Shown here one piece after another: positions 1 through 64,000 of a DNA stretch of 64,000 nt. The position numbers and the translations under genes were made by a program. Within the stretch, counting starts at the first letter, position 1; every line of letters starts with the position of its first letter. The notes under the pieces are model-generated. The model saw only the letters and a program-made list of their open reading frames with translations, was not told where the DNA came from and ran no database searches. The stretch lies in NCBI RefSeq assembly GCF_000332235.1, contig NZ_CM001775.1:3706272-3770271 (forward strand), given 5' to 3'. This DNA comes from Geminocystis herdmanii PCC 6308. Its GTDB lineage: Bacteria; Cyanobacteriota; Cyanobacteriia; Cyanobacteriales; Cyanobacteriaceae.

Positions 1-599
1 TAATGCTTCATGCTGAACATACTATGAATGCTTCTACTTTTTCCGCTATGGTGACAGCATCTACTTTAACTGATCCTTATGCCGTAGTTGCTTCAGCTGT
101 AGGTACATTAGCCGGTCCTTTACATGGTGGCGCGAATGAGGAAGTTTTGACCATGTTGGAGCAAATCGGTACGATCGAGAATGTTCGCCCTTATATTGAA
201 GATTGTATTAAACATAAAAAGAAAATTATGGGTTTTGGTCATCGGGTGTATAAAGTAAAAGACCCCCGTGCTAAAATATTACAACAGTTAGCAGAGCGTC
301 TATTTGAACTAACGGGCTATGATGATTACTATGAGATTGCTTTAGAAGTGGAAAAAGTTGTCGGGGAATATTTAGGGGAGAAAGGTATTTATGCTAACGT
401 GGACTTTTATTCTGGTTTAGTCTATCGTAAGCTAGGTATTAAGTCTGATTTATTTACTCCGATGTTCGCCATTTCTAGGGTTGCTGGTTGGTTAGCGCAT
501 TGGAAGGAACAATTAGCAGTTAATCGTATTTTCCGCCCTACTCAAGTTTATATAGGTGAACATAATCAAGTATATATTCCGATCGAAGAAAGAAGCTAG
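1..599 (+). CDS. gltA: Citrate synthase, C-terminal part (gene enters from upstream)
   Basis: The reading frame is open from the first bases, so the gene starts outside the window and only about the last 198 residues are visible. Citrate synthase condenses oxaloacetate and acetyl-CoA in the cytoplasm, the entry step of the incomplete or alternative cyanobacterial TCA cycle. Family landmarks are clear: GPLHGGANEEV near residue 40, the active-site histidine in MGFGHRVYK, and the catalytic aspartate in NVDFYSGLVY. The C-terminus ends normally with no truncation. The Met at position 3 is internal to the protein, not a start. Confidence 0.95.
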   Translation, partial: MLHAEHTMNASTFSAMVTASTLTDPYAVVASAVGTLAGPLHGGANEEVLTMLEQIGTIENVRPYIEDCIKHKKKIMGFGHRVYKVKDPRAKILQQLAERLFELTGYDDYYEIALEVEKVVGEYLGEKGIYANVDFYSGLVYRKLGIKSDLFTPMFAISRVAGWLAHWKEQLAVNRIFRPTQVYIGEHNQVYIPIEERS

Positions 600-681
600 A
601 AAATAATTAACAATTAACAATTAACAATGTTGCCCCTCTTCAAGAATTTAGAGTTCAATTTATTGAACGTAAAATTGTTAG

Positions 682-701
682 CCGTGTAATTCATTACACG
701 G
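682..701. terminator. Perfect 9-bp hairpin after citrate synthase
   Basis: CCGTGTAAT and ATTACACGG form a perfect 9-bp stem with a 2-nt loop, about 80 bases after the gltA stop codon. It is not followed by a clear T-run, so it may be a processing or folding element rather than a full rho-independent terminator. Confidence 0.35.
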
Positions 702-758
702 TGGGTTATTAATTAACTTCTCAATTATCAATTATCCATTACCAATTATTTTATAATT

Positions 759-1085
759 ATGACTGATACTAATGATCGATCGATCGAACCTCAAGAGGAA
801 AATCAAGAGAAAATAACCCCTTTTCGTTGTTTTACGGGGGCTTCCATTTCTGCGGGATTAGCTGTTGCGGCTTATTTGTTGACAAAATCAGTGATTTTGA
901 CTTATAGCACCATGCCCATAAAATTTAATAATCAAATGGCAATGAGTATCGCCTCCACCGTGAGAACATTAATTATGGGTATTACCACTATGGCAACCTT
1001 TCTTTTTGTCATGGTGACAGTCGGTTTAGTGGCTTTGGGTATTAAGTTAATTATTGATAATTATAAGTCGGTTAAATCGCTTTAG
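759..1085 (+). CDS. DUF3082-type small membrane protein
   Basis: This 108-residue protein has an acidic, polar N-terminus (about 20 residues) followed by two hydrophobic segments, roughly residues 28-46 and 70-98. The TPFRCFTGA start of the conserved part and the overall plan match the cyanobacterial DUF3082 family as I remember it; its function is unknown. A membrane location is inferred from the two predicted helices. It is transcribed in the same direction as citrate synthase but 159 bases downstream, so it probably has its own promoter. It converges with the HAD gene on the other strand. Confidence 0.75.
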   Translation: MTDTNDRSIEPQEENQEKITPFRCFTGASISAGLAVAAYLLTKSVILTYSTMPIKFNNQMAMSIASTVRTLIMGITTMATFLFVMVTVGLVALGIKLIIDNYKSVKSL

Positions 1086-1101
1086 CAGATTTTCGCTGTT
1101 A

Positions 1102-1124
1102 GCTTTGTCAATTTATTACAAAGC
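1102..1124. terminator. Hairpin between convergent genes
   Basis: GCTTTGT and ACAAAGC form a 7-bp stem with a 9-nt loop between the DUF3082 gene and the convergent HAD gene. Position suggests a shared transcription end; the T-run is weak. Confidence 0.3.
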
Positions 1125-1186
1125 GGTTTATTGGTGAAAAATATCACAGTTTTTTTTGGCTTGAGGATACGAAACCCAAGCTACCG

Positions 1187-1957
1187 TTAAAGATTAACAA
1201 AGTCTGTTACTTTTGTAACAACCCGATCAGCTCCGACTTTCAATAATTGATTCGTATAGTTTTGACGGAGAATTTCATCATTTTGCACATGGGGGGGTAA
1301 AACTCCGATCGAACTCCACTGTCTTTGAGGTTTAATGTTTTTAGCATTGGTAATCGTGGTTATATCCGCAACGGTATCCCCTAAATATACTACTGGTAAT
1401 AATTCAGGTAAGGAGAATTTTTGTTCTATTAATTCTAGGGCTAAAAATAACCCCGTAGGATCAGGTTTTCCCGGTGCGTCTTCCATTGCCACTAAAATCG
1501 GATTCTCTAACCCTAAACGGTGTTTTAAGATATATTCGGCTGAACCTTTCGTTGCACCACTAAAAAAACCCCATGCTAAGTTATTATTTGTTAAAGTGTC
1601 GAAATAGGCTCGATCGACCAATAAAGGCTCAGTAGTAATATAACCTTCCCATGTTTCAGGTTGATCAAGCTGACTACCCCGATAAAGTCGTTGAAAAAAA
1701 TTAACAATTTCTGGATAAGTATAACTAATTTCGCTTCTTAACTTACCTTGACTTTCATAGTAACGATAAATCAATTCTTGAGAGCATTCCCAATCATTAT
1801 TCCAGATACCTTCTGCTTTCAGATTATCTATATCTTCCATAGTCGGACGATAAAAATTATTGGTAAAATGTTCTACAGTATCCGCTAATGCTCTACGATA
1901 AGAATTGGTTACATCTCGAATTACTCCGTCTATATCAAAAATAACGATCGATTTCAT
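1187..1957 (-). CDS. HAD-superfamily hydrolase, TIGR01548 type
   Basis: The 256-residue protein carries the HAD phosphatase signature: nucleophile motif FDIDGVIRD at residues 7-15, motif II around FFSGATKG, the lysine of the GKPDPTG segment, and the acidic motif LGDTVADI. These are the ligands of the magnesium-dependent phospho-aspartate mechanism. Length and the FDIDGVIRDVTNSYRRA opening fit the cyanobacterial subfamily IA group called TIGR01548, whose substrate is not established. It is a soluble cytoplasmic enzyme standing alone between convergent and unrelated neighbours. The ATG start directly precedes motif I, as is usual for the family. Confidence 0.85.
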   Translation of the reverse strand: MKSIVIFDIDGVIRDVTNSYRRALADTVEHFTNNFYRPTMEDIDNLKAEGIWNNDWECSQELIYRYYESQGKLRSEISYTYPEIVNFFQRLYRGSQLDQPETWEGYITTEPLLVDRAYFDTLTNNNLAWGFFSGATKGSAEYILKHRLGLENPILVAMEDAPGKPDPTGLFLALELIEQKFSLPELLPVVYLGDTVADITTITNAKNIKPQRQWSSIGVLPPHVQNDEILRQNYTNQLLKVGADRVVTKVTDFVNL

Positions 1958-1990
1958 TAAATTTAGGGATTGTCTGATTAGTATTTTGGT

Positions 1991-2057
1991 TAGGGAATTA
2001 GGGAATTAGGGAATTAGGGGATTAGGAGATTAGGAGATTAGGAGATTAGGGAATTAG
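1991..2057. repeat. Short tandem repeats, GGGAATTAG/GGAGATTAG type
   Basis: About seven imperfect copies of a 9-mer (GGGAATTAG drifting to GGAGATTAG) lie between the HAD and VWA genes. The same unit recurs at 3613-3650. This is the short intergenic tandem repeat class common in cyanobacteria and is not coding. Confidence 0.8.
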
Positions 2058-2085
2058 AGTACAAAATTGTTAATGGTTAATTGAT

Positions 2086-2703
2086 TTAGTCAATAATGGC
2101 ATTTAATAACACTTGAGTTAAACTCATTTGTGCCATGTCATCCATAGTAATAGTATCAACTATATCAAATTTCGCCCCAGCGTCCTCTAATAAATCATCT
2201 AAGGCTTTAAAATATTCTGTTGCTTTTTTGTCATTACCAATTTGAATAAAAGAAATCCCTAATTCTTCATCTCGATCGATTTTTTGAGTAGCGTCTATAA
2301 TTAAACGAATAATCTCTTTTGGTTGATCTGGAATACCATCAGTAATAATTAACATGGTTTCTCCATTTTCTTTTGCAGTGCCTTCAGCCTTGCGTTGAAA
2401 ATAATTATTTAGGGCATCCTGTAAAACACTTTTTAAATCAGATTTGCCCATAGGCTCATTTAAAGCGTAAATTTCCCTAATTTTCTCCGCCGTAACATTA
2501 TCATATCTTCTAAAACGTCCCGAATAAAGATAAACTGTAATGCCGTCTGGATCAATTTCATCACATTTTTGAGCTAAAGCAAAAGTCGATTCTTGTGCAA
2601 TTTCCCAAAGGGTTTTTCCCGTGCCATTATCATTGTTTAAACTACTACTTTTATCAATAATTAAAGTATAGTCTCTGTTAGTTACGATCGATTCAGTATC
2701 CAT
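2086..2703 (-). CDS. VWA domain-containing protein
   Basis: The whole 205-residue protein is one von Willebrand factor A fold. The metal-ion-dependent adhesion site begins with DKSSS (DxSxS, residues 17-21) and the distal acidic ligand is in IITDGIPD. There is no signal peptide, so it should be cytoplasmic. Its partner is not visible; adjacent genes are unrelated. Cyanobacterial proteins of this length are often annotated simply as VWA proteins and may act as scaffolds with AAA ATPases or tellurite-resistance type proteins, which is family knowledge and not shown here. Confidence 0.85.
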   Translation of the reverse strand: MDTESIVTNRDYTLIIDKSSSLNNDNGTGKTLWEIAQESTFALAQKCDEIDPDGITVYLYSGRFRRYDNVTAEKIREIYALNEPMGKSDLKSVLQDALNNYFQRKAEGTAKENGETMLIITDGIPDQPKEIIRLIIDATQKIDRDEELGISFIQIGNDKKATEYFKALDDLLEDAGAKFDIVDTITMDDMAQMSLTQVLLNAIID

Positions 2704-2933
2704 AAGTAAAAATTCCTGATATTTCTCTCTATCATGAATAATATAACAATCCTCAAAAGGTTGCGAAGAAAATTAGCTTCTGCCGTGAGAAATTATGAAA
2801 AACCCGAAAAATAATTTCATAAAAAACACATAAAAAGTTTTACAGATTGTAAATTATTTCAGTAAATCTTTTTTAAATCCTTAAATTTAAGCTAAAACGG
2901 AATTATCACTTTAACCTGACTATCTTAAGAATT

Positions 2934-3245
2934 ATGGATAATGAGAAAAAATATAAAATGATTTGTACCCTTTCCTTTGGGGATATTTATGGACAAATTA
3001 TTGTGTGGTTGGGAGTTATTTTTATTAGTCTTGCCAGTACTCTAGCTTTATGGAGTAGCACTCGTCAAATATATGCTTTTGCTACCGTTGGCATTGTCTT
3101 AGTTTTATCTTTACCTTTCTTACTCTTTGCCTTTGTCACAACGTTATTAAATCATATCGAGTTTGTGCCTGTGGAAGAAGTAGAATCTAATCGAGCTAAA
3201 AATCGAGCTAAATATATGCCGAAAACCGCAGAAGCAACTACTTAA
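2934..3245 (+). CDS. Conserved small membrane protein, function unknown
   Basis: I do not recognise this 103-residue protein. It has two strong hydrophobic helices, roughly residues 20-40 and 47-70, a cytosolic-looking basic N-terminus (DNEKKYK) and a charged C-terminal tail rich in E, R and K. The ATG follows a 230-base intergenic gap in which I see no gene. It may be an integral membrane protein of the inner or thylakoid membrane. The downstream spacer at 3249-3275 holds four copies of a GGAATGA-type unit. Confidence 0.6.
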   Translation: MDNEKKYKMICTLSFGDIYGQIIVWLGVIFISLASTLALWSSTRQIYAFATVGIVLVLSLPFLLFAFVTTLLNHIEFVPVEEVESNRAKNRAKYMPKTAEATT

Positions 3246-3386
3246 GTTAATTAGGAATGAGGAATGAGGAATGAGGAATCAGAAAAAGCCTATAAAGAAA
3301 AAAAGAATTGAAACATTGTTAATTGTTCTCGATCGTGCTAAAAATGCGTAAGTAAATAATGCAATCAAAAATATTTTAAATTACTT

Positions 3387-3590
3387 ATGTACATGACTCC
3401 CAAAAGTGGTTTATTACTACTTCTTTCTTCTGTAGCGGCGATCGCCTGTGTCGGCTCAATCTTTGAATTATCTTCAGGAGTACCCCAACTAGGACAAATA
3501 AATACTACCATTATTTTAGCCTTAAGTATTCCCCTTTCGATCGTCTCTTTTGTTTTAGCGGTAATGGATGCTAGGGCAAATTTAAAGTAA
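3387..3590 (+). CDS. Small two-helix membrane protein, function unknown
   Basis: This 67-residue ORF encodes two hydrophobic helices (about residues 7-27 and 40-60) joined by a short polar loop, and ends with a basic tail. No characterised family is recognised. It is preceded and followed by intergenic spacers and is in the same direction as pstS, but more than 330 bases and a Pho box separate them, so it is not likely part of a phosphate operon. Confidence 0.5.
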   Translation: MYMTPKSGLLLLLSSVAAIACVGSIFELSSGVPQLGQINTTIILALSIPLSIVSFVLAVMDARANLK

Positions 3591-3747
3591 CTTGGTAAAA
3601 ATGTTGGGTGGGGTGTTAGGGTTAGGGAATTAGGGAATTAGGGAATTAGGGGGATTTTTTACTTACAGATTTTAAATCATCATCAAAAAACCTTGAAATA
3701 ATCAATTTATGAAGGTAGTCTTAAAACCACCTTTTAGTTAATAAATT

Positions 3748-3777
3748 TTTAACTTTTTCTTAATCAAAACTTAATCT
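3748..3777 (+). promoter_or_regulatory. Pho box (SphR/PhoB-type) upstream of pstS
   Basis: Three octamers spaced exactly 11 bases apart, TTTAACTT (3748), CTTAATCA (3759) and CTTAATCT (3770), each match the published cyanobacterial Pho box consensus PyTTAAPyPy(T/A) and are separated by 3-base spacers. A fourth, weaker copy (GTTAATAA) sits one period upstream at 3737. The array lies about 150 bases before the pstS start codon, and implies induction by phosphate starvation through the SphS-SphR two-component system. Confidence 0.8.
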
Positions 3778-3928
3778 TAAAGTATCCTTAAACACATATA
3801 AATCAAGAAATCTATCTAATTGTCCTAGTAAAAATAAAAATAAAATATTATCTTATTAAATATGTTTAAAAAAGAACAAATTGTTTTAAAATTTAAGCTG
3901 TAAATAATTTGATAAGGTAATCGATCGA

Positions 3929-4957
3929 ATGACTGACTTTAACATTAGAAGACGGGATTTTTTATACGGATTAGCAGGTTTGTCGGGTAGTGTTATCGCT
4001 AGTCAACTCCCCTTTGAGTCTGCTTCTGCTCAAGCCGTGAGAATTAATGGTGCTGGTGCTAGTTTTCCGGCTCCTTTATTTCAACGTTGGTTTGTAGAGT
4101 ACAACAAAATTAATAAAAATACCCAAGTTAACTATCAATCCGTTGGTAGTGGTGCGGGAATTAAACAATTTATGGGCAATACCGTGGACTTTGGTGCTAG
4201 TGATGTAGCCATGAAAGATGACGAGATTGCGAAGGTTTCCCGTGGGGTTGTGCTTTTACCTGTCACCGCTGGAATGGTAGTTTTGGCTTTTAATAATAAA
4301 GATGTCACTACGATTAAACTGACTCGTCAACAATTAGCAGATATTTTCTTAGGTAAAATTACTAATTGGAATCAAATAGGTTCACCGAAAAGTAAGCCTA
4401 TTCGAGTGATTTATCGTTCTGATGGGTCTGGGACTACTGGAGTATTCACAAAACATCTAGCCGCCGTTAACCCTGAGTGGAAAAGTAAAGTAGGGGAAGG
4501 AACTACAGTTCAGTGGCCTACGGGGGTTGGTGCAAAAGGTAATGAAGGGGTGACTGCTACCATTATGCAGACTGATGGCGCCATCGGCTATATTGAATTT
4601 GGTTTTGCCAAAAAAAATAATTTAAAAACTGCTCAATTGCAAAATAAAGCTGGAAAATTTGTTCCTGCTACCCTACAAAATGGTGCGGTATCTTTATCTC
4701 AAATTCAGTTACCTGCTAATTTACGAGCTTTTGCACCAGACCCCAGTGGAGAAAGAGCCTATCCCATTGTATCCTTTAGTTGGATTATGGCTTATAAAAA
4801 ATATCCTAACGCCAACATTGTTGCACCCTTAAAACAAGTATTAACTTGGTGTGCCAGTAAAACGGGGGGACAAAAATTTAGTACTGATTTAGGTTATATT
4901 CCTTTACCTGATAACGTTATTCAAAGGGTGACGGCTGCCATAAACACTATTAGTTAA
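3929..4957 (+). CDS. pstS: Phosphate ABC transporter substrate-binding protein PstS
   Basis: The 342-residue protein binds phosphate in the periplasm and delivers it to the PstCAB transporter. The N-terminus has a twin-arginine signal (IRRRDFLYGL, residues 6-15) and a probable cleavage after ASA-QA near residue 35, so Tat export is likely. The mature part begins with INGAGASFPAPLFQRW and contains the phosphate-binding loops, including VGSGAG, DFGASDVAM and RSDGSGTT. The pstC, pstA and pstB genes are not adjacent. Three Pho-box repeats upstream indicate phosphate-starvation control. Confidence 0.95.
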   Translation: MTDFNIRRRDFLYGLAGLSGSVIASQLPFESASAQAVRINGAGASFPAPLFQRWFVEYNKINKNTQVNYQSVGSGAGIKQFMGNTVDFGASDVAMKDDEIAKVSRGVVLLPVTAGMVVLAFNNKDVTTIKLTRQQLADIFLGKITNWNQIGSPKSKPIRVIYRSDGSGTTGVFTKHLAAVNPEWKSKVGEGTTVQWPTGVGAKGNEGVTATIMQTDGAIGYIEFGFAKKNNLKTAQLQNKAGKFVPATLQNGAVSLSQIQLPANLRAFAPDPSGERAYPIVSFSWIMAYKKYPNANIVAPLKQVLTWCASKTGGQKFSTDLGYIPLPDNVIQRVTAAINTIS

Positions 4958-5032
4958 TTCTCCTTAAATTATTTTATTCGTAATTTATTAGATTTCGATC
5001 TCAATTAAATTTTGAATAGCTAAAATCATTGT

Positions 5033-5056
5033 GGGGACGTAAAATTTTACGTTCCT
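5033..5056. repeat. REP-like palindrome GACGTAAAATTTTACGT
   Basis: A near-perfect palindrome centred on GACGTAAAATTTTACGT lies between pstS and the next gene. The same core recurs at 60888-60915. Such units are scattered in cyanobacterial intergenic regions. It could also attenuate read-through from pstS. Confidence 0.6.
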
Positions 5057-5091
5057 CAATATTTTATAAAATTAAGGTAAAATAACTCAAA

Positions 5092-6489
5092 ATGTTGATT
5101 TTTCTAAGTAGATTTAATACCGTCAAATATTATATTATTATTAGTTTTTTCATTTTATTATTATCTAGCAGTATTCGTCATATTTTATTTAATTCTCATG
5201 GTTTTGATTTAGGTATTTTTGATAATGGCATTTACTTAATTTCTCAAGGAAAAAATCCTTATGTTAGTTTTCGATCGTTACATATTTTAGGGGATCATGG
5301 TGCATGGATTTTATATTTAATTGCACCTTTTTATTTTATTTTACCTTCGATTTATTGGTTATTTATTATACAGGCTTTTACTTTATCGATCGCGCTTATA
5401 CCTATCTGGCATCTAGCAAAATTAATGAATTTAACTGATGGAAAAGCGAAAACTATTTGTTTAATTTATCTGTTATATCCCCTTATATTTAATGTTAATT
5501 TATTTGATTTTCACCCTGAAGTAATCGCCATACCTCTATTTTTTACGGCTCTTTTATCGGTGAAATTAGAGCAGATTTATGGGTTTATTGGTTCAATTAT
5601 TTTCATCTTAGGATGTAAAGCCGTATTAGCTTTAAATATCGTCATGATGGGTATCTGGTTAATCTGGTTTGAGGGTAAAAAAATCTATGGTTCGATCGCA
5701 ATTTTTAGCGGTGTTTTTTGGTTTATTATTGCTACTCAATTAATTATTCCAGCCTTCAGTGGAGAAGAAGCCGCTGCCGTCAGTAGATATAGTTTTTTAG
5801 GGGATTCTGTGGGAGAAATTGCCCTTAATTTAATCTTAAAACCGCAGATTATTTTATCTTATTTATTTACTGGAGCAAATCTTGAATATTTATTTTTATT
5901 ATTTATTCCTGTTATTCCAGTGTTGGCATGGCAAGAATTAACAGCTTTAATTCCTGCTATTCCTACTTTATTTCTCAATTTATTGACAGATTATCAACCC
6001 CAAAAAGATTTAGTTCATCAATATTCTTTACCAATAATTCCTTTTTTAATTATCGCTATAATTGCTAGTTTAGCGAATCATAAAACTTGGTTTAATTCTA
6101 GCCTGAAAATTAGAATTTGGTCTTTAATTGCTTTTCTGGCATTAGCAAAATATTTATACTTTTTTCCTAATAATTTATATCTGAAAAATATCCATACATG
6201 GCGATCGAGCAATGAAGCGATTAATCTCATTAAAAAAGAAGGTTCGGTATTAACTGCTCCTCAATTTGCCCCTCATTTAACCCATAGAGAAATTATTGGT
6301 TTAGCTATTGATAATATTAACTATGATTTGATCGATCGTTATGATTATATTTTACTTAATTTAGACAATCCCACAGGTTATATTTCTCAAGAAGAAATAC
6401 AAAAATTAATTGAGTTTTTGAAAAGTAAAAATAACTTTAATTTAACCTATGAAAAAGACCAAATATTTTTATTTACTAAAATTAATTAG
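5092..6489 (+). CDS. DUF2079 multi-pass membrane protein
   Basis: This 465-residue protein has about ten to twelve hydrophobic helices. The opening section with GFDLGIFDNGIYLISQGKNP is the hallmark of DUF2079, a cyanobacterial and actinobacterial family related in topology to membrane glycosyltransferases of the GT-C type; the substrate is not known. The conserved aspartates in the first extracytoplasmic loop and the HPEV motif (about residue 140) fit this comparison, but a sugar-transfer role is inference. It follows pstS in the same direction, separated by a REP-like palindrome. Confidence 0.85.
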   Translation: MLIFLSRFNTVKYYIIISFFILLLSSSIRHILFNSHGFDLGIFDNGIYLISQGKNPYVSFRSLHILGDHGAWILYLIAPFYFILPSIYWLFIIQAFTLSIALIPIWHLAKLMNLTDGKAKTICLIYLLYPLIFNVNLFDFHPEVIAIPLFFTALLSVKLEQIYGFIGSIIFILGCKAVLALNIVMMGIWLIWFEGKKIYGSIAIFSGVFWFIIATQLIIPAFSGEEAAAVSRYSFLGDSVGEIALNLILKPQIILSYLFTGANLEYLFLLFIPVIPVLAWQELTALIPAIPTLFLNLLTDYQPQKDLVHQYSLPIIPFLIIAIIASLANHKTWFNSSLKIRIWSLIAFLALAKYLYFFPNNLYLKNIHTWRSSNEAINLIKKEGSVLTAPQFAPHLTHREIIGLAIDNINYDLIDRYDYILLNLDNPTGYISQEEIQKLIEFLKSKNNFNLTYEKDQIFLFTKIN

Positions 6490-6509
6490 GGTTGAATAAT
6501 ATTCAACCC
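6489..6509. terminator. Perfect 9-bp hairpin between convergent genes
   Basis: GGGTTGAAT and ATTCAACCC pair perfectly around a 3-base loop. The hairpin starts at the stop codon of the DUF2079 gene and faces frp, so it may end transcription from both sides. A long T-run is missing. Confidence 0.5.
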
Positions 6510-6520
6510 CGAAGAATAAA

Positions 6521-6853
6521 TTAAATTTTAGATAAAGAAGATATTTTTGCTAATTTTGCGGATTCTAAACCGCCTAATTCCTCTAAACTAATCCAACCTT
6601 CCTTTAATAGTTGGGCAAAGGTAAAAATCAACATTGGTTCTCTGGCATCGTATTTGCCATCAAGATCATAGCGCTTTGCACTTAAAATGTCATGAACTTG
6701 CCATAGATGTTCCATATTTGTCATACTATTAACCTTATGCCGAACTTCAGCCACTAAAGTTTCAGTTTCTCGTTGATATGCTTTATTTAAAACTCGTTGG
6801 CTAATTTCTATTTCTTTAGTAGTCCATCCTGTTTCTGTGATTGTTGTGGTCAT
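6521..6853 (-). CDS. frp: Fluorescence recovery protein
   Basis: FRP binds the active red form of the orange carotenoid protein, detaches it from the phycobilisome and speeds its return to the orange form. The 110-residue all-helical protein matches the Synechocystis FRP from memory, including KAYQRE, LSAKR and DGKYDAR. The residues known to be critical, W50, H53, D54 and R60 in Synechocystis, are present here as W51, H54, D55 and R61. It lies directly downstream of ocp on the same strand, with a hairpin terminator in between, so partial read-through or its own promoter are both possible. Confidence 0.93.
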   Translation of the reverse strand: MTTTITETGWTTKEIEISQRVLNKAYQRETETLVAEVRHKVNSMTNMEHLWQVHDILSAKRYDLDGKYDAREPMLIFTFAQLLKEGWISLEELGGLESAKLAKISSLSKI

Positions 6854-6920
6854 AATATTTGATAAAAAAAGGATATAAGAAAAATTAAATATTTTTATAT
6901 CATATCAATATATTTGGTAA

Positions 6921-6961
6921 AAAAACAAAAAAAAGAGCTTCTCGTTAAGAAAAACTCTTTT
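6921..6961 (-). terminator. Rho-independent terminator between ocp and frp
   Basis: Read on the minus strand, AAAAGAG and CTCTTTT form a 7-bp stem followed by a run of eight T residues. It sits after the ocp stop codon and before frp, so it should reduce frp expression relative to ocp. Confidence 0.65.
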
Positions 6962-7028
6962 AATTTATTAGGTATCTCCCAAAAATTAAAGTTTTAATGG
7001 CTAAAACTATTATAGAGAAGTAAAAATA

Positions 7029-7988
7029 CTAACGGATTAAGTTTAATAATTCTTTGGGTGATGCTAATAAGTCAATAGCAACAAAGAAGATTTTACCTTC
7101 AGGATTGAGGAGAAAACGCCATGCAATATCCATGCCAACATTACCGCCAAACCAAGGAGTTTGTACTTTTCCTGTTACTTTAATTTGAGTAAAACCGCCG
7201 TCTGCTGGTTCAGTTACACCCTGTTGAGGAATTAGTTTCAGGTTTTGACATTCTTCTTTGAAGAAACGTAAAATATTTTCTTTACCGACGATGGGACGTT
7301 TGAAGGGAGGTTGTAATGCTCCATCGGCAAGGAATAATTCGATTAAGGTGTCAAAATCGTTAGCGTTTAAATTGTCCATATAATTGAGCACTGTAGCGTT
7401 GGTAACACCTTGGATGGAAACTTTAGTACGCTGAGAAATTTCTTGAGGAGGAGTAACGGGCTCGGCAATGGGGGTATAGTCTCCGAGTTTTTTGACATCG
7501 TAGCCCATGTCAACTACGGCGTTACGAAGTACGGTAATTTGTTGTCCAGATTCTAATTTTTTGATGGCTTCTAAAACGGAGTTGGCATTAGCAGAAAGGG
7601 TATAACCTGCGGGAATGGGTGCAACGATGCCTTTTTCCATAAATTCACCTAACTGATACCAAAAACCGAGTTTGATATTGGCTGACCAAATTGCATAAGT
7701 ACGACAAATAGGGGTATCTGCACGATTAGCTAAATCACACATTACCTGTGATTGCTGTTGAGGTGTCATGGTTTTGATTTCGTTGAGGGTAGATTCCGCT
7801 AATATCATACTAGCAGCACCCGGAGCTGCGATCGTAATAGTTTTGCCCATTTCAAGGTAAGCAAACCAAATTAATGCTAGTTGATCTTCGGCACTTAATT
7901 GAGTGAATCTGGCGATCGTAGCTGGTACTACATCCGCCGCTAAGGTTTGAGGAAAGATTGTACGAGCTGAGTCAATAGTAAAAGGCAT
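7029..7988 (-). CDS. ocp: Orange carotenoid protein (full-length, OCP1 type)
   Basis: OCP is a soluble blue-green light sensor that binds a ketocarotenoid and quenches phycobilisome energy. The 319-residue protein has the N-terminal helical carotenoid domain (about 1-165), a linker, and a C-terminal NTF2-like domain (about 195-319). The keto-group ligands Y201 and W288 of Synechocystis correspond to Y203 and W290 here, and the salt-bridge arginine R155 is kept. I chose the ATG at 7988 because the family starts MPFTIDSAR; a GTG three codons upstream is also open. Divergent crtW supplies the ketocarotenoid, and downstream frp resets the protein. Confidence 0.97.
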   Translation of the reverse strand: MPFTIDSARTIFPQTLAADVVPATIARFTQLSAEDQLALIWFAYLEMGKTITIAAPGAASMILAESTLNEIKTMTPQQQSQVMCDLANRADTPICRTYAIWSANIKLGFWYQLGEFMEKGIVAPIPAGYTLSANANSVLEAIKKLESGQQITVLRNAVVDMGYDVKKLGDYTPIAEPVTPPQEISQRTKVSIQGVTNATVLNYMDNLNANDFDTLIELFLADGALQPPFKRPIVGKENILRFFKEECQNLKLIPQQGVTEPADGGFTQIKVTGKVQTPWFGGNVGMDIAWRFLLNPEGKIFFVAIDLLASPKELLNLIR

Positions 7989-8162
7989 AATAAACACCGA
8001 ATTTGTAAATTTCTGTAACTAATTTAACATCCTTTGTTAAAAAAATATTTAATTTTAAGGTGTGGATTTTGCGACAACGATCGAACAAAATATCGTGTTA
8101 CCCTAGAGTTTGTGTTTATTTTCAATCCCTAATCGTAAATTTTGAGGGAAAAACAGAGAAAA

Positions 8163-8879
8163 ATGATGGGTAATTACTTTGGTTTGGTGATAGCTTTGGT
8201 AATTATTACCCTGTGGATTTTAACGGTTGTTACCTATCAGATTAACGATTTAACTAAACTTAATTATCTGGTTATTTTACTATTAATTCTATGGCAAACT
8301 TTTTTAAATACAGGATTATTTATTATTGCCCATGATGCCATGCACGATCTTATTTTCCCTTCAAATCATCAGGTTAACGATTCGATCGGACAAATTTCTT
8401 TAATATTATATGCTTTTTTAGCCTATGAAAATTTAAAAGAAAAACACTTATTACATCATCGTTTTTCGGGAACAAATCTTGATCCAGATTTCCATAATCA
8501 GGATAATTATACTTTTTTAAGTTGGTATATAGAGTTTATGACAAAGTATCTCAGTCTTAAACATCTATTGCGTTTATCCGTACTTGTGCTATCGATCGTT
8601 TATTATTGTAAAGTTACTTGGCTTCATTTATTGCTTTTTTGGGCATTACCATTAATTTTAAGTTCATTACAATTATTCTTCTTTGGTACTTTTTTACCTC
8701 ATCGTCATGGTAGCAAGGGGAAAAATGATATATCATCGATACAAAGTCTTCATTTACCTTTTTTTTGGTCATTAATTACCTGTTATCATTTTAGTTATCA
8801 TCAAGAACATCATCAATATCCTTTTGTGCCTTGGTGGCAATTACCTTTTGTTGATAGTTACATTAAATCAAAAAATTAA
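8163..8879 (+). CDS. crtW: Beta-carotene ketolase (CrtW type)
   Basis: CrtW adds 4-keto groups to beta-ionone rings, giving echinenone or canthaxanthin, the pigments OCP needs. The protein is a membrane di-iron enzyme of the fatty-acid-desaturase superfamily: the histidine boxes HDAMH, HHRFSG (HLLHHRF) and HQEHHQYP are all visible, with four hydrophobic helices. The frame is open from a TTG at 8142, but the tandem ATGs at 8163 and 8166 are the likelier starts, with GAGGGA upstream. It is divergent from ocp with about 175 bases between starts. Hydroxylases of the CrtR type share the fold but normally differ in the boxes and length. Confidence 0.9.
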   Translation: MMGNYFGLVIALVIITLWILTVVTYQINDLTKLNYLVILLLILWQTFLNTGLFIIAHDAMHDLIFPSNHQVNDSIGQISLILYAFLAYENLKEKHLLHHRFSGTNLDPDFHNQDNYTFLSWYIEFMTKYLSLKHLLRLSVLVLSIVYYCKVTWLHLLLFWALPLILSSLQLFFFGTFLPHRHGSKGKNDISSIQSLHLPFFWSLITCYHFSYHQEHHQYPFVPWWQLPFVDSYIKSKN

Positions 8880-8919
8880 CTGTTATTTACTCCTCAAAAA
8901 TAATCCTTATCACTTGTTA

Positions 8920-9229
8920 CTATATTAGCAGGGTTTTTTCAATAATTAAGTTTTCCTCACAAATAAAAGCAGAAATAACCTTTAATTTATTTTGACTTTC
9001 CTCCTGATAATCAGTCATCGGACTTTTTAAAGTTTTGCCATCAATAGCAATATAATCTTGTTTATTTTCACCGCCATAAAAAGAATAAATCATCGGGTAA
9101 AAAAAATTGAAAAAAATCCTCTTCTTCAAGCCCCATAATAACTCTTATAATGGTAGTTAGTTCATATCTTTGTCCTCTTTTTGAGCGAAAATCTTTGACA
9201 AAAAGAAAAAACTGAAATAAGATGTTCAT
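8920..9229 (-). pseudogene. ISAs1-family transposase relic, frameshifted and truncated
   Basis: Two frames together read like the beginning of an ISAs1-type transposase. The N-terminal piece starts at an ATG (9229) and has the VKDFRSKRGQRYEL element typical of the associated N-terminal domain; after a frame change the second piece contains YIAIDGKTLKS, the first DDE-type motif of the family. The remaining catalytic core is missing and the ORF ends inside the right terminal repeat. It is not functional. Confidence 0.75.
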
Positions 9230-9331
9230 AACTTATTTTAAATAAACAAAAAAATAAGATGGACATGATTGATTGTATAACCAAAAAGTCAATCTTTTTT
9301 TTAATTTTGCCCCGACTTTGAAAAAACCCTG
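8929..9331 (-). mobile_element. Internally deleted IS element (ISAs1-like) with 14-bp terminal inverted repeats
   Basis: CAGGGTTTTTTCAA at 8929-8942 and its exact reverse complement at 9318-9331 bound a 403-base segment that carries the transposase relic. No clear target duplication is seen at the borders. A third, solitary copy of the end, with about 40 bases of similarity, lies at 26374-26412. Confidence 0.75.
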
Positions 9332-9391
9332 TTTATTAAGGGGGATTTAGAGGTATCAGAAACTTTTCAAACAACTTGTTAATTAATACTC

Positions 9392-10525
9392 ATGAATTTG
9401 ATGAAAAAAACTGTTTGTATAACATTAGGAACTCGTCCTGAAGCTATTAAATTAGCACCTGTAATTAAGTGTTTTCAAGAAGCTGAAGATTTTGACACCA
9501 AAGTAATTTTAACGGGGCAACATCGAGAAATGGTTAGTCAGGTGATGAAGTTATTTAACTTGAGTGCCACTGTTGACTTAGACATCATGCAGAAACAACA
9601 GAGTTTAAGTGATATTACCTGTCGCAGTTTGCAAGGTTTAGAAAAAATCTTTACAGAGATTAAACCAGACTTGGTGATTAGTCAAGGAGATACGACAACT
9701 GCTTTTTCTGCATCTTTAGCCTCCTTCTATCAACAAATTCCCGTAGGTCATGTGGAGGCAGGACTACGAACAGATAACATTTACAATCCTTTTCCAGAGG
9801 AAGCGAATCGCCGTTTAATTTCTCAAATCACTCAATTACATTTTGCCCCTACTACTTTGGCGGTGGAAAACTTGAAAAAATCAGGGGTAACAGGAGAAAT
9901 TAACCTGACAGGAAATACTGTTATTGATGCCTTGTTATCCGTTGCACAAAAAAATCCTCGTTGTGATGTTGAAGGGTTAGACTGGGAAAAATATCGAGTT
10001 TTATTAGTGACGGTACATCGTAGGGAAAATTGGGGCGAACCTTTAAAAGACATCATCGCTGGTTTAAAGTTAATCTTGGCTCAATTTCCTGATACTGCTA
10101 TTTTATTACCTTTACATCGTAATCCCATCGTGCGTGAACCCTTACAAAAAGAATTAGGCTCTCACGATCGAGTATTTTTAACCGATCCGTTAGATTACGA
10201 GGAGTTGGTAGGTGCTATTCAACGTAGTTATTTATTGTTAACTGATTCGGGTGGATTACAAGAAGAAGCTCCCAGTTTAGGAAAACCTGTTTTAGTGTTA
10301 CGAGAAACTACGGAAAGACCCGAAGCTGTAACTGCTGGTACTGCTAAATTAATCGGAACTCGATCGAGCCAAATTTTATCATCAGCTAGTGATTTATTGG
10401 GCAATGAAGCTAATTATCAACAAATGGCAGAAGCCATTAATCCCTTTGGAGATGGTAAAGCATCGAGTCGTATTGTGGAAATTTCTAGGCAATATTGTTT
10501 TAGGAGTGAGGATAAATATTTATAA
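9392..10525 (+). CDS. wecB: UDP-N-acetylglucosamine 2-epimerase, non-hydrolysing
   Basis: The enzyme interconverts UDP-GlcNAc and UDP-ManNAc for cell-surface polysaccharides. At 377 residues it has the usual length, with the N-terminal TLGTRPEAIKLAPVI, the QGDTTT and HVEAGLRT segments, PFPEEANRR, the VHRRENWG substrate loop and the DSGGLQEEAP nucleotide-binding segment near the C-terminus. These are diagnostic of the GT-B-fold WecB/MnaA family. The frame opens with an ATG at 9392 and a second Met four codons on. It stands alone here; surface-polysaccharide export genes lie 13 kb further on. Confidence 0.95.
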   Translation: MNLMKKTVCITLGTRPEAIKLAPVIKCFQEAEDFDTKVILTGQHREMVSQVMKLFNLSATVDLDIMQKQQSLSDITCRSLQGLEKIFTEIKPDLVISQGDTTTAFSASLASFYQQIPVGHVEAGLRTDNIYNPFPEEANRRLISQITQLHFAPTTLAVENLKKSGVTGEINLTGNTVIDALLSVAQKNPRCDVEGLDWEKYRVLLVTVHRRENWGEPLKDIIAGLKLILAQFPDTAILLPLHRNPIVREPLQKELGSHDRVFLTDPLDYEELVGAIQRSYLLLTDSGGLQEEAPSLGKPVLVLRETTERPEAVTAGTAKLIGTRSSQILSSASDLLGNEANYQQMAEAINPFGDGKASSRIVEISRQYCFRSEDKYL

Positions 10526-10684
10526 ATCAAGCTCTTAATCCCCTAATTTCTCATTCCCCTAATACCTTCATCAAAATACTTTCCTCTCGACTCTAATTAA
10601 TTCCTGAGATCAGTTAAAATAATTATTAATATTTGTAACAAAAATTAAAAAATCTTTTATTTTAAAAAATTTGCTCTCAGAATT

Positions 10685-11497
10685 ATGATACAAAACCCTT
10701 TATTCAATAAAATTACTATCATCTTTGTTGTTGGTTTAATCTCTCTCTCTACATGGTTTTTCTCGCCCTACAGTAGTGCCAATGCGGTTAACAATCCTGA
10801 GTTGTTACCCTCCGAAGTTACTCCTGTGGTGGATTTAGCTAATTATTTGCCTGATTTACAAGAAGAAGCCTTAATTACAGAAATTGAGGATTTTGAGCAA
10901 CAAACAGGATGGAAATTAAGGGTTTTGACTCAGTATGAGCGATCTCCGGGGCGCGCAGTAATTAAGTTTTGGGATTTAGATGATAAAAGTGTTCTTTTAG
11001 TAGCCGATGGTAGAGGTGGAAATATACTTGCTTTTAGTGTGGGAGACAATGTTTATGATTTATTACCCCGTACTTTTTGGATTGAATTACAAAATCGTTT
11101 TGGCAATATGTATTATGTAAGAGAACATGGGGAAAATAATTCGATCGTGGAAGCGTTAACTACTGTGAAGGGTTGTTTAGCTGATGGTGGTTGTTTAGTC
11201 GTACCCGGATTACCTCAAGAACAATGGATTTTAACTTTAATTACATCTATAGTAGGAGGAGTAATTTTTGGTTTAGCTGCCCTTCCCCGCAAACCCGGAC
11301 AAGTTTTTGCTTGGCAATGGGTGTTAATTATTTCGCCTCTATGGGGAATTTTGTTTTTTGCCTTCGGCATGGGACCTGTTGTCACCCGTACTTCAGAATG
11401 GTTGCCTTTATTTCGTAATGTAATTGGTTTTGTTTTAGGTGCTTTAGTGGCTTATCTTTCACCTCTAATTAATGCTCAGGCATCTTCTGAAACCTAA
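10685..11497 (+). CDS. psb32: TPM-domain protein, Psb32/TLP18.3 type
   Basis: The protein has a secretory signal (hydrophobic residues about 10-32 ending near SANA), a TPM domain (about residues 45-170; VVDLANYLPDLQEEALITEI, RVLTQYE) that faces the lumen, and two or three C-terminal transmembrane segments after residue 180. Length 270 and order match cyanobacterial Psb32 (Synechocystis sll1390), which is linked to protection and repair of photosystem II; the plant homologue is TLP18.3. A thylakoid location follows from the family. It has no obvious operon partner. Confidence 0.85.
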   Translation: MIQNPLFNKITIIFVVGLISLSTWFFSPYSSANAVNNPELLPSEVTPVVDLANYLPDLQEEALITEIEDFEQQTGWKLRVLTQYERSPGRAVIKFWDLDDKSVLLVADGRGGNILAFSVGDNVYDLLPRTFWIELQNRFGNMYYVREHGENNSIVEALTTVKGCLADGGCLVVPGLPQEQWILTLITSIVGGVIFGLAALPRKPGQVFAWQWVLIISPLWGILFFAFGMGPVVTRTSEWLPLFRNVIGFVLGALVAYLSPLINAQASSET

Positions 11498-11631
11498 TCG
11501 GGAATTGAGAATTAGGAATTAATATACATCAACTATAATTCTTTTTATTCGATCGCAAAAGGCGACACTTGGTGATCGAAATAAAAATAAGGCTGACAAA
11601 ATTAACACAACTCGCCTTGCAATCAGAGTAA

Positions 11632-11754
11632 TTAATTGACTGCGACAATGAGAAAAAAATCAATCACTTGATTATGATATTTATCGTTTACACTATAAAA
11701 AGCGACTAATATACCAGTGTCAATTAATATTTGAGGCTCATGATTACGACTCAT
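11632..11754 (-). pseudogene. PIN-domain (VapC-like) toxin fragment with antitoxin tail
   Basis: A 40-codon frame starts with ATG at 11754 and reads ILIDTGILVAFYSVND, the first acidic motif and helix of a PIN-domain RNase toxin; it stops long before a full domain (about 130 residues). Overlapping its start, in another frame, is an antitoxin-like C-terminal tail (VEELEIIAEKLKQKYES) whose stop codon spans 11744-11746. This is the usual antitoxin-toxin overlap. Both partners are truncated, so the locus is a dead vapBC-type module. The rest of 11498-12020 holds only the repeat noted at 11916. Confidence 0.6.
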
Positions 11755-11915
11755 ATTTTTGTTTAAGTTTTTCTGCTATTATTTCCAGCTCTTCTACAGT
11801 AGTTATGATATTTTAGTAGTAAATAATCGTTAAAAGTCTTGATATATAATAGGTTTAGAATTTTAAAAATGCAGATGTTATAAATTTACAGTTTGCATTT
11901 TACCTAATACCTAAT

Positions 11916-11968
11916 ACCTGACACCTTTTTTTAGACATAATTTATCATACTCAAAGTAGAAGTGCCTA
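11916..11968. repeat. 53-bp dispersed repeat, copy 1
   Basis: Positions 11916-11968 match 25735-25787 at 51 of 53 bases, starting ACCTGACACC and ending GTAGAAG(T/A)GCCTA. A shorter relative with TTATCATAACTACTGTAGAA occurs at 16245-16270, and again in inverted orientation near 11797-11819. No coding potential is seen. Confidence 0.8.
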
Positions 11969-12020
11969 ATATATTAAGCCCCTAATATTTTTTACTCACA
12001 TCAAAAATTTGATGATTAAC

Positions 12021-13958
12021 TTAAGTTAAATAAGTATAACTACGCAAATTTTCTTCGTAGTTTTTGATTAAAAGTTGAGATTTTTCTAAATCAATTTGTT
12101 TTTCTAAGAGGGCATTTTCTGTTAAACATCTGAGTTTTTCGGTTAAGTCTTCCGCTGAATATTCGACATATTTTAAAACATCGGTAACGGTGTCTCCTTT
12201 TACTACATATTTGATTTGATAATTTTCTTCTTTATTCTGAATATGGATAACATTTATATCTCCAAATAGGTTATGCAAATTACCCATAATTTCTTGATAA
12301 GCACCTACTAAAAACATTCCTAAATAGTAGGGTTGAAAATTGGTGTTTTCCTTATTATCAATATCTTTTGCTTCTAGGGGTTTTAATGGATGTAATTCTA
12401 AGGCATTTTTGACATCTAATAAGTCAATAAATTTGTCAATTTTTCCGTCACTATCACAGGTTAAATCAGCTAAAACTCCTTTTACTGTTGGTTTTTCGTT
12501 CAATCTATGAATAGGTAAAACTGGAAATAATTGATCGATCGCCCAAGCATCAGGGGCTGACTGAAACACTGATAAATTGATATAATAAGTAGCAATCATT
12601 AAATCATTTAAGTCGTTTAAATCATCACTAACATAAGTCTCATTTTTGGTAATTTGATAGATTTTATGGCAACATCCCCAATATAATTGTTCTGCTTTAG
12701 CTCGATCGAGTAAACTTAAATAACCAAAGTTAAATAAACTAATGGCTTCATCTTTAAATTGCACCGCATCATGATACATTTCTTGATAATTTTCTTCGTC
12801 AATCGTCTCGTAAGTTTCCCATAAATTGCGGATAATTAAATGTTCTTTTTCTTCCGTAGGTTTAGGTATTTCTAAGGGAGGATTATTACTACTTACAACA
12901 TTAAAAATTAACACAGAATGATGAGAAGTAATCGCTCTACCACTTTCACTAACTAAAATGGGAGAAGGGATATTGTTTTCATCACAGGTTTCTTTAACGG
13001 CGGCGACTATATCATTGGCATAATTTTGCATATTATAGTTTTTAGAAGCGTAGAAATTGGTTTTTGAACCATCATAGTCCACAGCTAAACCACCGCCAAC
13101 GTCTAAATATTTCATTCCTGCGCCCATTTTGCTTAATTGCACATAAATTTGACTGGCTTCTCTAATGGCATCTTTAATGACGGCAATGGAGGAAATTTGT
13201 GAGCCAATATGAAAATGTAAGAGTTTTAAACAGTCTAATTTATCTTCGGATTTGAGCTTATTTACTACCGTTAAAATTTCGGGAATTGTTAAACCAAATT
13301 TGGCTTTTTCTCCTGTGGAATTACCCCAATGCCCTGAGCCTTTTGTTTGTAGTTTTGCCCTCACTCCAAGGTTTGGTTTTAGGTTTAATTTTTGGGCTAA
13401 TTTTAGTATAATATATAGTTCACTTATTTGCTCGATAACGATAATTAAATTATGCCCTAATTGTTGTGCTAAAAGGGCAGTTTCTAAGTATTCTTTATCT
13501 TTATAACCATTACAAATTAATAATCTTTGTCCATTTTTATCCACTTCTAAGGTGGCTAAAGCAATCATTAATTCTGGTTTTGAGCCGACTTCCAAGCCAA
13601 AGTTATAGGGTTTTCCATATTCTACTAATGCTTCTACTAATTGCTTATGTTGGTTACATTTGATGGGATAAACTCCCCGATAAACGTTATCATAATTATA
13701 TCGATCGATCGCCTCATTCATACAGTCATGTAACCGTTTAAGTCGATCGTCTAACATATCAGAAAAACGGATTAATAACGGTAAATGAACATCTCTTTTT
13801 TTCAAACTTTCGACTAATTCAAATAAATCAATTTTATCATCATCACCCCTAGTCGAAACCGCAATATTACCTTGTTCATTAATAGAAAAATAAGGTTCAC
13901 CCCAACCTTGAATTTGATAAAGTTTATTACTGTCTTCGATCGTCCAAAAATCAGTCAT
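12021..13958 (-). CDS. speA: Biosynthetic arginine decarboxylase
   Basis: SpeA converts arginine to agmatine, the first step of polyamine synthesis in cyanobacteria, using PLP. The 645-residue length is typical of the family. Visible landmarks are YPIKCNQ, with the lysine that forms the Schiff base near residue 100, the LHFHIGSQI element, the YLDVGGGLAVDYDGS phosphate-binding loop, and VSESGRAI. It is cytoplasmic. A second polyamine gene, speD, occurs 42 kb away in the window. The neighbouring gene sir is on the same strand but 177 bases upstream. Confidence 0.95.
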   Translation of the reverse strand: MTDFWTIEDSNKLYQIQGWGEPYFSINEQGNIAVSTRGDDDKIDLFELVESLKKRDVHLPLLIRFSDMLDDRLKRLHDCMNEAIDRYNYDNVYRGVYPIKCNQHKQLVEALVEYGKPYNFGLEVGSKPELMIALATLEVDKNGQRLLICNGYKDKEYLETALLAQQLGHNLIIVIEQISELYIILKLAQKLNLKPNLGVRAKLQTKGSGHWGNSTGEKAKFGLTIPEILTVVNKLKSEDKLDCLKLLHFHIGSQISSIAVIKDAIREASQIYVQLSKMGAGMKYLDVGGGLAVDYDGSKTNFYASKNYNMQNYANDIVAAVKETCDENNIPSPILVSESGRAITSHHSVLIFNVVSSNNPPLEIPKPTEEKEHLIIRNLWETYETIDEENYQEMYHDAVQFKDEAISLFNFGYLSLLDRAKAEQLYWGCCHKIYQITKNETYVSDDLNDLNDLMIATYYINLSVFQSAPDAWAIDQLFPVLPIHRLNEKPTVKGVLADLTCDSDGKIDKFIDLLDVKNALELHPLKPLEAKDIDNKENTNFQPYYLGMFLVGAYQEIMGNLHNLFGDINVIHIQNKEENYQIKYVVKGDTVTDVLKYVEYSAEDLTEKLRCLTENALLEKQIDLEKSQLLIKNYEENLRSYTYLT

Positions 13959-14045
13959 AGTTTAAGAAAAAGTTAAGAAAAAATAGACAAAAAATTTAAT
14001 ACTATTATTATACTCTTAAACTGTCGTTATTTTTTCACCCTCACC

Positions 14046-14063
14046 CCTCTCCCAGAGGAGAGG
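14046..14063. repeat. CCTCTCC/GGAGAGG hairpin
   Basis: A 7-bp inverted repeat with a 4-base loop lies between sir and speA. A related hairpin (CTCTCCCATTGGGAGAG) occurs near 37432. Scattered hairpins of this type are common in cyanobacteria; this copy could end sir transcription. Confidence 0.45.
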
Positions 14064-14135
14064 AGTGCAAAAATACTAATCAAAGATCAGGCTTTTAGTT
14101 CATTCGTCAATAGATTCATTACTTTCACCCATAAG

Positions 14136-16067
14136 CTACTTATGAGTAAAATAGGCTTCTAAGGCTTCGGCAACGATTTGATTCATGGCTTTTTTCTGTT
14201 GAGAAGAAGTAGTCTTCAATTTTTGATACCATTCTTCATTAACACTAACACGATGCTCATTACGCTTTTTACGGACTTTTTTGTCTTTTGAAGTCACAGT
14301 TTTTTTCTTCCCAAATTTATATTTATCAGCAAAAGTGCGCAAGGCTTCAAAGCCAACTCGATGACAAAATTGTCCAAATGTTTCGTTATTTTCTTTATTA
14401 TCACGGAAAAAGACGAATAAAGGTTCTAAAAACTTCTCTAACTCATTAACATTCAGTTTATCAACATAAACCTGTGCTAAACGAGTTTGATTTGGACATC
14501 CTCCCAACCACATTTGATAGACGTTGGGAGAGTCACCCACAAAACCTAATTCTGCCATATAAGGGCGGGCGCAACCATTAGGGCATCCTGTCATACGGAT
14601 AACGATGTTTTCTTCTTTCATGCCCAACTTACCTAATAAACTATCAATTCTTTCGAGAATACTAGGTAAAATTCTTTCAGATTCTGTGGTGGCTAATCCA
14701 CAAGTGGGAAGTGCTGGACAAGCCATAGAATAACGGGTAAGATGATTAACATTTTCGGGGTTAATTTCTACTCCATGATCCATTAAAATTTTACTAATAT
14801 CTTCTTGCCATTGGGGTTCAATTTCGTAAAGAATAATATTATGATTAGCGGTTAAGCGAGTTGGCAATTCATACTTAGCAATGACTTTTTTGAGCGCTTC
14901 TTTTAACTGAAAATTTCCTTCATTTTTGACTCGCCCATTTTCAACGGAAATACCAATAAATAGTTTACCATCTCCTTGTTCATTCCATCCTAAATAGTCC
15001 TCATATTTCCATTCGGGAAGTGGTTTAAAAGCCTCTATTTTTTTGCCGAAATATTCTTCTAATTTAGCGGTAAATTTTTCTACTCCCCAATCGTTGATTA
15101 AGTACTTCATCCGTGCGTGACGACGATTTACACGATCGCCATAATCCCGTTGAGTAGCTACAACTGCTTTCACTAAATCAAAAATATCGTCTTTTGCGAC
15201 ATAACCAATCTCATCAGCACTACGGGCAAAGGTTTCTTCTTTACGATGGGTACGCCCTAAACCCCCTCCTGCGAGGATATTAAACCCTTGTAATTTTCCT
15301 TTTTTGTCCACTATAACCACTAAACTAAGATCATGGGTATAGATGTCGATCGAATTATCAGCAGGTACAGTAACGGAACATTTAAACTTACGAGGCATAT
15401 AATGAGTACCATAGATAGGCTCTTCTGAGGCTTCAAAATTAGTACCATTGAGATTTTTTTGACGATAGGCTTTCACTTCGGGCGCTTCCTCCGCCGTAAT
15501 CGCCTTTTCTCCATCTAACCAAATTTCGTAATATGCCCCCGTTTGAGGAGTGAGTAAATCAGCGATTTTGTCTGCATATTCCCAAGCGTATTGATAATCA
15601 GGGCGATTTTTATAGGGTGCAGGAGGCGCCATCACATTGCGGTTTAAGTCACCACAAGCGCCTAAAGTCGAACCCATACTCTTCACAATACTACCGATAA
15701 CAGTCTTGAGATTCTTTTTGAGAATGCCGTGAATTTGATAACCCTGTCTGGTTGTCACCCTTAATGTCTGGTTGCCGTATTCTTCTGAGAGATTTTCAAG
15801 GGCGAGGTAGAGTTGAGGGGGAATAAAACCGCCGGGGTTGCGGGTGCGCAACATAAATTGATAGTCTTTTTCTTGTCCTTTCACTCGATTATCTCGGTTA
15901 TCCTGTTGATATGAACCGTGAAATTTGAGGATTTGAATACCATCTTCGCTAAAATGGGTGGTATCTTGTTGTAATTCTGTAGCTATTGGCTCTCTTAAAA
16001 AGTTACTACGCTCTTTTAAATTCTCGACTTTGGAGGGTTTTTTGGGTGTCGTCACACTAGCTGTCAT
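14136..16067 (-). CDS. sir: Ferredoxin-dependent assimilatory sulfite reductase
   Basis: Sir reduces sulfite to sulfide with six electrons from ferredoxin, for cysteine synthesis. The 643-residue protein has the double ferredoxin-nitrite/sulfite reductase repeats and the siroheme and [4Fe-4S] ligands C450-x5-C456 and C495-x3-C499 (CPALPTC, CPNGC). The arginines and lysines that bind sulfite are in the [10 protein letters not shown] and [10 protein letters not shown] segments. After about residue 586 there is a lysine-rich linker and a helical tail (NEEWYQKLK to EALEAYF) beyond the catalytic core. It is cytoplasmic and stands alone. Confidence 0.95.
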
Positions 16068-16164
16068 TATTTTCTCTTGATTGAATTTTGATTCTCTCTC
16101 TATTCTACTGCGATCGCACGATTCTTGTAAATAATTTTATGGTAAAAGATGATTAAGGCAGTAG

Positions 16165-16215
16165 TTAGCTTCTGCCGTAAGAAGCCCCACGTCCGTATTT
16201 TTCGGTAAAAGAACA
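16165..16215 (+). mobile_element. Possible IS200/IS605-type right-end relic
   Basis: The segment reads GTAAGAAGCCCCACGTCC followed by an AT-rich loop. It resembles the hairpin-bearing right ends of cyanobacterial IS200/IS605 elements (AGAAGCC...GTGTGGG), with related sequences at 34524-34575 and 48163-48205. No transposase remains. The rest of the 300-base spacer 16068-16367 has a GCGATCGC word near 16110 and the short repeat at 16245 but no gene. Confidence 0.3.
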
Positions 16216-16367
16216 CACATTAAAAATTAAAATGCTCAAAATTTATCATAACTACTGTAGAAGAGCCATATTTTAAAAAGATTTTTCTTCTCATGGCATA
16301 AATTAACGAAATTAACTGGATAAATAAATAGAAATAAAAAACATCAAGTTTACTGGAGAATTAAATC

Positions 16368-16970
16368 ATGACAGAGGCAAATTTATCTCAAAAACCCATT
16401 ATCAAACCTGTAATTACATCGAGAGGAAATCTCGATGTTGAGAAAATTCAAGTAGGGGAGCATTTAGCAGAAATTCAATATTATAAAGTAGTTAAAGTTA
16501 ACCATAAAACCATTAAAGTTGTTAGTGATAAAGGAGTAGAATCAAATATTGATAAAGATTTAGTTTTAGAGATGTATTCTGCTAGTCAATATCAAATAGA
16601 AAAATATATTACTCGCACGGAAGTTAACAATATTTTAGCAACTATTGGACAACAAATATTTACCGTTAACTTTAATAAACAAGTTAAACAAGATGATATT
16701 AAAAAGAAACTATTAACTGCTATTAAAGATGAAGAAGGAAATCCTCTTACTTATGAACAAATAGAGAAAAATTTAAAGACAATTAGTAAGGACTTAAACA
16801 AAGGAGAAGAAAGAACTTTCATCGGTTATTTACTGGAAATTAATAATGAAATGGGCAGAAGTAGCGCGATCGATTTAGAAATAGAAAGAGGTCAAAATCG
16901 TTTGCGTCAAATTGATCATCGTACTATTAATTATTTAATCTTTAAAAACACTAAATATCTTGTCAAATAA
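16368..16970 (+). CDS. Unrecognised 200-residue protein
   Basis: I do not recognise this protein with certainty. It is soluble, basic and without a signal peptide. The first 65 residues look like a small beta-barrel (VGEHLAEIQYYKVVKV, TIKVVSDKG), followed by a conserved-looking TRTEVNNILATIGQQIFTV segment, a charged helical part, and a C-terminal block ending RQIDHRTINYLIFKNTKYLV. The ATG is preceded by GGAG with good spacing. The TRTE...FTV and DHRT...LIFKN blocks remind me of uncharacterised proteins in large DNA viruses and phages, which is a low-confidence recollection. It lies just upstream of the accessory island. Confidence 0.6.
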   Translation: MTEANLSQKPIIKPVITSRGNLDVEKIQVGEHLAEIQYYKVVKVNHKTIKVVSDKGVESNIDKDLVLEMYSASQYQIEKYITRTEVNNILATIGQQIFTVNFNKQVKQDDIKKKLLTAIKDEEGNPLTYEQIEKNLKTISKDLNKGEERTFIGYLLEINNEMGRSSAIDLEIERGQNRLRQIDHRTINYLIFKNTKYLVK

Positions 16971-17080
16971 ATTATTATGACCATACAAACATTAATTTCT
17001 TGATATTTTTAAATACATTTTGTCTTAACAATTTGAAATATAATATCGCATCATTTAATACACAATAAATATAAATATAA

Positions 17081-17331
17081 TTAGGGGTTGCTGAAAAAGT
17101 CTTTTGATGAGGATAGGTGTTAGGTATTAGGTGTTAGGTTTTAGGTTAAAGAATGAAAAATCAAGGTTTTGAGTCCTTTTGTAATACAAAAATATAGAAA
17201 TACTATTGAAAATAAGGTCAAAAGTGTTCACTTTTTGAATAAAAATCCTCAAAACTGAGCACTTTTTCATTAATGTATTATGTCTAAACTGTCGATTGTA
17301 ATAGCTTTCTGATTTATTCAGCAAACTCTAA
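17081..17331. mobile_element. 251-bp MITE-like element
   Basis: The ends TTAGGGGTTGCTGAAAAA (17081-17098) and TTATTCAGCAAACTCTAA (17314-17331) are inverted repeats matching at 15 of 18 positions. The interior has no transposase. The left end is repeated in inverse orientation at 22416-22487, including a 25-base identical block. TAATTA touches both ends. The element sits just upstream of a truncated ATPase, which it may have helped to truncate. The remaining bases of 16971-17080 show nothing. Confidence 0.7.
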
Positions 17332-17441
17332 TTACAAAATATAATACTAAATGAAACTAATGTCCTATAACTTTAGTAAATCAACCTTAGAGAAAGAATT
17401 AGAAGCGATTTGGGAGGATTGGGAGAAATTATTTTTGTTCA

Positions 17442-17903
17442 TTGTTGCATAAACTAGATATTCAAAGTCATGCTTGGGCTTCTCCTCGCACATGGGAAAT
17501 GGCGAATAAGTTACATTTTAATCAAATAGATATTACTCCTGCGGTGGGAGAGGGTGCAAGTGCGGAGTTTAATGCTTTTGTGGCGTTATATAAAAATTTA
17601 CCTGATATTGACGGGATTTTAAAGGGTAAAGGGGAAAAAATCGACTTTCCCTCCGAAGCATCTACCCGTTATGCTACTGCCATCGCCCTTGCTATTAGGG
17701 GGAAAAATGCTGATGAAGCGTTAAATGGTTTTGAATGGTTAAGTCAAAAGGCAACAAAGGAATGGGTACAATTATTTGCAGTGGATTTAATTCGTCAAAT
17801 GCAAAGCAAAGGGCAAATGGGGGCATTAGGTAAGTTGATTAAAGAAAATAAGGAGTTACAAAAATTCTTTAAAGATTTCCGTGATTTAGTGGGAATAATA
17901 TAG
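17442..17903 (+). pseudogene. MoxR-like AAA+ ATPase, C-terminal fragment
   Basis: Only the lid and C-terminal helices of a MoxR-type AAA+ ATPase are left. The conserved SPRTWEM segment (sensor-2 region) is at residues 14-20, but Walker A, Walker B and sensor 1 are all missing; about 150 residues remain of the usual 320 or more. The frame opens with a TTG, with no good start. A short upstream frame at 17351-17452 ends in another frame. MoxR ATPases work with VWA-type partners, and a DUF2201 VWA protein follows at 18424, so this was probably a working pair once. Confidence 0.65.
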
Positions 17904-17980
17904 AGTTTTTTTCAAAATAACACTTCAGTGCTTGTTATCTTTATATATATAGTGAATCTTAAATAAATTTATTTAAAACG

Positions 17981-18202
17981 ATGAAGTCATTGACAGATTA
18001 TACGATTATAGTTAAACCTGATGATAACAATACTTTTGTTGCTTATGTTCCAGCAATTAAGGGTTGTCATGGTTGGGGTGAAAGTGAAGAGGAAGCAAGA
18101 AGTGAGTTAAATAATGTTTTCTCAATGATTCAGGAAGAATATCTTGAGCAAGGAAAAATATTACCTAATGATGTCGAAATAAAAGTTGTAGCTCATGCCT
18201 AA
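17981..18202 (+). CDS. hicB: HicB-family antitoxin
   Basis: The 73-residue protein has the HicB partial RNase-H-like fold: YTIIVKPDDNNTFVAYVP and GCHGWGESEEEA are the typical strand-helix blocks. There is no obvious DNA-binding tail, as in the short HicB class. It neutralises the HicA mRNA interferase and would be cytoplasmic. Its stop codon overlaps the ATG of the downstream hicA, the standard gene order for this class, but hicA is frameshifted here, so HicB may act alone as a leftover antitoxin. Confidence 0.85.
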   Translation: MKSLTDYTIIVKPDDNNTFVAYVPAIKGCHGWGESEEEARSELNNVFSMIQEEYLEQGKILPNDVEIKVVAHA

Positions 18203-18408
18203 GTTTTGTAAAAACTATAGAAAAAGTAGCAAAAAAATTGGGTTTTCAAAAAGTTCGTCAAAAAGGCAGTCATGCCCGTTGGCAACATATTGACGGAAGG
18301 GCGACAACAATTCCTATTCATGGTAATGCAGAAATTGGCGGTTGGTTATTCAAGGAAATTTTAAGTCAGTTAGGCGTGACAGAAGAAGAATTTAACCAAC
18401 TTAAATAA
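18195..18408 (+). pseudogene. hicA: HicA toxin, inactivated by a one-base frameshift
   Basis: The ATG at 18195 overlaps the hicB stop. The first codons read MPKFCK and then a five-A run (18210-18214) shifts the frame; with one A fewer the protein would continue TIEKVAKKLGFQKVRQKGSH and on through ATTIPIHGNAEIGGWLF to a TAA at 18406. That is a complete HicA, including the catalytic histidine of GSHARW. The total of 214 bases is one more than a multiple of three. A sequencing error in the A run cannot be excluded, nor can programmed slippage. Confidence 0.8.
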
Positions 18409-18423
18409 AGAGGAAAAATACTA

Positions 18424-19623
18424 ATGATTAAACAAACGTCACAAGATGAAGAAATAATAAGTGCTTCAAGGTTAAGAATGAGGGTAAAATCCCCCTTTTT
18501 TGCTACTTTAGCCCTATTTGCTCAGTTTAAAGCCAGTTATGCCATTGATACCGCCGCTACAGATGGTAAAACAGTTTTTTATCATCCCGAATATCTAATT
18601 TCTTTACCGAAGGCACAGCAGGATGGTTTAATTTTACATGAAATCTTGCACATGGCTTTATTACATACCATTCGCCGACACGATCGAGACTGTCAGTTAT
18701 GGAATATTGCTTGTGATATAGTGGTTAACGGTTTAATCGCTGAGGATAAAAATTATGAATTACCCCCCAATGGAATCCGTAAACCTGAATGGGAAACTAA
18801 AAGCGTTGAGGAGATTTACGAATTACTCTTACAACAGCCTGATGAATCTAAACCTAGTCTGTTAATGCCTGATTTACTTAATCAACCTCTTGCCGATTCT
18901 GACAACGGGGAGAATAGTCAGCAAGAAAAGATCGATCGATCTGATAATATAGATGTAGAATTAACAGGTTCGATCGAACAACATAAACAAGCCCAATTAA
19001 AAGCCTATTGGCAGAATGCTATGCAACAAGCCAATATCGTTGCTCGAACTACAAATCAGGGCAAATTACCTGCGGGGATGGAAAGGCAGTTCAAAGAATT
19101 ACAATCAGCACAAATCGATTGGCGTACTTATCTTTGGCGGTATTTAGTGCAAACTCCGACAGATTTTCAAGGGTTCGATCGACGTTTTATCTCTCGTGGT
19201 TTATATTTAGATACTTTAGCTGGAGAATCCGTGCAAGTATATGTTTGTATTGATACAAGTGGTTCAATATCTGATACTCAAATGAATTTATTTTGTAGTG
19301 AATTACTGGGAATATTAGGAGCATATCCTCATCTTCAATGCCAATTATATTATGCCGATGCCAACATTTACGGCGGTTATGAACTAAAAGCTAACGATGA
19401 TATTCCCAAGCCTATTGGTGGTGGTGGCACATCATTTATTCCCTTTTTTGAACAAGTAGAAAAAACCAGAGACTTATGCTTACAAGGAGTTTGTGTTTAT
19501 CTAACTGACGGTTATGGAGATTTTCCTAGAGAGAAACCCAATTTACCAGTTTTATGGGTAGTTGTGCCGGGGGGATTAGATATGGATAAATTTCCCTTTG
19601 GAGAAGTAGTTAAGATTTACTAG
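18424..19623 (+). CDS. DUF2201 putative metallopeptidase with C-terminal VWA-like domain
   Basis: The N-terminal half has a zinc-peptidase motif HEILH (residues 72-76, HExxH) within the DUF2201 domain. The C-terminal half, from about residue 270, is a VWA-like domain beginning VCIDTSGS, with a DxSxS metal site at D277. Length 399 is typical. Family members are usually encoded beside a MoxR-type ATPase, and a fragment of one lies upstream at 17442, with a TA pair between them. It is probably cytoplasmic; its substrate is not known. The ATG has AGAGGA upstream. Confidence 0.85.
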   Translation: MIKQTSQDEEIISASRLRMRVKSPFFATLALFAQFKASYAIDTAATDGKTVFYHPEYLISLPKAQQDGLILHEILHMALLHTIRRHDRDCQLWNIACDIVVNGLIAEDKNYELPPNGIRKPEWETKSVEEIYELLLQQPDESKPSLLMPDLLNQPLADSDNGENSQQEKIDRSDNIDVELTGSIEQHKQAQLKAYWQNAMQQANIVARTTNQGKLPAGMERQFKELQSAQIDWRTYLWRYLVQTPTDFQGFDRRFISRGLYLDTLAGESVQVYVCIDTSGSISDTQMNLFCSELLGILGAYPHLQCQLYYADANIYGGYELKANDDIPKPIGGGGTSFIPFFEQVEKTRDLCLQGVCVYLTDGYGDFPREKPNLPVLWVVVPGGLDMDKFPFGEVVKIY

Positions 19624-19767
19624 AGAATATTTATGACTTTAATGAGCAAGGGATAAAAATATCTCTCTACAAATAACTTAAATACTAACATTGTCTAACT
19701 CTTGTTCAGTCTTTCTTTTTTTATGGAATAATAAATTATCTAAGCCTTGATGAATGGGAGAAAAGTC

Positions 19768-19842
19768 TTGACTTGGAAGATTAGCATTGATTCACGGGCG
19801 GAGAAGGAATTAAAAAAACTGGATAAATTAGCGCAAACATGA
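19768..19842 (+). pseudogene. RelE/ParE toxin N-terminal stub
   Basis: From a TTG at 19768, 24 codons read TWKISIDSRAEKELKKLDKL, which is the N-terminal strand and first helix of a RelE-type toxin. The frame then stops at TGA (19840-19842), overlapping the ATG of the exonuclease gene in an ATGA arrangement. The rest of the toxin is lost. On the minus strand just upstream, 19690-19770 encodes another small remnant of unknown origin. Confidence 0.55.
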
Positions 19843-22364
19843 ATTTTATCGTTATCGATACCGAAGGAAGCGACACCCTCAGAGAAATAGCTATTATCAA
19901 TCAAGACGGAAAGTTAATTTACGAAGCCTTTGTCAAAACAAGAGGGAGTACAACAAAAAGACTAAATCACAAAGCCTTAACAGAAATCATTAAAGACTTA
20001 CAAAACATCTTACCGAATAAAACCATTATCTGTCATAACGCTCAACACGATCGAACTATTATTAAAAATAGTTTCCGCCGATGCCGCCAACAATTACCTC
20101 AAGCACAATTTATTTGCACCCTTGAATTAGCACAACAAAAATACCCCAAACTTAATAGTTATCAACTGGGCAACCTCTGCCGTAGATTCTTCCTGCAAGT
20201 GGATAATCTTTATTTTCAAAAAGTTCAAGCCCATCGCGCTCGTTATGATGCACAATTTACCTTACAATTATACTTATACCTAACTTCTCACTCTCAAATA
20301 GAAAATAATACACCTATGGCAGTCGAACAAATTGTAACAACACCATCAGTAAAAAATCCCTTTAGTAGCAGTCGTGTGGATGATCCCTATCAAAATCATT
20401 TAGACTTTGAACATATATACAGAAGCCAATTCTATCACCTAAAATCCCTAGTGGAAGAAATCAAGCAAGATAGAGAAAACCAACAGAGTCGGGGTGCATT
20501 GATACTCGGAGAAGCAGGAAGTGGAAAAACTCACCTGATGATGCGGTTAGCCAAAGCCACATTAATAACCCATCGCCTCTTATATGTGCGTCAACCCAAC
20601 AATGCTAACTCCGTAATGCACCACATTTACTCAAGGATATTAGAAAGTTTTGCCCAAAGAGTTGACATCGAAGGCAGTCAACGCACCCAATTAGATTTAC
20701 TCTTAGCTCGTGTTTTTACTAATATTTTAAAAATAATTCAACAGGAAGATAAAACCCAAAAATTAGAGCAAATAATTGAACAATTACAAAATGATAGTCT
20801 AATTTTGTTCGATCGATTAGGAGGAGAAAATACTCAAAAAAATAGGGATAATTGGCGATATATAGAAATTAAAATAACTCAATGGTGGGAAAGTAATTAT
20901 TCTGCTAGTGGTTACGCACCCAATATTCTTAAAGGTATCATCAAATATTGTAGCTATAGAGATCCTAATATCAAAGATAAAATCAGAAGATGGTTAACAG
21001 GCAATGAATTAGACAGTCAAATTTGTGAGGATATAGGCTTAAATAATTGGCAAGAAGATAATCTTAGCAGAGAAGATTTTGCCTTAGAAGGAATCCGTTT
21101 ATTTGGGCAATTATCTACCCTTGATGAACCATTAATTATTATCTTTGATCAACTTGAATATCTTATTCATCAACCCGATATTCTCACCAGTTTTGGCAAT
21201 GCTTTAAGGGAAATTATAACCCATGTTCCCCATTCCTTAATTGTAGTTAATCTTTTCCCGGATCGTTGGCAAAGTTTTCAGGGGTATTTTGATGATTCTA
21301 CCATTGACAGATTATCTATTAATCAACTAATTTTACAAACTCCTTCGGCGGATGAATTAAGAAGAATGTTAGCAATGAAATGCAAAAAAGTAGGCACAAC
21401 TTTAGAGACATTATTTCAACCCCAAGATTTACAAGTAATTTTGAGACAATTTTCCATCAGAAAAGTAATTAATAAAGCATCAGACTATTATCATTATCGA
21501 GTTTTAAACTTACCTTTACCCGAAGAATTACCATCTAAAAACAATATCTCTGTAGAAGAAAAATTAGTTAGCTTAGAAAATGCTTTAAGGCAAATTGCCC
21601 ATATTTGCAAACCGTTATTAACTGATAATAACGTAGAATTATTAATACCAGAAAACCAAATTAATGTTAATGTTAAAAGTCAATTAGAAGAGGAAAACGA
21701 AGAATTTAATCTTACTATTGAAATGAAAGATAAAAACACAATAAAAATTAATAATATTAAACAGACATCTTCAGAAAATAATGTACTCATATCTGTAGAA
21801 AACACCATTTTAAATTACCTAGAAGAAAATGAAGGTTTAATTGCTGACAATTATCACAATCCTTATATTATTACTGATGATGATGAGTATGGAAAATTAG
21901 TAACAATTATAGAGGCATTTAAAAGCTATGATTCAAGTATAAATATGGATCATTTAACTTTAGGGAGAAAGGTAATTCCAGAAAATTTATTAATCAACAA
22001 AAATAAGCTAAAATTAGCAGTTGGTTTTCTGAATATTGGTGGTTCAGCTTTTACTAATAGAATCAAAAATTTTAATCAATTGGTTATATCTAATCGTAAT
22101 ATTAAATTTTATTTATTAAGAGATGAAAAAGAGGGTTACATTACTGGAAAAATAGGATTACAAGAAATTGATAAGTTAAATTATACTGAAAATGGCTTAT
22201 TTTTAATGATAGATAAAGAAGCAAGAGTTATTTTTGAATTAATTTATAAAATGATCGTAGCAATTAATCAAAATGATTTAGAAGTTAGTATAGTTGATGC
22301 TATTCAAGTTGTTTTAAATAGGTATGCAAATTACTGGTTAATCAGAGAGATTTTTGCTACTTAA
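19839..22364 (+). CDS. DnaQ-like 3'-5' exonuclease fused to P-loop ATPase
   Basis: The 841-residue protein has two recognisable parts. Residues 1-150 are a DEDDh exonuclease: VIDTEG (D7, E9), HNAQHD (D71) and HRARYD (H132, D137) supply all five catalytic positions. Residues about 190-560 form a P-loop ATPase with Walker A GEAGSGKT (224-231) and Walker B LIIIFDQLE (432-440), the spacing fitting large STAND or Orc/Cdc6-like ATPases. The C-terminal 280 residues are unassigned and acidic in the middle. No ribosome-binding site is seen, and ATG overlaps the upstream stop, suggesting coupling. Position beside MoxR/DUF2201 remnants and TA modules suggests a nucleic-acid conflict or repair role; that is inference. 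Confidence 0.8.
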   Translation: MNFIVIDTEGSDTLREIAIINQDGKLIYEAFVKTRGSTTKRLNHKALTEIIKDLQNILPNKTIICHNAQHDRTIIKNSFRRCRQQLPQAQFICTLELAQQKYPKLNSYQLGNLCRRFFLQVDNLYFQKVQAHRARYDAQFTLQLYLYLTSHSQIENNTPMAVEQIVTTPSVKNPFSSSRVDDPYQNHLDFEHIYRSQFYHLKSLVEEIKQDRENQQSRGALILGEAGSGKTHLMMRLAKATLITHRLLYVRQPNNANSVMHHIYSRILESFAQRVDIEGSQRTQLDLLLARVFTNILKIIQQEDKTQKLEQIIEQLQNDSLILFDRLGGENTQKNRDNWRYIEIKITQWWESNYSASGYAPNILKGIIKYCSYRDPNIKDKIRRWLTGNELDSQICEDIGLNNWQEDNLSREDFALEGIRLFGQLSTLDEPLIIIFDQLEYLIHQPDILTSFGNALREIITHVPHSLIVVNLFPDRWQSFQGYFDDSTIDRLSINQLILQTPSADELRRMLAMKCKKVGTTLETLFQPQDLQVILRQFSIRKVINKASDYYHYRVLNLPLPEELPSKNNISVEEKLVSLENALRQIAHICKPLLTDNNVELLIPENQINVNVKSQLEEENEEFNLTIEMKDKNTIKINNIKQTSSENNVLISVENTILNYLEENEGLIADNYHNPYIITDDDEYGKLVTIIEAFKSYDSSINMDHLTLGRKVIPENLLINKNKLKLAVGFLNIGGSAFTNRIKNFNQLVISNRNIKFYLLRDEKEGYITGKIGLQEIDKLNYTENGLFLMIDKEARVIFELIYKMIVAINQNDLEVSIVDAIQVVLNRYANYWLIREIFAT

Positions 22365-22405
22365 CTATTAGGCGAAAACATAGAGTTCGTGCAACAAACG
22401 TACAA

Positions 22406-22487
22406 CTTCAAAAAACTTGATTTTTCATTCTTTAACCTAATACCTAACACTTCCCCTTCACCACTCATACTTTTTCAGCAAACCCTA
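22406..22487 (-). mobile_element. End of the 17.1-kb MITE-like element, inverted copy
   Basis: Read on the minus strand, this begins with AGGGTTTGCTGAAAAAGT and shares a 25-base identical block (22416-22440) with 17141-17165 in opposite orientation. It is only one end of the element. Its border provides the stop codon of the anti-sigma-type gene that follows. Confidence 0.65.
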
Positions 22488-22952
22488 GATATTGTAAAAA
22501 TTGGGCGATCGAAACTCCATACAATTATGTTGCCCCGCTGGGGTATAATCGATCGACCAACCAAATTCATCCCTTAATTTGAGAAAAAAAATAAAACCCC
22601 ATTGAGACTCCCTTTCAAACAAATCAATCTCATTACAGCTAATTTTCGTGTGCAAATTTTCTAAAGCTGAAGTCAAATCAAAAAATGTACCTTGATCCCA
22701 AATTTTAATCTGTAAATGATGAGGATTAATCTCTAATTGTAAACTAATTAATGTTTCTTGTTCGTGATGTTCATGGGCATGACGCACCGCATTAGTAAAT
22801 CCTTCAATCAAAACTGTTTGAGCCTGTAACCAAATTTTGTCAGGGATATGTGATTGATATTGTTTTTCAAACCAATTTAATAAATTTTCTACTTCGTCAA
22901 GATTACTAACAGTTTCTAAGTGAAAATTATGATTATCAATTTTTTTTAACAT
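22485..22952 (-). CDS. Anti-sigma-regulatory-type ATP-binding protein (HATPase_c)
   Basis: This 155-residue protein is a single GHKL ATPase domain of the RsbW/SpoIIAB class. The N-box helix EGFTNAVRHAHEHH (residues about 50-63) and the IKIWDQG G1-type box near residue 100 bind Mg-ATP. Such proteins phosphorylate anti-anti-sigma factors or hold sigma factors, and in cyanobacteria often act as small serine kinases in signalling. The last residues and TAG lie on the edge of a mobile-element end, so the native C-terminus may have been changed. No partner gene is adjacent. Confidence 0.8.
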   Translation of the reverse strand: MLKKIDNHNFHLETVSNLDEVENLLNWFEKQYQSHIPDKIWLQAQTVLIEGFTNAVRHAHEHHEQETLISLQLEINPHHLQIKIWDQGTFFDLTSALENLHTKISCNEIDLFERESQWGFIFFLKLRDEFGWSIDYTPAGQHNCMEFRSPNFYNI

Positions 22953-23150
22953 CTTAATAGTATAAAAATTATTTGAGTAGTTCTACAATCCAGAAAATAT
23001 AAATCTTTGACACTCATCAGTTAATTTCTATGAGTATTTTGTCGAAAAAAGCTCTTGTCATCATTTCACTTACCTTCAATGCACTGCTCTTGGACATTTT
23101 CAAGATAGATTATACTAATAATTGAGGCTAAAAATAAGGAGACATTGGCG

Positions 23151-24242
23151 ATGGAGAGTTCATTTGTTAACAAGACTAAAACGGTTATTAATGTCTTTGT
23201 GTTCTTGTTGACTTCTATATTAATGATCCCATCCTCCCATAGTTTACCTTTATCTAAGGGCGATCGACTACAAGTTTCCATACCTAATGAAAAATATTTT
23301 GCAGGAGTCTATCAAGTTAATCAAGATGGGGCATTAGAAATCCCTTTTCTGGGTTCAGTGTCAGTGGTAGGATTAGAACCTTACCAAGTACAACAACAAT
23401 TGTCTGAGTTGTTGATCGATCGAGGTTTTTTCCCCGCTGGAAGACTACAACTAAGTATCGAAATGTTGAAATGGTCGCCCATACAAGTTAGTATTAGCGG
23501 AGAAGTCTATCAGCCCGGATTGATACTCATTAATAATCGAGAAGAATCAGGCACGGATGTAAACATTTCCAGAGAAGCCCAACAGATAACAGGAGACTTT
23601 CCTTTAGGGCGTTTTTTAACCAATGCCATTCGATCGGCTGGAGGGGTTTTACCAACGGCGGATATAGAACAAATTGTCGTCAAAAGAGGAGAGTTAGAGA
23701 CGATCGTTGATCTTTCGGGAGTATTTACTGGCGAACCAGTGGACGATATACCCTTAATATCGGGCGATCAAATTATAGTTCCTGCCAAAGACCATTTTCA
23801 ACCCCAATTAGTTCGCCCTTCCGTCATTACTCCCCCCGGTATCAAAGTTTTTATTTCTAATTTGACGATTCCTGCCAATAGTAATGCCACCTCCGCCATC
23901 GGCAATCAACAAGAAGGCATTACTTTTCCCTATGGCGCTCGTTTTCATCAAGCGGTTATCGCCGCTAACTGTGCCGGTGGTATCCCTGATACCAATGCCT
24001 CTCGTATCGCTATGTTAGTCAGAGTTGATGTTCTGACAGGGGAAACTTCTGTCACCGAAAGAAAAGTTGAAGAATTACTCCGTGATAACAACGAAGATGA
24101 CGATAATCCTTTTTTAATGGCAAGAGATGGCGTTGTCTGTTACGATTCAAAAGTAACTAGCACCAGAGATGTTTTCCGTACGATCGCCGATATACTTAGC
24201 CCTCTCAGCCCTCTTTTAATCTTTAGAAATATTTTTCGCTAA
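23151..24242 (+). CDS. Polysaccharide export protein (Wza-like, Poly_export and SLBB)
   Basis: The protein has a hydrophobic signal (about residues 9-28), then a Poly_export domain (LSKGDRLQVSIPNEKYFAGV, GALEIPFLG) and SLBB-like repeats (VSISGEVYQPG, LSGVFTGEP, LISGDQIIVP). Such proteins form the outer-membrane channel for capsule or EPS. I start at ATG 23151 because AAGGAG at 23136-23141 is well spaced for it; TTG at 23145 is too close. It is followed 16 bases later by the Wzz-like gene, so the two are probably one transcript. Confidence 0.88.
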   Translation: MESSFVNKTKTVINVFVFLLTSILMIPSSHSLPLSKGDRLQVSIPNEKYFAGVYQVNQDGALEIPFLGSVSVVGLEPYQVQQQLSELLIDRGFFPAGRLQLSIEMLKWSPIQVSISGEVYQPGLILINNREESGTDVNISREAQQITGDFPLGRFLTNAIRSAGGVLPTADIEQIVVKRGELETIVDLSGVFTGEPVDDIPLISGDQIIVPAKDHFQPQLVRPSVITPPGIKVFISNLTIPANSNATSAIGNQQEGITFPYGARFHQAVIAANCAGGIPDTNASRIAMLVRVDVLTGETSVTERKVEELLRDNNEDDDNPFLMARDGVVCYDSKVTSTRDVFRTIADILSPLSPLLIFRNIFR

Positions 24243-24258
24243 TTTATCATTAAATTTT

Positions 24259-25677
24259 ATGGTCAAAACTATACCATCAAATATAATCAACACCACATCG
24301 CAAAAACGAATTGGATGGAGAATTTTTCGTTATTTGGGAGTAGCAGCCCTTGCGAATGGAATGGTATGGGGATTAGCTCTTTATTATCTAAAAACTACTA
24401 TCCCTAGTTATACCAGCGAACTCATCTTGAATGTAGCAGGAAGCGGACAAGGAGTCAATGTCAACTTACCCGATATTGGACAAGCGGTGACATCCACTTC
24501 CTCCGCTTTTGGTAGTTCATCTGATCCCAGAGAAAATTATAAACTAATCGCTTCCAATAGTACCGTTTTACAAGAAGCAGCCGACTCAATGAAATTACCC
24601 TTAGAAGATTTTGGCTTACCTCAAATCAAGATTATTAATAATACCACTACTTTTAAAATAGAAATAACGGGCAACACTCCCGAAAAAGCTCAACAAAAAG
24701 CAAGAGCTCTTTACCAAGCCTTAGCCAACAGATTAGATTTTCTGCGCACCACGGAACAAAACAGTCGCAATGAGGCGATTCAATCGGCGGTGAATGAAGC
24801 AGAATCAAAATTAACTAAGGCTCAAAGCCGTCTCTCAGATTATAAGATGCAATCGGGTTTAAGTTCCTCGGATCAGGTCGGATATTTAATTAATACGATC
24901 GAACAACTACGAAAACAAAGAGCCGAATTAGTCACTCAAACCCGACAATCAGAAGCTACATTAGAACAACTATCAAAAACGTTACAAACATCTTCCCCCG
25001 AAGCCTCAGACTCTCTTACTTTACAAAGTGATCAAGAATTTCAAAATAGTTTAAAAGAATATACCCAAATAACCCTAGAATTAGAAGCCTTAAAAGAAAG
25101 TCGAGGAGAGAATTATCCTGATGTATTGGAATTAAAAGACAAACAGCAAACAGCCCTTAATATCTTTTTAAAACGAGGAGAATCCTTACTAGGCAAATCC
25201 TTAGATCAAAATAGCTTACAAAATCTTAACCTAGACAATACCAGTGGTTTAGGCATTAAACGAGGAGAACTATATCAAAAAATTGTCACCCTAGAATCAG
25301 AACATAAGGGCTTTATGGGGCAACTAGAGGCATTAAATCAACAAATAAAAGAACTCGAAGCACGACTAACTATTTTAGTCGATAAAGCCCGAACTCTTGA
25401 TTCTTTATTAAAAGAAGTGCAAATTGCGGAAGCTATATTTACTACCACCCTTGCGAAAGTGGATTTAGGCAAAAGTGATCCCTTTGGTTCATTTCCTTTA
25501 CTACAGTTAATCGAAGAACCTAGTTTACCACAAGACGCAACATCCCCCAAAACAAAACTGGTAATCATCGGGGCGGGATTAGGCTCAATTTTAGTTACCT
25601 TTGGTTTAACTATTCTTTGGTGGAGAGCGCCTTTACAAGTAGTTGTGAAGAAAATTATCAAAAATGTTCTTGAGTAA
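24259..25677 (+). CDS. Chain-length determinant/GumC-like polysaccharide co-polymerase
   Basis: The 472-residue protein has an N-terminal membrane helix (about 26-46), a long periplasmic part with coiled coils (about 180-260 and 335-390), and a C-terminal helix (about 432-455). This is the Wzz/GumC plan. There is no C-terminal tyrosine-kinase domain, so it resembles split systems where the kinase is elsewhere. It regulates polysaccharide chain length and couples polymerisation to the Wza-like channel encoded just upstream. The next gene in this direction is a flippase at 26553. Confidence 0.85.
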   Translation: MVKTIPSNIINTTSQKRIGWRIFRYLGVAALANGMVWGLALYYLKTTIPSYTSELILNVAGSGQGVNVNLPDIGQAVTSTSSAFGSSSDPRENYKLIASNSTVLQEAADSMKLPLEDFGLPQIKIINNTTTFKIEITGNTPEKAQQKARALYQALANRLDFLRTTEQNSRNEAIQSAVNEAESKLTKAQSRLSDYKMQSGLSSSDQVGYLINTIEQLRKQRAELVTQTRQSEATLEQLSKTLQTSSPEASDSLTLQSDQEFQNSLKEYTQITLELEALKESRGENYPDVLELKDKQQTALNIFLKRGESLLGKSLDQNSLQNLNLDNTSGLGIKRGELYQKIVTLESEHKGFMGQLEALNQQIKELEARLTILVDKARTLDSLLKEVQIAEAIFTTTLAKVDLGKSDPFGSFPLLQLIEEPSLPQDATSPKTKLVIIGAGLGSILVTFGLTILWWRAPLQVVVKKIIKNVLE

Positions 25678-25734
25678 TAAGCTAGTTTGCATTTAAGTTT
25701 ACTGGTGATGGCTAGGAAAAGGGTGATTCGACAT

Positions 25735-25787
25735 ACCTGACACCTTTTTTTAGATATAATTTATCATACTCAAAGTAGAAGAGCCTA
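25735..25787. repeat. 53-bp dispersed repeat, copy 2
   Basis: This copy differs from 11916-11968 at only two bases. It lies between the Wzz-like gene and the minus-strand HicAB pair, next to the hicB stop codon. Both copies are preceded by GTTTGCATTT, so the duplicated unit may be longer and partly eroded. Confidence 0.8.
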
Positions 25788-25791
25788 AAGT

Positions 25792-26040
25792 CTAATTATT
25801 AGGAATAAAATTAGAGGGGAAAGGAATATTATCACCATATTCCCATGCAGTTTCTAACCATGATTGTTTGGCATCTAATATATTTTCCATCGCTTCTTCT
25901 AATGTCTCACCTTCAGAAATACAACCTTCTAAATCTTGAATTATTACAGTATATCCGCCTTCATTTTCGGGATAAAAAGTAATAGGATAATTTAAGTTTA
26001 AATAATCTTTTAATGTGGTTAATTTATCTTGAGTTTTCAT
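25792..26040 (-). CDS. hicB: HicB-family antitoxin
   Basis: The 82-residue protein matches the HicB antitoxin fold: YPITFYPENEGGYTVIIQDL and GCISEGETLEEAMENILDA are the characteristic blocks. It is encoded five bases after the hicA stop, in the hicA-hicB order found in many such loci, and is likely cotranscribed with it. Unlike the other two HicAB loci in this window, this pair looks intact. Confidence 0.88.
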   Translation of the reverse strand: MKTQDKLTTLKDYLNLNYPITFYPENEGGYTVIIQDLEGCISEGETLEEAMENILDAKQSWLETAWEYGDNIPFPSNFIPNN

Positions 26041-26045
26041 TGAGT

Positions 26046-26282
26046 TTATTCTCCTAATTTTAATAACATTACTATTTGTTTAAGATAAGTTCTTTTAACG
26101 GTTTTACCGCCTTTTTTGGGTACGGTTATTTTCTGTCCTTGATTATTCCTAAAAGTATGATGACTACCCTTTGCTGATACTTCTTGAAAGCCAAAATTAG
26201 TAAGAATATAATAGACATCATCATAACTTAATTCTGGTGGATCTCTTAATAATTTATCGATTAATTTTTCTAACTTTCCCAT
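26046..26282 (-). CDS. hicA: HicA-family mRNA interferase toxin
   Basis: HicA folds like a double-stranded-RNA-binding domain and cleaves mRNA. The 78-residue protein has LTNFGFQEVSAKGSHHTFRN, with the catalytic histidine in GSHH, followed by ITVPKKGGKTVKRTYLKQIV, as in the family. The first 25 residues form an extension longer than in minimal HicA proteins. The gene precedes hicB on the same strand. Confidence 0.88.
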   Translation of the reverse strand: MGKLEKLIDKLLRDPPELSYDDVYYILTNFGFQEVSAKGSHHTFRNNQGQKITVPKKGGKTVKRTYLKQIVMLLKLGE

Positions 26283-26373
26283 AATTTTAATCTGAGTCTA
26301 ATTCTTTGCCCATGCGATACTTTATATCATATAGCAATCCTAAATCATTTGTGAGAAATTACCATACATGCTT

Positions 26374-26412
26374 TAATAAGCAGGGTTTTTTTCAAAGTCG
26401 GGATAAAATTGA
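26374..26412. repeat. Solitary end of the ISAs1-like element
   Basis: This segment contains CAGGGTTTTTTTCAAAGTCG and shares about 40 bases with the end at 9300-9340. No transposase accompanies it. The rest of the gap 26283-26552 holds a GC-richer stretch near 26435-26490 (CTTCGGCTACGCTCAATAC and a related second copy), a repeat motif without a gene. Confidence 0.6.
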
Positions 26413-26552
26413 ATTTTTCTTAGTCGGTTTAGCAGACACTTCGGCTACGCTCAATACAAGTCTCGACTACGCTCGATAACCGTGTAGTCGAACCATTAAA
26501 TCAAATTTTGAGAATAAAAACGTCGTGCTGATTTAAAAATATATAAAACTTT

Positions 26553-27863
26553 ATGAATTACAAAAATATTGTCGAAAAATTAAAACACTTAAAAAATAAT
26601 CCCGAATTACTGAAAATAGTCGGTAATACAGGATGGCTTTTTTTCGATCGAATCTTGAGAATGGGTATGGGCTTATTGATAGGAGTCTGGGTTGCCCGTT
26701 ATCTGGGAGTAGAGCAATTTGGTATTTTTAACTATGCCTTGGCTTTCGTTATCTTGTTTATTAGTATCTCAACTCTTGGTTTACCCTCTCTGGTAGTCAG
26801 AACGATTACAGAAAACCCTGAAGATAAAGATACCATACTAGGTACTACTTTTTGGTTGCAAATTGGAGGGGGGATAGCCAGTTTAATCATCAGTGTTTTG
26901 ACTATTTTTCTACTCAAACCAGATGATTATTTAACGATTTATTTAGTGGCAATTTTAGGCTCGATGGGGATTTTTCGAGCCTTTGAGACGATCGATCTTT
27001 GGTTTCAATCTCAAGTTCGATCGAAATATACCGTTTTAGCCAAAAATACAGCATTTATTATCGCTGGGATTCTCAAAATAATTTTAATCTACCTCAATGC
27101 CTCCTTGATCGCTTTTGCTTGGGCGACTTTAGCAGAATTTATTATTGCAGGTATTGGTTTAATTATTGTGTATGAATCTCAAGGTTATTCTCTGAAACTA
27201 TGGCGATGGAGTTTATCTTTAGCAAAAAAATTACTTAAAGAAAGTTGGCCTCTCATATTATCGGGCTTAACCGTTATGATTTATATGAAGATGGATCAAA
27301 TTATGCTTGGTTTCATGATTGATGCTAATGCCGTTGGTTTATATTCTTCCGCTACGAAAATTTCTGAGGCGTGGTATTTTATTCCCACTGCGATCGTATC
27401 TTCTGTATCTCCTAGCATTTATCAGGCAAAAAAAGACGGCGATGAAGCACTTTATTACGAAAAAATTACTAAGGTATTAAAGTTTTTAAATATCGTTGCC
27501 ATTTCCATCTCTATTCCCATGACAATTTTATCAAAACCATTAATACTACTATTATTTGGTCAAGAATTTAGCCCCGCAGGAACGATTTTAGCGATTCATA
27601 TTTGGACTTCCGTATTTGTGTTTATGGGGCAGGGTACATTTCCTTGGTTTATTGCCGAAGGCTTAAACGATTTATCTTTTCGGCGAACTTTTTTAGGGGC
27701 GATTAGTAATGTAATACTTAATCTCCTTTTGATTCCTCTTTATGCTGGAATTGGAGCTGCCATCGCCACGATTATTTCCCAAGCCATCGCCTCTTTTTTG
27801 AGTAATGCAACCCATCCCAAAACCAGAAAAATATTTAAAGTACAACTTCGATCGATGTTTTAA
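26553..27863 (+). CDS. Oligosaccharide flippase (Wzx/MOP superfamily)
   Basis: The 436-residue protein has twelve to fourteen hydrophobic helices and the N-terminal NTGWLFFDRILRMGMGLLIG and VARYLGVEQFGIFNYALA segments typical of polysaccharide flippases. It would move lipid-linked glycans across the plasma membrane for polymerisation and export by the upstream Wza and Wzz proteins. Its last four bases overlap the stop region of the convergent glycosyltransferase gene. Confidence 0.9.
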   Translation: MNYKNIVEKLKHLKNNPELLKIVGNTGWLFFDRILRMGMGLLIGVWVARYLGVEQFGIFNYALAFVILFISISTLGLPSLVVRTITENPEDKDTILGTTFWLQIGGGIASLIISVLTIFLLKPDDYLTIYLVAILGSMGIFRAFETIDLWFQSQVRSKYTVLAKNTAFIIAGILKIILIYLNASLIAFAWATLAEFIIAGIGLIIVYESQGYSLKLWRWSLSLAKKLLKESWPLILSGLTVMIYMKMDQIMLGFMIDANAVGLYSSATKISEAWYFIPTAIVSSVSPSIYQAKKDGDEALYYEKITKVLKFLNIVAISISIPMTILSKPLILLLFGQEFSPAGTILAIHIWTSVFVFMGQGTFPWFIAEGLNDLSFRRTFLGAISNVILNLLLIPLYAGIGAAIATIISQAIASFLSNATHPKTRKIFKVQLRSMF

Positions 27864-28879
27864 TTTTTATTTCGTTTAATGGCACTTTTTTGGATAAATC
27901 CGTTCAGTTTTAAGCCCCAAAATTCCAGAAAATTATACAAAGGAGAAGGCAATAAATACAGTAAATAACCCACGATCGAAGTTAATACAGTAACACGGGT
28001 ATTAGTAAATAAAATCTTGTTGTAAGTAGAAAAGGCTTGATTAATTAATTTTACGGCGGTTTTACCATCCTTAAATTTAATAGCTTGACGGGCTAAATAG
28101 AATAACTGATGGGCTTTTGCAGGTTTTTCACAACGATCGATCAGATCAGGGGCATATAAACGAGTTTTTTCGATTACTTGCTCCCAAGAAGCCAACTGGG
28201 GAAAGACATTTGCCGAAAGCCCTTGTTGATTGACTCGATAAAGGGTTAATGTATCAGAAAATCCCTCTATTTTCCAAGCCGTTTGTAAGACAATTCTAAT
28301 CCAACATTCTAAATCTTCCGATCGTCGAAAATCCTCATCAAAATAAAAATTCTCCTCCTCTCCATGACGGTTATCTGGAAAACAAATCTCCTCAAATACT
28401 TCTGTGCGAATCACGGGGGCTGAACCATTACCGATGGAATTTTCGTAAAACAAATGTTCTGCTGTAATATTTTGCAATCTAGGCATTTGATATGTACCAA
28501 GTAATTTATCTTGATTATCAATGAAAGCCGATCGACAAAAACTCACCCCCACTTCAGGATGAGATTCTAAATGCTCAATATGTTTTGCTAATTTATCAGG
28601 CATCCACATATCATCACCATCTAAAAAAGCTAAATATTCTCCTTGACTGTGGCGAATCCCCGTATTTCTTGCCCCCGCTAATCCTCGATTTTTTTGCGAG
28701 ATAATTCTGATGCGAGAATCCTCAAACTGCCGACAAATATCCATAGTTCGATCGTTTCCTTCATCATCAATAATCAATAATTCAAAATGAGGATAGGTTT
28801 GACTCAAAACCGAGTTAATAGCTTGAGCAATATAGGCTTCCACATTATAGACAGGGACAATTACAGAGACAAGTTTCAT
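27860..28879 (-). CDS. Family 2 glycosyltransferase
   Basis: The protein begins MKLVSVIVPVYNVEAYIAQA and has the GT-A features of GT2: the LLIIDDEGND nucleotide-binding turn, GLAGARNTGI, and the LDGDDMW DxD metal motif. The family start is the ATG at 28879, though the frame is open 19 codons upstream. The last 60 residues contain a short hydrophobic helix, so it may touch the membrane. It would act on surface-polysaccharide or glycolipid precursors; the sugar is unknown. It converges with the flippase gene with overlapping stops. Confidence 0.9.
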   Translation of the reverse strand: MKLVSVIVPVYNVEAYIAQAINSVLSQTYPHFELLIIDDEGNDRTMDICRQFEDSRIRIISQKNRGLAGARNTGIRHSQGEYLAFLDGDDMWMPDKLAKHIEHLESHPEVGVSFCRSAFIDNQDKLLGTYQMPRLQNITAEHLFYENSIGNGSAPVIRTEVFEEICFPDNRHGEEENFYFDEDFRRSEDLECWIRIVLQTAWKIEGFSDTLTLYRVNQQGLSANVFPQLASWEQVIEKTRLYAPDLIDRCEKPAKAHQLFYLARQAIKFKDGKTAVKLINQAFSTYNKILFTNTRVTVLTSIVGYLLYLLPSPLYNFLEFWGLKLNGFIQKSAIKRNKN

Positions 28880-29083
28880 ATATAAGTGAGTAGGCAAAAT
28901 TAATTGTATGTTTACTTTATGAAAGGCAAAAGGCAAAAGGCAAGAGGCAACAAAGATGTAAGTTATTTTAATTAATTTTAAAATTCACAATCTATTTTGC
29001 ATGAGTACTTACAATCTTCCTGTCTTCCTGTCTTCGGAGTCTTCCAAGTCAGCCCTCACCTATTTTTATAGTTCACTCAGGTT

Positions 29084-30652
29084 TCACTCAAGCCGTTTTT
29101 GTGAGTAAAAAGATGCTGATTCTTCCCCTTGAGTGCATTCTTCAGTAAATTTGATTAAATGATGTGACACAAGAGAAATGTGTATTATACTCTCAATATC
29201 AAGGCTTTTAAAAGCAGGTATAGCCATTTTCCAGAAGATTTGACGATAATTACTCAACACCCCAACACGCCAGAGTAAATTACCTAATATTTGTAATCCT
29301 TTTTTAATATTACTCCATGAGGCTCGTTGAGAATCTGGAATTTCTAAGCGATTAGGATAGGTATGTTTGGCATTATAGGCAAACCTTTCATATAAGTATT
29401 CGGGATTATAGGCGATCGAAATACACCGTTTCCACATATTAACTACTTCTTCATAGGGCATGAGAAAATCAATATTCGACTCTCGACTATCTTCTTCAAT
29501 AATGCGTCCTTCTTTTGCTAAACGATTCCATAAAGGAGTTTTGGGCAAGGCGAAAAGTAGATTAATCGTTAACACAGGTATTTGAGAAGCCTTGATAAAC
29601 TCTAGGATATTATCTGCCGTTTCGGGGGTATCCGTATCAAAACCGATGATGATACCAGACACCACTTCTAAACCATAACGATTAAAGGTTTTTACCGCTT
29701 CCAAAATGGGCATACTGAGATTATGTTGTTTAGAAATCGCTTTTAATGCCGAAGGCTCAGGGGTTTCAATACCACAAAAAACGGTGGTAAAATAAGCCTC
29801 TCGCATCATTTCTAACAATTTTGGACTTTGGGCTAAATTCAAGGTTGCTTCACAGGTAAACTCTACAGGATAGCCATTTTTTTTCTGCCAGTCTATCAAA
29901 TGGGGTAACAATTCCATCAAAGCCCGTCTATTACCCACAAAGTTATCATCCACAAAATAAATCGCCCCCGGATTACCTGAAGCCAACATGGCATCTAATT
30001 CCGCTATTACCTGTGAGGGGGTTTTTAAACGGGGAGAATTGCCGTACAATTCAGGAATATCGCAAAATTCGCAGTTATAAGGGCAACCACTGGAAAATTG
30101 AATATTGCCCAGAAAATATTGCTCTAATTTGATTAAATTATAGGCGGGTATGGGAAATCGATCGAGGGGTAGTCTTTCAACGGTTTCAAAACGTATTTGT
30201 TGAGTTGGTCTTTGCGTATGCTTATCTAAATATTCTATAGCTCGATCGGTGGCATCTCCTAATTCCCCTAAGTGTAGCAGATCGAAATCGGGGTAATATT
30301 CAGGACAACCAGAAACGGAAGGTCCTCCCAATAAAGTTATTTTACCCTCTTGATGCGCTAATTCGTTAATGTGATTAATACGAGGTTTTTGAATGTGCAT
30401 CCCACTGACAATCACTGCATCCGCCCATTGATAATCAGCTTTAGTCGCCATGGTAATGTTTTCATCAATAAATCTCACCTCCCATGACTTAGGAAGATAA
30501 GCCGCTACCACTAAAATTCCTTGAGGTGGCATAAATCCTTTCACCCCTTTAATTAACGGATAAGCATGGTGAAAAGTACCGAACGATCGACTATATTTAG
30601 GAAAGACACATAAAATTTTTCTTTTATTTTCGGGAATATAAGTTGTCATCAA
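29084..30652 (-). CDS. hpnP: B12-binding radical SAM enzyme, hopanoid C-2 methylase (HpnP)-like
   Basis: The 522-residue protein has an N-terminal cobalamin-binding domain (about 10-150; FMPPQGILVVAAYLP, LLGGPSVSGCPEYYP) and a radical SAM domain with C190-x3-C194-x2-C197 (SSGCPYNCEFCDIP), followed by a DUF4070-type region. The sequence closely follows my memory of alphaproteobacterial HpnP, including VDDNFVGNR and the final SASFYS block, so methylation of hopanoids at C-2 is likely. Paralogous DUF4070 proteins in cyanobacteria have other or unknown substrates. No squalene-hopene cyclase is in the window. Confidence 0.7.
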   Translation of the reverse strand: MMTTYIPENKRKILCVFPKYSRSFGTFHHAYPLIKGVKGFMPPQGILVVAAYLPKSWEVRFIDENITMATKADYQWADAVIVSGMHIQKPRINHINELAHQEGKITLLGGPSVSGCPEYYPDFDLLHLGELGDATDRAIEYLDKHTQRPTQQIRFETVERLPLDRFPIPAYNLIKLEQYFLGNIQFSSGCPYNCEFCDIPELYGNSPRLKTPSQVIAELDAMLASGNPGAIYFVDDNFVGNRRALMELLPHLIDWQKKNGYPVEFTCEATLNLAQSPKLLEMMREAYFTTVFCGIETPEPSALKAISKQHNLSMPILEAVKTFNRYGLEVVSGIIIGFDTDTPETADNILEFIKASQIPVLTINLLFALPKTPLWNRLAKEGRIIEEDSRESNIDFLMPYEEVVNMWKRCISIAYNPEYLYERFAYNAKHTYPNRLEIPDSQRASWSNIKKGLQILGNLLWRVGVLSNYRQIFWKMAIPAFKSLDIESIIHISLVSHHLIKFTEECTQGEESASFYSQKRLE

Positions 30653-30959
30653 AATTCAATCCTCACTAATTCAATATTTTCTTTTCTGACTCAAGTAATT
30701 GAGTTAGTTTAGAATCAATTGTAATCTTTATTCAGGGTGTTTTTGACCTGAGCTTAATTTTTTTCTTTGATTGAGTGAAAGTCATCCACTACCTTACCCA
30801 TCGGCATTATTTTTACTAACTTCTTGATTATTTTCATAACATTTTTTTTGATGATTATGTTTATCCTCGTTTATTCTAATATTGAATGAATTAGAAAAAT
30901 CCTCAAAATTTTTTCTCACGATCACTTTACCTATAGAGCTTTTATTTATAACTAGACTT

Positions 30960-32735
30960 ATGAAAATTCAATACCTACTATTGTCAAAACTTGTTCTTAC
31001 CTTAGGTTTTTGCCTCGATTCCCCTGCCTTTGCCGATGATACTAGGGATTCTTGGGTAGTTAAATCTCCCATTAACACCGACAATCTTGCTCCCAACAAT
31101 AGTTCTCAAGTACTGTTTTCTCAAGACAATACGAATCCTGTATCTCCTACCCCAGAAAATTCCATCGAAATTGAAACCAGTAAACCAGTAGAATATATCT
31201 TAACACCTCTACAGTTGAAACCATTAGACCCCATGACGATCGAAACTGCGAATATTTTACCTCAAGGGGCATTATATACCAGTTATGGAGTTAACCTATT
31301 CTCCAAAGGTTCGGAAGGAGGAGGTATTGGCTTACAAACCTATAACGCCTCGATCGATTATGGTATTAGTGATAAGTGGCAAATAGGGGCAGGTTTATCA
31401 TTCTTTGATGATACTTTAGGTAGTCGATTTAACGGCAAACCTACGGATTTTGGCTTTTTATCCTTTGCACCCAACTTCAAATACCAGTTTATTAACGAAC
31501 CTACCTATAATGTAGCGGTAGTTGGTTCTTTAGAGTTTATCAAAATTACAGGAGAAAATGGCTTATTCACTCCCACAGATCGATCGAACTCTAGTACTAC
31601 TGTTGGGGGAACAGTTCAAGTACCTTTGACCTATAACTTTGGCAACACCTATCAATGGCACGTTGTGGGAGGTTTAGCTATTTTTCCTGATGGTATTAAC
31701 GGAGGAGGAGATTTCTATGGTACATTTTTCAATCTGGGTACAGGATTAAGTTTCAAATTTGACGATCGTATTGGCTTTTTTGCTGATATAAACGTACCCC
31801 TCGGCCCCGGTGGCAACAGTGTTAATACCAGTGGAGACATCACCAAAAGCGTTGTGTGGAGTGCAGGGTTAAACTATTTACACAGCCCCAATGTCGGCAT
31901 TGATTTATCCATCACCAACCGCTTAGGAAGTACCCCCGCTACAAAACTATTATCCTTTCTTCCTGATGGCGGACCCGTTGGCGTTGGTTTAAATGTGCGC
32001 TATACTCCAGATATTGGTCAAAACTATCAACGTAGTTTCGACAGTCGCCCCATACAACCTTTTTCTCCTCGAGATAAGCAATTATTATTTGATGGTATTA
32101 TTCTAAGTAGTCCAAACACCATAAGACAAGGGATGTTTTCTTTTGATGGTGGTATCGGACCTAGTCTTAATTTTGAGGTAGGCTATGGTATGAGTGATAA
32201 TGCTCAATTAGGCTTTATCGGACAACAATTAAGTGATAGCGATGAACCCATCGGTAATTCCTTGAAGTTGGGAGGTTCAACCAAAATCAGATTTTTAAGT
32301 CAAAGTCAAGGAGATCCTTTTTCCTTCGGACTTCGAGGAGCATTCCAAGAAGCTACTGGTAATGATGATGGAGTAGGTGCATTTACCGCCGAAGCCTCTT
32401 TTGCCTATGAAATCAATGATCAAATAGCCTTAACATTCAACCCCAAAGCAGGATTATATGGTGGAAATAGCATTCTGGGAGCAGGTTTAGGATTCAACCT
32501 ACAGGCATTTTCAGGCTTCCAAATCATTGGAGAAGTAACCCCCATGTTGAGTAATGATGCGACTGTGTGGGCGGCTGGCGCTCGTTATATGCCACCTAAA
32601 ACCAATGTGGGAGTAGGAATTTATACCACCAATGCCGTAGGTACAGGAGATATTGGTAGTGTTATTACCCAATCCAATGGCAATGTTAGTGTTGGTGTTA
32701 ATATTATGTGGCTATTTGGGAATAATAATAATTAA
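30960..32735 (+). CDS. Secreted beta-barrel-like surface protein, function unknown
   Basis: From the ATG at 30960 the protein has a clear signal peptide (MKIQYLLLSKLVLTLGFCLD, then SPAFADD). A polar linker rich in N, S and P follows, then about 450 residues of alternating Gly, aromatic and polar strands (NILPQGALYTSYGVNLFSKG, YGISDKWQIGAGLSFF) ending in a strand that closes with MWLFGNNNN. This looks like a 14- to 16-strand outer-membrane barrel. I do not recognise a family. The frame extends 26 codons upstream to a TTG, but the signal peptide fixes the start. Confidence 0.65.
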   Translation: MKIQYLLLSKLVLTLGFCLDSPAFADDTRDSWVVKSPINTDNLAPNNSSQVLFSQDNTNPVSPTPENSIEIETSKPVEYILTPLQLKPLDPMTIETANILPQGALYTSYGVNLFSKGSEGGGIGLQTYNASIDYGISDKWQIGAGLSFFDDTLGSRFNGKPTDFGFLSFAPNFKYQFINEPTYNVAVVGSLEFIKITGENGLFTPTDRSNSSTTVGGTVQVPLTYNFGNTYQWHVVGGLAIFPDGINGGGDFYGTFFNLGTGLSFKFDDRIGFFADINVPLGPGGNSVNTSGDITKSVVWSAGLNYLHSPNVGIDLSITNRLGSTPATKLLSFLPDGGPVGVGLNVRYTPDIGQNYQRSFDSRPIQPFSPRDKQLLFDGIILSSPNTIRQGMFSFDGGIGPSLNFEVGYGMSDNAQLGFIGQQLSDSDEPIGNSLKLGGSTKIRFLSQSQGDPFSFGLRGAFQEATGNDDGVGAFTAEASFAYEINDQIALTFNPKAGLYGGNSILGAGLGFNLQAFSGFQIIGEVTPMLSNDATVWAAGARYMPPKTNVGVGIYTTNAVGTGDIGSVITQSNGNVSVGVNIMWLFGNNNN

Positions 32736-33149
32736 CCATCAACAAAATATCCGATCGTCTTCTAGTCTCCCAGTCTCCTAGTCTTCTCGTCTCCCTCTTT
32801 TCGGTTATCGTAATGTAACGAATCTTTAAGTTCGGTCATCACCCTCCTAGGGGGATAACAATTATATCTAGTATCCGTCATTATATAAATAAGTACTTAA
32901 GAAAACTTAAAAAACTCTCAGCTAACTATTGACTACAATTAAGATATTAGCATTAAGATAAAACTAATATCATAAAAATAAAAACTTCGATCGTGAACTT
33001 TTATTAATCAATTAACGTCTAAATAGAAACTGAAGCATTCATATAAATAATTATCAAAAGTCATAACGACTTCGTTTTAAATCAAAGGTTGCTTGTCGAG
33101 ACAATCTATCAAAACCATGGTTCGCTTGAATTAGGAGAATATAAGCCCT
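32736..33149. other. Intergenic region ahead of the sigma factor gene
   Basis: No gene is seen in these 414 bases. The first part (32755-32800) is a pyrimidine-rich imperfect repeat of AGTCTCC/TCTTC units. AGGAG at 33133-33137 is the ribosome-binding site for the sigma gene. A long untranslated leader is possible. Confidence 0.5.
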
Positions 33150-34148
33150 ATGTCCACTGCTAAAATTACCGCTAAAATAAACGAAATTGACAAGAGAAAA
33201 GCCACTACCGTAGATATGGTGCGTACCTATCTCCAAGAAATCGGTAAAGTACCTCTTTTGAGTCATGAGCAAGAGATTGTTTTTGGAAAACAAGTACAAC
33301 AAATGATGGCATTATATAATATTAAACAAGAATTACTCAAAGACTTAGATAGAGAACCAACTACCGAAGAATGGTCGATCGCATCTAATAAAACTCCCGA
33401 TGAAATCAAAAAGATTATTCATCAAGGAAAACGCGCCAAACAAAAAATGATTGAGGCAAATTTGCGCTTAGTTGTGGCGATCGCCAAGAAATATCAAAAA
33501 AGAAATATGGAATTTTTGGACTTAATCCAAGAAGGAAGTCTCGGTTTAGAAAGAGGAGTAGAAAAATTTGATCCCACCAAAGGCTTTAAATTCTCTACCT
33601 ATGCTTATTGGTGGATTCGTCAAGCTATTACCCGTGCCATCGCCCAACAAGCTAGAACCATAAGATTACCTATTCATATTACAGAAAAACTTAATAAAAT
33701 CAAAAAAACCCAAAGAGAATTATCTCAAAAACTAGGTAGAAGCCCCTCACCCTTAGAGATCGCCGAAGCCCTAGAGTTAGAACCTGCTCAAATTCGAGAA
33801 TATTTCAGTATTGCTCGTCAACCCATCTCCTTAGATGTGAGAGTAGGAGACAATCAGGATACCGAACTATCAGAACTTTTAGAAGATGACGGTATTTCCC
33901 CTGATAACTACATCACTCAAGAATTGATGCGTCAAGATTTACACAAATTGCTCGGAGAATTAACTCCCCAACAGCAACAAGTAGTAAAATTCAGATTTGG
34001 CTTAGAAGACGGCAGAGAATTATCTCTAGCTAAAATAGGACAAAGAATGAATATCAGTCGAGAAAGAGTACGCCAATTAGAGCAACAAGCCTTAGCTCAT
34101 CTGCGCAAGAAACGTAGTACCGTTAAAGAATACATGATAGCCATGTAA
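33150..34148 (+). CDS. Group 2 RNA polymerase sigma factor (SigB/SigD class)
   Basis: The 332-residue protein is a sigma-70 factor: region 1.2 (DMVRTYLQEIGKVPLL), region 2 with the -10-binding helix (GLERGVEKFDPTKGFKFSTY, AYWWIRQAITRAI), region 3 and region 4 with its helix-turn-helix (ISRERVRQLEQQAL). It lacks the long region 1.1 and the full nonconserved insert of the primary sigma factor, which places it in group 2, used for stress or circadian responses in cyanobacteria. I cannot assign the letter. A strong terminator follows. Confidence 0.93.
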   Translation: MSTAKITAKINEIDKRKATTVDMVRTYLQEIGKVPLLSHEQEIVFGKQVQQMMALYNIKQELLKDLDREPTTEEWSIASNKTPDEIKKIIHQGKRAKQKMIEANLRLVVAIAKKYQKRNMEFLDLIQEGSLGLERGVEKFDPTKGFKFSTYAYWWIRQAITRAIAQQARTIRLPIHITEKLNKIKKTQRELSQKLGRSPSPLEIAEALELEPAQIREYFSIARQPISLDVRVGDNQDTELSELLEDDGISPDNYITQELMRQDLHKLLGELTPQQQQVVKFRFGLEDGRELSLAKIGQRMNISRERVRQLEQQALAHLRKKRSTVKEYMIAM

Positions 34149-34154
34149 AAGTAG

Positions 34155-34177
34155 GGTGGGCATTGCCCACCTTTTTT
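34155..34177 (+). terminator. Rho-independent terminator after the sigma factor gene
   Basis: GGTGGGC and GCCCACC form a 7-bp GC-rich stem with a 3-base loop, directly followed by six T residues. It starts seven bases after the stop codon, so it should end the sigma transcript efficiently. Confidence 0.85.
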
Positions 34178-34251
34178 ATTAATTCTTAAAAATGACTCTA
34201 CTTTTTAGCGATGAAAATTAATGAAATATTTTCAGAAAGAAAGGTTAAAAT

Positions 34252-34446
34252 ATGACAATTATTACAGTTAAAAGAAGTGAAATTCCACCGATGACAGAGC
34301 AAAGAATGAAAGAGATTATAGCAATACCTGACGAAGATATTGACTATTCCGATATACCCGAATTAGATGATGATTTCTTTAAAAATGCTCAATCAGTTAA
34401 TTATGCTAAAGCTGAAAGGTATAAACCCATTACAAAAAGAAAGTAA
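34252..34446 (+). CDS. Small acidic protein, BrnA-antitoxin-like
   Basis: The 64-residue protein has a central acidic block (IPDEDIDYSDIPELDDDFF) and a basic C-terminus (RYKPITKRK). The SDIPELDDDFFKNA part resembles the N-terminal region of BrnA/DUF4415-type antitoxins. No matching BrnT-like toxin is adjacent, so it is either an orphan antitoxin or a different small protein. AGAAAGAAAGG lies just before the ATG. Confidence 0.5.
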   Translation: MTIITVKRSEIPPMTEQRMKEIIAIPDEDIDYSDIPELDDDFFKNAQSVNYAKAERYKPITKRK

Positions 34447-34523
34447 CTCATTGAAACTTTTGTGTTTATAAAAAAACGGGAGTTTGAGATTCCGTGACAC
34501 GGGCATATTGCCCGTATTTAGCT

Positions 34524-34880
34524 CAAAAATTCTATCAGAATGTGACATCTCCCACACTGACCTACGGTACAGATGTTGGCTTCTTACCTCACGATAAGAC
34601 TTTTCTGTTTTAACGGGTGTTTCTAGCCCCATAGACAAGTTGTATATAAGACCCCGATTCATTGCCCTCCACAGACTTTGACCGACTGCCCATCGGCTTC
34701 AATGTTTTAACCGTGTTAGTCCCACGCTATGCACTGTTCACCAGTTTTTACTGTACGTTTGTGTCATGTGGTGAGGTGGTTAGCCTATTTTTCATCTTAG
34801 CACGTCACTGGCGATTACCAACCACACTTGTTTAATTATTTTTTCTCGAAAACAAAGTGTGGGGCTTCTCGCCGATTAAG
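34524..34880 (-). mobile_element. Probable IS200/IS605 3'-end relic (tnpB tail/omega-RNA-like region)
   Basis: This GC-richer, gene-free 357-base segment differs from its surroundings. Read on the minus strand it ends with AAGAAGCCAACATCTG, a short loop and CAGTGTGGGAGATGTCAC, a hairpin like the right ends of cyanobacterial IS200/IS605 elements. The sequence upstream of that hairpin has the look of a degraded tnpB 3' end with its guide RNA region. No intact TnpB frame remains. The assignment is by pattern only. Just outside, 34498-34514 is a 7-bp ACGGGCA/TGCCCGT hairpin. Confidence 0.4.
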
Positions 34881-35081
34881 CTAAAAATCGTCAGGAATAA
34901 TCCACTTTGGAGGCTCACTCATTTTCTTTAATCGAGCCATTTCTGCCATTTCTAGCATTTTATCAAGGGAAGTATTTTCCAAAAACTGAGAAGTTTTCGC
35001 CACAAATTCTTTATTGGGACATTCTTCTCCTAAAATACAGCCATTAAGACATTCCACCTGACAATTTATTGTTTTATTCAT
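34881..35081 (-). CDS. Small cysteine-rich conserved protein, function unknown
   Basis: The 66-residue protein has four cysteines near the N-terminus in the pattern CxxxC-x3-C-x5-C (residues 7-21), a possible metal or iron-sulfur site, followed by an amphipathic helix (TSLDKMLEMAEMARLKKM) and the tail EPPKWIIPDD. I think it is a conserved cyanobacterial family, but I cannot name it. It is next to the universal stress protein gene on the opposite strand, sharing a 75-base divergent promoter region. Confidence 0.6.
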   Translation of the reverse strand: MNKTINCQVECLNGCILGEECPNKEFVAKTSQFLENTSLDKMLEMAEMARLKKMSEPPKWIIPDDF

Positions 35082-35156
35082 AAAAACTCCTTTAATAATG
35101 GATAATAGATAATTGTTGACGATAAATTATATATTCTATTTGGTTAGGTAGGTATT

Positions 35157-35555
35157 ATGTTTAAAAATGTTATCTTTCCCATCGATCAAAGTCGAGAAAC
35201 TAGAGATGCTGTGGCGATCGTCAGTAATATAGTGAAAACTTACGAGAGTAAATTATTTTTACTATCTGTAGTGGAAAAATCCACCCAAGACGATCCCATC
35301 ATGAGTAATGAAGATACTGTAGCGCAACTTTTGGCAGGAGCAAAAGAATTATTTGCCCAAGAAAATATTAACGCAGAAATTATTGAAAGGGAAGGTATGG
35401 CTTCTTTTGTGATTTGTGATGTAGCCGATGAAGTGGAAGCGAATTTAATCATTATGGGATGTCGAGGCTTAGGCTTAACCAAAGAAGGGGTGGAAGATAG
35501 TGTCACTAATCGAGTGATTAATCTTGCACCCTGTCCCGTCTTAGTTGTACCATAG
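35157..35555 (+). CDS. Universal stress protein (UspA family)
   Basis: The 132-residue protein is one Usp domain. It starts MFKNVIFPIDQS, and the C-terminal half contains LIIMGCRGLGLTKEGVEDSVTN and ends NLAPCPVLVVP, matching the ATP-binding G-x2-G-x9-G-[ST] region in outline: the GCRGLGL loop is present, but serine at the final position is part of a modified VEDSVTNRV. Single-domain Usp proteins are cytoplasmic dimers that bind ATP under stress. It is 46 bases upstream of ubiA. Confidence 0.93.
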   Translation: MFKNVIFPIDQSRETRDAVAIVSNIVKTYESKLFLLSVVEKSTQDDPIMSNEDTVAQLLAGAKELFAQENINAEIIEREGMASFVICDVADEVEANLIIMGCRGLGLTKEGVEDSVTNRVINLAPCPVLVVP

Positions 35556-35600
35556 TTAGAATTTAGAGTTAAAAACCTTAATAATAAACATAATTGCCCC

Positions 35601-36485
35601 ATGATTTCTTCCTCCGAAGTTAATTCTCCCCCGATGATGCAAAGTATTCTTAAATTATTGCGTTGGGATAAACCTGCCGGGCGACTGATTTTGATGATTC
35701 CTGCTTTATGGGCGGTGTTTTTTGCTAGTATGGGACATCCTCCCCTGTTGCTAGTAGGTATCATTATTTTAGGTAGTTTAGCTACCAGCGCTGCCGGATG
35801 TGTGATTAATGATTTATGGGATCGTAACATAGATAATCAGGTAGAAAGAACTAAAACGCGCCCTCTTGCTTCCCGTGCCTTGTCGGTGAAGGTGGGTATC
35901 ATTGTTTTTATGATTAGTTTAGGTTGTGCTGGGGTTTTAGCATTCTATCTTAATACTCTCAGTTTTTGGCTTTGTGTGGCTTCTGTACCTGTAATTATTT
36001 GTTATCCTTTGGCTAAACGGGTTTTTCCGATTCCTCAGTTAGTTTTATCTATTGCTTGGGGTTTTGCTGTGTTAATTAGTTGGAGTGCTGTGACAGGTAA
36101 TCTTGACTTCAATACATGGGTGCTATGGGGTGCGACTATTACTTGGACTATGGGCTTTGATACGGTTTATGCTATGGCAGATAAGCCAGATGATCTCAAG
36201 GTGGGCATTAATTCTAGTGCGATCTTTTTTGGGGATTCGGCGGGGGAGGTAGTGGGGTTATTTTTTGCTCTCACTGCTGGTTTATTTGCTTATTTAGGCT
36301 CGGCAAATGGGTTTAACCTCTTTTTTGGTCTAGCATGGTCGATCGCTGTGATTCTGTGGGTAGGGCAGTATATTGCGTTAAGAAAATCTAATCAGGAATT
36401 TGTTAATTATGGGCAAATATTTAGTCAAAATGTTTGGATCGGTTTTATTTTATTATTGGGTATAATTTTTGGTAATAATTATTAA
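35601..36485 (+). CDS. ubiA: 4-hydroxybenzoate polyprenyltransferase (UbiA family)
   Basis: This membrane enzyme attaches a long prenyl chain to 4-hydroxybenzoate, the committed step of plastoquinone synthesis in cyanobacteria. The two aspartate-rich motifs of the family are present: NDLWDRNID (near residue 70) and DKPDD near residue 190. Eight to nine hydrophobic helices and 294 residues are normal. LRWDKPAGRLILMIPALWA is the typical N-terminal block. The pantothenate kinase gene starts right after its stop codon, with no gap. Confidence 0.93.
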   Translation: MISSSEVNSPPMMQSILKLLRWDKPAGRLILMIPALWAVFFASMGHPPLLLVGIIILGSLATSAAGCVINDLWDRNIDNQVERTKTRPLASRALSVKVGIIVFMISLGCAGVLAFYLNTLSFWLCVASVPVIICYPLAKRVFPIPQLVLSIAWGFAVLISWSAVTGNLDFNTWVLWGATITWTMGFDTVYAMADKPDDLKVGINSSAIFFGDSAGEVVGLFFALTAGLFAYLGSANGFNLFFGLAWSIAVILWVGQYIALRKSNQEFVNYGQIFSQNVWIGFILLLGIIFGNNY

Positions 36486-37244
36486 TTGTTAACTGTTTTG
36501 AAGAATTGGTTAGGCTTAATTATTGGTAATTCTCGTCTCCATTGGTGCTATTTTGAAGACGAGAAAATGTGTCAAACGTGGAATACTCCTCAAGTGGATT
36601 CTTTACGGGAGTTACCTCTTGTGGTCGATCGAACTCTTTATGGTTATCTTAAAGAGAAAATTCCTTTATATATCGCTTCTGTTGTGCCTTCGGCAACGAA
36701 AATATATCTTTCTTTATCTCAAACTAGAATTATTGATCCTACAGTAATTCCTTTACTAGATATTTATTCTACTATGGGGGTCGATCGAATTTTAACTCTC
36801 TGGGGCGCAGGATGTAATTATGGTTTTCCTTGTCTTGTCATCGATAGTGGTACAGCATTAACTTTCACTGGTGCAGACGAAAACAAAAAATTGATAGGGG
36901 GAGCAATTTTACCCGGTGTAAGATTGCAGTTACAAACCTTGTTTTTTAATACGGCGGCATTGCCTGAAATCGAGGTTATTCAGGAGATAACTCCCCGTTG
37001 GGCAAAAAATACTCCCTCAGCAATTCAAAGTGGTGTTATATATACGATCGTGGCAGGAATAAAGGATTTTTGTCAAGACTGGTGGCAACAATATCCCCAA
37101 AGTCAGGTTATTTTGACGGGAGGAGATGCGGTGTTATTAGGGGAATATTTACAAGCAATTTCTCCAGAAATTAGGAATAAAATTAATGTAAATACTAACT
37201 TAATTTTTCTCGGAATTAAAGAATATTTAAAGAAAGAAAAATGA
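36486..37244 (+). CDS. coaX: Type III pantothenate kinase
   Basis: CoaX phosphorylates pantothenate in the first step of CoA synthesis. The ASKHA-fold motifs are visible: WLGLIIGNSRLHWCYF at the N-terminus (phosphate loop 1), GVDRILTLWGA, and LVIDSGTALTF (phosphate loop 2). The family has a potassium-dependent, feedback-resistant enzyme. It begins with a TTG immediately after the ubiA stop, so it is likely translated by coupling. At 252 residues it is of normal size. Confidence 0.9.
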   Translation: MLTVLKNWLGLIIGNSRLHWCYFEDEKMCQTWNTPQVDSLRELPLVVDRTLYGYLKEKIPLYIASVVPSATKIYLSLSQTRIIDPTVIPLLDIYSTMGVDRILTLWGAGCNYGFPCLVIDSGTALTFTGADENKKLIGGAILPGVRLQLQTLFFNTAALPEIEVIQEITPRWAKNTPSAIQSGVIYTIVAGIKDFCQDWWQQYPQSQVILTGGDAVLLGEYLQAISPEIRNKINVNTNLIFLGIKEYLKKEK

Positions 37245-37449
37245 GTTGATGGAATTTATATTGATCTAAAATCCACTCTGAAGCACGATCGATTCATAAT
37301 TTAGGTGTAAATCCATTAATTTTTTACCCCAATTTGCCCACTGCCAAAAATTATCATAAAAGGGTATTCTCGGAAATTTTCTTTTTAAATTTTGCTCCTA
37401 TTTTTCCTTATTTCTGCCCTCGCCCCTAACCCCTCTCCCATTGGGAGAG

Positions 37450-37654
37450 CAGAGCTGTTTCATTTTCAAATTTTTGGTTAAGAGGGAGTAATGAGTAATG
37501 AGTAATAAGTAATGAGTTTTGATAATTTACTATTATAAATTGATTATTTCAAAATTTATTATTATTACCTAAAATCTTAAAACAAAAAAACCCCCTAATC
37601 CCCTAATACCCTAACACCCCAACATTTTTACCAACTTACTTTGAAACAGCCCTG
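37450..37654. mobile_element. 206-bp MITE family, copy 1
   Basis: This segment is bounded by CAGAGCTGTTTCA and TGAAACAGCCCTG and is about 85-90 percent identical to 48274-48479. It contains no gene, only short GAGTAAT repeats. The end carries one mismatch against the other copy and no clear target duplication. The remaining part of the gap 37245-37449 shows one CTCTCCC/GGGAGAG hairpin near 37432 and no gene. Confidence 0.8.
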
Positions 37655-37660
37655 CGTTAA

Positions 37661-39913
37661 TTAGGGGGCTTGAACACGAATAACGTTATCTTCAGGCAAA
37701 TAGTCTTTATATTGACCATTTTCTGCTAAGATTCCCACAATACTTAATTCTGCATCAGGATCGATGTGTAAATCTTTCCAAGGTACAGAAATTTCAATAC
37801 AGGTATCTAAGGCAACTTTACCACCACAATAACGAGAGTGCCAGTTACCATCTTCTCCTGCTTCCTGTAACCAGATGGTTTGAGTTAACAAGTTGACGCA
37901 CAAATGATGATGATAATAGTAGTTAAGGGGAGGGGATTCTGGCATATTAGCAAAAGAAAGTTGATTATTATGGGTTAATCTGCCCGGATAAAACCAAACT
38001 AGGTGTAATTCGGAGGGTAAATCTTGCCCTGCTTTGACTCCCGGTTTAAGATCAAAACGCAGATAAAAGTTAAGGTGATCCCACCCGTAAAATATCGCTG
38101 GAATGATACTTGCTTTGTGCATTGTACCCCTTGCACCACCAATTTTGATTTTTCCTGCTTTATCCCAATCTTCCTCGTCTCCTTTACCATCTATGACGGG
38201 GTGAATGAAACTAGCAGGTTGATAATCGTTAGCCAATTTTTGCTCTACTTTGACAACGGGGGCGTATAAGTATTCGGGAGGAGTTTCATCTAAGGTTTGA
38301 TAAAGGGCGATCAGATGTTCTCTAAAGAGTTGATCAAACATGGCATCATGGTTGGAGTGATGGGGATCACCAAACCACCAAAACCAGTCTGAACCTTGGG
38401 CGGCGTATAATGCTTCCCATGCTTGGGGGTTGGTTTCTTCTGTTGCTTCGGTATGTTTTGCAAGGGTTTCTCTGGCGGTTTGGAGATATTCCCACGCTTT
38501 ATTTTTGGCTGGATCTCCAATCCATGTGCTAAAGCTACCGTCAACCCATGAGCCACTATGTAAACTGCTACTATTGAGGGTTTCTGTGGGGGGAAATTGA
38601 TCGATAAATTCAGACACCGTAACTAATTTGATTTGGGATTGTTGAGATAGGCGACTGTAAAGGGATTCTAAGAATAGTTTCCCGTCTTTTTCGTAAAATT
38701 CCCAACAGTTTTCCCCGTCTAGGGCGATGGTGACTAACCAAGGGTTATCTAAGGTAGTTTTATCTCCCCATTGTCTTTCTTTCAATCTTCTAGCAATGGC
38801 TTCTAAATGTCCGATTAAGTCTCCTGCGGCTTGATCTGGATTCATGGCGCCGTAGGTAAAGCCGATTAAGTCTGATAAACGGTGATCTCGAAAAACGATG
38901 CTCAAGTCACCTTCAGGGGTTTCTAATCGATAGGGGCGATATAGGTATTCGGGTTCGTATAAGTTACCCATTTCGTCACGATGGAAAAACTGATTGATAC
39001 TCCATCCTAAAACCGCTTCATCGGAGCATAACCAATTAAAACCTCTCTTGGCTACATGGGGCAGAATTGAAGGGCTGACGGACTGTTCACTGGGCCACAA
39101 TCCTCGGGGAGATCGATCGAAACGAGATTCATAGATACTCCATGCTTTATTGAGATGACGGGGAATGTCTTCTTCCCACTGAAAACGGCTATTAGGTAAC
39201 GTCATGTTCGGGATTGCCACTCGTCCAGCGTTGGTGTCCGCTAACAGGGGTAAAATGGGGTGAGTATAAGGAGTCGTGGTGACTTCTAATTGTCCCGTTT
39301 CCTGCATTTTTTTATGTTGGGGAATGATACGAGCGATAATTTCCTGTTGTTTAGCACAGATGTTTTTTCGATCGAACAGAGTGAAATTTTTACCCCGTTG
39401 TAACCATTCAGCAATTTGCGGATCATCCCAAAAAAGAGGATCAAACCATGCTAAATTGTGCCATGCCAACAAATCACTATAATCTTTCTCAATCCAACGC
39501 TCATAGCACCACTGATTTCCATGTGAATTACGCTCTTGATAAAGTTCTTCATAACGCGCATGGGGGCGAATGAGATGATAATGGTTAGCATCGAAAAAAT
39601 GCTCAATGATGTATTGTTTTTCTTCTCTAGTTAATTCACTCACAGGAGTAACAGTTAAAGCCAGATAAGGATCGATCGCGCTACCGTTGGCGTATTCTTC
39701 TAACTGTAGAATCAAAGAAGGCACAAGGTTAACCGTTTGATGTAGTAAAGGATATTTTTCGAGGATTAAAACCAAATCGAGGTAATCTTTGATACCGTGT
39801 AACCTAACCCAAGGTAAACGATAGTTTGCACCAAAATCATCCTGAGAGAGACGAGATTTATAGAGGGGCTGATGCTGATGCCAAATAAAAGCAACGTAGA
39901 GAGGGTGAGCCAT
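37661..39913 (-). CDS. Glycoside hydrolase family 57 protein (amylase/glucanotransferase type)
   Basis: The 750-residue protein has the GH57 signature regions: WHQHQPLY (residues 11-18), the nucleophile glutamate in GLWPSEQS near residue 300, and the acid aspartate in IALDGENCW near 390. The catalytic barrel covers about the first 430 residues, followed by helices and, after about 560, a beta-rich C-terminal domain. Such enzymes act on alpha-glucans, so a role in glycogen metabolism is likely; activity cannot be told from sequence alone. No signal peptide is seen, so it is cytoplasmic. Confidence 0.9.
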   Translation of the reverse strand: MAHPLYVAFIWHQHQPLYKSRLSQDDFGANYRLPWVRLHGIKDYLDLVLILEKYPLLHQTVNLVPSLILQLEEYANGSAIDPYLALTVTPVSELTREEKQYIIEHFFDANHYHLIRPHARYEELYQERNSHGNQWCYERWIEKDYSDLLAWHNLAWFDPLFWDDPQIAEWLQRGKNFTLFDRKNICAKQQEIIARIIPQHKKMQETGQLEVTTTPYTHPILPLLADTNAGRVAIPNMTLPNSRFQWEEDIPRHLNKAWSIYESRFDRSPRGLWPSEQSVSPSILPHVAKRGFNWLCSDEAVLGWSINQFFHRDEMGNLYEPEYLYRPYRLETPEGDLSIVFRDHRLSDLIGFTYGAMNPDQAAGDLIGHLEAIARRLKERQWGDKTTLDNPWLVTIALDGENCWEFYEKDGKLFLESLYSRLSQQSQIKLVTVSEFIDQFPPTETLNSSSLHSGSWVDGSFSTWIGDPAKNKAWEYLQTARETLAKHTEATEETNPQAWEALYAAQGSDWFWWFGDPHHSNHDAMFDQLFREHLIALYQTLDETPPEYLYAPVVKVEQKLANDYQPASFIHPVIDGKGDEEDWDKAGKIKIGGARGTMHKASIIPAIFYGWDHLNFYLRFDLKPGVKAGQDLPSELHLVWFYPGRLTHNNQLSFANMPESPPLNYYYHHHLCVNLLTQTIWLQEAGEDGNWHSRYCGGKVALDTCIEISVPWKDLHIDPDAELSIVGILAENGQYKDYLPEDNVIRVQAP

Positions 39914-40115
39914 AAATTTTAAGGAAGATATAAATAATCTTTATGAGTTTATCCTAGTCAATTTTTTTTTCTTTATAAATATCCCTTAAACTTTCTTAAC
40001 GTGAAGTACCTATGCTAACCTTCGATATAGCGTAGGTTTCTCGTATCATCTGCCATTGCTTTACAATACTCTGAACTAAATCTAAGCATTGTATAATTAA
40101 AAGTACAATTTAAAA

Positions 40116-40385
40116 ATGAGTATGGAAATATTAAACGCTAGTACAGCTAAAGCCAATTTATTTGGTTTAGTAGAACAAGTGAATCAAGATCATCAGCCAC
40201 GAATCATCACCAGTAAAAATGGGGATGCGGTGTTATTGTCTAAGGAGGATTGGGATAGTTTACAAGAAACCCTTTACTTACAATCGATTTCAGGGTTAGT
40301 GGCATCGGTTAAACAAGCTGAGTTAGAGGATGATTGGGTATCGGAAGATGAATTTTTGAGGGCATTAGATGGCGTGGAAAATTGA
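40116..40385 (+). CDS. Phd/YefM-type antitoxin
   Basis: The 89-residue protein begins MEILNASTAKANLFGLVEQV and continues with IITSKNGDAVLLSKEDWDSL, the DNA-binding and dimerisation half of YefM/Phd antitoxins, followed by an acidic C-terminal toxin-binding tail (LEDDWVSEDEFLRALD). It would repress its own promoter and neutralise the YoeB-like toxin encoded next. The genes overlap by 17 bases. Confidence 0.92.
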   Translation: MSMEILNASTAKANLFGLVEQVNQDHQPRIITSKNGDAVLLSKEDWDSLQETLYLQSISGLVASVKQAELEDDWVSEDEFLRALDGVEN

Positions 40386-40626
40386 ATTTAGTCGCAAAGT
40401 TTTAAAGGATGCGAAGAAGATAAAGTCAGCTAATCTTGACGAGAATCTTAAAAATTTACTCGAAATATTAAAAGTAAATCCTTATCAACCTCCCTATGAA
40501 AAACTATCGGGAAATCTTAAAGGATATTATTCAAGAAGGATTAATATTCAACATCGTCTTGTTTATGGTATTGACGAACAAAATCAAGTAGTTAAAGTTG
40601 TTTCTATTTGGTCACATTATGAATAA
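40369..40626 (+). CDS. yoeB: YoeB-type mRNA interferase toxin
   Basis: The 85-residue protein reads WKIEFSRKVLKDAKKIK at the start and ends with GYYSRRINIQHRLVYGI and VVSIWSHYE, closely matching the YoeB/Txe family, a RelE-fold ribosome-dependent RNase. The SRRINIQHRLVY and C-terminal SHYE segments carry the family's catalytic and binding residues. It overlaps the antitoxin gene and the pair looks intact. Confidence 0.92.
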   Translation: MAWKIEFSRKVLKDAKKIKSANLDENLKNLLEILKVNPYQPPYEKLSGNLKGYYSRRINIQHRLVYGIDEQNQVVKVVSIWSHYE

Positions 40627-40667
40627 CAAAATAATGTCATTTACCGTAATTATCAAAATATTGACTT

Positions 40668-41042
40668 CTATATATCTTTAAACTCTCTACCGAAGGGAAA
40701 AAGTGCTATAGGAATTAGTTTAAAATGTTGTTTCGCAAAGGGTAAACCAATAATCGTTATCGCCAAAATTGCACCGTGAAACAAATGAGATAAAGCAATT
40801 TCCCACCCGAAAAAGATTACCCAAATTACGTTAAAAATCATCACAATTAAACTAGATGATTCTTCCCTAACCACATTTGCTTTTCCAAAAGGTGTCATGG
40901 TTGCCACCCCAATTTTAATGGTTTGAATACCAAAAGGAATACCGACGATCGTCAAACAAAGAGTTAAACCACCTAAAATGTATCCTAAACCGCTAATAAA
41001 ACCACCGAAAATCAACCAAATAATATTACCTAATAACGTCAT
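40668..41042 (-). CDS. YccF-domain inner membrane protein
   Basis: The 124-residue protein has two copies of the YccF motif pattern, LTIVGIPFGIQTIKI and LTIIGLPFAKQHFKL type blocks, each next to hydrophobic helices, giving about four transmembrane segments. YccF proteins are widespread and not functionally characterised. It converges with yoeB, with 41 bases between. Confidence 0.88.
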   Translation of the reverse strand: MTLLGNIIWLIFGGFISGLGYILGGLTLCLTIVGIPFGIQTIKIGVATMTPFGKANVVREESSSLIVMIFNVIWVIFFGWEIALSHLFHGAILAITIIGLPFAKQHFKLIPIALFPFGREFKDI

Positions 41043-41091
41043 AGTTTAATACCTTAATATTGTACGATCGATTCTTGCTTCTGTCTTCCTA

Positions 41092-41141
41092 TCCACCTGT
41101 CCACCTGTCCACCTGTCCACCTGTCTCCTTGTCCACCTGTC
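41092..41141. repeat. Tandem CCACCTGTC repeats
   Basis: Five CCACCTGT units, one interrupted by TCCTTG, fill the spacer between YccF and msrB. They end one base before the msrB stop codon. Non-coding. Confidence 0.8.
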
Positions 41142-41564
41142 CTATTTTTCTCCTGACAACAAATTAGTTTCTTCGGGTTCAAATTTTAGCGCAGCAGAGT
41201 TCATACAATAACGTTTTCCTGTGGGTTTTGGTCCATCATCAAAAACGTGTCCCAAATGAGCATCACAAGTGTTACATAAAACTTCTGTGCGTTTCATAAA
41301 AAAGCTAACATCGGTTTTGTAAGCAACGCTATCTTCTTTTACTGGTTGCCAAAAACTAGGCCACCCTGTACCTGAATTATATTTGGTGTCAGAAACAAAC
41401 AACTCATTGCCACAACAAACACATTTATAGATACCTTTTCCTTTATAATCGTGATATTCACCAGTAAAAGCTCTTTCTGTACCGTGTTTACGGGTAACTT
41501 GGAATTGTTCGGGAGTTAGGATTTCTTTCCACTCAGTCTCAGTTTTTTTTACTTTTTCTACCAT
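41142..41564 (-). CDS. msrB: Peptide-methionine (R)-S-oxide reductase
   Basis: MsrB repairs oxidised methionine in proteins using thioredoxin. The 140-residue protein has the four zinc cysteines (C48, C51 in CVCC; C97, C100 in CNTC), the GTGWPSFW substrate loop, GHVFDDGP, and the catalytic cysteine C120 in RYCMNS. This is the zinc-binding, cysteine form. It is cytoplasmic and monocistronic. Confidence 0.95.
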
Positions 41565-41667
41565 GTTTGTTTGACTAAAATAATTAAGATTTGTAAATAA
41601 TGTCTTCTCTATTCTAACGTGACTGATGAATAAATTAAAATTGATGAAAGAGAGTCGGTGAATAAAG

Positions 41668-42012
41668 ATGATTAAAAGTAATAAACAAAAGAGACAAGAA
41701 ATTAAAAAAAATAGACAAAAAAAAGCTGATAAAATTAAGACTAATTATCTTCCTAAAGTTTTAGCTGATCATGAACAGTTACGACATAATAATACCTATG
41801 ATTTATTACCTAATTTTTATGTTGATAAACCGTTCATTTGTCGAGATTGTGGTTCATCTCAAGTGTGGACTGCTTCACAGCAAAAATGGTGGTATGAGGT
41901 AGCAAAAGGTAATATTAATTCTACGGCAGTTCGTTGTCGATCGTGCCGTCAAAAATTACGTTTAATCAAAGAAAATAATCAACAAAAACAACTAATAAAT
42001 AAGAATAAATAA
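41668..42012 (+). CDS. Zinc-ribbon domain protein
   Basis: The 114-residue protein has a very basic, lysine-rich N-terminus (residues 1-30) and a central zinc ribbon with CRDC (near residue 58) and CRSC (near 90), separated by a [10 protein letters not shown] block. This is the zf-trcl type of ribbon, of unknown function. The basic tails suggest RNA or DNA binding. Confidence 0.75.
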
Positions 42013-42026
42013 AATGATTAAAATAA

Positions 42027-42500
42027 CTAAATATTAGGTAAAAATTTAGTCAAATCAAAATTAGTATCAGGGATAGAGGGTTGATTTTTCTGATGACTTA
42101 ACATGAGTAAAATTCTTTCACTATAATCCACTGATCCCCTGAGATGTTCTTGTAACTTCATTAAACCACCGTTGGCATATTCCTCAAAAATAGTAACTCT
42201 TTCTTCCTCTGCGATGACATCATAAGCAGAAATAATTTGGGGATTTTTAGTTTCAGTAATCGCTAAAAGTTTGATTAAAACATCATAACCACGACTACTA
42301 AAAACATCTAAACTGATGGGAGAAGGTTCTTTGGCGATCGAGTCTAATGGTAATCTATATTTATGCTTTTTGCCTAATGCCGCCGCAAATGCCATCACAT
42401 CGGCATAGGTAGAAAACACTCCTTGAGGGTTATCATTATTTAAGATTAAACTTTGTACTAAATTAGCTTTATCTTGAGCAATTTTGATTCTAATAGCCAT
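42027..42500 (-). CDS. DNA phosphorothioation-associated protein 4 family
   Basis: The 157-residue protein matches the family I remember as Dnd-associated protein 4: RIKIAQDKANLVQSLI, GVFSTYADVMAFAAALGKKH, ISLDVFSSRGYDVLIKLLA and IFEEYANGGLMKLQEHL, with a final FDLTKFLP. Members are normally encoded with dndBCDE or dpt genes, where their role is uncertain. No such genes are within this window, so it is an orphan. It converges with the zinc-ribbon gene. Confidence 0.75.
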   Translation of the reverse strand: MAIRIKIAQDKANLVQSLILNNDNPQGVFSTYADVMAFAAALGKKHKYRLPLDSIAKEPSPISLDVFSSRGYDVLIKLLAITETKNPQIISAYDVIAEEERVTIFEEYANGGLMKLQEHLRGSVDYSERILLMLSHQKNQPSIPDTNFDLTKFLPNI

Positions 42501-42553
42501 TATATTAAGTCAAATTCAAAATTATTTTAACAACATTTATTACATTATTTAAA

Positions 42554-43153
42554 ATGATCATAGACAATAAATTAATAAAAATTTCAGCTATCATTTTAGC
42601 TGGGGGAAAAAGTTCCCGTATGGGAAAAGATAAGGCTTTATTAGATGTCAATGGAACGTCTTTATTAACAACAATATCTCATGTAGCCCAACAATGCACC
42701 GATGAAGTTTATATCGTTACTCCTTGGAGCGAAAAATATCGATCGATCGTACCTGTAGAATGTAATTTTATCAAAGAATTATCAACTTTTCAAGGGGGAT
42801 TAATGGCATTTTCTGAGGCGTTAAATTATGTGAAAAGTGACTGGATTTTATTATTAGCCTGTGATTTACCTTTTCTCACAGTAAATGAAGTTAAAACATG
42901 GGTTAATTATTTACCTTCTGTATCAGAAAAATCGATGGCATTGTTACCAAAAAATGAGAAAGGTTGGGAATGTTTATGCGGTTTTTATCGTGGAAATTGT
43001 CAAGAATCTTTACAAAGTTTTATCTCATCAGGAAATAGAGCTTTTCAAACATGGTTAAATAATGAAATAGTAGAAGAATTAAAAGTAGAAAATAAGCAAG
43101 TATTATTTAATTGCAATACCCTAGAAGATTACTATAATATTTCTAATTTTTGA
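42554..43153 (+). CDS. mobA: Molybdenum cofactor guanylyltransferase
   Basis: MobA attaches GMP to molybdopterin. The N-terminal ILAGGKSSRMGKDKALL is the nucleotide-binding signature of the family; FQGGLMAFSEAL and LLACDLPFLT, with the metal-binding aspartate, follow. The 199-residue length fits. It is a stand-alone gene; nitrate reductase genes that need the cofactor are not in view. It is divergent from the Dnd-associated gene. Confidence 0.92.
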   Translation: MIIDNKLIKISAIILAGGKSSRMGKDKALLDVNGTSLLTTISHVAQQCTDEVYIVTPWSEKYRSIVPVECNFIKELSTFQGGLMAFSEALNYVKSDWILLLACDLPFLTVNEVKTWVNYLPSVSEKSMALLPKNEKGWECLCGFYRGNCQESLQSFISSGNRAFQTWLNNEIVEELKVENKQVLFNCNTLEDYYNISNF

Positions 43154-43159
43154 ACTTGC

Positions 43160-43228
43160 TTTTACCTCAGTTCGATGCAAGAATGTCTGATAAGGGCAGG
43201 TTTCAGGTTTCAGGTTGCAGGTTTCAGA
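43160..43228. repeat. 16-bp dispersed repeat and AGGTTTC tandem units
   Basis: TTTTACCTCAGTTCGA at 43160-43175 recurs exactly at 46889-46904 and 54981-54996. It is followed by about five GGTTTCA/GGTTGCA units (43198-43228). The remainder of the gap up to 43404 shows no gene. Confidence 0.7.
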
Positions 43229-43404
43229 CGTAATTTTCAGAAGATTATATAATTCGATCAAAGAATTGAAGATAAAAAAATCAATTAGGATATATTTTTT
43301 GTCAATTCTTTAACCCTTTCCGATACCCTTTCCGCAACCTTTACAGCACCAAAAATTTTATGGTTCACTCAGGTAATTCCTAATTCCTAATTCCTAATTT
43401 CGGA

Positions 43405-46400
43405 TTAAGTTAATGCTTCAAAAGCAATTCCTTGATCGGTAAAGCCAAAGTTACCTTGAGCAATGCTTTGTCGTTCTTCCTCACCGACATACAGATAACT
43501 ACCGGGCATGGTTTGGAAACGGAAAATATCATTAGCTTTTTGAGCATCCGCACCATAGGCATAAAATGCTAATCCTTCTTCTACAAAAGTATCGCTAAAA
43601 TTTGCTAAAATACTTTGACGTTCTTCTTCTCCTACATAAATATATGCACCTGCAAGATCAGTATTGCGGAAACGATAGATAGAGATTAGTTCATCGTTGT
43701 CTTGAGTGGCTACTTTAAAGGCTTCTCCTTCCTCTACAAAACTGGTAAAGTTGGTTCGTATGCTTTGACGCTCTTGTTCTCCTACATACATATAAGTACC
43801 ATCTCCTGTGCGGAAGCGATACATGGGAGTAGTTAACAAGTTGTCGTCTTCTCCCGTATTGTTATTTGTTATTGTATAGGGGGGATCGGTGAATCGAAAA
43901 TCTAACTCTAGGATGACATCATTTAAACTGCCGTCTTGTAGGTTGTCTTCAATGCCAAAACCGTTTTCCCCTAAAGAGGTAAAATGTCGATCGAGATTGG
44001 GATTGGCTTCATTATAGGCAAAATAGGTTGTTGACTGTCCTTGAGAGGTGGCAAAGGTGACAAAGGGTGCATAAATTTCTCCTCCCATGATTTCATAATC
44101 TTTATGGATATGGTTATGATCGTGATCACCTTCCATGGCATGATGATGATCCGCATGGGAAGGTAAATCAAGGGAAATTTTGTCAAAATCTGCTCCCATG
44201 ATTACGGAGGCATAATTAGGATTACTGGGATCGATCGAATCTCCCGTGGTAGGATCAATAATTGTTCCCGAATAGTCTAAAACGGGATAAAAACCGATGT
44301 TTAAGGGGTGATTATCTCCGTTAATCAATAAATGAATTTCGGCAGTTAAGGATTTATGAACGAGGGTAGAAGTATCTAGGATGTTAAATCCTTCTGTTTG
44401 AGGTACACCAATTTGACCATTTAAGCTCTTAATAGGACCATTTAATTGAGCGGATAAGTCGAAACCTTCGTTAAAAGAAAATTCTACTTGATCGCTGTTG
44501 TGCGATCGAAAGAAGTTCTCGTTATCGATCGAATATTCCACATCAGGAGATTGATCCCAAATAGTACCATTAGTTACCTGATAAAAAGCATATTCTTGAG
44601 CAGTCTCGACAAAAACATCTCTAACACTATTAATTTTTTCGGCGTTAATGGTAGTAAATAAAGTTGACGCTCTTTCTCTCACTTTTTCTAAATAACCACT
44701 GTCATCGGGATTCAATCCTTCGATCGAACCAGTAGCATTGTCCACCGCAAAAATACCGTATTCGATGGGTTCATCCGTGAGAAAATCTGCATTAACATTT
44801 AAAACAATGCCGATACCCGAAGTATTTGCACCATTAACCACCTTGAGAATACCAGAGTCATCGGTTTCTAAACTAACGGTTAACTCAGGAGAACTTTCAA
44901 ACAATTCCGTTAAAATGTTTAAACCTGCTTTTTGAAAGTCATAAAAACTGGATGCTGGTTCATCGGTGACATAAAAGATAGCACTACCATCAGCAACACC
45001 ATTGCCCTCTAACAATAAGCCAAATTCAGAATCAAATTGTTTAAAGTAGCTTTGAGAAAAGTGAAAAGTAGTCGAAGGCCCATCAGCATACTTTTGAAAC
45101 AAAATCCATTCATTGGCGACTAAAGGATTCTCATAAAATTCAAAAATCAGAGCCCCTTCTTCCTGTAAGGTTTGTTCTTGTAAGGTAGTCAAAATACTGA
45201 TCATTTCTTCTCTAGTATCGGGTTTGGCTTTAAATCTGCCCACTAGAGTAATATCAGTGACAGCCCCTAGAGACCCTTTAACGGGATTAATGGTATCTAA
45301 AGTTGTAGAAGTAGTTGCGATCGCATCAATTTGACTGATAAAATTTTGATAAGTATTGGTTTTCTCATAAACATCCACATCAGAATATTCATTCCAATAC
45401 TCCACAATAAAATAATTTAGCGGATTATTCGGGTCTTGATAAGGTTCACTATAGAAATTACCTTCAATAGTTTCCGTCTTGCTTGTATATTGAGCCAATA
45501 ATTCTTGTAACTGTTCCGCCTTAGAACTATCATCTAAAGTAATATAAATACGGTTAATTACTTGAGGATCAAAGGGAGTGGAAAAATTAACACTATCCGA
45601 AGGTGCATTAGGCGCAGGAGCAGGATAATATAAATCTGCATCAGGATCACTTTGATCTGTATTCCAAGGTTGATCTAAAGTAGGATTCCAGTAGTCTGGG
45701 GGAGTGAGGGGAAATGCCTCATAATCCTTATAAATAGCTGGATTCCAGTTGCCTCCAGATTCGAGAAAGTCTCCATAATTACCGCTCATGGCGACATAGT
45801 AATCAGGGAAGGTATTTTTATAGTCCACAAAACGTTGTTGATTACTCGTGGCATCTTCAGAACCGATCGTCTTATTGTATAAACTACCGTATTGGGCGGC
45901 ATCTTCAGCCGTATCATAAAAGCGACCAATTCTCGGTTCAGGTAAGGTGAAAAATTCTTCGATACCCCCTTCAGGATAGCCATTTGCAATATCTCTTGAC
46001 CAAATAGTTAAAAAGACAAGGGGTTCACCTGTCGGACTCGCATTACGATAACCATGACCGTAACCTCTTGGTAAGAAAACTGCTTGACCTGCGGTTAAAT
46101 GGGCGTAATAAAATTCTTTGATTTTGTCTTTTGCTAAGGCAGGAGGACCATCATATTGAGGAGGTGTTAAAGGATCGCCATTTTCATCGGCAGGAAATTC
46201 ATACAAATCGTAAGCCTCCTCCGTGGGAGACATTACCCAAGAATCCACTTCTCCTTGCAAAATAATAAACCATTCATCTTCAGCCCAGTGAATATGGGGA
46301 ATTGGCCCAGCGTTAAAGGGTGTTACCGTAGTACTTACCGTAAAGGGACGATTTAATTCAGATGTACTAATAGCTTCTAATTCTACGGGTAAATCACCAT

Positions 46401-46818
46401 CTCCTGTTAAGGGAGTATTTTCCACATTAATTTTATCAATGTCCACACTGACGGTTAAAAATTGTTGGGCTTCTCCTGCGGGAAATGAATCCCATTGATA
46501 AGAGTTGGGTGATTTTAAGGCAGGAATACCGGGATAGAAAGGTAAATCACTTTGATCGGGCAGATTAAGGGGATCATTTCCTGATATAGTTTTAATGAAA
46601 TCCTCAAAATCGAAATTACGAGTTAAGGGTAAACCGATATTGGAAGGAAATTGAAAACTGGGGGCTTTATTGTAAGACGCATTGGGATTATATCGATCGA
46701 AATCTGAAAAAGAAGGAATAATAAATGGTTCTGGAGGAGTAGTTATTGCTAATTGCCCATTAGTACTATTAACTTGAGTACCGTGATGGTGACTACCGTG
46801 ATCGTGATTTCCTGACAT
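43405..46818 (-). CDS. Large cupin / ABM / DUF4114 multidomain protein
   Basis: The 1137-residue protein has several parts. Residues about 160-275 form a cupin with H175, H177, E182 and H255 as likely metal ligands (HIHWAEDEW; GYGHGYRN). Two monooxygenase-like ABM folds follow (about 415-500 and 525-605; VGRFKAKPDTREEM). Residues about 615-960 resemble DUF4114, with YGIFAVDNATGSIEGLNP, and contain a histidine-rich stretch (HADHHHAMEGDHDHNHIH). The C-terminus has three repeats built on YRFRTGDGTYMYVGEQERQS. There is no N-terminal signal peptide; DUF4114 proteins often leave by type I secretion. Function is unknown. Two small enzymes follow upstream on the same strand. Confidence 0.7.
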   Translation of the reverse strand: MSGNHDHGSHHHGTQVNSTNGQLAITTPPEPFIIPSFSDFDRYNPNASYNKAPSFQFPSNIGLPLTRNFDFEDFIKTISGNDPLNLPDQSDLPFYPGIPALKSPNSYQWDSFPAGEAQQFLTVSVDIDKINVENTPLTGDGDLPVELEAISTSELNRPFTVSTTVTPFNAGPIPHIHWAEDEWFIILQGEVDSWVMSPTEEAYDLYEFPADENGDPLTPPQYDGPPALAKDKIKEFYYAHLTAGQAVFLPRGYGHGYRNASPTGEPLVFLTIWSRDIANGYPEGGIEEFFTLPEPRIGRFYDTAEDAAQYGSLYNKTIGSEDATSNQQRFVDYKNTFPDYYVAMSGNYGDFLESGGNWNPAIYKDYEAFPLTPPDYWNPTLDQPWNTDQSDPDADLYYPAPAPNAPSDSVNFSTPFDPQVINRIYITLDDSSKAEQLQELLAQYTSKTETIEGNFYSEPYQDPNNPLNYFIVEYWNEYSDVDVYEKTNTYQNFISQIDAIATTSTTLDTINPVKGSLGAVTDITLVGRFKAKPDTREEMISILTTLQEQTLQEEGALIFEFYENPLVANEWILFQKYADGPSTTFHFSQSYFKQFDSEFGLLLEGNGVADGSAIFYVTDEPASSFYDFQKAGLNILTELFESSPELTVSLETDDSGILKVVNGANTSGIGIVLNVNADFLTDEPIEYGIFAVDNATGSIEGLNPDDSGYLEKVRERASTLFTTINAEKINSVRDVFVETAQEYAFYQVTNGTIWDQSPDVEYSIDNENFFRSHNSDQVEFSFNEGFDLSAQLNGPIKSLNGQIGVPQTEGFNILDTSTLVHKSLTAEIHLLINGDNHPLNIGFYPVLDYSGTIIDPTTGDSIDPSNPNYASVIMGADFDKISLDLPSHADHHHAMEGDHDHNHIHKDYEIMGGEIYAPFVTFATSQGQSTTYFAYNEANPNLDRHFTSLGENGFGIEDNLQDGSLNDVILELDFRFTDPPYTITNNNTGEDDNLLTTPMYRFRTGDGTYMYVGEQERQSIRTNFTSFVEEGEAFKVATQDNDELISIYRFRNTDLAGAYIYVGEEERQSILANFSDTFVEEGLAFYAYGADAQKANDIFRFQTMPGSYLYVGEEERQSIAQGNFGFTDQGIAFEALT

Positions 46819-46961
46819 AACTTATCTCTGTGTAGTAATATGAAATTAAAAGTTTTTTGACACCTAAAACTCAACCCCTCCCCATCGATTTTACCTCAGT
46901 TCGACAGAAGAAAAATGGTGAAGACAAGACAAGTGGACAATTGGACAAGGAGAGTTTTTAA

Positions 46962-47043
46962 ATTCCTAATTCTTAATTCTTAATTCCTAATTCTTAATTC
47001 TTAATTCTTAATTCTTAATTCTTAATTCTTAATTCTTAATTTA
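46962..47043. repeat. Tandem TTCTTAAT 9-mer repeats
   Basis: About nine copies of TTCTTAATT or TTCCTAATT lie between the large cupin protein gene and the carboxymuconolactone-decarboxylase-type gene. Non-coding. A 16-base dispersed repeat copy is at 46889-46904. Confidence 0.85.
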
Positions 47044-47047
47044 TAAT

Positions 47048-47401
47048 TTATTTTTCTGCATTAGCAAAAAATTCATTGAGCATACCAAAACAACCGGCCG
47101 CTTTATTAAAACCAGCATAAACGCACATAAAAAGTAATAATTCTTCAATTTCTTCTCTGGTTGCACCCTGTTTGAGTGCCATAGCCACATGAGCGCCAAA
47201 GGGATTTCCTGCACCAGTTTGATCTTGATTCACCACATCAACAGCGATGGTAATTAAAGCCTTAGTTTTTTGATCAATCAAAGGTAAACCCCAAGCCTCA
47301 CCAGCAACACGGGTACAAAAATCGCCAAATTTGGGATTAATACTACTTAATCCTGCTTGTAATTCTTGATCATCTAAAACAGCATTTTTATAAGTCATCA
47401 A
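47048..47401 (-). CDS. Carboxymuconolactone decarboxylase (CMD/AhpD-like) family protein
   Basis: The 117-residue protein has the CMD fold: KTKALITIAVDVVN, NPFGAHVAMALKQGATREEI and the helical tail with LLLFMCVYAGFNKA. The CxxC of AhpD reductases is missing, so it is more like the decarboxylase or a binding member. Families of this fold handle cyclic acids, peroxides or aromatic products. It is encoded 8 bases after the NTF2-like gene, in the same transcript. Confidence 0.9.
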   Translation of the reverse strand: MMTYKNAVLDDQELQAGLSSINPKFGDFCTRVAGEAWGLPLIDQKTKALITIAVDVVNQDQTGAGNPFGAHVAMALKQGATREEIEELLLFMCVYAGFNKAAGCFGMLNEFFANAEK

Positions 47402-47409
47402 TAAAACTC

Positions 47410-47979
47410 CTATGCAGTGGTAATTAATTTTAATAATTCATCAGGGGCAAAAACATCACGGTAGAAGGTGAGTTGCTCAGTTTTTAAGTAACATCCGCCA
47501 CGATTTCCACGGCGTACCCAAGTTACGTTTCCTTTAGCGATCGTCTCATTAGTTTCATCATCCACACATTTCCATTCAAAGAAAGTATGTTCACCCCAAA
47601 ACATGACGATGGGCCAACACATAGTAACCCCTGGTTGTGCAATTAAAGCCCACCAATGTTGCTCTCTTTCCTTTTGTTGATCAAGTCCACGATAAGGACC
47701 ATCTTGACAGAAATACACCAAATCGGGACGGTATTCTCCTGTTAAAATATCACCTCTACCTTGTCGCAATGCTTCGCAATGAGTCGGCCACCATTCTTTA
47801 TTTTCTTGCTCAATAATTTCTAAAGTGTAGTTATCATCGATAGGAGGAAGTTCTGCTTCCATTTGTTTGACGATGGCTTCTCCTTTAGCGATGAGTTGTG
47901 CTTTTAATTCATCTGGCACTAAATTTGGACGAGAATAATCTGCATCTAAATCTTTGTAGTAGTTAATTCTCTTAATCAT
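47410..47979 (-). CDS. NTF2-like (SnoaL-type) protein
   Basis: This 189-residue protein has an N-terminal helix and a middle part of the cone-shaped alpha+beta barrel plan, with ALRQGRGDILTGEYRPDLVYFCQ and WWALIAQPGVTMCWPIVMFWGEH. Many members bind or convert small hydrophobic or polyketide ligands, and catalytic residues vary. It is the first gene of a probable operon with the CMD protein (8-base gap) and the 1137-residue cupin protein (230-base gap containing repeats). Specific function is not recognised. Confidence 0.6.
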   Translation of the reverse strand: MIKRINYYKDLDADYSRPNLVPDELKAQLIAKGEAIVKQMEAELPPIDDNYTLEIIEQENKEWWPTHCEALRQGRGDILTGEYRPDLVYFCQDGPYRGLDQQKEREQHWWALIAQPGVTMCWPIVMFWGEHTFFEWKCVDDETNETIAKGNVTWVRRGNRGGCYLKTEQLTFYRDVFAPDELLKLITTA

Positions 47980-48162
47980 TAGTAACGAACCTAAAATTTT
48001 GCGGTTTTATTTTCCTAGAATTATAGTTCTGTTTTTTTTTCTGATTAAAAAATGCAATAAAACTTAACAAAGAATTAAGAATTGAACTTAGTATTGATTT
48101 TGTCAAATTTTCTGTAACAAATTATCTTATTTTAAGATGGGTTAATAGATAACTATAGCAAT

Positions 48163-48205
48163 AGTGAACTACCCACACTGAATTAAAATTACAGTGTTGA
48201 CTTCC
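48163..48205 (-). mobile_element. Solitary IS200/IS605-type right-end hairpin
   Basis: AGTGAACTACCCACACTG, an AT-rich loop and CAGTGTTGACTTCC form an imperfect hairpin. On the minus strand it follows the same plan as the end at 34524-34575. A further partial copy (GAACTACCCACACT) is at 50622. No transposase remains. Confidence 0.4.
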
Positions 48206-48273
48206 TACCCAAAGAAACGCTTTTTAATCTTTAATGATTTGTGGACAATCCCCTTTAATTACCCCAAGTTTGG

Positions 48274-48479
48274 CAGGGCTGTTTCATTTTCAAATTTTTG
48301 GTTAAGAAAGAGTAATGAGTAACGAGTAATAAGTAATGAGTTTTGATAATTTACTATCATAAATTGATTATTTCAAGATTTTTTATTATTACCTAAAATC
48401 GGGGAGTAAAAAATCCCACTAATCCCCTAATAACCTCATACCCAAATATTTTTTATCAACTTACTTTGAAACAGCCCTG
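48274..48479. mobile_element. 206-bp MITE family, copy 2, with target duplication
   Basis: The ends CAGGGCTGTTTCA and TGAAACAGCCCTG are perfect 13-bp inverted repeats. The 11-base direct repeat CCCAAGTTTGG flanks them exactly at 48263-48273 and 48480-48490, so this is a recent insertion. It shares most of its sequence with 37450-37654. No gene is carried. Confidence 0.9.
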
Positions 48480-48544
48480 CCCAAGTTTGGGGGATTTAGG
48501 TGGCGAAAATTTTACAACTGATTTAAGATTGCTATATAAAAAAA

Positions 48545-48722
48545 CTAAGAATTATTACCTTCAATCAGATTAATTTCTGCTTCCGTTAAACCATATAAAT
48601 TATAAACAATTCGATCGAACAAATCATCAGTATATTAATTGTTGTTTAAGGGGTAATAAAGTATTAAGAGTTTGCTCATATTCCTTAGCTAAAAGATTTT
48701 GAAACCTTCTTTCAAACACCTT
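48545..48722 (-). pseudogene. C-terminal relic of a DNA methylase or type II restriction-modification protein
   Basis: Read on the minus strand, one frame gives KVFERRFQNLLAKEYEQ and LLPLKQQLI, and after a one-base shift another gives DLFDRIVYNLYGLTEAEI followed by NLIEG and a stop. The last block is the conserved C-terminal tail (IDxLVYELYGLTEEEIxIVEG) seen in type IIG and TaqI-like methylases. The rest of the gene is missing. It lies right after the MITE insertion. Confidence 0.6.
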
Positions 48723-48802
48723 CTAACAGTAGAACTGATAATATTATTTTTTTGTAATACAATTTTACAGCCTAATACCCTATTCCCCGTAGTGAGAATA
48801 TT

Positions 48803-50557
48803 TTAGTGTTGAGGTTCGATCGTACTACCAGCAATTTTAGCTAAATAAAAACAAAGAATAGCATTAACTAACAAGAAAATTTGGGAAGCTAAACCATAGC
48901 CAAAACCCCACACTAAGGGATTAATAAAGGCTGTAATAGTTAAACAAGATGCTACCCCTAAAGTAAGTCCGATCGAAACCCATTTTAAGATAGGATGACT
49001 TAGGAATAAGACAATTAAAATAACAGGAATCAAGGCACTGGCGAAGATAGGATTTAAGCTAGTTGTACCCATTACCACATTACCTAATTCTGGTACAGAA
49101 CTACCCATTAAACGAAAAGGCCATTGAGGCAAATCGAAGATATATAATCCTTGTAGGAAAAATAAACCACTGCTTCCCGTTACCAAACCCGTTGCTAAAC
49201 TGAGGTTAAAGGTAAGATAGTTACGCAAAAACCATGCTAATAAATATGAACCTAAAACCATACCTAACTTGGGTAAGAAGGTAATTGTGCCACCATCTAA
49301 CCAGAAACCGGGGTTTAAGTAACCACTATTTTTGAGCCATCGTAAAAAATCTTTGGGAGTGATTTTACCTTTAAGAGCTAATTTTACCGCTTGACCTGCA
49401 TCTAACTGTCCTGCGCCATAATGATTTAATGGATCATTTTCGATTTTACGAGCTGATTTGATTAAAATTTCTCTGATTTCATCGGGATTTTCTACCCCAG
49501 TGGCTTTAACTAATGCCGCCACCCCTGCAACGTGGGGAGATGCCATACTTGTACCTTGAAAACCCATAAAACTAGGTTGATTGTCGATGATGGTTTCTTG
49601 AATAATTTTACCTGTTTCACTACCGCCGGGGGCACTAATATCCACCCCTGCGCCAAAGTTAGAATAGGGGGCTTTATTACCTACGGAGTCGGTAGCAGAA
49701 ACGCTGATTACTTGGGGATAACGGGCTGGAAAGGAAGCACTATTACGATTTTCGTTTCCGGCGGCGGCGATGATGACTACTCCTTTTTCATGGGCGTATT
49801 TGAGGGCATCTCGCATTAATTGGCTATCTCCTCCTCCCCCTAAACTCATATTGATAACATCGGCTTTGTTATCTGTAGCAAATTTGATGGCTTCGGCTAT
49901 GTCGGCTACTGTACCGCCATTGACTCCCAAGACTTTTAATGGCATAATTTTGGCTTTATAGGCAATTCCTGCCACTCCATAACCGTTATTAGTGGATTGG
50001 GCGATCGTACCTGCCACATGAGTACCATGTCCTACATCATCATAAACATCGGTTTTATTATTAACAAAGTCGTAACCTTCTACAAATTCGGTTTGCTCTA
50101 AATCGGGTATTTTTGTTACCCCTGTATCGATGACGGCAACGGTGACACCTTCTCCTTTTGTTTCATCCCACGCTTGTTCTACATTAATACTGCGTAAATT
50201 CCATTGTTGAGTATATTGGGGATCGTTGGGAGTTTCTAAGCTATGGTAAATATAGTTAGGCTCAATATATTCTATGGATTTTTTCAGGTTCGATCGAGCT
50301 ATTTTTTTGAGGGTATTTTTATCTCCTTCTACAATATAAATCCTTTCGGGTTCAGAAAAAATGCTATTGAGAATAGGAATATCTTGCACTTTGGAGGCGA
50401 TCGAGCTTAAGTTTTCTTCTAAGATATTTGTGGGAATATCCTGACGAAAATTGATGATAATAGAGTTAAATTCCCCTTTGGAGGCTAATCCTTTGAAGGT
50501 AAATAAGGCAAACCCTAAACCCATTAAAAAGATACATACAAGTAATAGTTTTTTCAT
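48803..50557 (-). CDS. Subtilisin-like serine peptidase (S8) with C-terminal membrane segments
   Basis: The 584-residue protein has an N-terminal hydrophobic signal (residues 4-21), a propeptide-like region, and a catalytic S8 domain with D144 (AVIDTGV), H177 (GHGTHVAG) and S337 (GTSMASPH). After about residue 400 come five or six hydrophobic helices, so the protease is membrane-anchored and acts outside the cytoplasm. Subtilases with such a tail exist in cyanobacteria; substrates are unknown. It stands alone. Confidence 0.92.
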   Translation of the reverse strand: MKKLLLVCIFLMGLGFALFTFKGLASKGEFNSIIINFRQDIPTNILEENLSSIASKVQDIPILNSIFSEPERIYIVEGDKNTLKKIARSNLKKSIEYIEPNYIYHSLETPNDPQYTQQWNLRSINVEQAWDETKGEGVTVAVIDTGVTKIPDLEQTEFVEGYDFVNNKTDVYDDVGHGTHVAGTIAQSTNNGYGVAGIAYKAKIMPLKVLGVNGGTVADIAEAIKFATDNKADVINMSLGGGGDSQLMRDALKYAHEKGVVIIAAAGNENRNSASFPARYPQVISVSATDSVGNKAPYSNFGAGVDISAPGGSETGKIIQETIIDNQPSFMGFQGTSMASPHVAGVAALVKATGVENPDEIREILIKSARKIENDPLNHYGAGQLDAGQAVKLALKGKITPKDFLRWLKNSGYLNPGFWLDGGTITFLPKLGMVLGSYLLAWFLRNYLTFNLSLATGLVTGSSGLFFLQGLYIFDLPQWPFRLMGSSVPELGNVVMGTTSLNPIFASALIPVILIVLFLSHPILKWVSIGLTLGVASCLTITAFINPLVWGFGYGLASQIFLLVNAILCFYLAKIAGSTIEPQH

Positions 50558-50807
50558 GATACTTACTCAAGCTCGATCGTGATTTTATTTTATTCTAGCT
50601 CGATCGAACTCCAAAAACATGAACTACCCACACTAACTTAACAGTATAGATAAAATTAAGTAATTAATTGATCTAAACAAAGAAATTATTAACCTGCAAC
50701 CTGTCACCCTTTCCGATTAACCTCAACAATTCTTTTATCAAATTCAGGTAAGGTCAATTCCCTCTGATATAGTTGATAATGACAGGATATTAACTAATCA
50801 ACTAGAA

Positions 50808-51818
50808 ATGAAGAATAATTGGCTTTTTAATGAAAATGTAATTTATGTCATAAAACGGCTATTCCAAGGGCTTTTAACATTATTATTAGCATCCATATTG
50901 AGCTTTGCGATCATTCAATTAGCACCGGGAGATTATTTGGATAATCTACGACAAAATCCAACTATTTCTCAAGAGACTCTTAATGAATTACAAGTTCGTT
51001 TTGGTTTAGATAAATCTCCTTTACAGCAATATGGATTGTGGCTTAAACAAGTGGTTACTAAATTCGATTTTGGGGAAAGTTTTGTCTATTCTCGATCGGT
51101 TTCTAGTCTAATTAAAGAGCGTATTCCTGCCACTTTATTATTAGCTTTTTCTTCTCTAATTATTACATGGTCTATCGCGCTTCCTTTAGGTATTATTAGT
51201 GCTGTAAAACAAAACACTCTGCTCGATCGAATTTTAAGGGTAATGAGTTATTTTGGACAAGGATTTCCTAGTTTTATTACCGCTTTATTATTATTAGTTT
51301 TAGCTCAAAATTTAGCCCCCATTTTTCCAGTGGGAGGCATGACAAGTATTAACCATGATGAGTTATCTTTTACAGGAAAAGTTATGGACATTGGTTGGCA
51401 CATGATTTTACCTACCATTGCATTAAGTATCACCAGTTTCGCAGGATTACAAAGACTAACAAGAGGGCAACTTTTAGACGTGTTAAGACAAGATTATATT
51501 CAAACAGCAAGGGCGAAAGGTTTACCTGAAAATCGGGTGTTATATGTTCATGCTTTACGCAACGCTATTAACCCCTTAATTACCTTATTAGGCTTTGAAT
51601 TTGCTAGTTTATTAAGTGGTTCATTTATTGCCGAATATTTCTTTAATTGGCCCGGTTTAGGTAGGTTAATTTTACAAGCTGTTCAAGCCCAAGATTTATA
51701 TTTAGTTATGGCTAGTTTGATGATGGGTGCTACTATGTTAATTATTGGCAATGTTATAGCAGATTTATTATTAAAAGTAGTTGATCCTCGTATTCAATTA
51801 GAAAATCTCGATAATTAA
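50808..51818 (+). CDS. ABC transporter permease, DppB/OppB type
   Basis: The 336-residue protein is a binding-protein-dependent permease: RLFQGLLTLLLASILSFAII, the LAPGDYLDNLRQNP segment of peptide permeases, six hydrophobic helices, and the EAA-type loop QTARAKGLPENRVLYVHALR before the last helices. It would form the channel for peptides or nickel-like substrates with a DppC partner that is not in view. Isolated permease genes of this type are common in cyanobacteria. Confidence 0.9.
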   Translation: MKNNWLFNENVIYVIKRLFQGLLTLLLASILSFAIIQLAPGDYLDNLRQNPTISQETLNELQVRFGLDKSPLQQYGLWLKQVVTKFDFGESFVYSRSVSSLIKERIPATLLLAFSSLIITWSIALPLGIISAVKQNTLLDRILRVMSYFGQGFPSFITALLLLVLAQNLAPIFPVGGMTSINHDELSFTGKVMDIGWHMILPTIALSITSFAGLQRLTRGQLLDVLRQDYIQTARAKGLPENRVLYVHALRNAINPLITLLGFEFASLLSGSFIAEYFFNWPGLGRLILQAVQAQDLYLVMASLMMGATMLIIGNVIADLLLKVVDPRIQLENLDN

Positions 51819-51869
51819 TTGAGAATTGAGAATTGAGAATTGAGAATTGAGAATTGAGAATTGAGAATT
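51819..51869. repeat. Tandem AATTGAGAA repeats
   Basis: Six copies of the 9-mer TTGAGAA with AT follow the permease stop codon directly. They are non-coding and belong to the same class as the other short tandem repeats in this window. Confidence 0.85.
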
Positions 51870-51980
51870 ATTGATTATTTATGAACCTAAGAGGAATTTT
51901 ACATATATTTTTTATTAATTCTTGAAAATAACTCTTCCCTTTTTCTTACCCTAACCATTCTACTTAAATACAAACTAATT

Positions 51981-52676
51981 ATGATTAAAGCAATTTTAAC
52001 GGATATAGAAGGTACAACCAGTTCTATTAGTTTTGTCCATGATATTTTATTTCCCTATGCCTATGATAAAATAGCTGATTTTTTAAGCCAAAATTGGCAT
52101 AATGAACAGGTTAAAAATATTGTTTTAGAAGTAGCTAATTTAGAAAATTTAACAGATTTTACTCCCTCAGAAATTACTACTATTTTAAGAGATTGGATTA
52201 AGCTCGATCGAAAAGTTACCCCATTAAAAGATTTACAAGGTATCATCTGGGAAGAAGGTTATAAAAATGGTGATTATCGATCGCATATTTATCAAGATGC
52301 CTATGAAAAATTAACTTTTTGGCACAGTCAAAATATCCCTATTTATATTTATTCATCAGGTTCGGTTTACGCTCAAAAATTATTCTTTAGTCATTCAGAA
52401 TATGGTAATTTATTACACTTATTTTCTGGGTTTTATGATACCAATATAGGCAATAAAAAAGAAAGTCAATCTTACCAAAATATTGCTAATTCTATGGACT
52501 TAAATCCTGATGAAATTATCTTTTTATCCGATGTGGAAGCAGAAGTTAATTCGGCTTTTTCTGTGGGAATGTCCACCGTTTGGGTAATTAGGGATGAAGG
52601 TATATTTCAAGAAAAAAAAGATACTAATTCATCTCATCAAATAGTTAATAATTTTAGTTTAATAACTGTACTGTAG
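51981..52676 (+). CDS. mtnC: Acireductone synthase (enolase-phosphatase E1)
   Basis: MtnC, a HAD-type bifunctional enolase and phosphatase, acts in methionine salvage. The N-terminal TDIEGTTSSISFVHDILFPY is a family signature including the nucleophile aspartate. IYSSGSVYAQKLFF and IIFLSDVEAEVNSAFSVGM supply the later HAD motifs. The 231-residue length fits. It helps recycle methylthioadenosine from spermidine synthesis; the SAM decarboxylase gene speD lies 2.6 kb downstream. ATG start at 51981 fits the family. Confidence 0.94.
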   Translation: MIKAILTDIEGTTSSISFVHDILFPYAYDKIADFLSQNWHNEQVKNIVLEVANLENLTDFTPSEITTILRDWIKLDRKVTPLKDLQGIIWEEGYKNGDYRSHIYQDAYEKLTFWHSQNIPIYIYSSGSVYAQKLFFSHSEYGNLLHLFSGFYDTNIGNKKESQSYQNIANSMDLNPDEIIFLSDVEAEVNSAFSVGMSTVWVIRDEGIFQEKKDTNSSHQIVNNFSLITVL

Positions 52677-52735
52677 ATTAAAATTAGTGTTAAATTAGAT
52701 ATAAATTTAATGCAAATAATGCAAAATGATTGTTT

Positions 52736-53026
52736 ATGATTAACCTAAGTCGAGATATTCAATCTCTTTCTACATTTAAGCGTAATACTAATGATTTAAT
52801 CAGTCAAATTAAAGAAACAGGTAGCCCGATGATTTTAACGGTAAATGGCAAGGCGGAGATAGTGGTACAAGATGCTATCTCTTATCAACAATTATTAGAT
52901 AAAATCGATCGTCTTGAAACAATGTTAGAGATTCAAAAGGGTTTAGCTGATGTCAAACAAGGCAATACTCAATCTTTAGACAGTTTTATTAAGGAAATGG
53001 AAACTAAGCATGACATATCAGGTTAA
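52736..53026 (+). CDS. Phd/YefM-type antitoxin
   Basis: The protein has the YefM/Phd helix-strand block (LSRDIQSLSTFKRNTNDLI, PMILTVNGKAEIVVQDA, SYQQLLDKI). An acidic helical C-terminus would bind toxin. The ATG at 52736 is better than the TTG at 52730, which is open in frame but lacks context. It overlaps the toxin gene by 17 bases, which is typical of a translationally coupled pair. Confidence 0.88.
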   Translation: MINLSRDIQSLSTFKRNTNDLISQIKETGSPMILTVNGKAEIVVQDAISYQQLLDKIDRLETMLEIQKGLADVKQGNTQSLDSFIKEMETKHDISG

Positions 53027-53315
53027 GTTGACTGCCTATGCTAAGGGTGAAATTGAGTCGGTTTATTTGTGGCATAAAAGATATGATGGTCATTATGCCG
53101 ATTCATGGTTTCGTGGTTTAATGAATATAATTGGAACTTTGCAAGAAAAGCCTTTTCGTTGTGCTTTAGCAAGGGAAAACGATGATTTTACGGAGGAGAT
53201 TAGACAGCCAATTTATGGTAAAGGTAGTAATCGTTATCGAATTATTTTTATAGTTGAAGATAATTTCGTTCATATTTTGTCTGTACGTCATGGCAGTAAG
53301 TCTTCTGTTATATAA
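53010..53315 (+). CDS. RelE/ParE-family toxin
   Basis: The 101-residue protein has the ParE/RelE fold with LTAYAKGEIESVYLWHK at the start and NRYRIIFIVEDNFVHILSVRHG at the end. It is encoded with an overlapping antitoxin and the pair looks intact. The last codons (SSVI and stop) lie inside a 311-base direct repeat that starts at 53305, so the repeat boundary coincides with the gene's end. Confidence 0.88.
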   Translation: MTYQVKLTAYAKGEIESVYLWHKRYDGHYADSWFRGLMNIIGTLQEKPFRCALARENDDFTEEIRQPIYGKGSNRYRIIFIVEDNFVHILSVRHGSKSSVI

Positions 53316-53615
53316 AACTTACTCATAGTTACCTATGACGTTTACTTCTTGCTTCTACCAGTCAAGTCGGCTTGATACTGTCCACAAGCGTTGATTCGGG
53401 TGTAACCCACCCTACTTTTATTATTCTAATTAATTGATTAATCTTGAATAATAACTAATTTTTTATTTAATTTAATCTTTAAATTAAATAGTTTTAACAG
53501 TCTTGGTTATCGACTTCATTAAAAGCTAACATATTTTAAAAAAAATGTCAACCTTTATCCCGTGAGTAGGTATAAACAACTATAATAAACTATTAGTTAA
53601 CAGTTAAAAGCTCTT
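53305..53615 (+). repeat. 311-bp exact direct repeat, copy 1
   Basis: Positions 53305-53615 are identical to 57170-57480 as far as I can compare them. Internal features are a CAAGTCGGCTTG hairpin near 53378, the words GGGTGTAACCCACCCTAC, and an AT-rich second half. It contains no significant ORF. Here it begins inside the toxin gene. The rest of the gap to 53752 shows no gene. Confidence 0.95.
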
Positions 53616-53752
53616 GATTTTAACCCCTTGGATTTAGAGTAATTTAGGACTTAAGCAATAATAACAATATTGTATTGTAACAAGATAATATTGGTAATAT
53701 CTCAAACCTTCTTGTTAAGTGCTATTGTCTAAATTACATTAATAAACATTAC

Positions 53753-54934
53753 TTAAAAATGGAGTGATTCGTGTAATTGTTCAGACACTAGAATCACATC
53801 ATCAATTTTAAAAGTAACTAAATCTGGTGTTGTAGGATTTGTCATTTTTGCTAAACGATTACATTGATTTGCTATACATCGATCGAATATATTACGAATA
53901 AATCTACCATTACCTAAATCCCCTATTTTTGGTTGAAATTCTATTAATAAATCCCTAATTTCTATTTTTACTAAATCATCAATTTTATAACCATGTTCTT
54001 CACACATTAATTCAAAAATTTTTGTCAATTCTTCGGGGGTATAATCTTGAAAATTAATGTATTTAGAAAACCTCGATTTTAACCCCGGATTTGATTGAAT
54101 AAATCTTTTCATTTCCTCTTTATAACCTGCCACAATTACCACTAAATCTTCTCGATTATCTTCCATCATTTTCAATAAAGTACTAATCGCCTCTTGCCCA
54201 AAAGTATCTTTTTTATCTTCAGGCACGAGGGAATAAGCCTCATCAATAAACAAGATTCCCCCCAAGGCAGACTCTACTACTTTAGTGGTTTTTGGTGCTG
54301 TTTGTCCTAGGTATTCGGCGACTAAATCTGTCCTATCAACTTCGATAAAATGTCCTTGAGAAACTATATCTAATTTTTGATATATTTGTCCTAAAATTCT
54401 CGCTACGGTGGTTTTACCTGTGCCGGGGTTTCCCGTAAACACTAAATGTCTGGTAATTTGAGGAGTTTTTAAACCTGCTTTGATTTTTAGGCGAAAAATT
54501 TTCGCCATATTAACTAACTCTTGAACGGTAGATTTTACTTCTTCTAAACCTATCAAAGAATTGAGCTTTTCTAAGTCTTTTTCGATCGAACTGGGCTCAT
54601 TTATATTATTTTCAGCTTCTGTTTGTGAAGGAGAATTTTCGATTATTTGTTGAGTTTTAAATTCAGGGGGATTGTTAATTATATTAGCTAATTCTAAAGC
54701 GAATTTACGATCAATTTCTTTACAAGAAACTCCTAAAATTTTATTAGCTTGTTGTACAGCAGTTTGACGATTAGAAACATAACTATGATAAAGGCAATCT
54801 GTAACGGCGGATTTATTTTGTTTGAGTAAAAATTCATTGGCTTTTTGTTCATTATCCCATGCTGCCCAAAACCATGAATTTGTTAATTGACAAACACTAA
54901 ATACTGGCTCTGTAGATAGATAGTAATAAGGCAT
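53753..54934 (-). CDS. AAA ATPase of the CbxX/CfxQ (SpoVK) family
   Basis: The 393-residue protein has an N-terminal helical region of about 110 residues and an AAA domain with Walker A GNPGTGKTT (168-176), Walker B ILFIDEAY (227-234) and the SRF arginine-finger region. The GLEEVKSTVQELVNMAKI block precedes the core, as in CbbX and EccA proteins. It may act as a remodelling ATPase; no RuBisCO or type VII secretion genes are near. It is flanked on the right side of the segment by one copy of a 311-base repeat. Confidence 0.88.
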   Translation of the reverse strand: MPYYYLSTEPVFSVCQLTNSWFWAAWDNEQKANEFLLKQNKSAVTDCLYHSYVSNRQTAVQQANKILGVSCKEIDRKFALELANIINNPPEFKTQQIIENSPSQTEAENNINEPSSIEKDLEKLNSLIGLEEVKSTVQELVNMAKIFRLKIKAGLKTPQITRHLVFTGNPGTGKTTVARILGQIYQKLDIVSQGHFIEVDRTDLVAEYLGQTAPKTTKVVESALGGILFIDEAYSLVPEDKKDTFGQEAISTLLKMMEDNREDLVVIVAGYKEEMKRFIQSNPGLKSRFSKYINFQDYTPEELTKIFELMCEEHGYKIDDLVKIEIRDLLIEFQPKIGDLGNGRFIRNIFDRCIANQCNRLAKMTNPTTPDLVTFKIDDVILVSEQLHESLHF

Positions 54935-55286
54935 ATTTTTAAAAAAGTTCGATCGAACTATTGATATTTAAGTAGTATTATTTTACCTCAGTTCGATGTA
55001 AGAAACTTGATGATTAATCGGGTTTAAATCAATTTTTACTACTATCTCCTTTCTCCTGTCTCCTTGATTTCTTTCTTCGTTGATTTTGTAGGGATTAACT
55101 AGAAATAATGAGAATTAAACTAAGGATTTATTCCTGAATTAGACATAAAATTAATAACTGAATTTGTATTTATTTATGCCTAATTGCTGATTCAATATCC
55201 CTCAAATTAGGATAGTTCTGGTATTTTGAGATCATAAAAAATAGAGGATTCTAAGAACAAATATTTGAGGGCAAACAAGTTTTACA
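54935..55286. other. Gene-free spacer between AAA ATPase and speD
   Basis: No gene is seen in these 352 bases. The only features are a copy of the 16-base repeat TTTTACCTCAGTTCGA at 54981-54996 and short CTCCTT/CTCCTG runs near 55045. Confidence 0.6.
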
Positions 55287-55700
55287 CTAAGCGACACCTT
55301 GAAGGACAGGAATATACTCCTCTCTCATAGTCGTCATGTTTTGATGGACAAACGCTTCAGGAAAACCTCGATCGATTTCTCTCATGGTTGCCTGTTTAGC
55401 TTCGAGTGCAACTTGTAATACTTTCATGGCTTCTTTAGGTTGTCCAGCACCACAGAAAAATAAATCTGCGGCAAAATAACCATATTCGGGCCAAGTATGA
55501 ATTGCAATGTGAGATTCCGCCAAAGTAACGGTAGCTGTTACCCCATGGGGACTAAATTGGTGTACACACATATCGATTAAGGTTGCTTTTCCCGCCTTAA
55601 TAGCATCTAACAAGCCTTGACGGATTCTTTCTGGATCGTTCAAAAGATCAGCCGGTGCTTGCCACGCATCTACCACTAAATGTGTACCCACTTTGTTCAT
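55287..55700 (-). CDS. speD: S-adenosylmethionine decarboxylase proenzyme
   Basis: SpeD makes decarboxylated SAM for spermidine. It is a self-cleaving pyruvoyl enzyme: cleavage is at E62-S63 in AESHIAIHTWPE, so Ser63 becomes the pyruvoyl group. The start at 55700 (MNKVGTHLVVDAW) matches the family; the frame is open 23 codons upstream. The 137-residue length is typical of the class 1B bacterial form. It is a neighbour of mnmA, on the same strand but 250 bases away. Confidence 0.93.
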   Translation of the reverse strand: MNKVGTHLVVDAWQAPADLLNDPERIRQGLLDAIKAGKATLIDMCVHQFSPHGVTATVTLAESHIAIHTWPEYGYFAADLFFCGAGQPKEAMKVLQVALEAKQATMREIDRGFPEAFVHQNMTTMREEYIPVLQGVA

Positions 55701-55951
55701 TCTTGTCAACTCACTCCATATTGTGCTAATAGGGACAATAGATTTTAACAGATATTTTAGTCCTGTCATCCAAAACCTAGTTTATGTTTTTTCGCCTGTT
55801 GTAATAATACTCGACTATTCATAGCTAAGGTTAAGAGAAAGTAAAGACTAAAATCTTCCAAACAAACATCATATACAAATTAGTATCTTCTTGTCAAGTA
55901 CTTTCTAAAAAAAATCTTTACTTATACAAATTCTTCATTTTTAATTCCTCA

Positions 55952-57001
55952 TTATTTATCAATGATACCACCGCCTAGGAGTAAATCTTCATGATATAGC
56001 ACGGCTGCTTGTCCGGGTGTAATACCAAATTGAGGCTCGTCAAAAATTAATTTTATTCGTTGACTATCTAAGGGGATGACATTAACGCTTTTAGGGGGAG
56101 TGCGGTATCTAATTTTGGCTTCTGCTTTGATGGGATTTTCGGGAGGTGCGATCGAAACCCAATTCATACGACCAACAATACATTCTGTCCTACCACCTTG
56201 ATCTCGTGTTGCTACAACAACATGATTCATCACAGGATCAAGTTTGACTACATATAAAGGTTCAGCATAAGCAATACCTAAGCCTTTTCTTTGTCCGATC
56301 GTATAGTGATGAATACCAGTATGTTCTCCTAAAATATTACCTTCTAAGTCCACAATTTGCCCTTGTTTGGGTTGAATATATTTGTCTAAAAAGTCTTTCA
56401 TTGAGCCATGAGTTTCAATGAGACATAAATCTTGGCTATCGGGTTTATCCGCAGTTTTTAGTTCAAATTTACTCGCCATAACTCTCGTTTCGGCTTTAGT
56501 TTGTTCTCCCAAAGGGAAAATTAAATGAGATAATAAATCTTGAGTAAGATCATAGAGAAAATAGGATTGATCTTTAGTGTCATCGATCGCCTTTAAGAGT
56601 TGGTATCGATCGAGCTTTTCATCATAGTTGATTCTAGCATAATGACCTGTAGCGATTTTATCAATACCGAGATTTTGTTGAGCATATTCGAGCATCGGCG
56701 GAAACTTAACCACTCGATTACATTGAGAACAAGGCAATGGTGTAACTCCAGATTCGTATCCTGATACCACATAATCAACAATATAAGTTTGAAAAAGCTC
56801 ACGGGTATCCACCACATGATGAGGTATGCCTAATTGTTCGCAAAGATGAGCCGCATCTACCATACCATCAGAACAACATTGCCCTTTACCCTTCATTAAC
56901 CACAGAGTTAAGCCTTCCACTTCATAACCTTGACTTTGTAAACTAGCCGCCGCCACCGAACTATCTACCCCCCCTGACAAACCAACTACTACCTTAACCA
57001 T
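55952..57001 (-). CDS. mnmA: tRNA-specific 2-thiouridylase
   Basis: MnmA thiolates uridine 34 of Lys, Glu and Gln tRNAs. The PP-loop motif GLSGGVDSS is at residues 7-15, and the first catalytic cysteine region PCSQCN (C91, C94) is present, along with [15 protein letters not shown] and [14 protein letters not shown]. The length of 349 residues is normal. A cytoplasmic housekeeping enzyme. It lies next to the second copy of the 311-base repeat. Confidence 0.95.
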
Positions 57002-57169
57002 AAAATTCAGAAAACCAAATAAAAAATAATGAACATCAAATAGTGAATTTAATTCTTATTTTAACAATTAATCAGTGAACTACCCATCGCTAACTTTTTA
57101 ATCATCTCATGGAGAAAGGCTTAGATGAAATACAAGTAGTAGCCTGTGGGGGGAGGAAAACAACATTAA

Positions 57170-57480
57170 CTGTTATATAAAACTTACTCATAGTTACCTA
57201 TGACGTTTACTTCTTGCTTCTACCAGTCAAGTCGGCTTGATACTGTCCACAAGCGTTGATTCGGGTGTAACCCACCCTACTTTTATTATTCTAATTAATT
57301 GATTAATCTTGAATAATAACTAATTTTTTATTTAATTTAATCTTTAAATTAAATAGTTTTAACAGTCTTGGTTATCGACTTCATTAAAAGCTAACATATT
57401 TTAAAAAAAATGTCAACCTTTATCCCGTGAGTAGGTATAAACAACTATAATAAACTATTAGTTAACAGTTAAAAGCTCTT
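57170..57480 (+). repeat. 311-bp exact direct repeat, copy 2
   Basis: Identical to 53305-53615 in the same orientation. It is followed within 50 bases by the HicB gene, while copy 1 is preceded by the RelE/ParE toxin gene. The 3.55-kb interval between copies holds AAA ATPase, speD and mnmA. The preceding 57002-57169 has an AACTACCCAT fragment like IS200/IS605 ends and no gene. Confidence 0.95.
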
Positions 57481-57529
57481 AAGCTATACTAAATTTATTC
57501 TGATTAAGCAGACATTGAATAATATCATT

Positions 57530-57766
57530 ATGGATAGATTAGAATTGCCAGTAGAGTATAGTTTCGATTTTGATAGTAAGATGGTTATTGCTACTATACC
57601 TCAACTTAACTATATTTCTTCTTTTGGTAAAGATTTTAAGGAAGCTGAAAAAAACATTACTGAAGCAGTATTAGCTTATTTAGAAGCGTTAGAAAAAGAG
57701 GGTTTAACTATTTCCAACATTGAGAAAAGTTTAGGTACAGTTTTAATCGTTGAGTTAGTTTCATGA
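57530..57766 (+). CDS. hicB: HicB-family antitoxin
   Basis: The protein is a HicB partial fold: LPVEYSFDFDSKMVIATIPQL and GKDFKEAEKNITEAVLAYLE. The start ATG at 57530 follows an in-frame TTG at 57515. Its stop codon overlaps the start of the downstream hicA by four bases (ATGA), as usual. The associated toxin carries an internal stop, so this antitoxin may be a lone survivor. Confidence 0.85.
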   Translation: MDRLELPVEYSFDFDSKMVIATIPQLNYISSFGKDFKEAEKNITEAVLAYLEALEKEGLTISNIEKSLGTVLIVELVS

Positions 57767-57987
57767 GTGACAAATTATCTTCTATAACTTGCAAAAAAGC
57801 ATTACGCAAACTAAAAAAAGCAGGATTTACAGAAAATCATCAAAAAGGTAGTCATTTAGTTTTAAAACATTCTGATGGCAGAATGGCTGTATTACCAATG
57901 CACAATCAAGATATTCCTAAAGCTACATTGTATTCCATCGTAATTCATTAAGCTAAATTAAGCCTAGAAGAATGGAAAAATCTTTAA
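57763..57987 (+). pseudogene. hicA: HicA toxin with an internal stop codon
   Basis: The frame starts ITCKKALRKLKKAGFTENHQ and GSHLVLKHSDGRMAVLP, giving the catalytic histidine and core, then reaches IPKATLYSIVIH and stops at TAA (57949-57951). The same frame continues after that TAA with AKLSLEEWKNL to a TAA at 57985, the expected C-terminal helix. A CAA-to-TAA change would explain the stop. The 62-residue product lacks the last helix and is probably inactive, though some short HicA forms exist. Confidence 0.75.
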
Positions 57988-58078
57988 TCTTAATTTTTGT
58001 CTTTATTACCTATTACCTACCCTCGTTGATCGATCGTGGTAAAATACCGATAAAATAAGGTTCGATGTGCAAAATAGA

Positions 58079-58558
58079 ATGATTAGAATTGGTAACGGTT
58101 ACGATTTACACAGATTAGTCGAGGGAAGAAAACTTATTCTTGGGGGTGTCAACATTGACCATCATCTCGGATTATTAGGTCATAGTGACGCTGATGTGTT
58201 AACTCATTCCATCATGGATGCCTTACTTGGGGCGTTGAGTTTAGGGGATATTGGACATTACTTTCCCCCTAGCGATCCTCAATGGGCTGGAGCTGATAGT
58301 ATGGTATTGTTACAGCAAGTTCATCAATTAATACTCGATCGAGGTTGGACTATTGGTAATATGGATAATGTCATTGTAGCCGAACGTCCCAAATTAAAAC
58401 CCCATCTTCCCGCCATGATCAAATCTCTCGCTGATACACTTTCGATCGAGCCTGATAGAATTAGTATCAAAGCCACCACCAACGAAAAATTAGATGCCGT
58501 AGGTAAAGAAGAAGCAATTTGTGCCTATAGTGTTGTTTTACTTTATCAAAATACTTAA
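58079..58558 (+). CDS. ispF: 2-C-methyl-D-erythritol 2,4-cyclodiphosphate synthase
   Basis: IspF makes the cyclic intermediate of the MEP pathway for isoprenoids, including carotenoids and plastoquinone chains. The zinc ligands D9 and H11 (GYDLHRL) and the HSDADVLTH segment are present, as is the KATTNEKLD region. The ATG at 58079 gives the family start MIRIGNGYD; an in-frame GTG four codons upstream is also open and has AAGG before it. A 159-residue protein is normal for this trimeric enzyme. Confidence 0.93.
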
Positions 58559-58714
58559 GAGATAATTAAGAATTAGGAATTAGTAATGAGGAATTGAATT
58601 GATTGTTAATTTATTCATTTCTAATTATTCTTAATTCTTTATTAAATTCTGGCATTAATGGGAACAAATATTGCAAAATGTTAAATAAATAAACTAAAAC
58701 TTAACAATGATTCT

Positions 58715-59101
58715 GTGAATAACCAGTTATTACAAAGAGAAACAAATTATACCGAAATAAAGAAAACGACTCTTAGTCTTCTAACAGTGATTATAATCTT
58801 GCTCTTAAGCATAATAGCATGGTGGTTAATACCAACAAAAGACCCTTATACTCTTGAAGTGCTATCCTATCAAGGTAATATTGAGCGAGGAAGTGCTATT
58901 TTTCAAGTCAATTGTGCGGGTTGTCATGGTATTAATGGAAATGGTAATGTAGGACCAAGTTTAAAAGATATATCAAAACATAAGTCAGAAGTCAAAATTA
59001 TTAATCAAGTGGTAAGTGGAAAAACTCCCCCCATGCCAAAGTTTCAACCATCCGCCGAAGATATGGCAGATTTGCTCAGTTATTTGCGCCAACTTTCTTA
59101 A
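58715..59101 (+). CDS. cytM: Cytochrome c M
   Basis: The protein has an uncleaved N-terminal membrane anchor (about residues 18-38), then a class I cytochrome c domain with C67-x2-C70-H71 (CAGCH) and a methionine ligand in TPPMPKF near residue 103. Length 128 fits cyanobacterial cytochrome cM, which is anchored in the plasma or thylakoid membrane and linked to stress and dark respiration. The GTG start at 58715 is the first in frame; a methionine is not available further upstream. Confidence 0.85.
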   Translation: MNNQLLQRETNYTEIKKTTLSLLTVIIILLLSIIAWWLIPTKDPYTLEVLSYQGNIERGSAIFQVNCAGCHGINGNGNVGPSLKDISKHKSEVKIINQVVSGKTPPMPKFQPSAEDMADLLSYLRQLS

Positions 59102-59216
59102 TTTTTCTTCTCCAAAACGTTATACTTCTTCAAAAAAAATTTTATGATTTCCTAGGGTTTAAATATTATTCAACTAATTAAGATATAATCTTGAGGGTAA
59201 TTAATCCTTACTGATT

Positions 59217-60869
59217 ATGGGTGTGAGTAAAAGTAGTTTCTTTGTTATGAAATCTAATTCTTGGTTAAATATTAATCCTTTATCTTTAGTATCCTCTCAA
59301 CTTTGGTTAACATTGCCTTTAATATTGGGAATGTCGTTTTTGTCTAATCTTCCCATTTTAGCCGTAGATTTAAAAGTGGGTATTGTACAAAGATTTGGGG
59401 ATGAATTAGAAGATGAAATTGCCCTCAAAAGTACTTCAGGTGATTCTTTGACGGTGAAATTTACTGATATTTCTACCCAAGAAGAAAAAAACCTCACGGC
59501 TAAGGAGTTAAAACTTTCGATCGAACCTCAACCATTAGCGAATAAACTCATAGAAGAAAGACTAATCTTAGGGGATTACGGCACATTTGAAACCGCAGAA
59601 GATTCCGCTAATCGTTGGCAATCTTTAGGTATTGATGTCGAAATTACTCAACCCGGACGTTGGCAAGTGTGGGCGAAACGTAGCACTTATTCCACACCTT
59701 TATTAAAAAGACTCTTAATCAATGCCATTGAAGAAAAAGGCTATCGAGACGTTTACATTGAAACCGCTATTTTATTAGAAAAACCCATTGTTACTTTCAA
59801 AGTTGGGGAAAATACCTATAAAACGAATTATTTAGAAATCAATAGTGGTAGAAACTTATTACAAGTAAAAGATGGCGCAAAGGGTACATGGCGTAATTAT
59901 GGCGGAACTTTTACCCTACAACCTAACTCCTACGGTAATTATACCCTTGTCAATAAAGTAAATATTGAGACTTATTTAAGGGGAGTTGTACCTCACGAAA
60001 TTGGTGCTAATGTACCGATGGCAGCCGCCGAAGCCCAAACTATTATCGCTCGAACCTATGCCCTTCGCAATACTCGTAGATTTCAAGCGGATAATTACGA
60101 AATGTGTGCCACAACCCATTGTCAAGTTTACTATGGATTAACAGGCACTTCTCCTATTTCCGATAAGGCGATCGAATCTACCAAAGGATTAGTGTTAACT
60201 TATAATAATGAATTAGTCGATGCGTTATACTCTTCTACCACGGGAGGAGTAACATCCTATTTTGAAGATGTCTGGAATGGAGAAAATCGCCCTTACCTTA
60301 AATCTGTTATCGACTCTCCTCAACAAGTATGGAATTTAGCAGAAAATAGTCTCGAATCCGAAGCCAATTTCCGCAAATTTATCAATCTCCAAAACGGCTT
60401 TAATGAGACAGGAAGAAGCCTCTTTCGTTGGAATCGCAAAAGTACTCTAGAGGATTTAACTAAAGACTTACGAAAATACTTAGAACGTACCAAACACCCC
60501 CTACAAGATTTTAAAACCATTAAGGAAATGAAGATTGTCGATCGATCGACTTCAGGAAGAATTATTAAAATGGATGTTACCACAGACTTAGGAGTGGTAT
60601 CCCTAGCCAAAAATGAAGTGAGAAGTGCTTTTACGCCTCCTAGAAGTACCTTGTTTTACTTAGAACCCTTTTTCGATAAAAATAACAAATTAGCTGGATA
60701 TGCCTTTGTTGGTGGCGGATTTGGTCACGGAGTGGGATTAAGTCAATTCGGTAGTTATAATTTAGCAAAATTAGGATGGTCAGCGCAACGTATTCTTGAG
60801 TTTTACTATCCGGGTACAAAACTTGAATCTTTAAACAACACCATTATTTTTTGGCAACCTTCTCCATAG
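59217..60869 (+). CDS. SpoIID/LytB domain protein
   Basis: The 550-residue protein has a hydrophobic signal (about 30-50), a beta-rich N-terminal region with a possible SPOR-like part, and a SpoIID/LytB domain from about residue 235 (LRGVVPHEIGANVPMAAAEA, then ARTYAL). Conserved catalytic residues are probably in YSSTTGGVTSYFEDVW and the final GHGVGLSQFGS. In sporulating bacteria SpoIID is a lytic transglycosylase; in cyanobacteria a peptidoglycan role is likely. It is exported, and the next gene overlaps its last bases in another frame. Confidence 0.9.
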   Translation: MGVSKSSFFVMKSNSWLNINPLSLVSSQLWLTLPLILGMSFLSNLPILAVDLKVGIVQRFGDELEDEIALKSTSGDSLTVKFTDISTQEEKNLTAKELKLSIEPQPLANKLIEERLILGDYGTFETAEDSANRWQSLGIDVEITQPGRWQVWAKRSTYSTPLLKRLLINAIEEKGYRDVYIETAILLEKPIVTFKVGENTYKTNYLEINSGRNLLQVKDGAKGTWRNYGGTFTLQPNSYGNYTLVNKVNIETYLRGVVPHEIGANVPMAAAEAQTIIARTYALRNTRRFQADNYEMCATTHCQVYYGLTGTSPISDKAIESTKGLVLTYNNELVDALYSSTTGGVTSYFEDVWNGENRPYLKSVIDSPQQVWNLAENSLESEANFRKFINLQNGFNETGRSLFRWNRKSTLEDLTKDLRKYLERTKHPLQDFKTIKEMKIVDRSTSGRIIKMDVTTDLGVVSLAKNEVRSAFTPPRSTLFYLEPFFDKNNKLAGYAFVGGGFGHGVGLSQFGSYNLAKLGWSAQRILEFYYPGTKLESLNNTIIFWQPSP

Positions 60870-60887
60870 ACATCCACCATATTTTCC

Positions 60888-60915
60888 GTAGAGACGTAAA
60901 ATTTTACATCTCTAC
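60888..60915. repeat. REP-like palindrome GTAGAGACGTAAAATTTTAC
   Basis: A nearly perfect palindrome (one mismatch) sits between the SpoIID gene and the DUF4926 gene; its core is shared with 5033-5056. It could fold in RNA as an 11- to 13-bp hairpin and may act as a terminator. Confidence 0.65.
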
Positions 60916-60955
60916 AATAATTTTAGCACTCTTAAACCACATCGAAAATAACACT

Positions 60956-61201
60956 ATGGATATAGAACTATATCAAGAAATTGCTTTAAACCGTGATATT
61001 CCTGAACATAATTTAAAAAAAGGAGATATAGCCACTTTAATCGATTTTATTGAACATCCACAAGAGGGAGAAAAGGGTTGTATTTTAGAAATATTTAATC
61101 CTCTAGGTGATTCGGTAAAGGTTGTCACCGTTCCTATTTCAGCTATTAAAATTTTAGAAGCTGATGATGTTTTAACTACTCGATCATTAGTAGAGATTTA
61201 A
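60956..61201 (+). CDS. DUF4926 protein
   Basis: The 81-residue protein starts MDIELYQEIALNRDIPEHNL and has KKGDIATLIDFIEHP and GCILEIFNPLGDSVKVVTVP, matching DUF4926, a small family of unknown function often found next to DUF6883 or TA-like genes. The frame is open 35 codons upstream but the REP-like palindrome there argues for the ATG at 60956. Downstream is an Rpn-type nuclease. Confidence 0.8.
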   Translation: MDIELYQEIALNRDIPEHNLKKGDIATLIDFIEHPQEGEKGCILEIFNPLGDSVKVVTVPISAIKILEADDVLTTRSLVEI

Positions 61202-61291
61202 TTATTCTCATTCTTCTCAATATAATATCAAGGTTTCGATCGAATAACAAATTAGCAGTCATTAAATTTGATATATATTTCCGAAAAATTT

Positions 61292-62191
61292 ATGAGTTAT
61301 GATAGTGTTTTAAAATTTATTATCGACGAATACACCAACCCAATTTTAAGCTGGTTGTTTGCTCAAGAAATCACTGCACCAGTGAAAATGTTAAACACAG
61401 AGTTAAACGTTGAACCGATTAGAGCAGATGGTGTATTTTTCTTACAGGTAGGGGAAAAAATTATTCATCTGGAATTTCAAACAAAGCCCAAATCTGAACC
61501 GCCATTACCCCTAAGAATGCTTGATTATTGGGTAAGATTGTATCGAACCTATAAACTATACCAACAAAACACGAGGATAGAACAGGTTGTTATTTTCTTA
61601 CAACAGACAAATTCTCCCCAAGTTTATCAGGATACATTCCAAGTAGATAATACAATTCATCGTTATCGAGTGATTCGGATTTGGGAATGTGATGCCACTC
61701 CCCTTTTATCCCAACCCGAATTGTTACCTTTAGCGGTACTAGCGAAAAGTGAACAACCCGAAATTTTATTTTCTCAAGTGGCAGAGGAAATTAGTAAAAT
61801 CAAAGATGAAAGACAAAAAAGCAATATAACCGCTTGTGTAGAATTATTAGCAGGTATTAATTATTCGGAGGAATTAATCAAAATGTATTTACAAGATGAT
61901 CTTTTAAAAGAATCGGTGACATATCAAAGAATTATTCGAGAAGGAATGGCTGAGGGTATTCAACAAGGTATTCAACAAGGCATTCAACAAGGTTTGGAAG
62001 AAGGAGAAAAGGAAGAGGCGATCGCGCTCGTATCTCGTTTAATTAAAAAACGTTTTCCTGAAAGGGCACAAACCATCAGAGAAACCTTGCAAAATTTATC
62101 TGTTGAGCAAATGGAGTCATTAGCAGAAAGTTTATTTGATTTTACTTCTTTTGATGATGTAACTAATTGGCTACAAAATCTTAATTCCTAA
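61292..62191 (+). CDS. Rpn-type PD-(D/E)XK nuclease / DUF4351-like protein
   Basis: The protein has an N-terminal PD-(D/E)XK-like domain of the recombination-promoting nuclease and transposase-like group: ITAPVKMLNTELNVEPIRADGVFF and IIHLEFQTKPKSEPPLPLRML (E and K in EFQTK). The middle is helical, then four-residue repeats GIQQGIQQGIQQG (near 220-232) join a C-terminal DUF4351 domain (SRLIKKRFPER). I start at ATG 61292. Rpn proteins are abundant in cyanobacteria and are DNA endonucleases in E. coli. Confidence 0.88.
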   Translation: MSYDSVLKFIIDEYTNPILSWLFAQEITAPVKMLNTELNVEPIRADGVFFLQVGEKIIHLEFQTKPKSEPPLPLRMLDYWVRLYRTYKLYQQNTRIEQVVIFLQQTNSPQVYQDTFQVDNTIHRYRVIRIWECDATPLLSQPELLPLAVLAKSEQPEILFSQVAEEISKIKDERQKSNITACVELLAGINYSEELIKMYLQDDLLKESVTYQRIIREGMAEGIQQGIQQGIQQGLEEGEKEEAIALVSRLIKKRFPERAQTIRETLQNLSVEQMESLAESLFDFTSFDDVTNWLQNLNS

Positions 62192-62299
62192 CATCTAATC
62201 TTTAACACCTAACAAGTTATAAATAGTGTCTCACTTATCATTTGCTTGATCAAAAAGATGGCATAACTAGAATATTATACTTGTTAAGGTCATAACCTG

Positions 62300-64000
62300 A
62301 TGTTCCCACAAACTGATTACCTATTCCCCATTGCCAACTTTTATCAATATCAAATTATTTCCGTTTTGAGTGTAAATTTGATTGATCAACTTTGGTTATT
62401 AATTTGTTCGGGATTAGTATTATTGATGCAAGGCGGTTTTATGTGTCTTGAGTCGGGGTTAACTCGATCGAAAAATAGTATTAATGTAGCGATCAAAAAT
62501 ATAGCAGATTTTGCGGTATCAGTCTTATTATTTTGGACATTTGGCTATGGTTTAATGTTCGGAGTGTCGCAAACGGGTTGGTTTGGCACAAGCAATTTTT
62601 TCTTTTCCTCCTCTAATCAACCATCCATAGCAGTATTTTTCATTTTTCAAGCTATGTTTTGTGGTACAGCCACCACAATTATTTCTGGGGCGGTAGCGGA
62701 AAGATTACAGTTTGGAGCTTATTTAATTATTTCAATACTGGTGTCAGGATTAATTTATCCATTATTTGGTAATTGGGCATGGAATGACAATGGTTGGTTA
62801 AAAGAGATGGGGTTTATTGACTTTGCTGGAAGTACAGTTGTTCATTCGATCGGTGCATGGGTTAGTTTAGGGGCATTAATCGTTATTGGTGCTAGAAACG
62901 GGCGATTTTCTTCTGGAAAAATCAACAAAATTCAAGGCTCAAATTTACCTTTTGCGGTGTTGGGCGCTCTGCTTTTATGGGTAGGGTGGATTGGTTTTAA
63001 TGGTGGTAGCACTTTCGCTTTTAATGAGCAAGTGCCAGATGTGATTCTCCATACGATTCTTTCGGGAGTTGGGGGAATGATTTGCGGTATGATTCTTAGC
63101 TATTTTCAAAATAAACGCATCGAAGTTGAAGAATTAATCAACGGTAGTCTGGCGGGATTAGTGGGAATTACTGCTAGTTGTCATGTGGTTTCTACTCCTG
63201 TGGCTTTAATGATAGGTGTCACCAGTGCAGGAGTCACTAATTTAGTTTCTTTTTATCTGAAAAAATGGGGCATTGATGATGCGGTGGATGCCATTGCAGT
63301 ACATGGAGGGGCAGGGCTTTGGGGTACAATGTGCGTCGGTTTGTTTGGAGATTTAGAGTTACTTAACCTCGCTCATGAAAAAGTCCAGCTCGATCGAACC
63401 TTACAACTTATGGTACAGTCATTAGGAGTAACGGTAGCTTTATTATGGGCTTTTGGAATAACATTTATCTTGCTAACTCTGGTGAATCGTTACTACAGTT
63501 TACGAGTATCTGCCGAAGATGAAGAAATCGGCTTGAATATTTCTGAACATGGAGCAAGTACTGATACTTATGAACTATTCCATGTTATGGATATACAGGC
63601 GAGAAATCAAGATTTAACGTTGCGTGTACCAGTACAACCTTTTACGGAAGTGGGACATATTGCTCACCGTTATAATCAAGTGATGGATGCTTTAGAAGTC
63701 AATCATCGTCAAAATGTAGAGTCTTTGGAAGAACTTTACGCTATCACCGCTACCGCAGTATCTTCCATTGAAAATAATCAGTTTAATCCTGCTGATTTTG
63801 AGGATTTTTGCCATCGCCCCGATGATTTGGGTATTTTAGCTCAAACTTTACAACAAATGTTAGAAATATTAAACCGTCAACAGGAAGAATTGGAAATTAC
63901 CCAACAAAAATTAACCTTAGCAGAAGATAATAAACAACAACTCCTTAAAAAAATTATTACTACTATTTTAGAAACTCGTTTTCCTGAAAATAATACGGAA
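62300..64000 (+). CDS. amt: Ammonium transporter with C-terminal signalling extension (gene leaves the window)
   Basis: The frame runs from ATG 62300 past the window end; 567 residues are visible. Residues about 28-400 are an Amt channel with eleven helices and the twin histidines H182 (GSTVVHSIGA) and H335 (IAVHGGAGLWGTM). From about 405 the protein has a HAMP-like linker (VPVQPFTEVGHIAHRY), then helical coiled-coil sequence. Amt proteins fused to signalling domains (Amt-sensor type) occur in cyanobacteria; the final domain here is not visible. Location is the plasma membrane. It is the last gene. Confidence 0.85.
   Translation, partial: MFPQTDYLFPIANFYQYQIISVLSVNLIDQLWLLICSGLVLLMQGGFMCLESGLTRSKNSINVAIKNIADFAVSVLLFWTFGYGLMFGVSQTGWFGTSNFFFSSSNQPSIAVFFIFQAMFCGTATTIISGAVAERLQFGAYLIISILVSGLIYPLFGNWAWNDNGWLKEMGFIDFAGSTVVHSIGAWVSLGALIVIGARNGRFSSGKINKIQGSNLPFAVLGALLLWVGWIGFNGGSTFAFNEQVPDVILHTILSGVGGMICGMILSYFQNKRIEVEELINGSLAGLVGITASCHVVSTPVALMIGVTSAGVTNLVSFYLKKWGIDDAVDAIAVHGGAGLWGTMCVGLFGDLELLNLAHEKVQLDRTLQLMVQSLGVTVALLWAFGITFILLTLVNRYYSLRVSAEDEEIGLNISEHGASTDTYELFHVMDIQARNQDLTLRVPVQPFTEVGHIAHRYNQVMDALEVNHRQNVESLEELYAITATAVSSIENNQFNPADFEDFCHRPDDLGILAQTLQQMLEILNRQQEELEITQQKLTLAEDNKQQLLKKIITTILETRFPENNTE

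Follow-up and report, generated by a model that had tools for sequence, protein, structure and literature searches.

A candidate single-gene anti-element nuclease of cyanobacteria: a DEDDh exonuclease fused to an Orc/Cdc6-like AAA+ ATPase

The stretch of DNA analyzed here (the window; 64,000 nucleotides from Geminocystis herdmanii PCC 6308) carries a gene for a protein built of three parts: residues 1-150 form an N-terminal DEDDh exonuclease, residues 186-555 a central AAA+ ATPase, and residues 646-841 a folded domain at the C terminus. The features of this gene are as follows:

19839..22364, + strand: exonuclease-ATPase fusion gene, an open reading frame with an ATG start, stop codon included, 841 amino acids
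19839..20288, + strand: DEDDh 3'-5' exonuclease domain, residues 1-150, with catalytic D7, E9, D71, H132, and D137
20355..20399, + strand: conserved linker NPFSSSRVDDPYQNH, residues 173-187, at the exonuclease-ATPase junction (alignments, profile comparison)
20394..21503, + strand: AAA+ (Orc/Cdc6- or STAND-like) ATPase domain, residues 186-555 (Pfam, hhalign, structure matches)
20508..20531, + strand: Walker A motif GEAGSGKT, residues 224-231
21132..21158, + strand: Walker B region LIIIFDQLE, residues 432-440
21504..21773, + strand: variable linker, residues 556-645 (mean pairwise identity 0.23 over residues 556-650)
21774..22361, + strand: folded C-terminal domain, residues 646-841 (AlphaFold2 secondary structure, block pLDDT)

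The initial annotation had read this frame as a DEDDh exonuclease fused to a P-loop ATPase, and the fusion proved to be real. Residues 6-145 matched the Pfam RNase_T/exonuclease family at 1.2e-10 and residues 202-324 matched AAA_16 at 2e-8, both exceeding the curated cut-offs. Conservation was then counted in 46 distinct full-length homologues, each of at least 740 amino acids. The catalytic residues D7, E9, D71, H132, and D137, which lie where they had been placed, were identical in 46 of 46 and form the D-E-D-H-D set of a DnaQ-like exonuclease within an exonuclease fold. That domain was superposed on the structure of Pol III epsilon with a Z score of 14.0 (139 residues, rmsd 3.1), and the DEDDh domains of PolC, epsilon, and DinG stood nearest to it in sequence or structure. 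The Walker motifs were likewise present as claimed: G224, G227, G229, and K230 of Walker A were identical in all 46 homologues, position 231 was threonine in 45 and serine in one, and D437, Q438, E440, R491, and R541 were again invariant, indicative of an AAA+ core in which both Walker motifs are intact. Because the catalytic and Walker residues are identical throughout, the architecture is no chance occurrence, and per-domain dN/dS values of 0.10-0.28 against three close homologues indicate purifying selection on the fusion gene.

The structure models were weak both for the full-length protein (AlphaFold2, pTM 0.31) and for the ATPase domain (pTM 0.42); the low-confidence ATPase model matched ORC, NSF/Sec18, and Cdc48 chains together at Z 12.3-13.6. 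The C-terminal 280 residues, called unassignable in the initial annotation, could be divided into the variable linker (~556-645) and the folded domain (646-841). The latter is among the better-modelled parts of a poor AlphaFold model, in which its secondary structure runs alpha-beta-beta-beta-alpha-beta. Comparison with the same region of relatives that possess the ATPase alone gave a collinear but weak match (E 0.002, prob 14; controls at E 0.024, 0.3, and 0.5), which fell to E of about 0.2 when fewer sequences were used. As modelled, the C-terminal domain is compatible with an inactive REase-like fold.

The ATPase-only relatives are encoded in cyanobacterial operons together with an exonuclease-PDDEXK-FtsK protein. 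PMC10853773 describes HerA/FtsK-capture anti-element systems that contain an Orc/CDC6 AAA+ ATPase, an inactive REase, and a C-terminal wHTH, and the cyanobacterial operons resemble these systems, as matched by domains and not against the sequences of that paper. When a profile of 46 fusion sequences was compared by hhalign with one of 38 ATPase sequences, the 38 being taken from the cyanobacterial operons and not from the set in PMC10853773, the two ATPases were homologous (prob 99.4, E 2.7e-21, profile columns 156-775 collinear). The NPF that begins the conserved linker is also found in the ATPase-only relatives. The full-length alignment stops at position 566 of their 687, leaving their last ~120 residues with no aligned counterpart. 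A search of PDB sequences with the ATPase-only profile returned nothing at E 0.1.

The fusion shares with the capture-type operons a homologous ATPase, a tie to a 3'-5' exonuclease, and a mobile habit. It differs in being a single gene with the DEDDh domain at the N terminus of the ATPase; no HerA/FtsK translocase, active REase, or wHTH partner is present in the window, and neither of the first two adjoins the gene. In the cyanobacterial operons, by contrast, the exonuclease is of the DNA_pol_A_exo1 type and is carried by the FtsK protein. Since the ATPases are homologous and a 3'-5' exonuclease domain was found in two of the three partner proteins scanned, the data suggest that this ATPase lineage has been paired with such exonucleases twice, in cis with a DEDDh domain and in trans with a domain of RNase D type carried by an FtsK protein. 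Nothing pointed to dependence of the fusion on an FtsK-type operon: among 388 genomes, 37 have the fused form and 64 the ATPase-only form, with eight shared against 6.1 expected (Fisher p 0.36). The genome of the window lacks the exonuclease-PDDEXK-FtsK protein, having only an RNase D-like match and a different FtsK match, and also lacks the ~270-amino-acid operon partner and any ATPase-only relative.

The BREX BrxC/DUF499 ATPases (PMC12839542) probably fall with the fusion in the broad Orc/Cdc6 clade. Foldseek with the model of the window protein retrieved BrxC chains (PDB 9zll, 9zdx) with prob 0.95-0.99 and E 0.003-0.005, and an ATPase-only relative matched Pfam BrxC_BrxD at E 0.0005, below the cut-off. 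However, BrxC has 1200-1300 residues compared with 841 in the fusion, which bears an N-terminal exonuclease, and no BrxC or DUF6079 entry was among the 15 Pfam families (E up to 1) retrieved for the fusion protein. STAND effectors and Avs-type NTPases comprise an N-terminal effector (nuclease), a central NTPase, and a C-terminal domain. The fusion follows that order, but its nSTAND5 (28.4 bits) and nSTAND1 (21.3 bits) scores lie under the curated cut-offs of 34 and 27.1, and Pfam gave no TPR or other repeat family in its C terminus. The top Foldseek match was to DinG and related exonuclease-helicases (PDB 8zef, 9ii8), a group that includes the exonuclease-helicase protein Nhi. These also join a DEDDh exonuclease and an ATPase in one chain, but the ATPase of the fusion is Orc/Cdc6-like AAA+ and not an SF2 helicase, and no Pfam helicase profile reached its cut-off. 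The initial annotation had recognized no described system of this architecture; our literature search likewise found none with the exact DEDDh plus P-loop ATPase arrangement, although supplements might mention one.

The fusion family was present in 37 of 388 cyanobacterial genomes, a patchy distribution; the count includes a few genomes in which the gene is split or partial, such as G087, G155, and G289, but not the four with short or cross matches (G374, G395, G240, G149). A single-contig genome of the same family as the window (G013) had no fusion gene, and the Geminocystis genome itself holds, in addition, a 47-amino-acid decayed piece of a second copy. Between the window and a genome of the same genus (G001), sulfite reductase was 87% identical and the fusion protein 44%, while for a genome of another family (G031) the values were 69% and 59%; in the tree, G031 is sister to the four-member group of the window, within family f1. 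From these sequence comparisons, the divergence of the fusion protein is judged to be in partial conflict with host kinship and its spread to be partly horizontal. Much of the tree nevertheless tracks host families, and so vertical descent and loss account for part of the patchiness. All nine plasmid records with a match were cyanobacterial, as were four of four genome-contig loci in a scan that catches close relatives only. A phage origin was discarded, there being no match to the fusion protein in 50,697 phage records, while viral contigs yielded a single short match, to the P-loop.

Six of the nine matching plasmid records were inspected, giving five independent neighborhoods; H5 (same length and identity as H6) and H8 and H9 (partial or split) were left out. 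Known or predicted defence genes were present in all six. One neighborhood contained DISARM plus GmrSD, one HerA-NurA adjoining the fusion gene, one Thoeris ThsB/ThsA, and one an MmeI-type R-M restriction gene, and the remaining two shared a GmrSD. A tblastn search of 160 kb from other parts of four of these plasmids found no relative of the defence neighbors. Control open reading frames from the same four plasmids, scanned at E 1e-20 (127 of the 129 of at least 100 amino acids, two of more than 1300 being omitted and the S. elongatus plasmids lying outside the control), gave only a Cas12f-type match to one gene, probably the annotated TnpB, together with TPR matches and one Csx1 match. Against the pattern, the control segments do include genes whose annotated names suggest defence: the Tolypothrix control segment contains a NACHT NTPase, an EVE-domain protein, HNH proteins, and another DUF87 gene, and the Nostoc C057 control segment contains a 'restriction endonuclease'. 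The plasmids behind the defence-neighbor pattern are few. On two S. elongatus plasmids with differing downstream cargo, the fusion gene is divergent from parA at an identical spacing of 128 nt.

No fewer than 14 copies are chromosomal, since their contigs measure 2.7 Mb or more. The identified neighbors of the chromosomal copies, those in the window included, are mostly ordinary genes, among them acetate kinase, ProRS, and ClpB. Defence families were not in clear excess on chromosomes: 148 neighboring open reading frames from 37 loci matched 79 PADLOC models at 1e-20 and 148 random ones matched 60, these being counts of models and not of frames hit, with the first 25 families of each set viewed. 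Plasmid loci L051-L056 were treated separately from this test, and fragments or near-copies (L024, L025, L100, L107, L109, L111, L112, L115, L116) were left out. Across 52 loci, a set that includes fragments, near-copies, and a plasmid entered twice, no universal neighbor was found. A DUF2201/VWA protein with a MoxR-like ATPase, tried as a partner, lies upstream in just three of these loci (those of the window, G008, and G011), and the pair was therefore not counted in the system. The role in conflict suggested by the initial annotation was supported in part, by the patchy and partly horizontal spread, by carriage on plasmids beside defence genes, and by the kinship of the ATPase to predicted anti-element systems, while the ordinary chromosomal neighbors speak against it. 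Synteny restricted to housekeeping genes, which had been named as evidence against defence, was not what was found, as synteny is conserved nowhere.

In an alternative that we consider unlikely, the protein is a non-essential DNA-repair or recombination factor whose ATPase loads the DEDDh exonuclease onto DNA that is damaged or stalled, and whose gene is gained and lost since it is of use only in certain habitats. Chromosomal copies amid housekeeping genes with no clear defence enrichment speak for such a factor; dnaN adjoins two copies and recN one, and mfd is near one (by eye from translations). The kinship of the exonuclease to PolC, epsilon, and DinG and the purifying selection would also fit. 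Against this, the family occupies just 37 of 388 genomes and has no conserved position, a decayed copy persists in the genome of the window, and conjugative and small plasmids carry the gene beside defence genes.

It could also be, with slightly lower probability, that the protein is a plasmid maintenance or competition factor, destroying rival plasmids or resolving replication intermediates, and was domesticated on chromosomes. Orc/Cdc6-type ATPases are part of the replication machinery, and the divergent parA of the two S. elongatus plasmids is in keeping with this idea; but the stretches viewed around four Nostocales plasmid copies contained no annotated par gene, and at least 14 copies are chromosomal. 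An RNA-directed effector, whose DEDDh domain would trim RNA in the manner of RNase T or oligoribonuclease and stop growth once the ATPase senses infection, is very improbable: the DEDDh RNases RNase T, Orn, REXO2, and ISG20 are among the structural matches and the domains are arranged as in STAND effectors, but by sequence the domain comes closest to the exonucleases of DNA polymerases and DinG, and the related operons bear DNA translocase and DNA nuclease domains.

The interpretation that we favor, with somewhat better than even confidence, is that the fusion is a solo, ATP-dependent, mobile anti-element nuclease of cyanobacteria that branched off, in compact form, from the Orc/Cdc6-type ATPases powering the predicted HerA/FtsK-capture defence systems. 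As the gene comes and goes between genomes and adjoins anti-virus genes on plasmids, it probably encodes a compact defence enzyme. We infer that its substrate would be DNA and not RNA: the AAA+ domain would assemble on or around invading DNA (a plasmid, phage, or transfer intermediate), and the target or a partner may be recognized with the help of the C-terminal domain, whose fold is probably that of an inactivated restriction enzyme. ATP-driven remodelling would then present the fused DEDDh domain with free 3' ends, and this exonuclease would break down the invader or its replication intermediates.

A more specific proposal, to which we give somewhat less than even odds, is that this is an undescribed one-protein immune nuclease, seen so far in cyanobacteria alone, whose AAA+ ATPase of origin-recognition type serves as invader-DNA sensor and loader for the fused DEDDh exonuclease. 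It would be a minimal, self-contained counterpart to the multi-gene HerA/FtsK-capture machines and a plasmid module found beside DISARM, Thoeris, GmrSD, or R-M. If the protein is protective alone, it would provide a single-gene handle on the large class of Orc/Cdc6-based conflict systems, the multi-gene members of which are hard to reconstitute, and a test of Orc-type ATPases as DNA-loading sensors for bacterial nucleases.

The fused DEDDh exonuclease and large P-loop ATPase reported in the initial annotation proved to be real, with one open frame, RNase_T and AAA_16 matches above cut-off and active sites retained in 46 of 46 homologues. The genome is a single contig of 4.26 Mb, and the same-genus relative G004 carries a homologue of the gene.

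19839-22364, + strand: fusion gene, one open frame of 841 codons
Residues 6-145 of the fusion protein: RNase_T (Pfam 1.2e-10, above cut-off)
Residues 202-324 of the fusion protein: AAA_16 (Pfam 2e-8, above cut-off)

The homologue set comprised 46 distinct sequences, each of at least 740 aa. The five catalytic residues already assigned to the exonuclease (D7, E9, D71, H132 and D137) were invariant in all 46, as were G224, G227, G229, K230, D437, Q438, E440, R491 and R541, while residue 231 was T in 45 sequences and S in one. Mean pairwise identity stood at 0.44 in the exonuclease and 0.52 in the ATPase, at 0.23 in the linker (556-650) and at 0.41 in residues 651-815, and comparison with genomes G003, G011 and G008 gave dN/dS values of 0.11-0.20 for the exonuclease, 0.10-0.15 for the ATPase and 0.20-0.28 for the C-terminus. 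Judged from these alignments, both enzymes are maintained.

The exonuclease's nearest NCBIfam relatives were the PolC, DinG and DnaQ models, and in PADLOC this part matched DEDDh and PDC-S48, with the ATPase part matching mad8 weakly. Pfam nSTAND matches of the protein were weaker and below cut-off. Modelling of the full-length protein with AlphaFold2, from four sequences, gave a weak model (mean pLDDT 54, pTM 0.31), residues 646-841 being among its better parts. The exonuclease matched Pol III epsilon (Z 14.0 over 139 residues, rmsd 3.1) as well as further DEDDh enzymes, including Cap18 of E. coli and a Cas1:Cas2-DEDDh complex. The ATPase modelled alone (pTM 0.42) matched AAA+ proteins; among the 50 matches listed, NSF/Sec18, ORC and Cdc48 lay side by side at Z 12.3-13.6. 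A Foldseek search with the full model placed DinG top (E 1.8e-5) and listed BrxC and ORC chains with E values of 0.003-0.02. These structural matches are leads rather than proof; as tested, the protein is not BrxC.

The kinship of the ATPase was clearer from sequence profiles. At E 0.001, 36 of 60 relatives (own genome counted) matched the fusion protein; 14 of these 36 genomes carry the DEDDh-fused form (split across contigs in G014), and the others match weakly through the ATPase part, usually within frames ~640-740 aa long. Six loci with this ATPase-only form were laid out (L036-L041), four with one ATPase gene, L039 with three in a row (5689-15881) and L040 with two (6235-11463). In all six, a ~270-aa protein is encoded upstream, which gave a weak winged-helix Pfam match below cut-off in L036 and no Pfam match in L039. 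At five of these loci a relative of L036's 885-aa protein follows the ATPase; all three relatives scanned contained FtsK_alpha, FtsK_SpoIIIE and PDDEXK_1, and two of the three also a DNA_pol_A_exo1 3'-5' exonuclease. By domain set, not by sequence comparison, these operons resemble the HerA/FtsK-capture systems, predicted anti-element systems for which PMC10853773 describes an Orc/CDC6 ATPase, an inactive and an active REase and a wHTH, and whose HerA/FtsK part may carry a fused 3'-5' exonuclease (PMC10853773, section 22).

Comparison of profiles from 46 fused and 38 ATPase-only sequences gave a collinear match (probability 99.4, E 2.7e-21) over fused-family columns 156-775. The C-terminal domains alone matched weakly (E 0.002, probability 14, with mismatched controls at E 0.024, 0.3 and 0.5), older and smaller alignments failed (E 0.18-0.22), and in the ATPase-only family the final ~120 residues are without an aligned counterpart in the fused form. 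On this profile evidence, and by way of the operons' domain set, the ATPase of the fusion protein probably belongs to a known conflict lineage. Section 22 of PMC10853773 contains no mention that we found of a DEDDh domain on the N-terminus of a capture-type ATPase. Separately, in G001, of the same genus, a stand-alone DNA_pol_A_exo1 (RNase D-type) exonuclease gene (L033 11100-12005, - strand) lies 123 nt upstream of the DEDDh-ATPase; its domain is the one fused to FtsK in ATPase-only operons.

No exonuclease-PDDEXK-FtsK protein is encoded in the window's own genome, where matches were confined to an RNase D-like gene and a different FtsK; the ~270-aa partner and an ATPase-only relative are absent too. 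Of 388 genomes in the class, 37 have the fused form (41 before removal of four matches that were short or cross matches; a few of the 37 are split or partial) and 64 the ATPase-only one (E 1e-40). Both occur in eight genomes versus 6.1 expected. Dependence of the fused form on the operon is not indicated.

As a divergence control we used the sulfite reductase encoded at window 14136-16067. Its identity was 87% to the G001 protein and 69% to that of G031, a member of another family; for the fused protein the corresponding values were 44% and 59%. In a tree from a quick search with SH-aLRT support, G031 was sister to the window's four-member group, inside family f1, and G008 and G011, of another genus, lay nearer the window copy than same-genus G001, G002 and G004. 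Families f1 (G031 apart), f33 and f25 each cohere, so vertical descent also contributes. The fused copy is absent from G013, a single-contig genome of the same family, and the window's genome retains a decayed remnant (47 aa) of a second copy, flanked by two long open frames.

L002 1501-1704 (G000:C1 3554318-3554521): decayed second DEDDh-ATPase copy

Confinement of homologues to housekeeping synteny had been named as speaking against defence; instead, chromosomal copies adjoin unrelated genes that change from locus to locus. By eye from translations, aspartokinase, dnaN, recN and trpB adjoin and mfd is near, and by Pfam the neighbours include acetate kinase, ProRS, ClpB and glycogen debranching enzyme. 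PADLOC at E 1e-20 returned 79 models for 148 neighbours (37 loci) versus 60 for 148 random ORFs; from the 25 models listed of each there is no clear defence enrichment, but without an exact count. There are single exceptions. The matches listed for neighbours included a type I methyltransferase (1.2e-193) and a TnsB-type transposase, the latter consistent with a Mu-type transposase (L088 12033-14129) that lies near L088's copy. L110's chromosomal copy is adjoined by a type III CRISPR-like gene of the RAMP superfamily (L110 7091-8659), and L091's copy by a Uma2 putative endonuclease.

In the window, a short frame (19746-19841) has a stop overlapping the fusion gene's ATG and presumably represents a RelE toxin start after a RelB end. 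In G011 this gap contains two different small ORFs, and it therefore looks like an insertion hotspot. Farther upstream, within 17427-18408, only the C-terminal part remains of a MoxR-like ATPase gene that lies upstream of DUF2201 (it aligns with residues 183-340 of G011's 340), and a HicB/HicA pair separates it from DUF2201; the two genes are directly adjacent in G008 and G011. What we take to be a second HicB/HicA-like pair (25792-26282, - strand) lies inside an apparent polysaccharide-export region.

Nine of 72,556 plasmid records matched, seven with most of the protein, and all were cyanobacterial. Six neighbourhoods, representing five independent contexts, were opened. DrmA, DrmB, DrmC and GmrSD lie upstream of the fusion gene in Calothrix NIES-22, and HerA and NurA in Tolypothrix PCC 7910. 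The same GmrSD gene (80-90% identical) lies 30-33 nt downstream in Nostoc HK-01 and C057, broken in C057 by an annotated transposase. Downstream in S. elongatus are Thoeris ThsB and ThsA (PCC 11801) and, at 45 nt, an MmeI-type restriction-modification protein (IITB5). The DEDDh-ATPase gene is divergent from parA on two S. elongatus plasmids that differ in cargo, and the gap between the two genes is 128 nt on both (L055 4593-4722, L056 13857-13986). In control segments (127 ORFs, 160 kb elsewhere on four Nostocales plasmids) no relatives of the defence neighbours were found, and matches were limited to Cas12f-type models (a single gene, probably the one annotated TnpB), to TPR models and to a single match to Csx1. 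The segments also hold annotated NACHT NTPase, EVE, HNH and DUF87 genes and one 'restriction endonuclease', which count against the contrast. The four Nostocales plasmid proteins are 74-86% mutually identical, with mostly different surroundings. It could be that the protein serves plasmid maintenance or competition, which we consider improbable.

From the observed parts, their conservation and the neighbours of the plasmid copies, we infer a mechanism in which the Orc/Cdc6-type AAA+ would assemble on DNA, the C-terminal domain would contribute recognition and ATP turnover would open 3' ends to the DEDDh domain. That the protein is a repair factor is unlikely, and action on RNA is hardly to be expected. 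We regard the fusion protein as a probable new solo member of the conflict ATPases of the Orc/Cdc6 capture type, and an anti-element role is the somewhat favoured reading.
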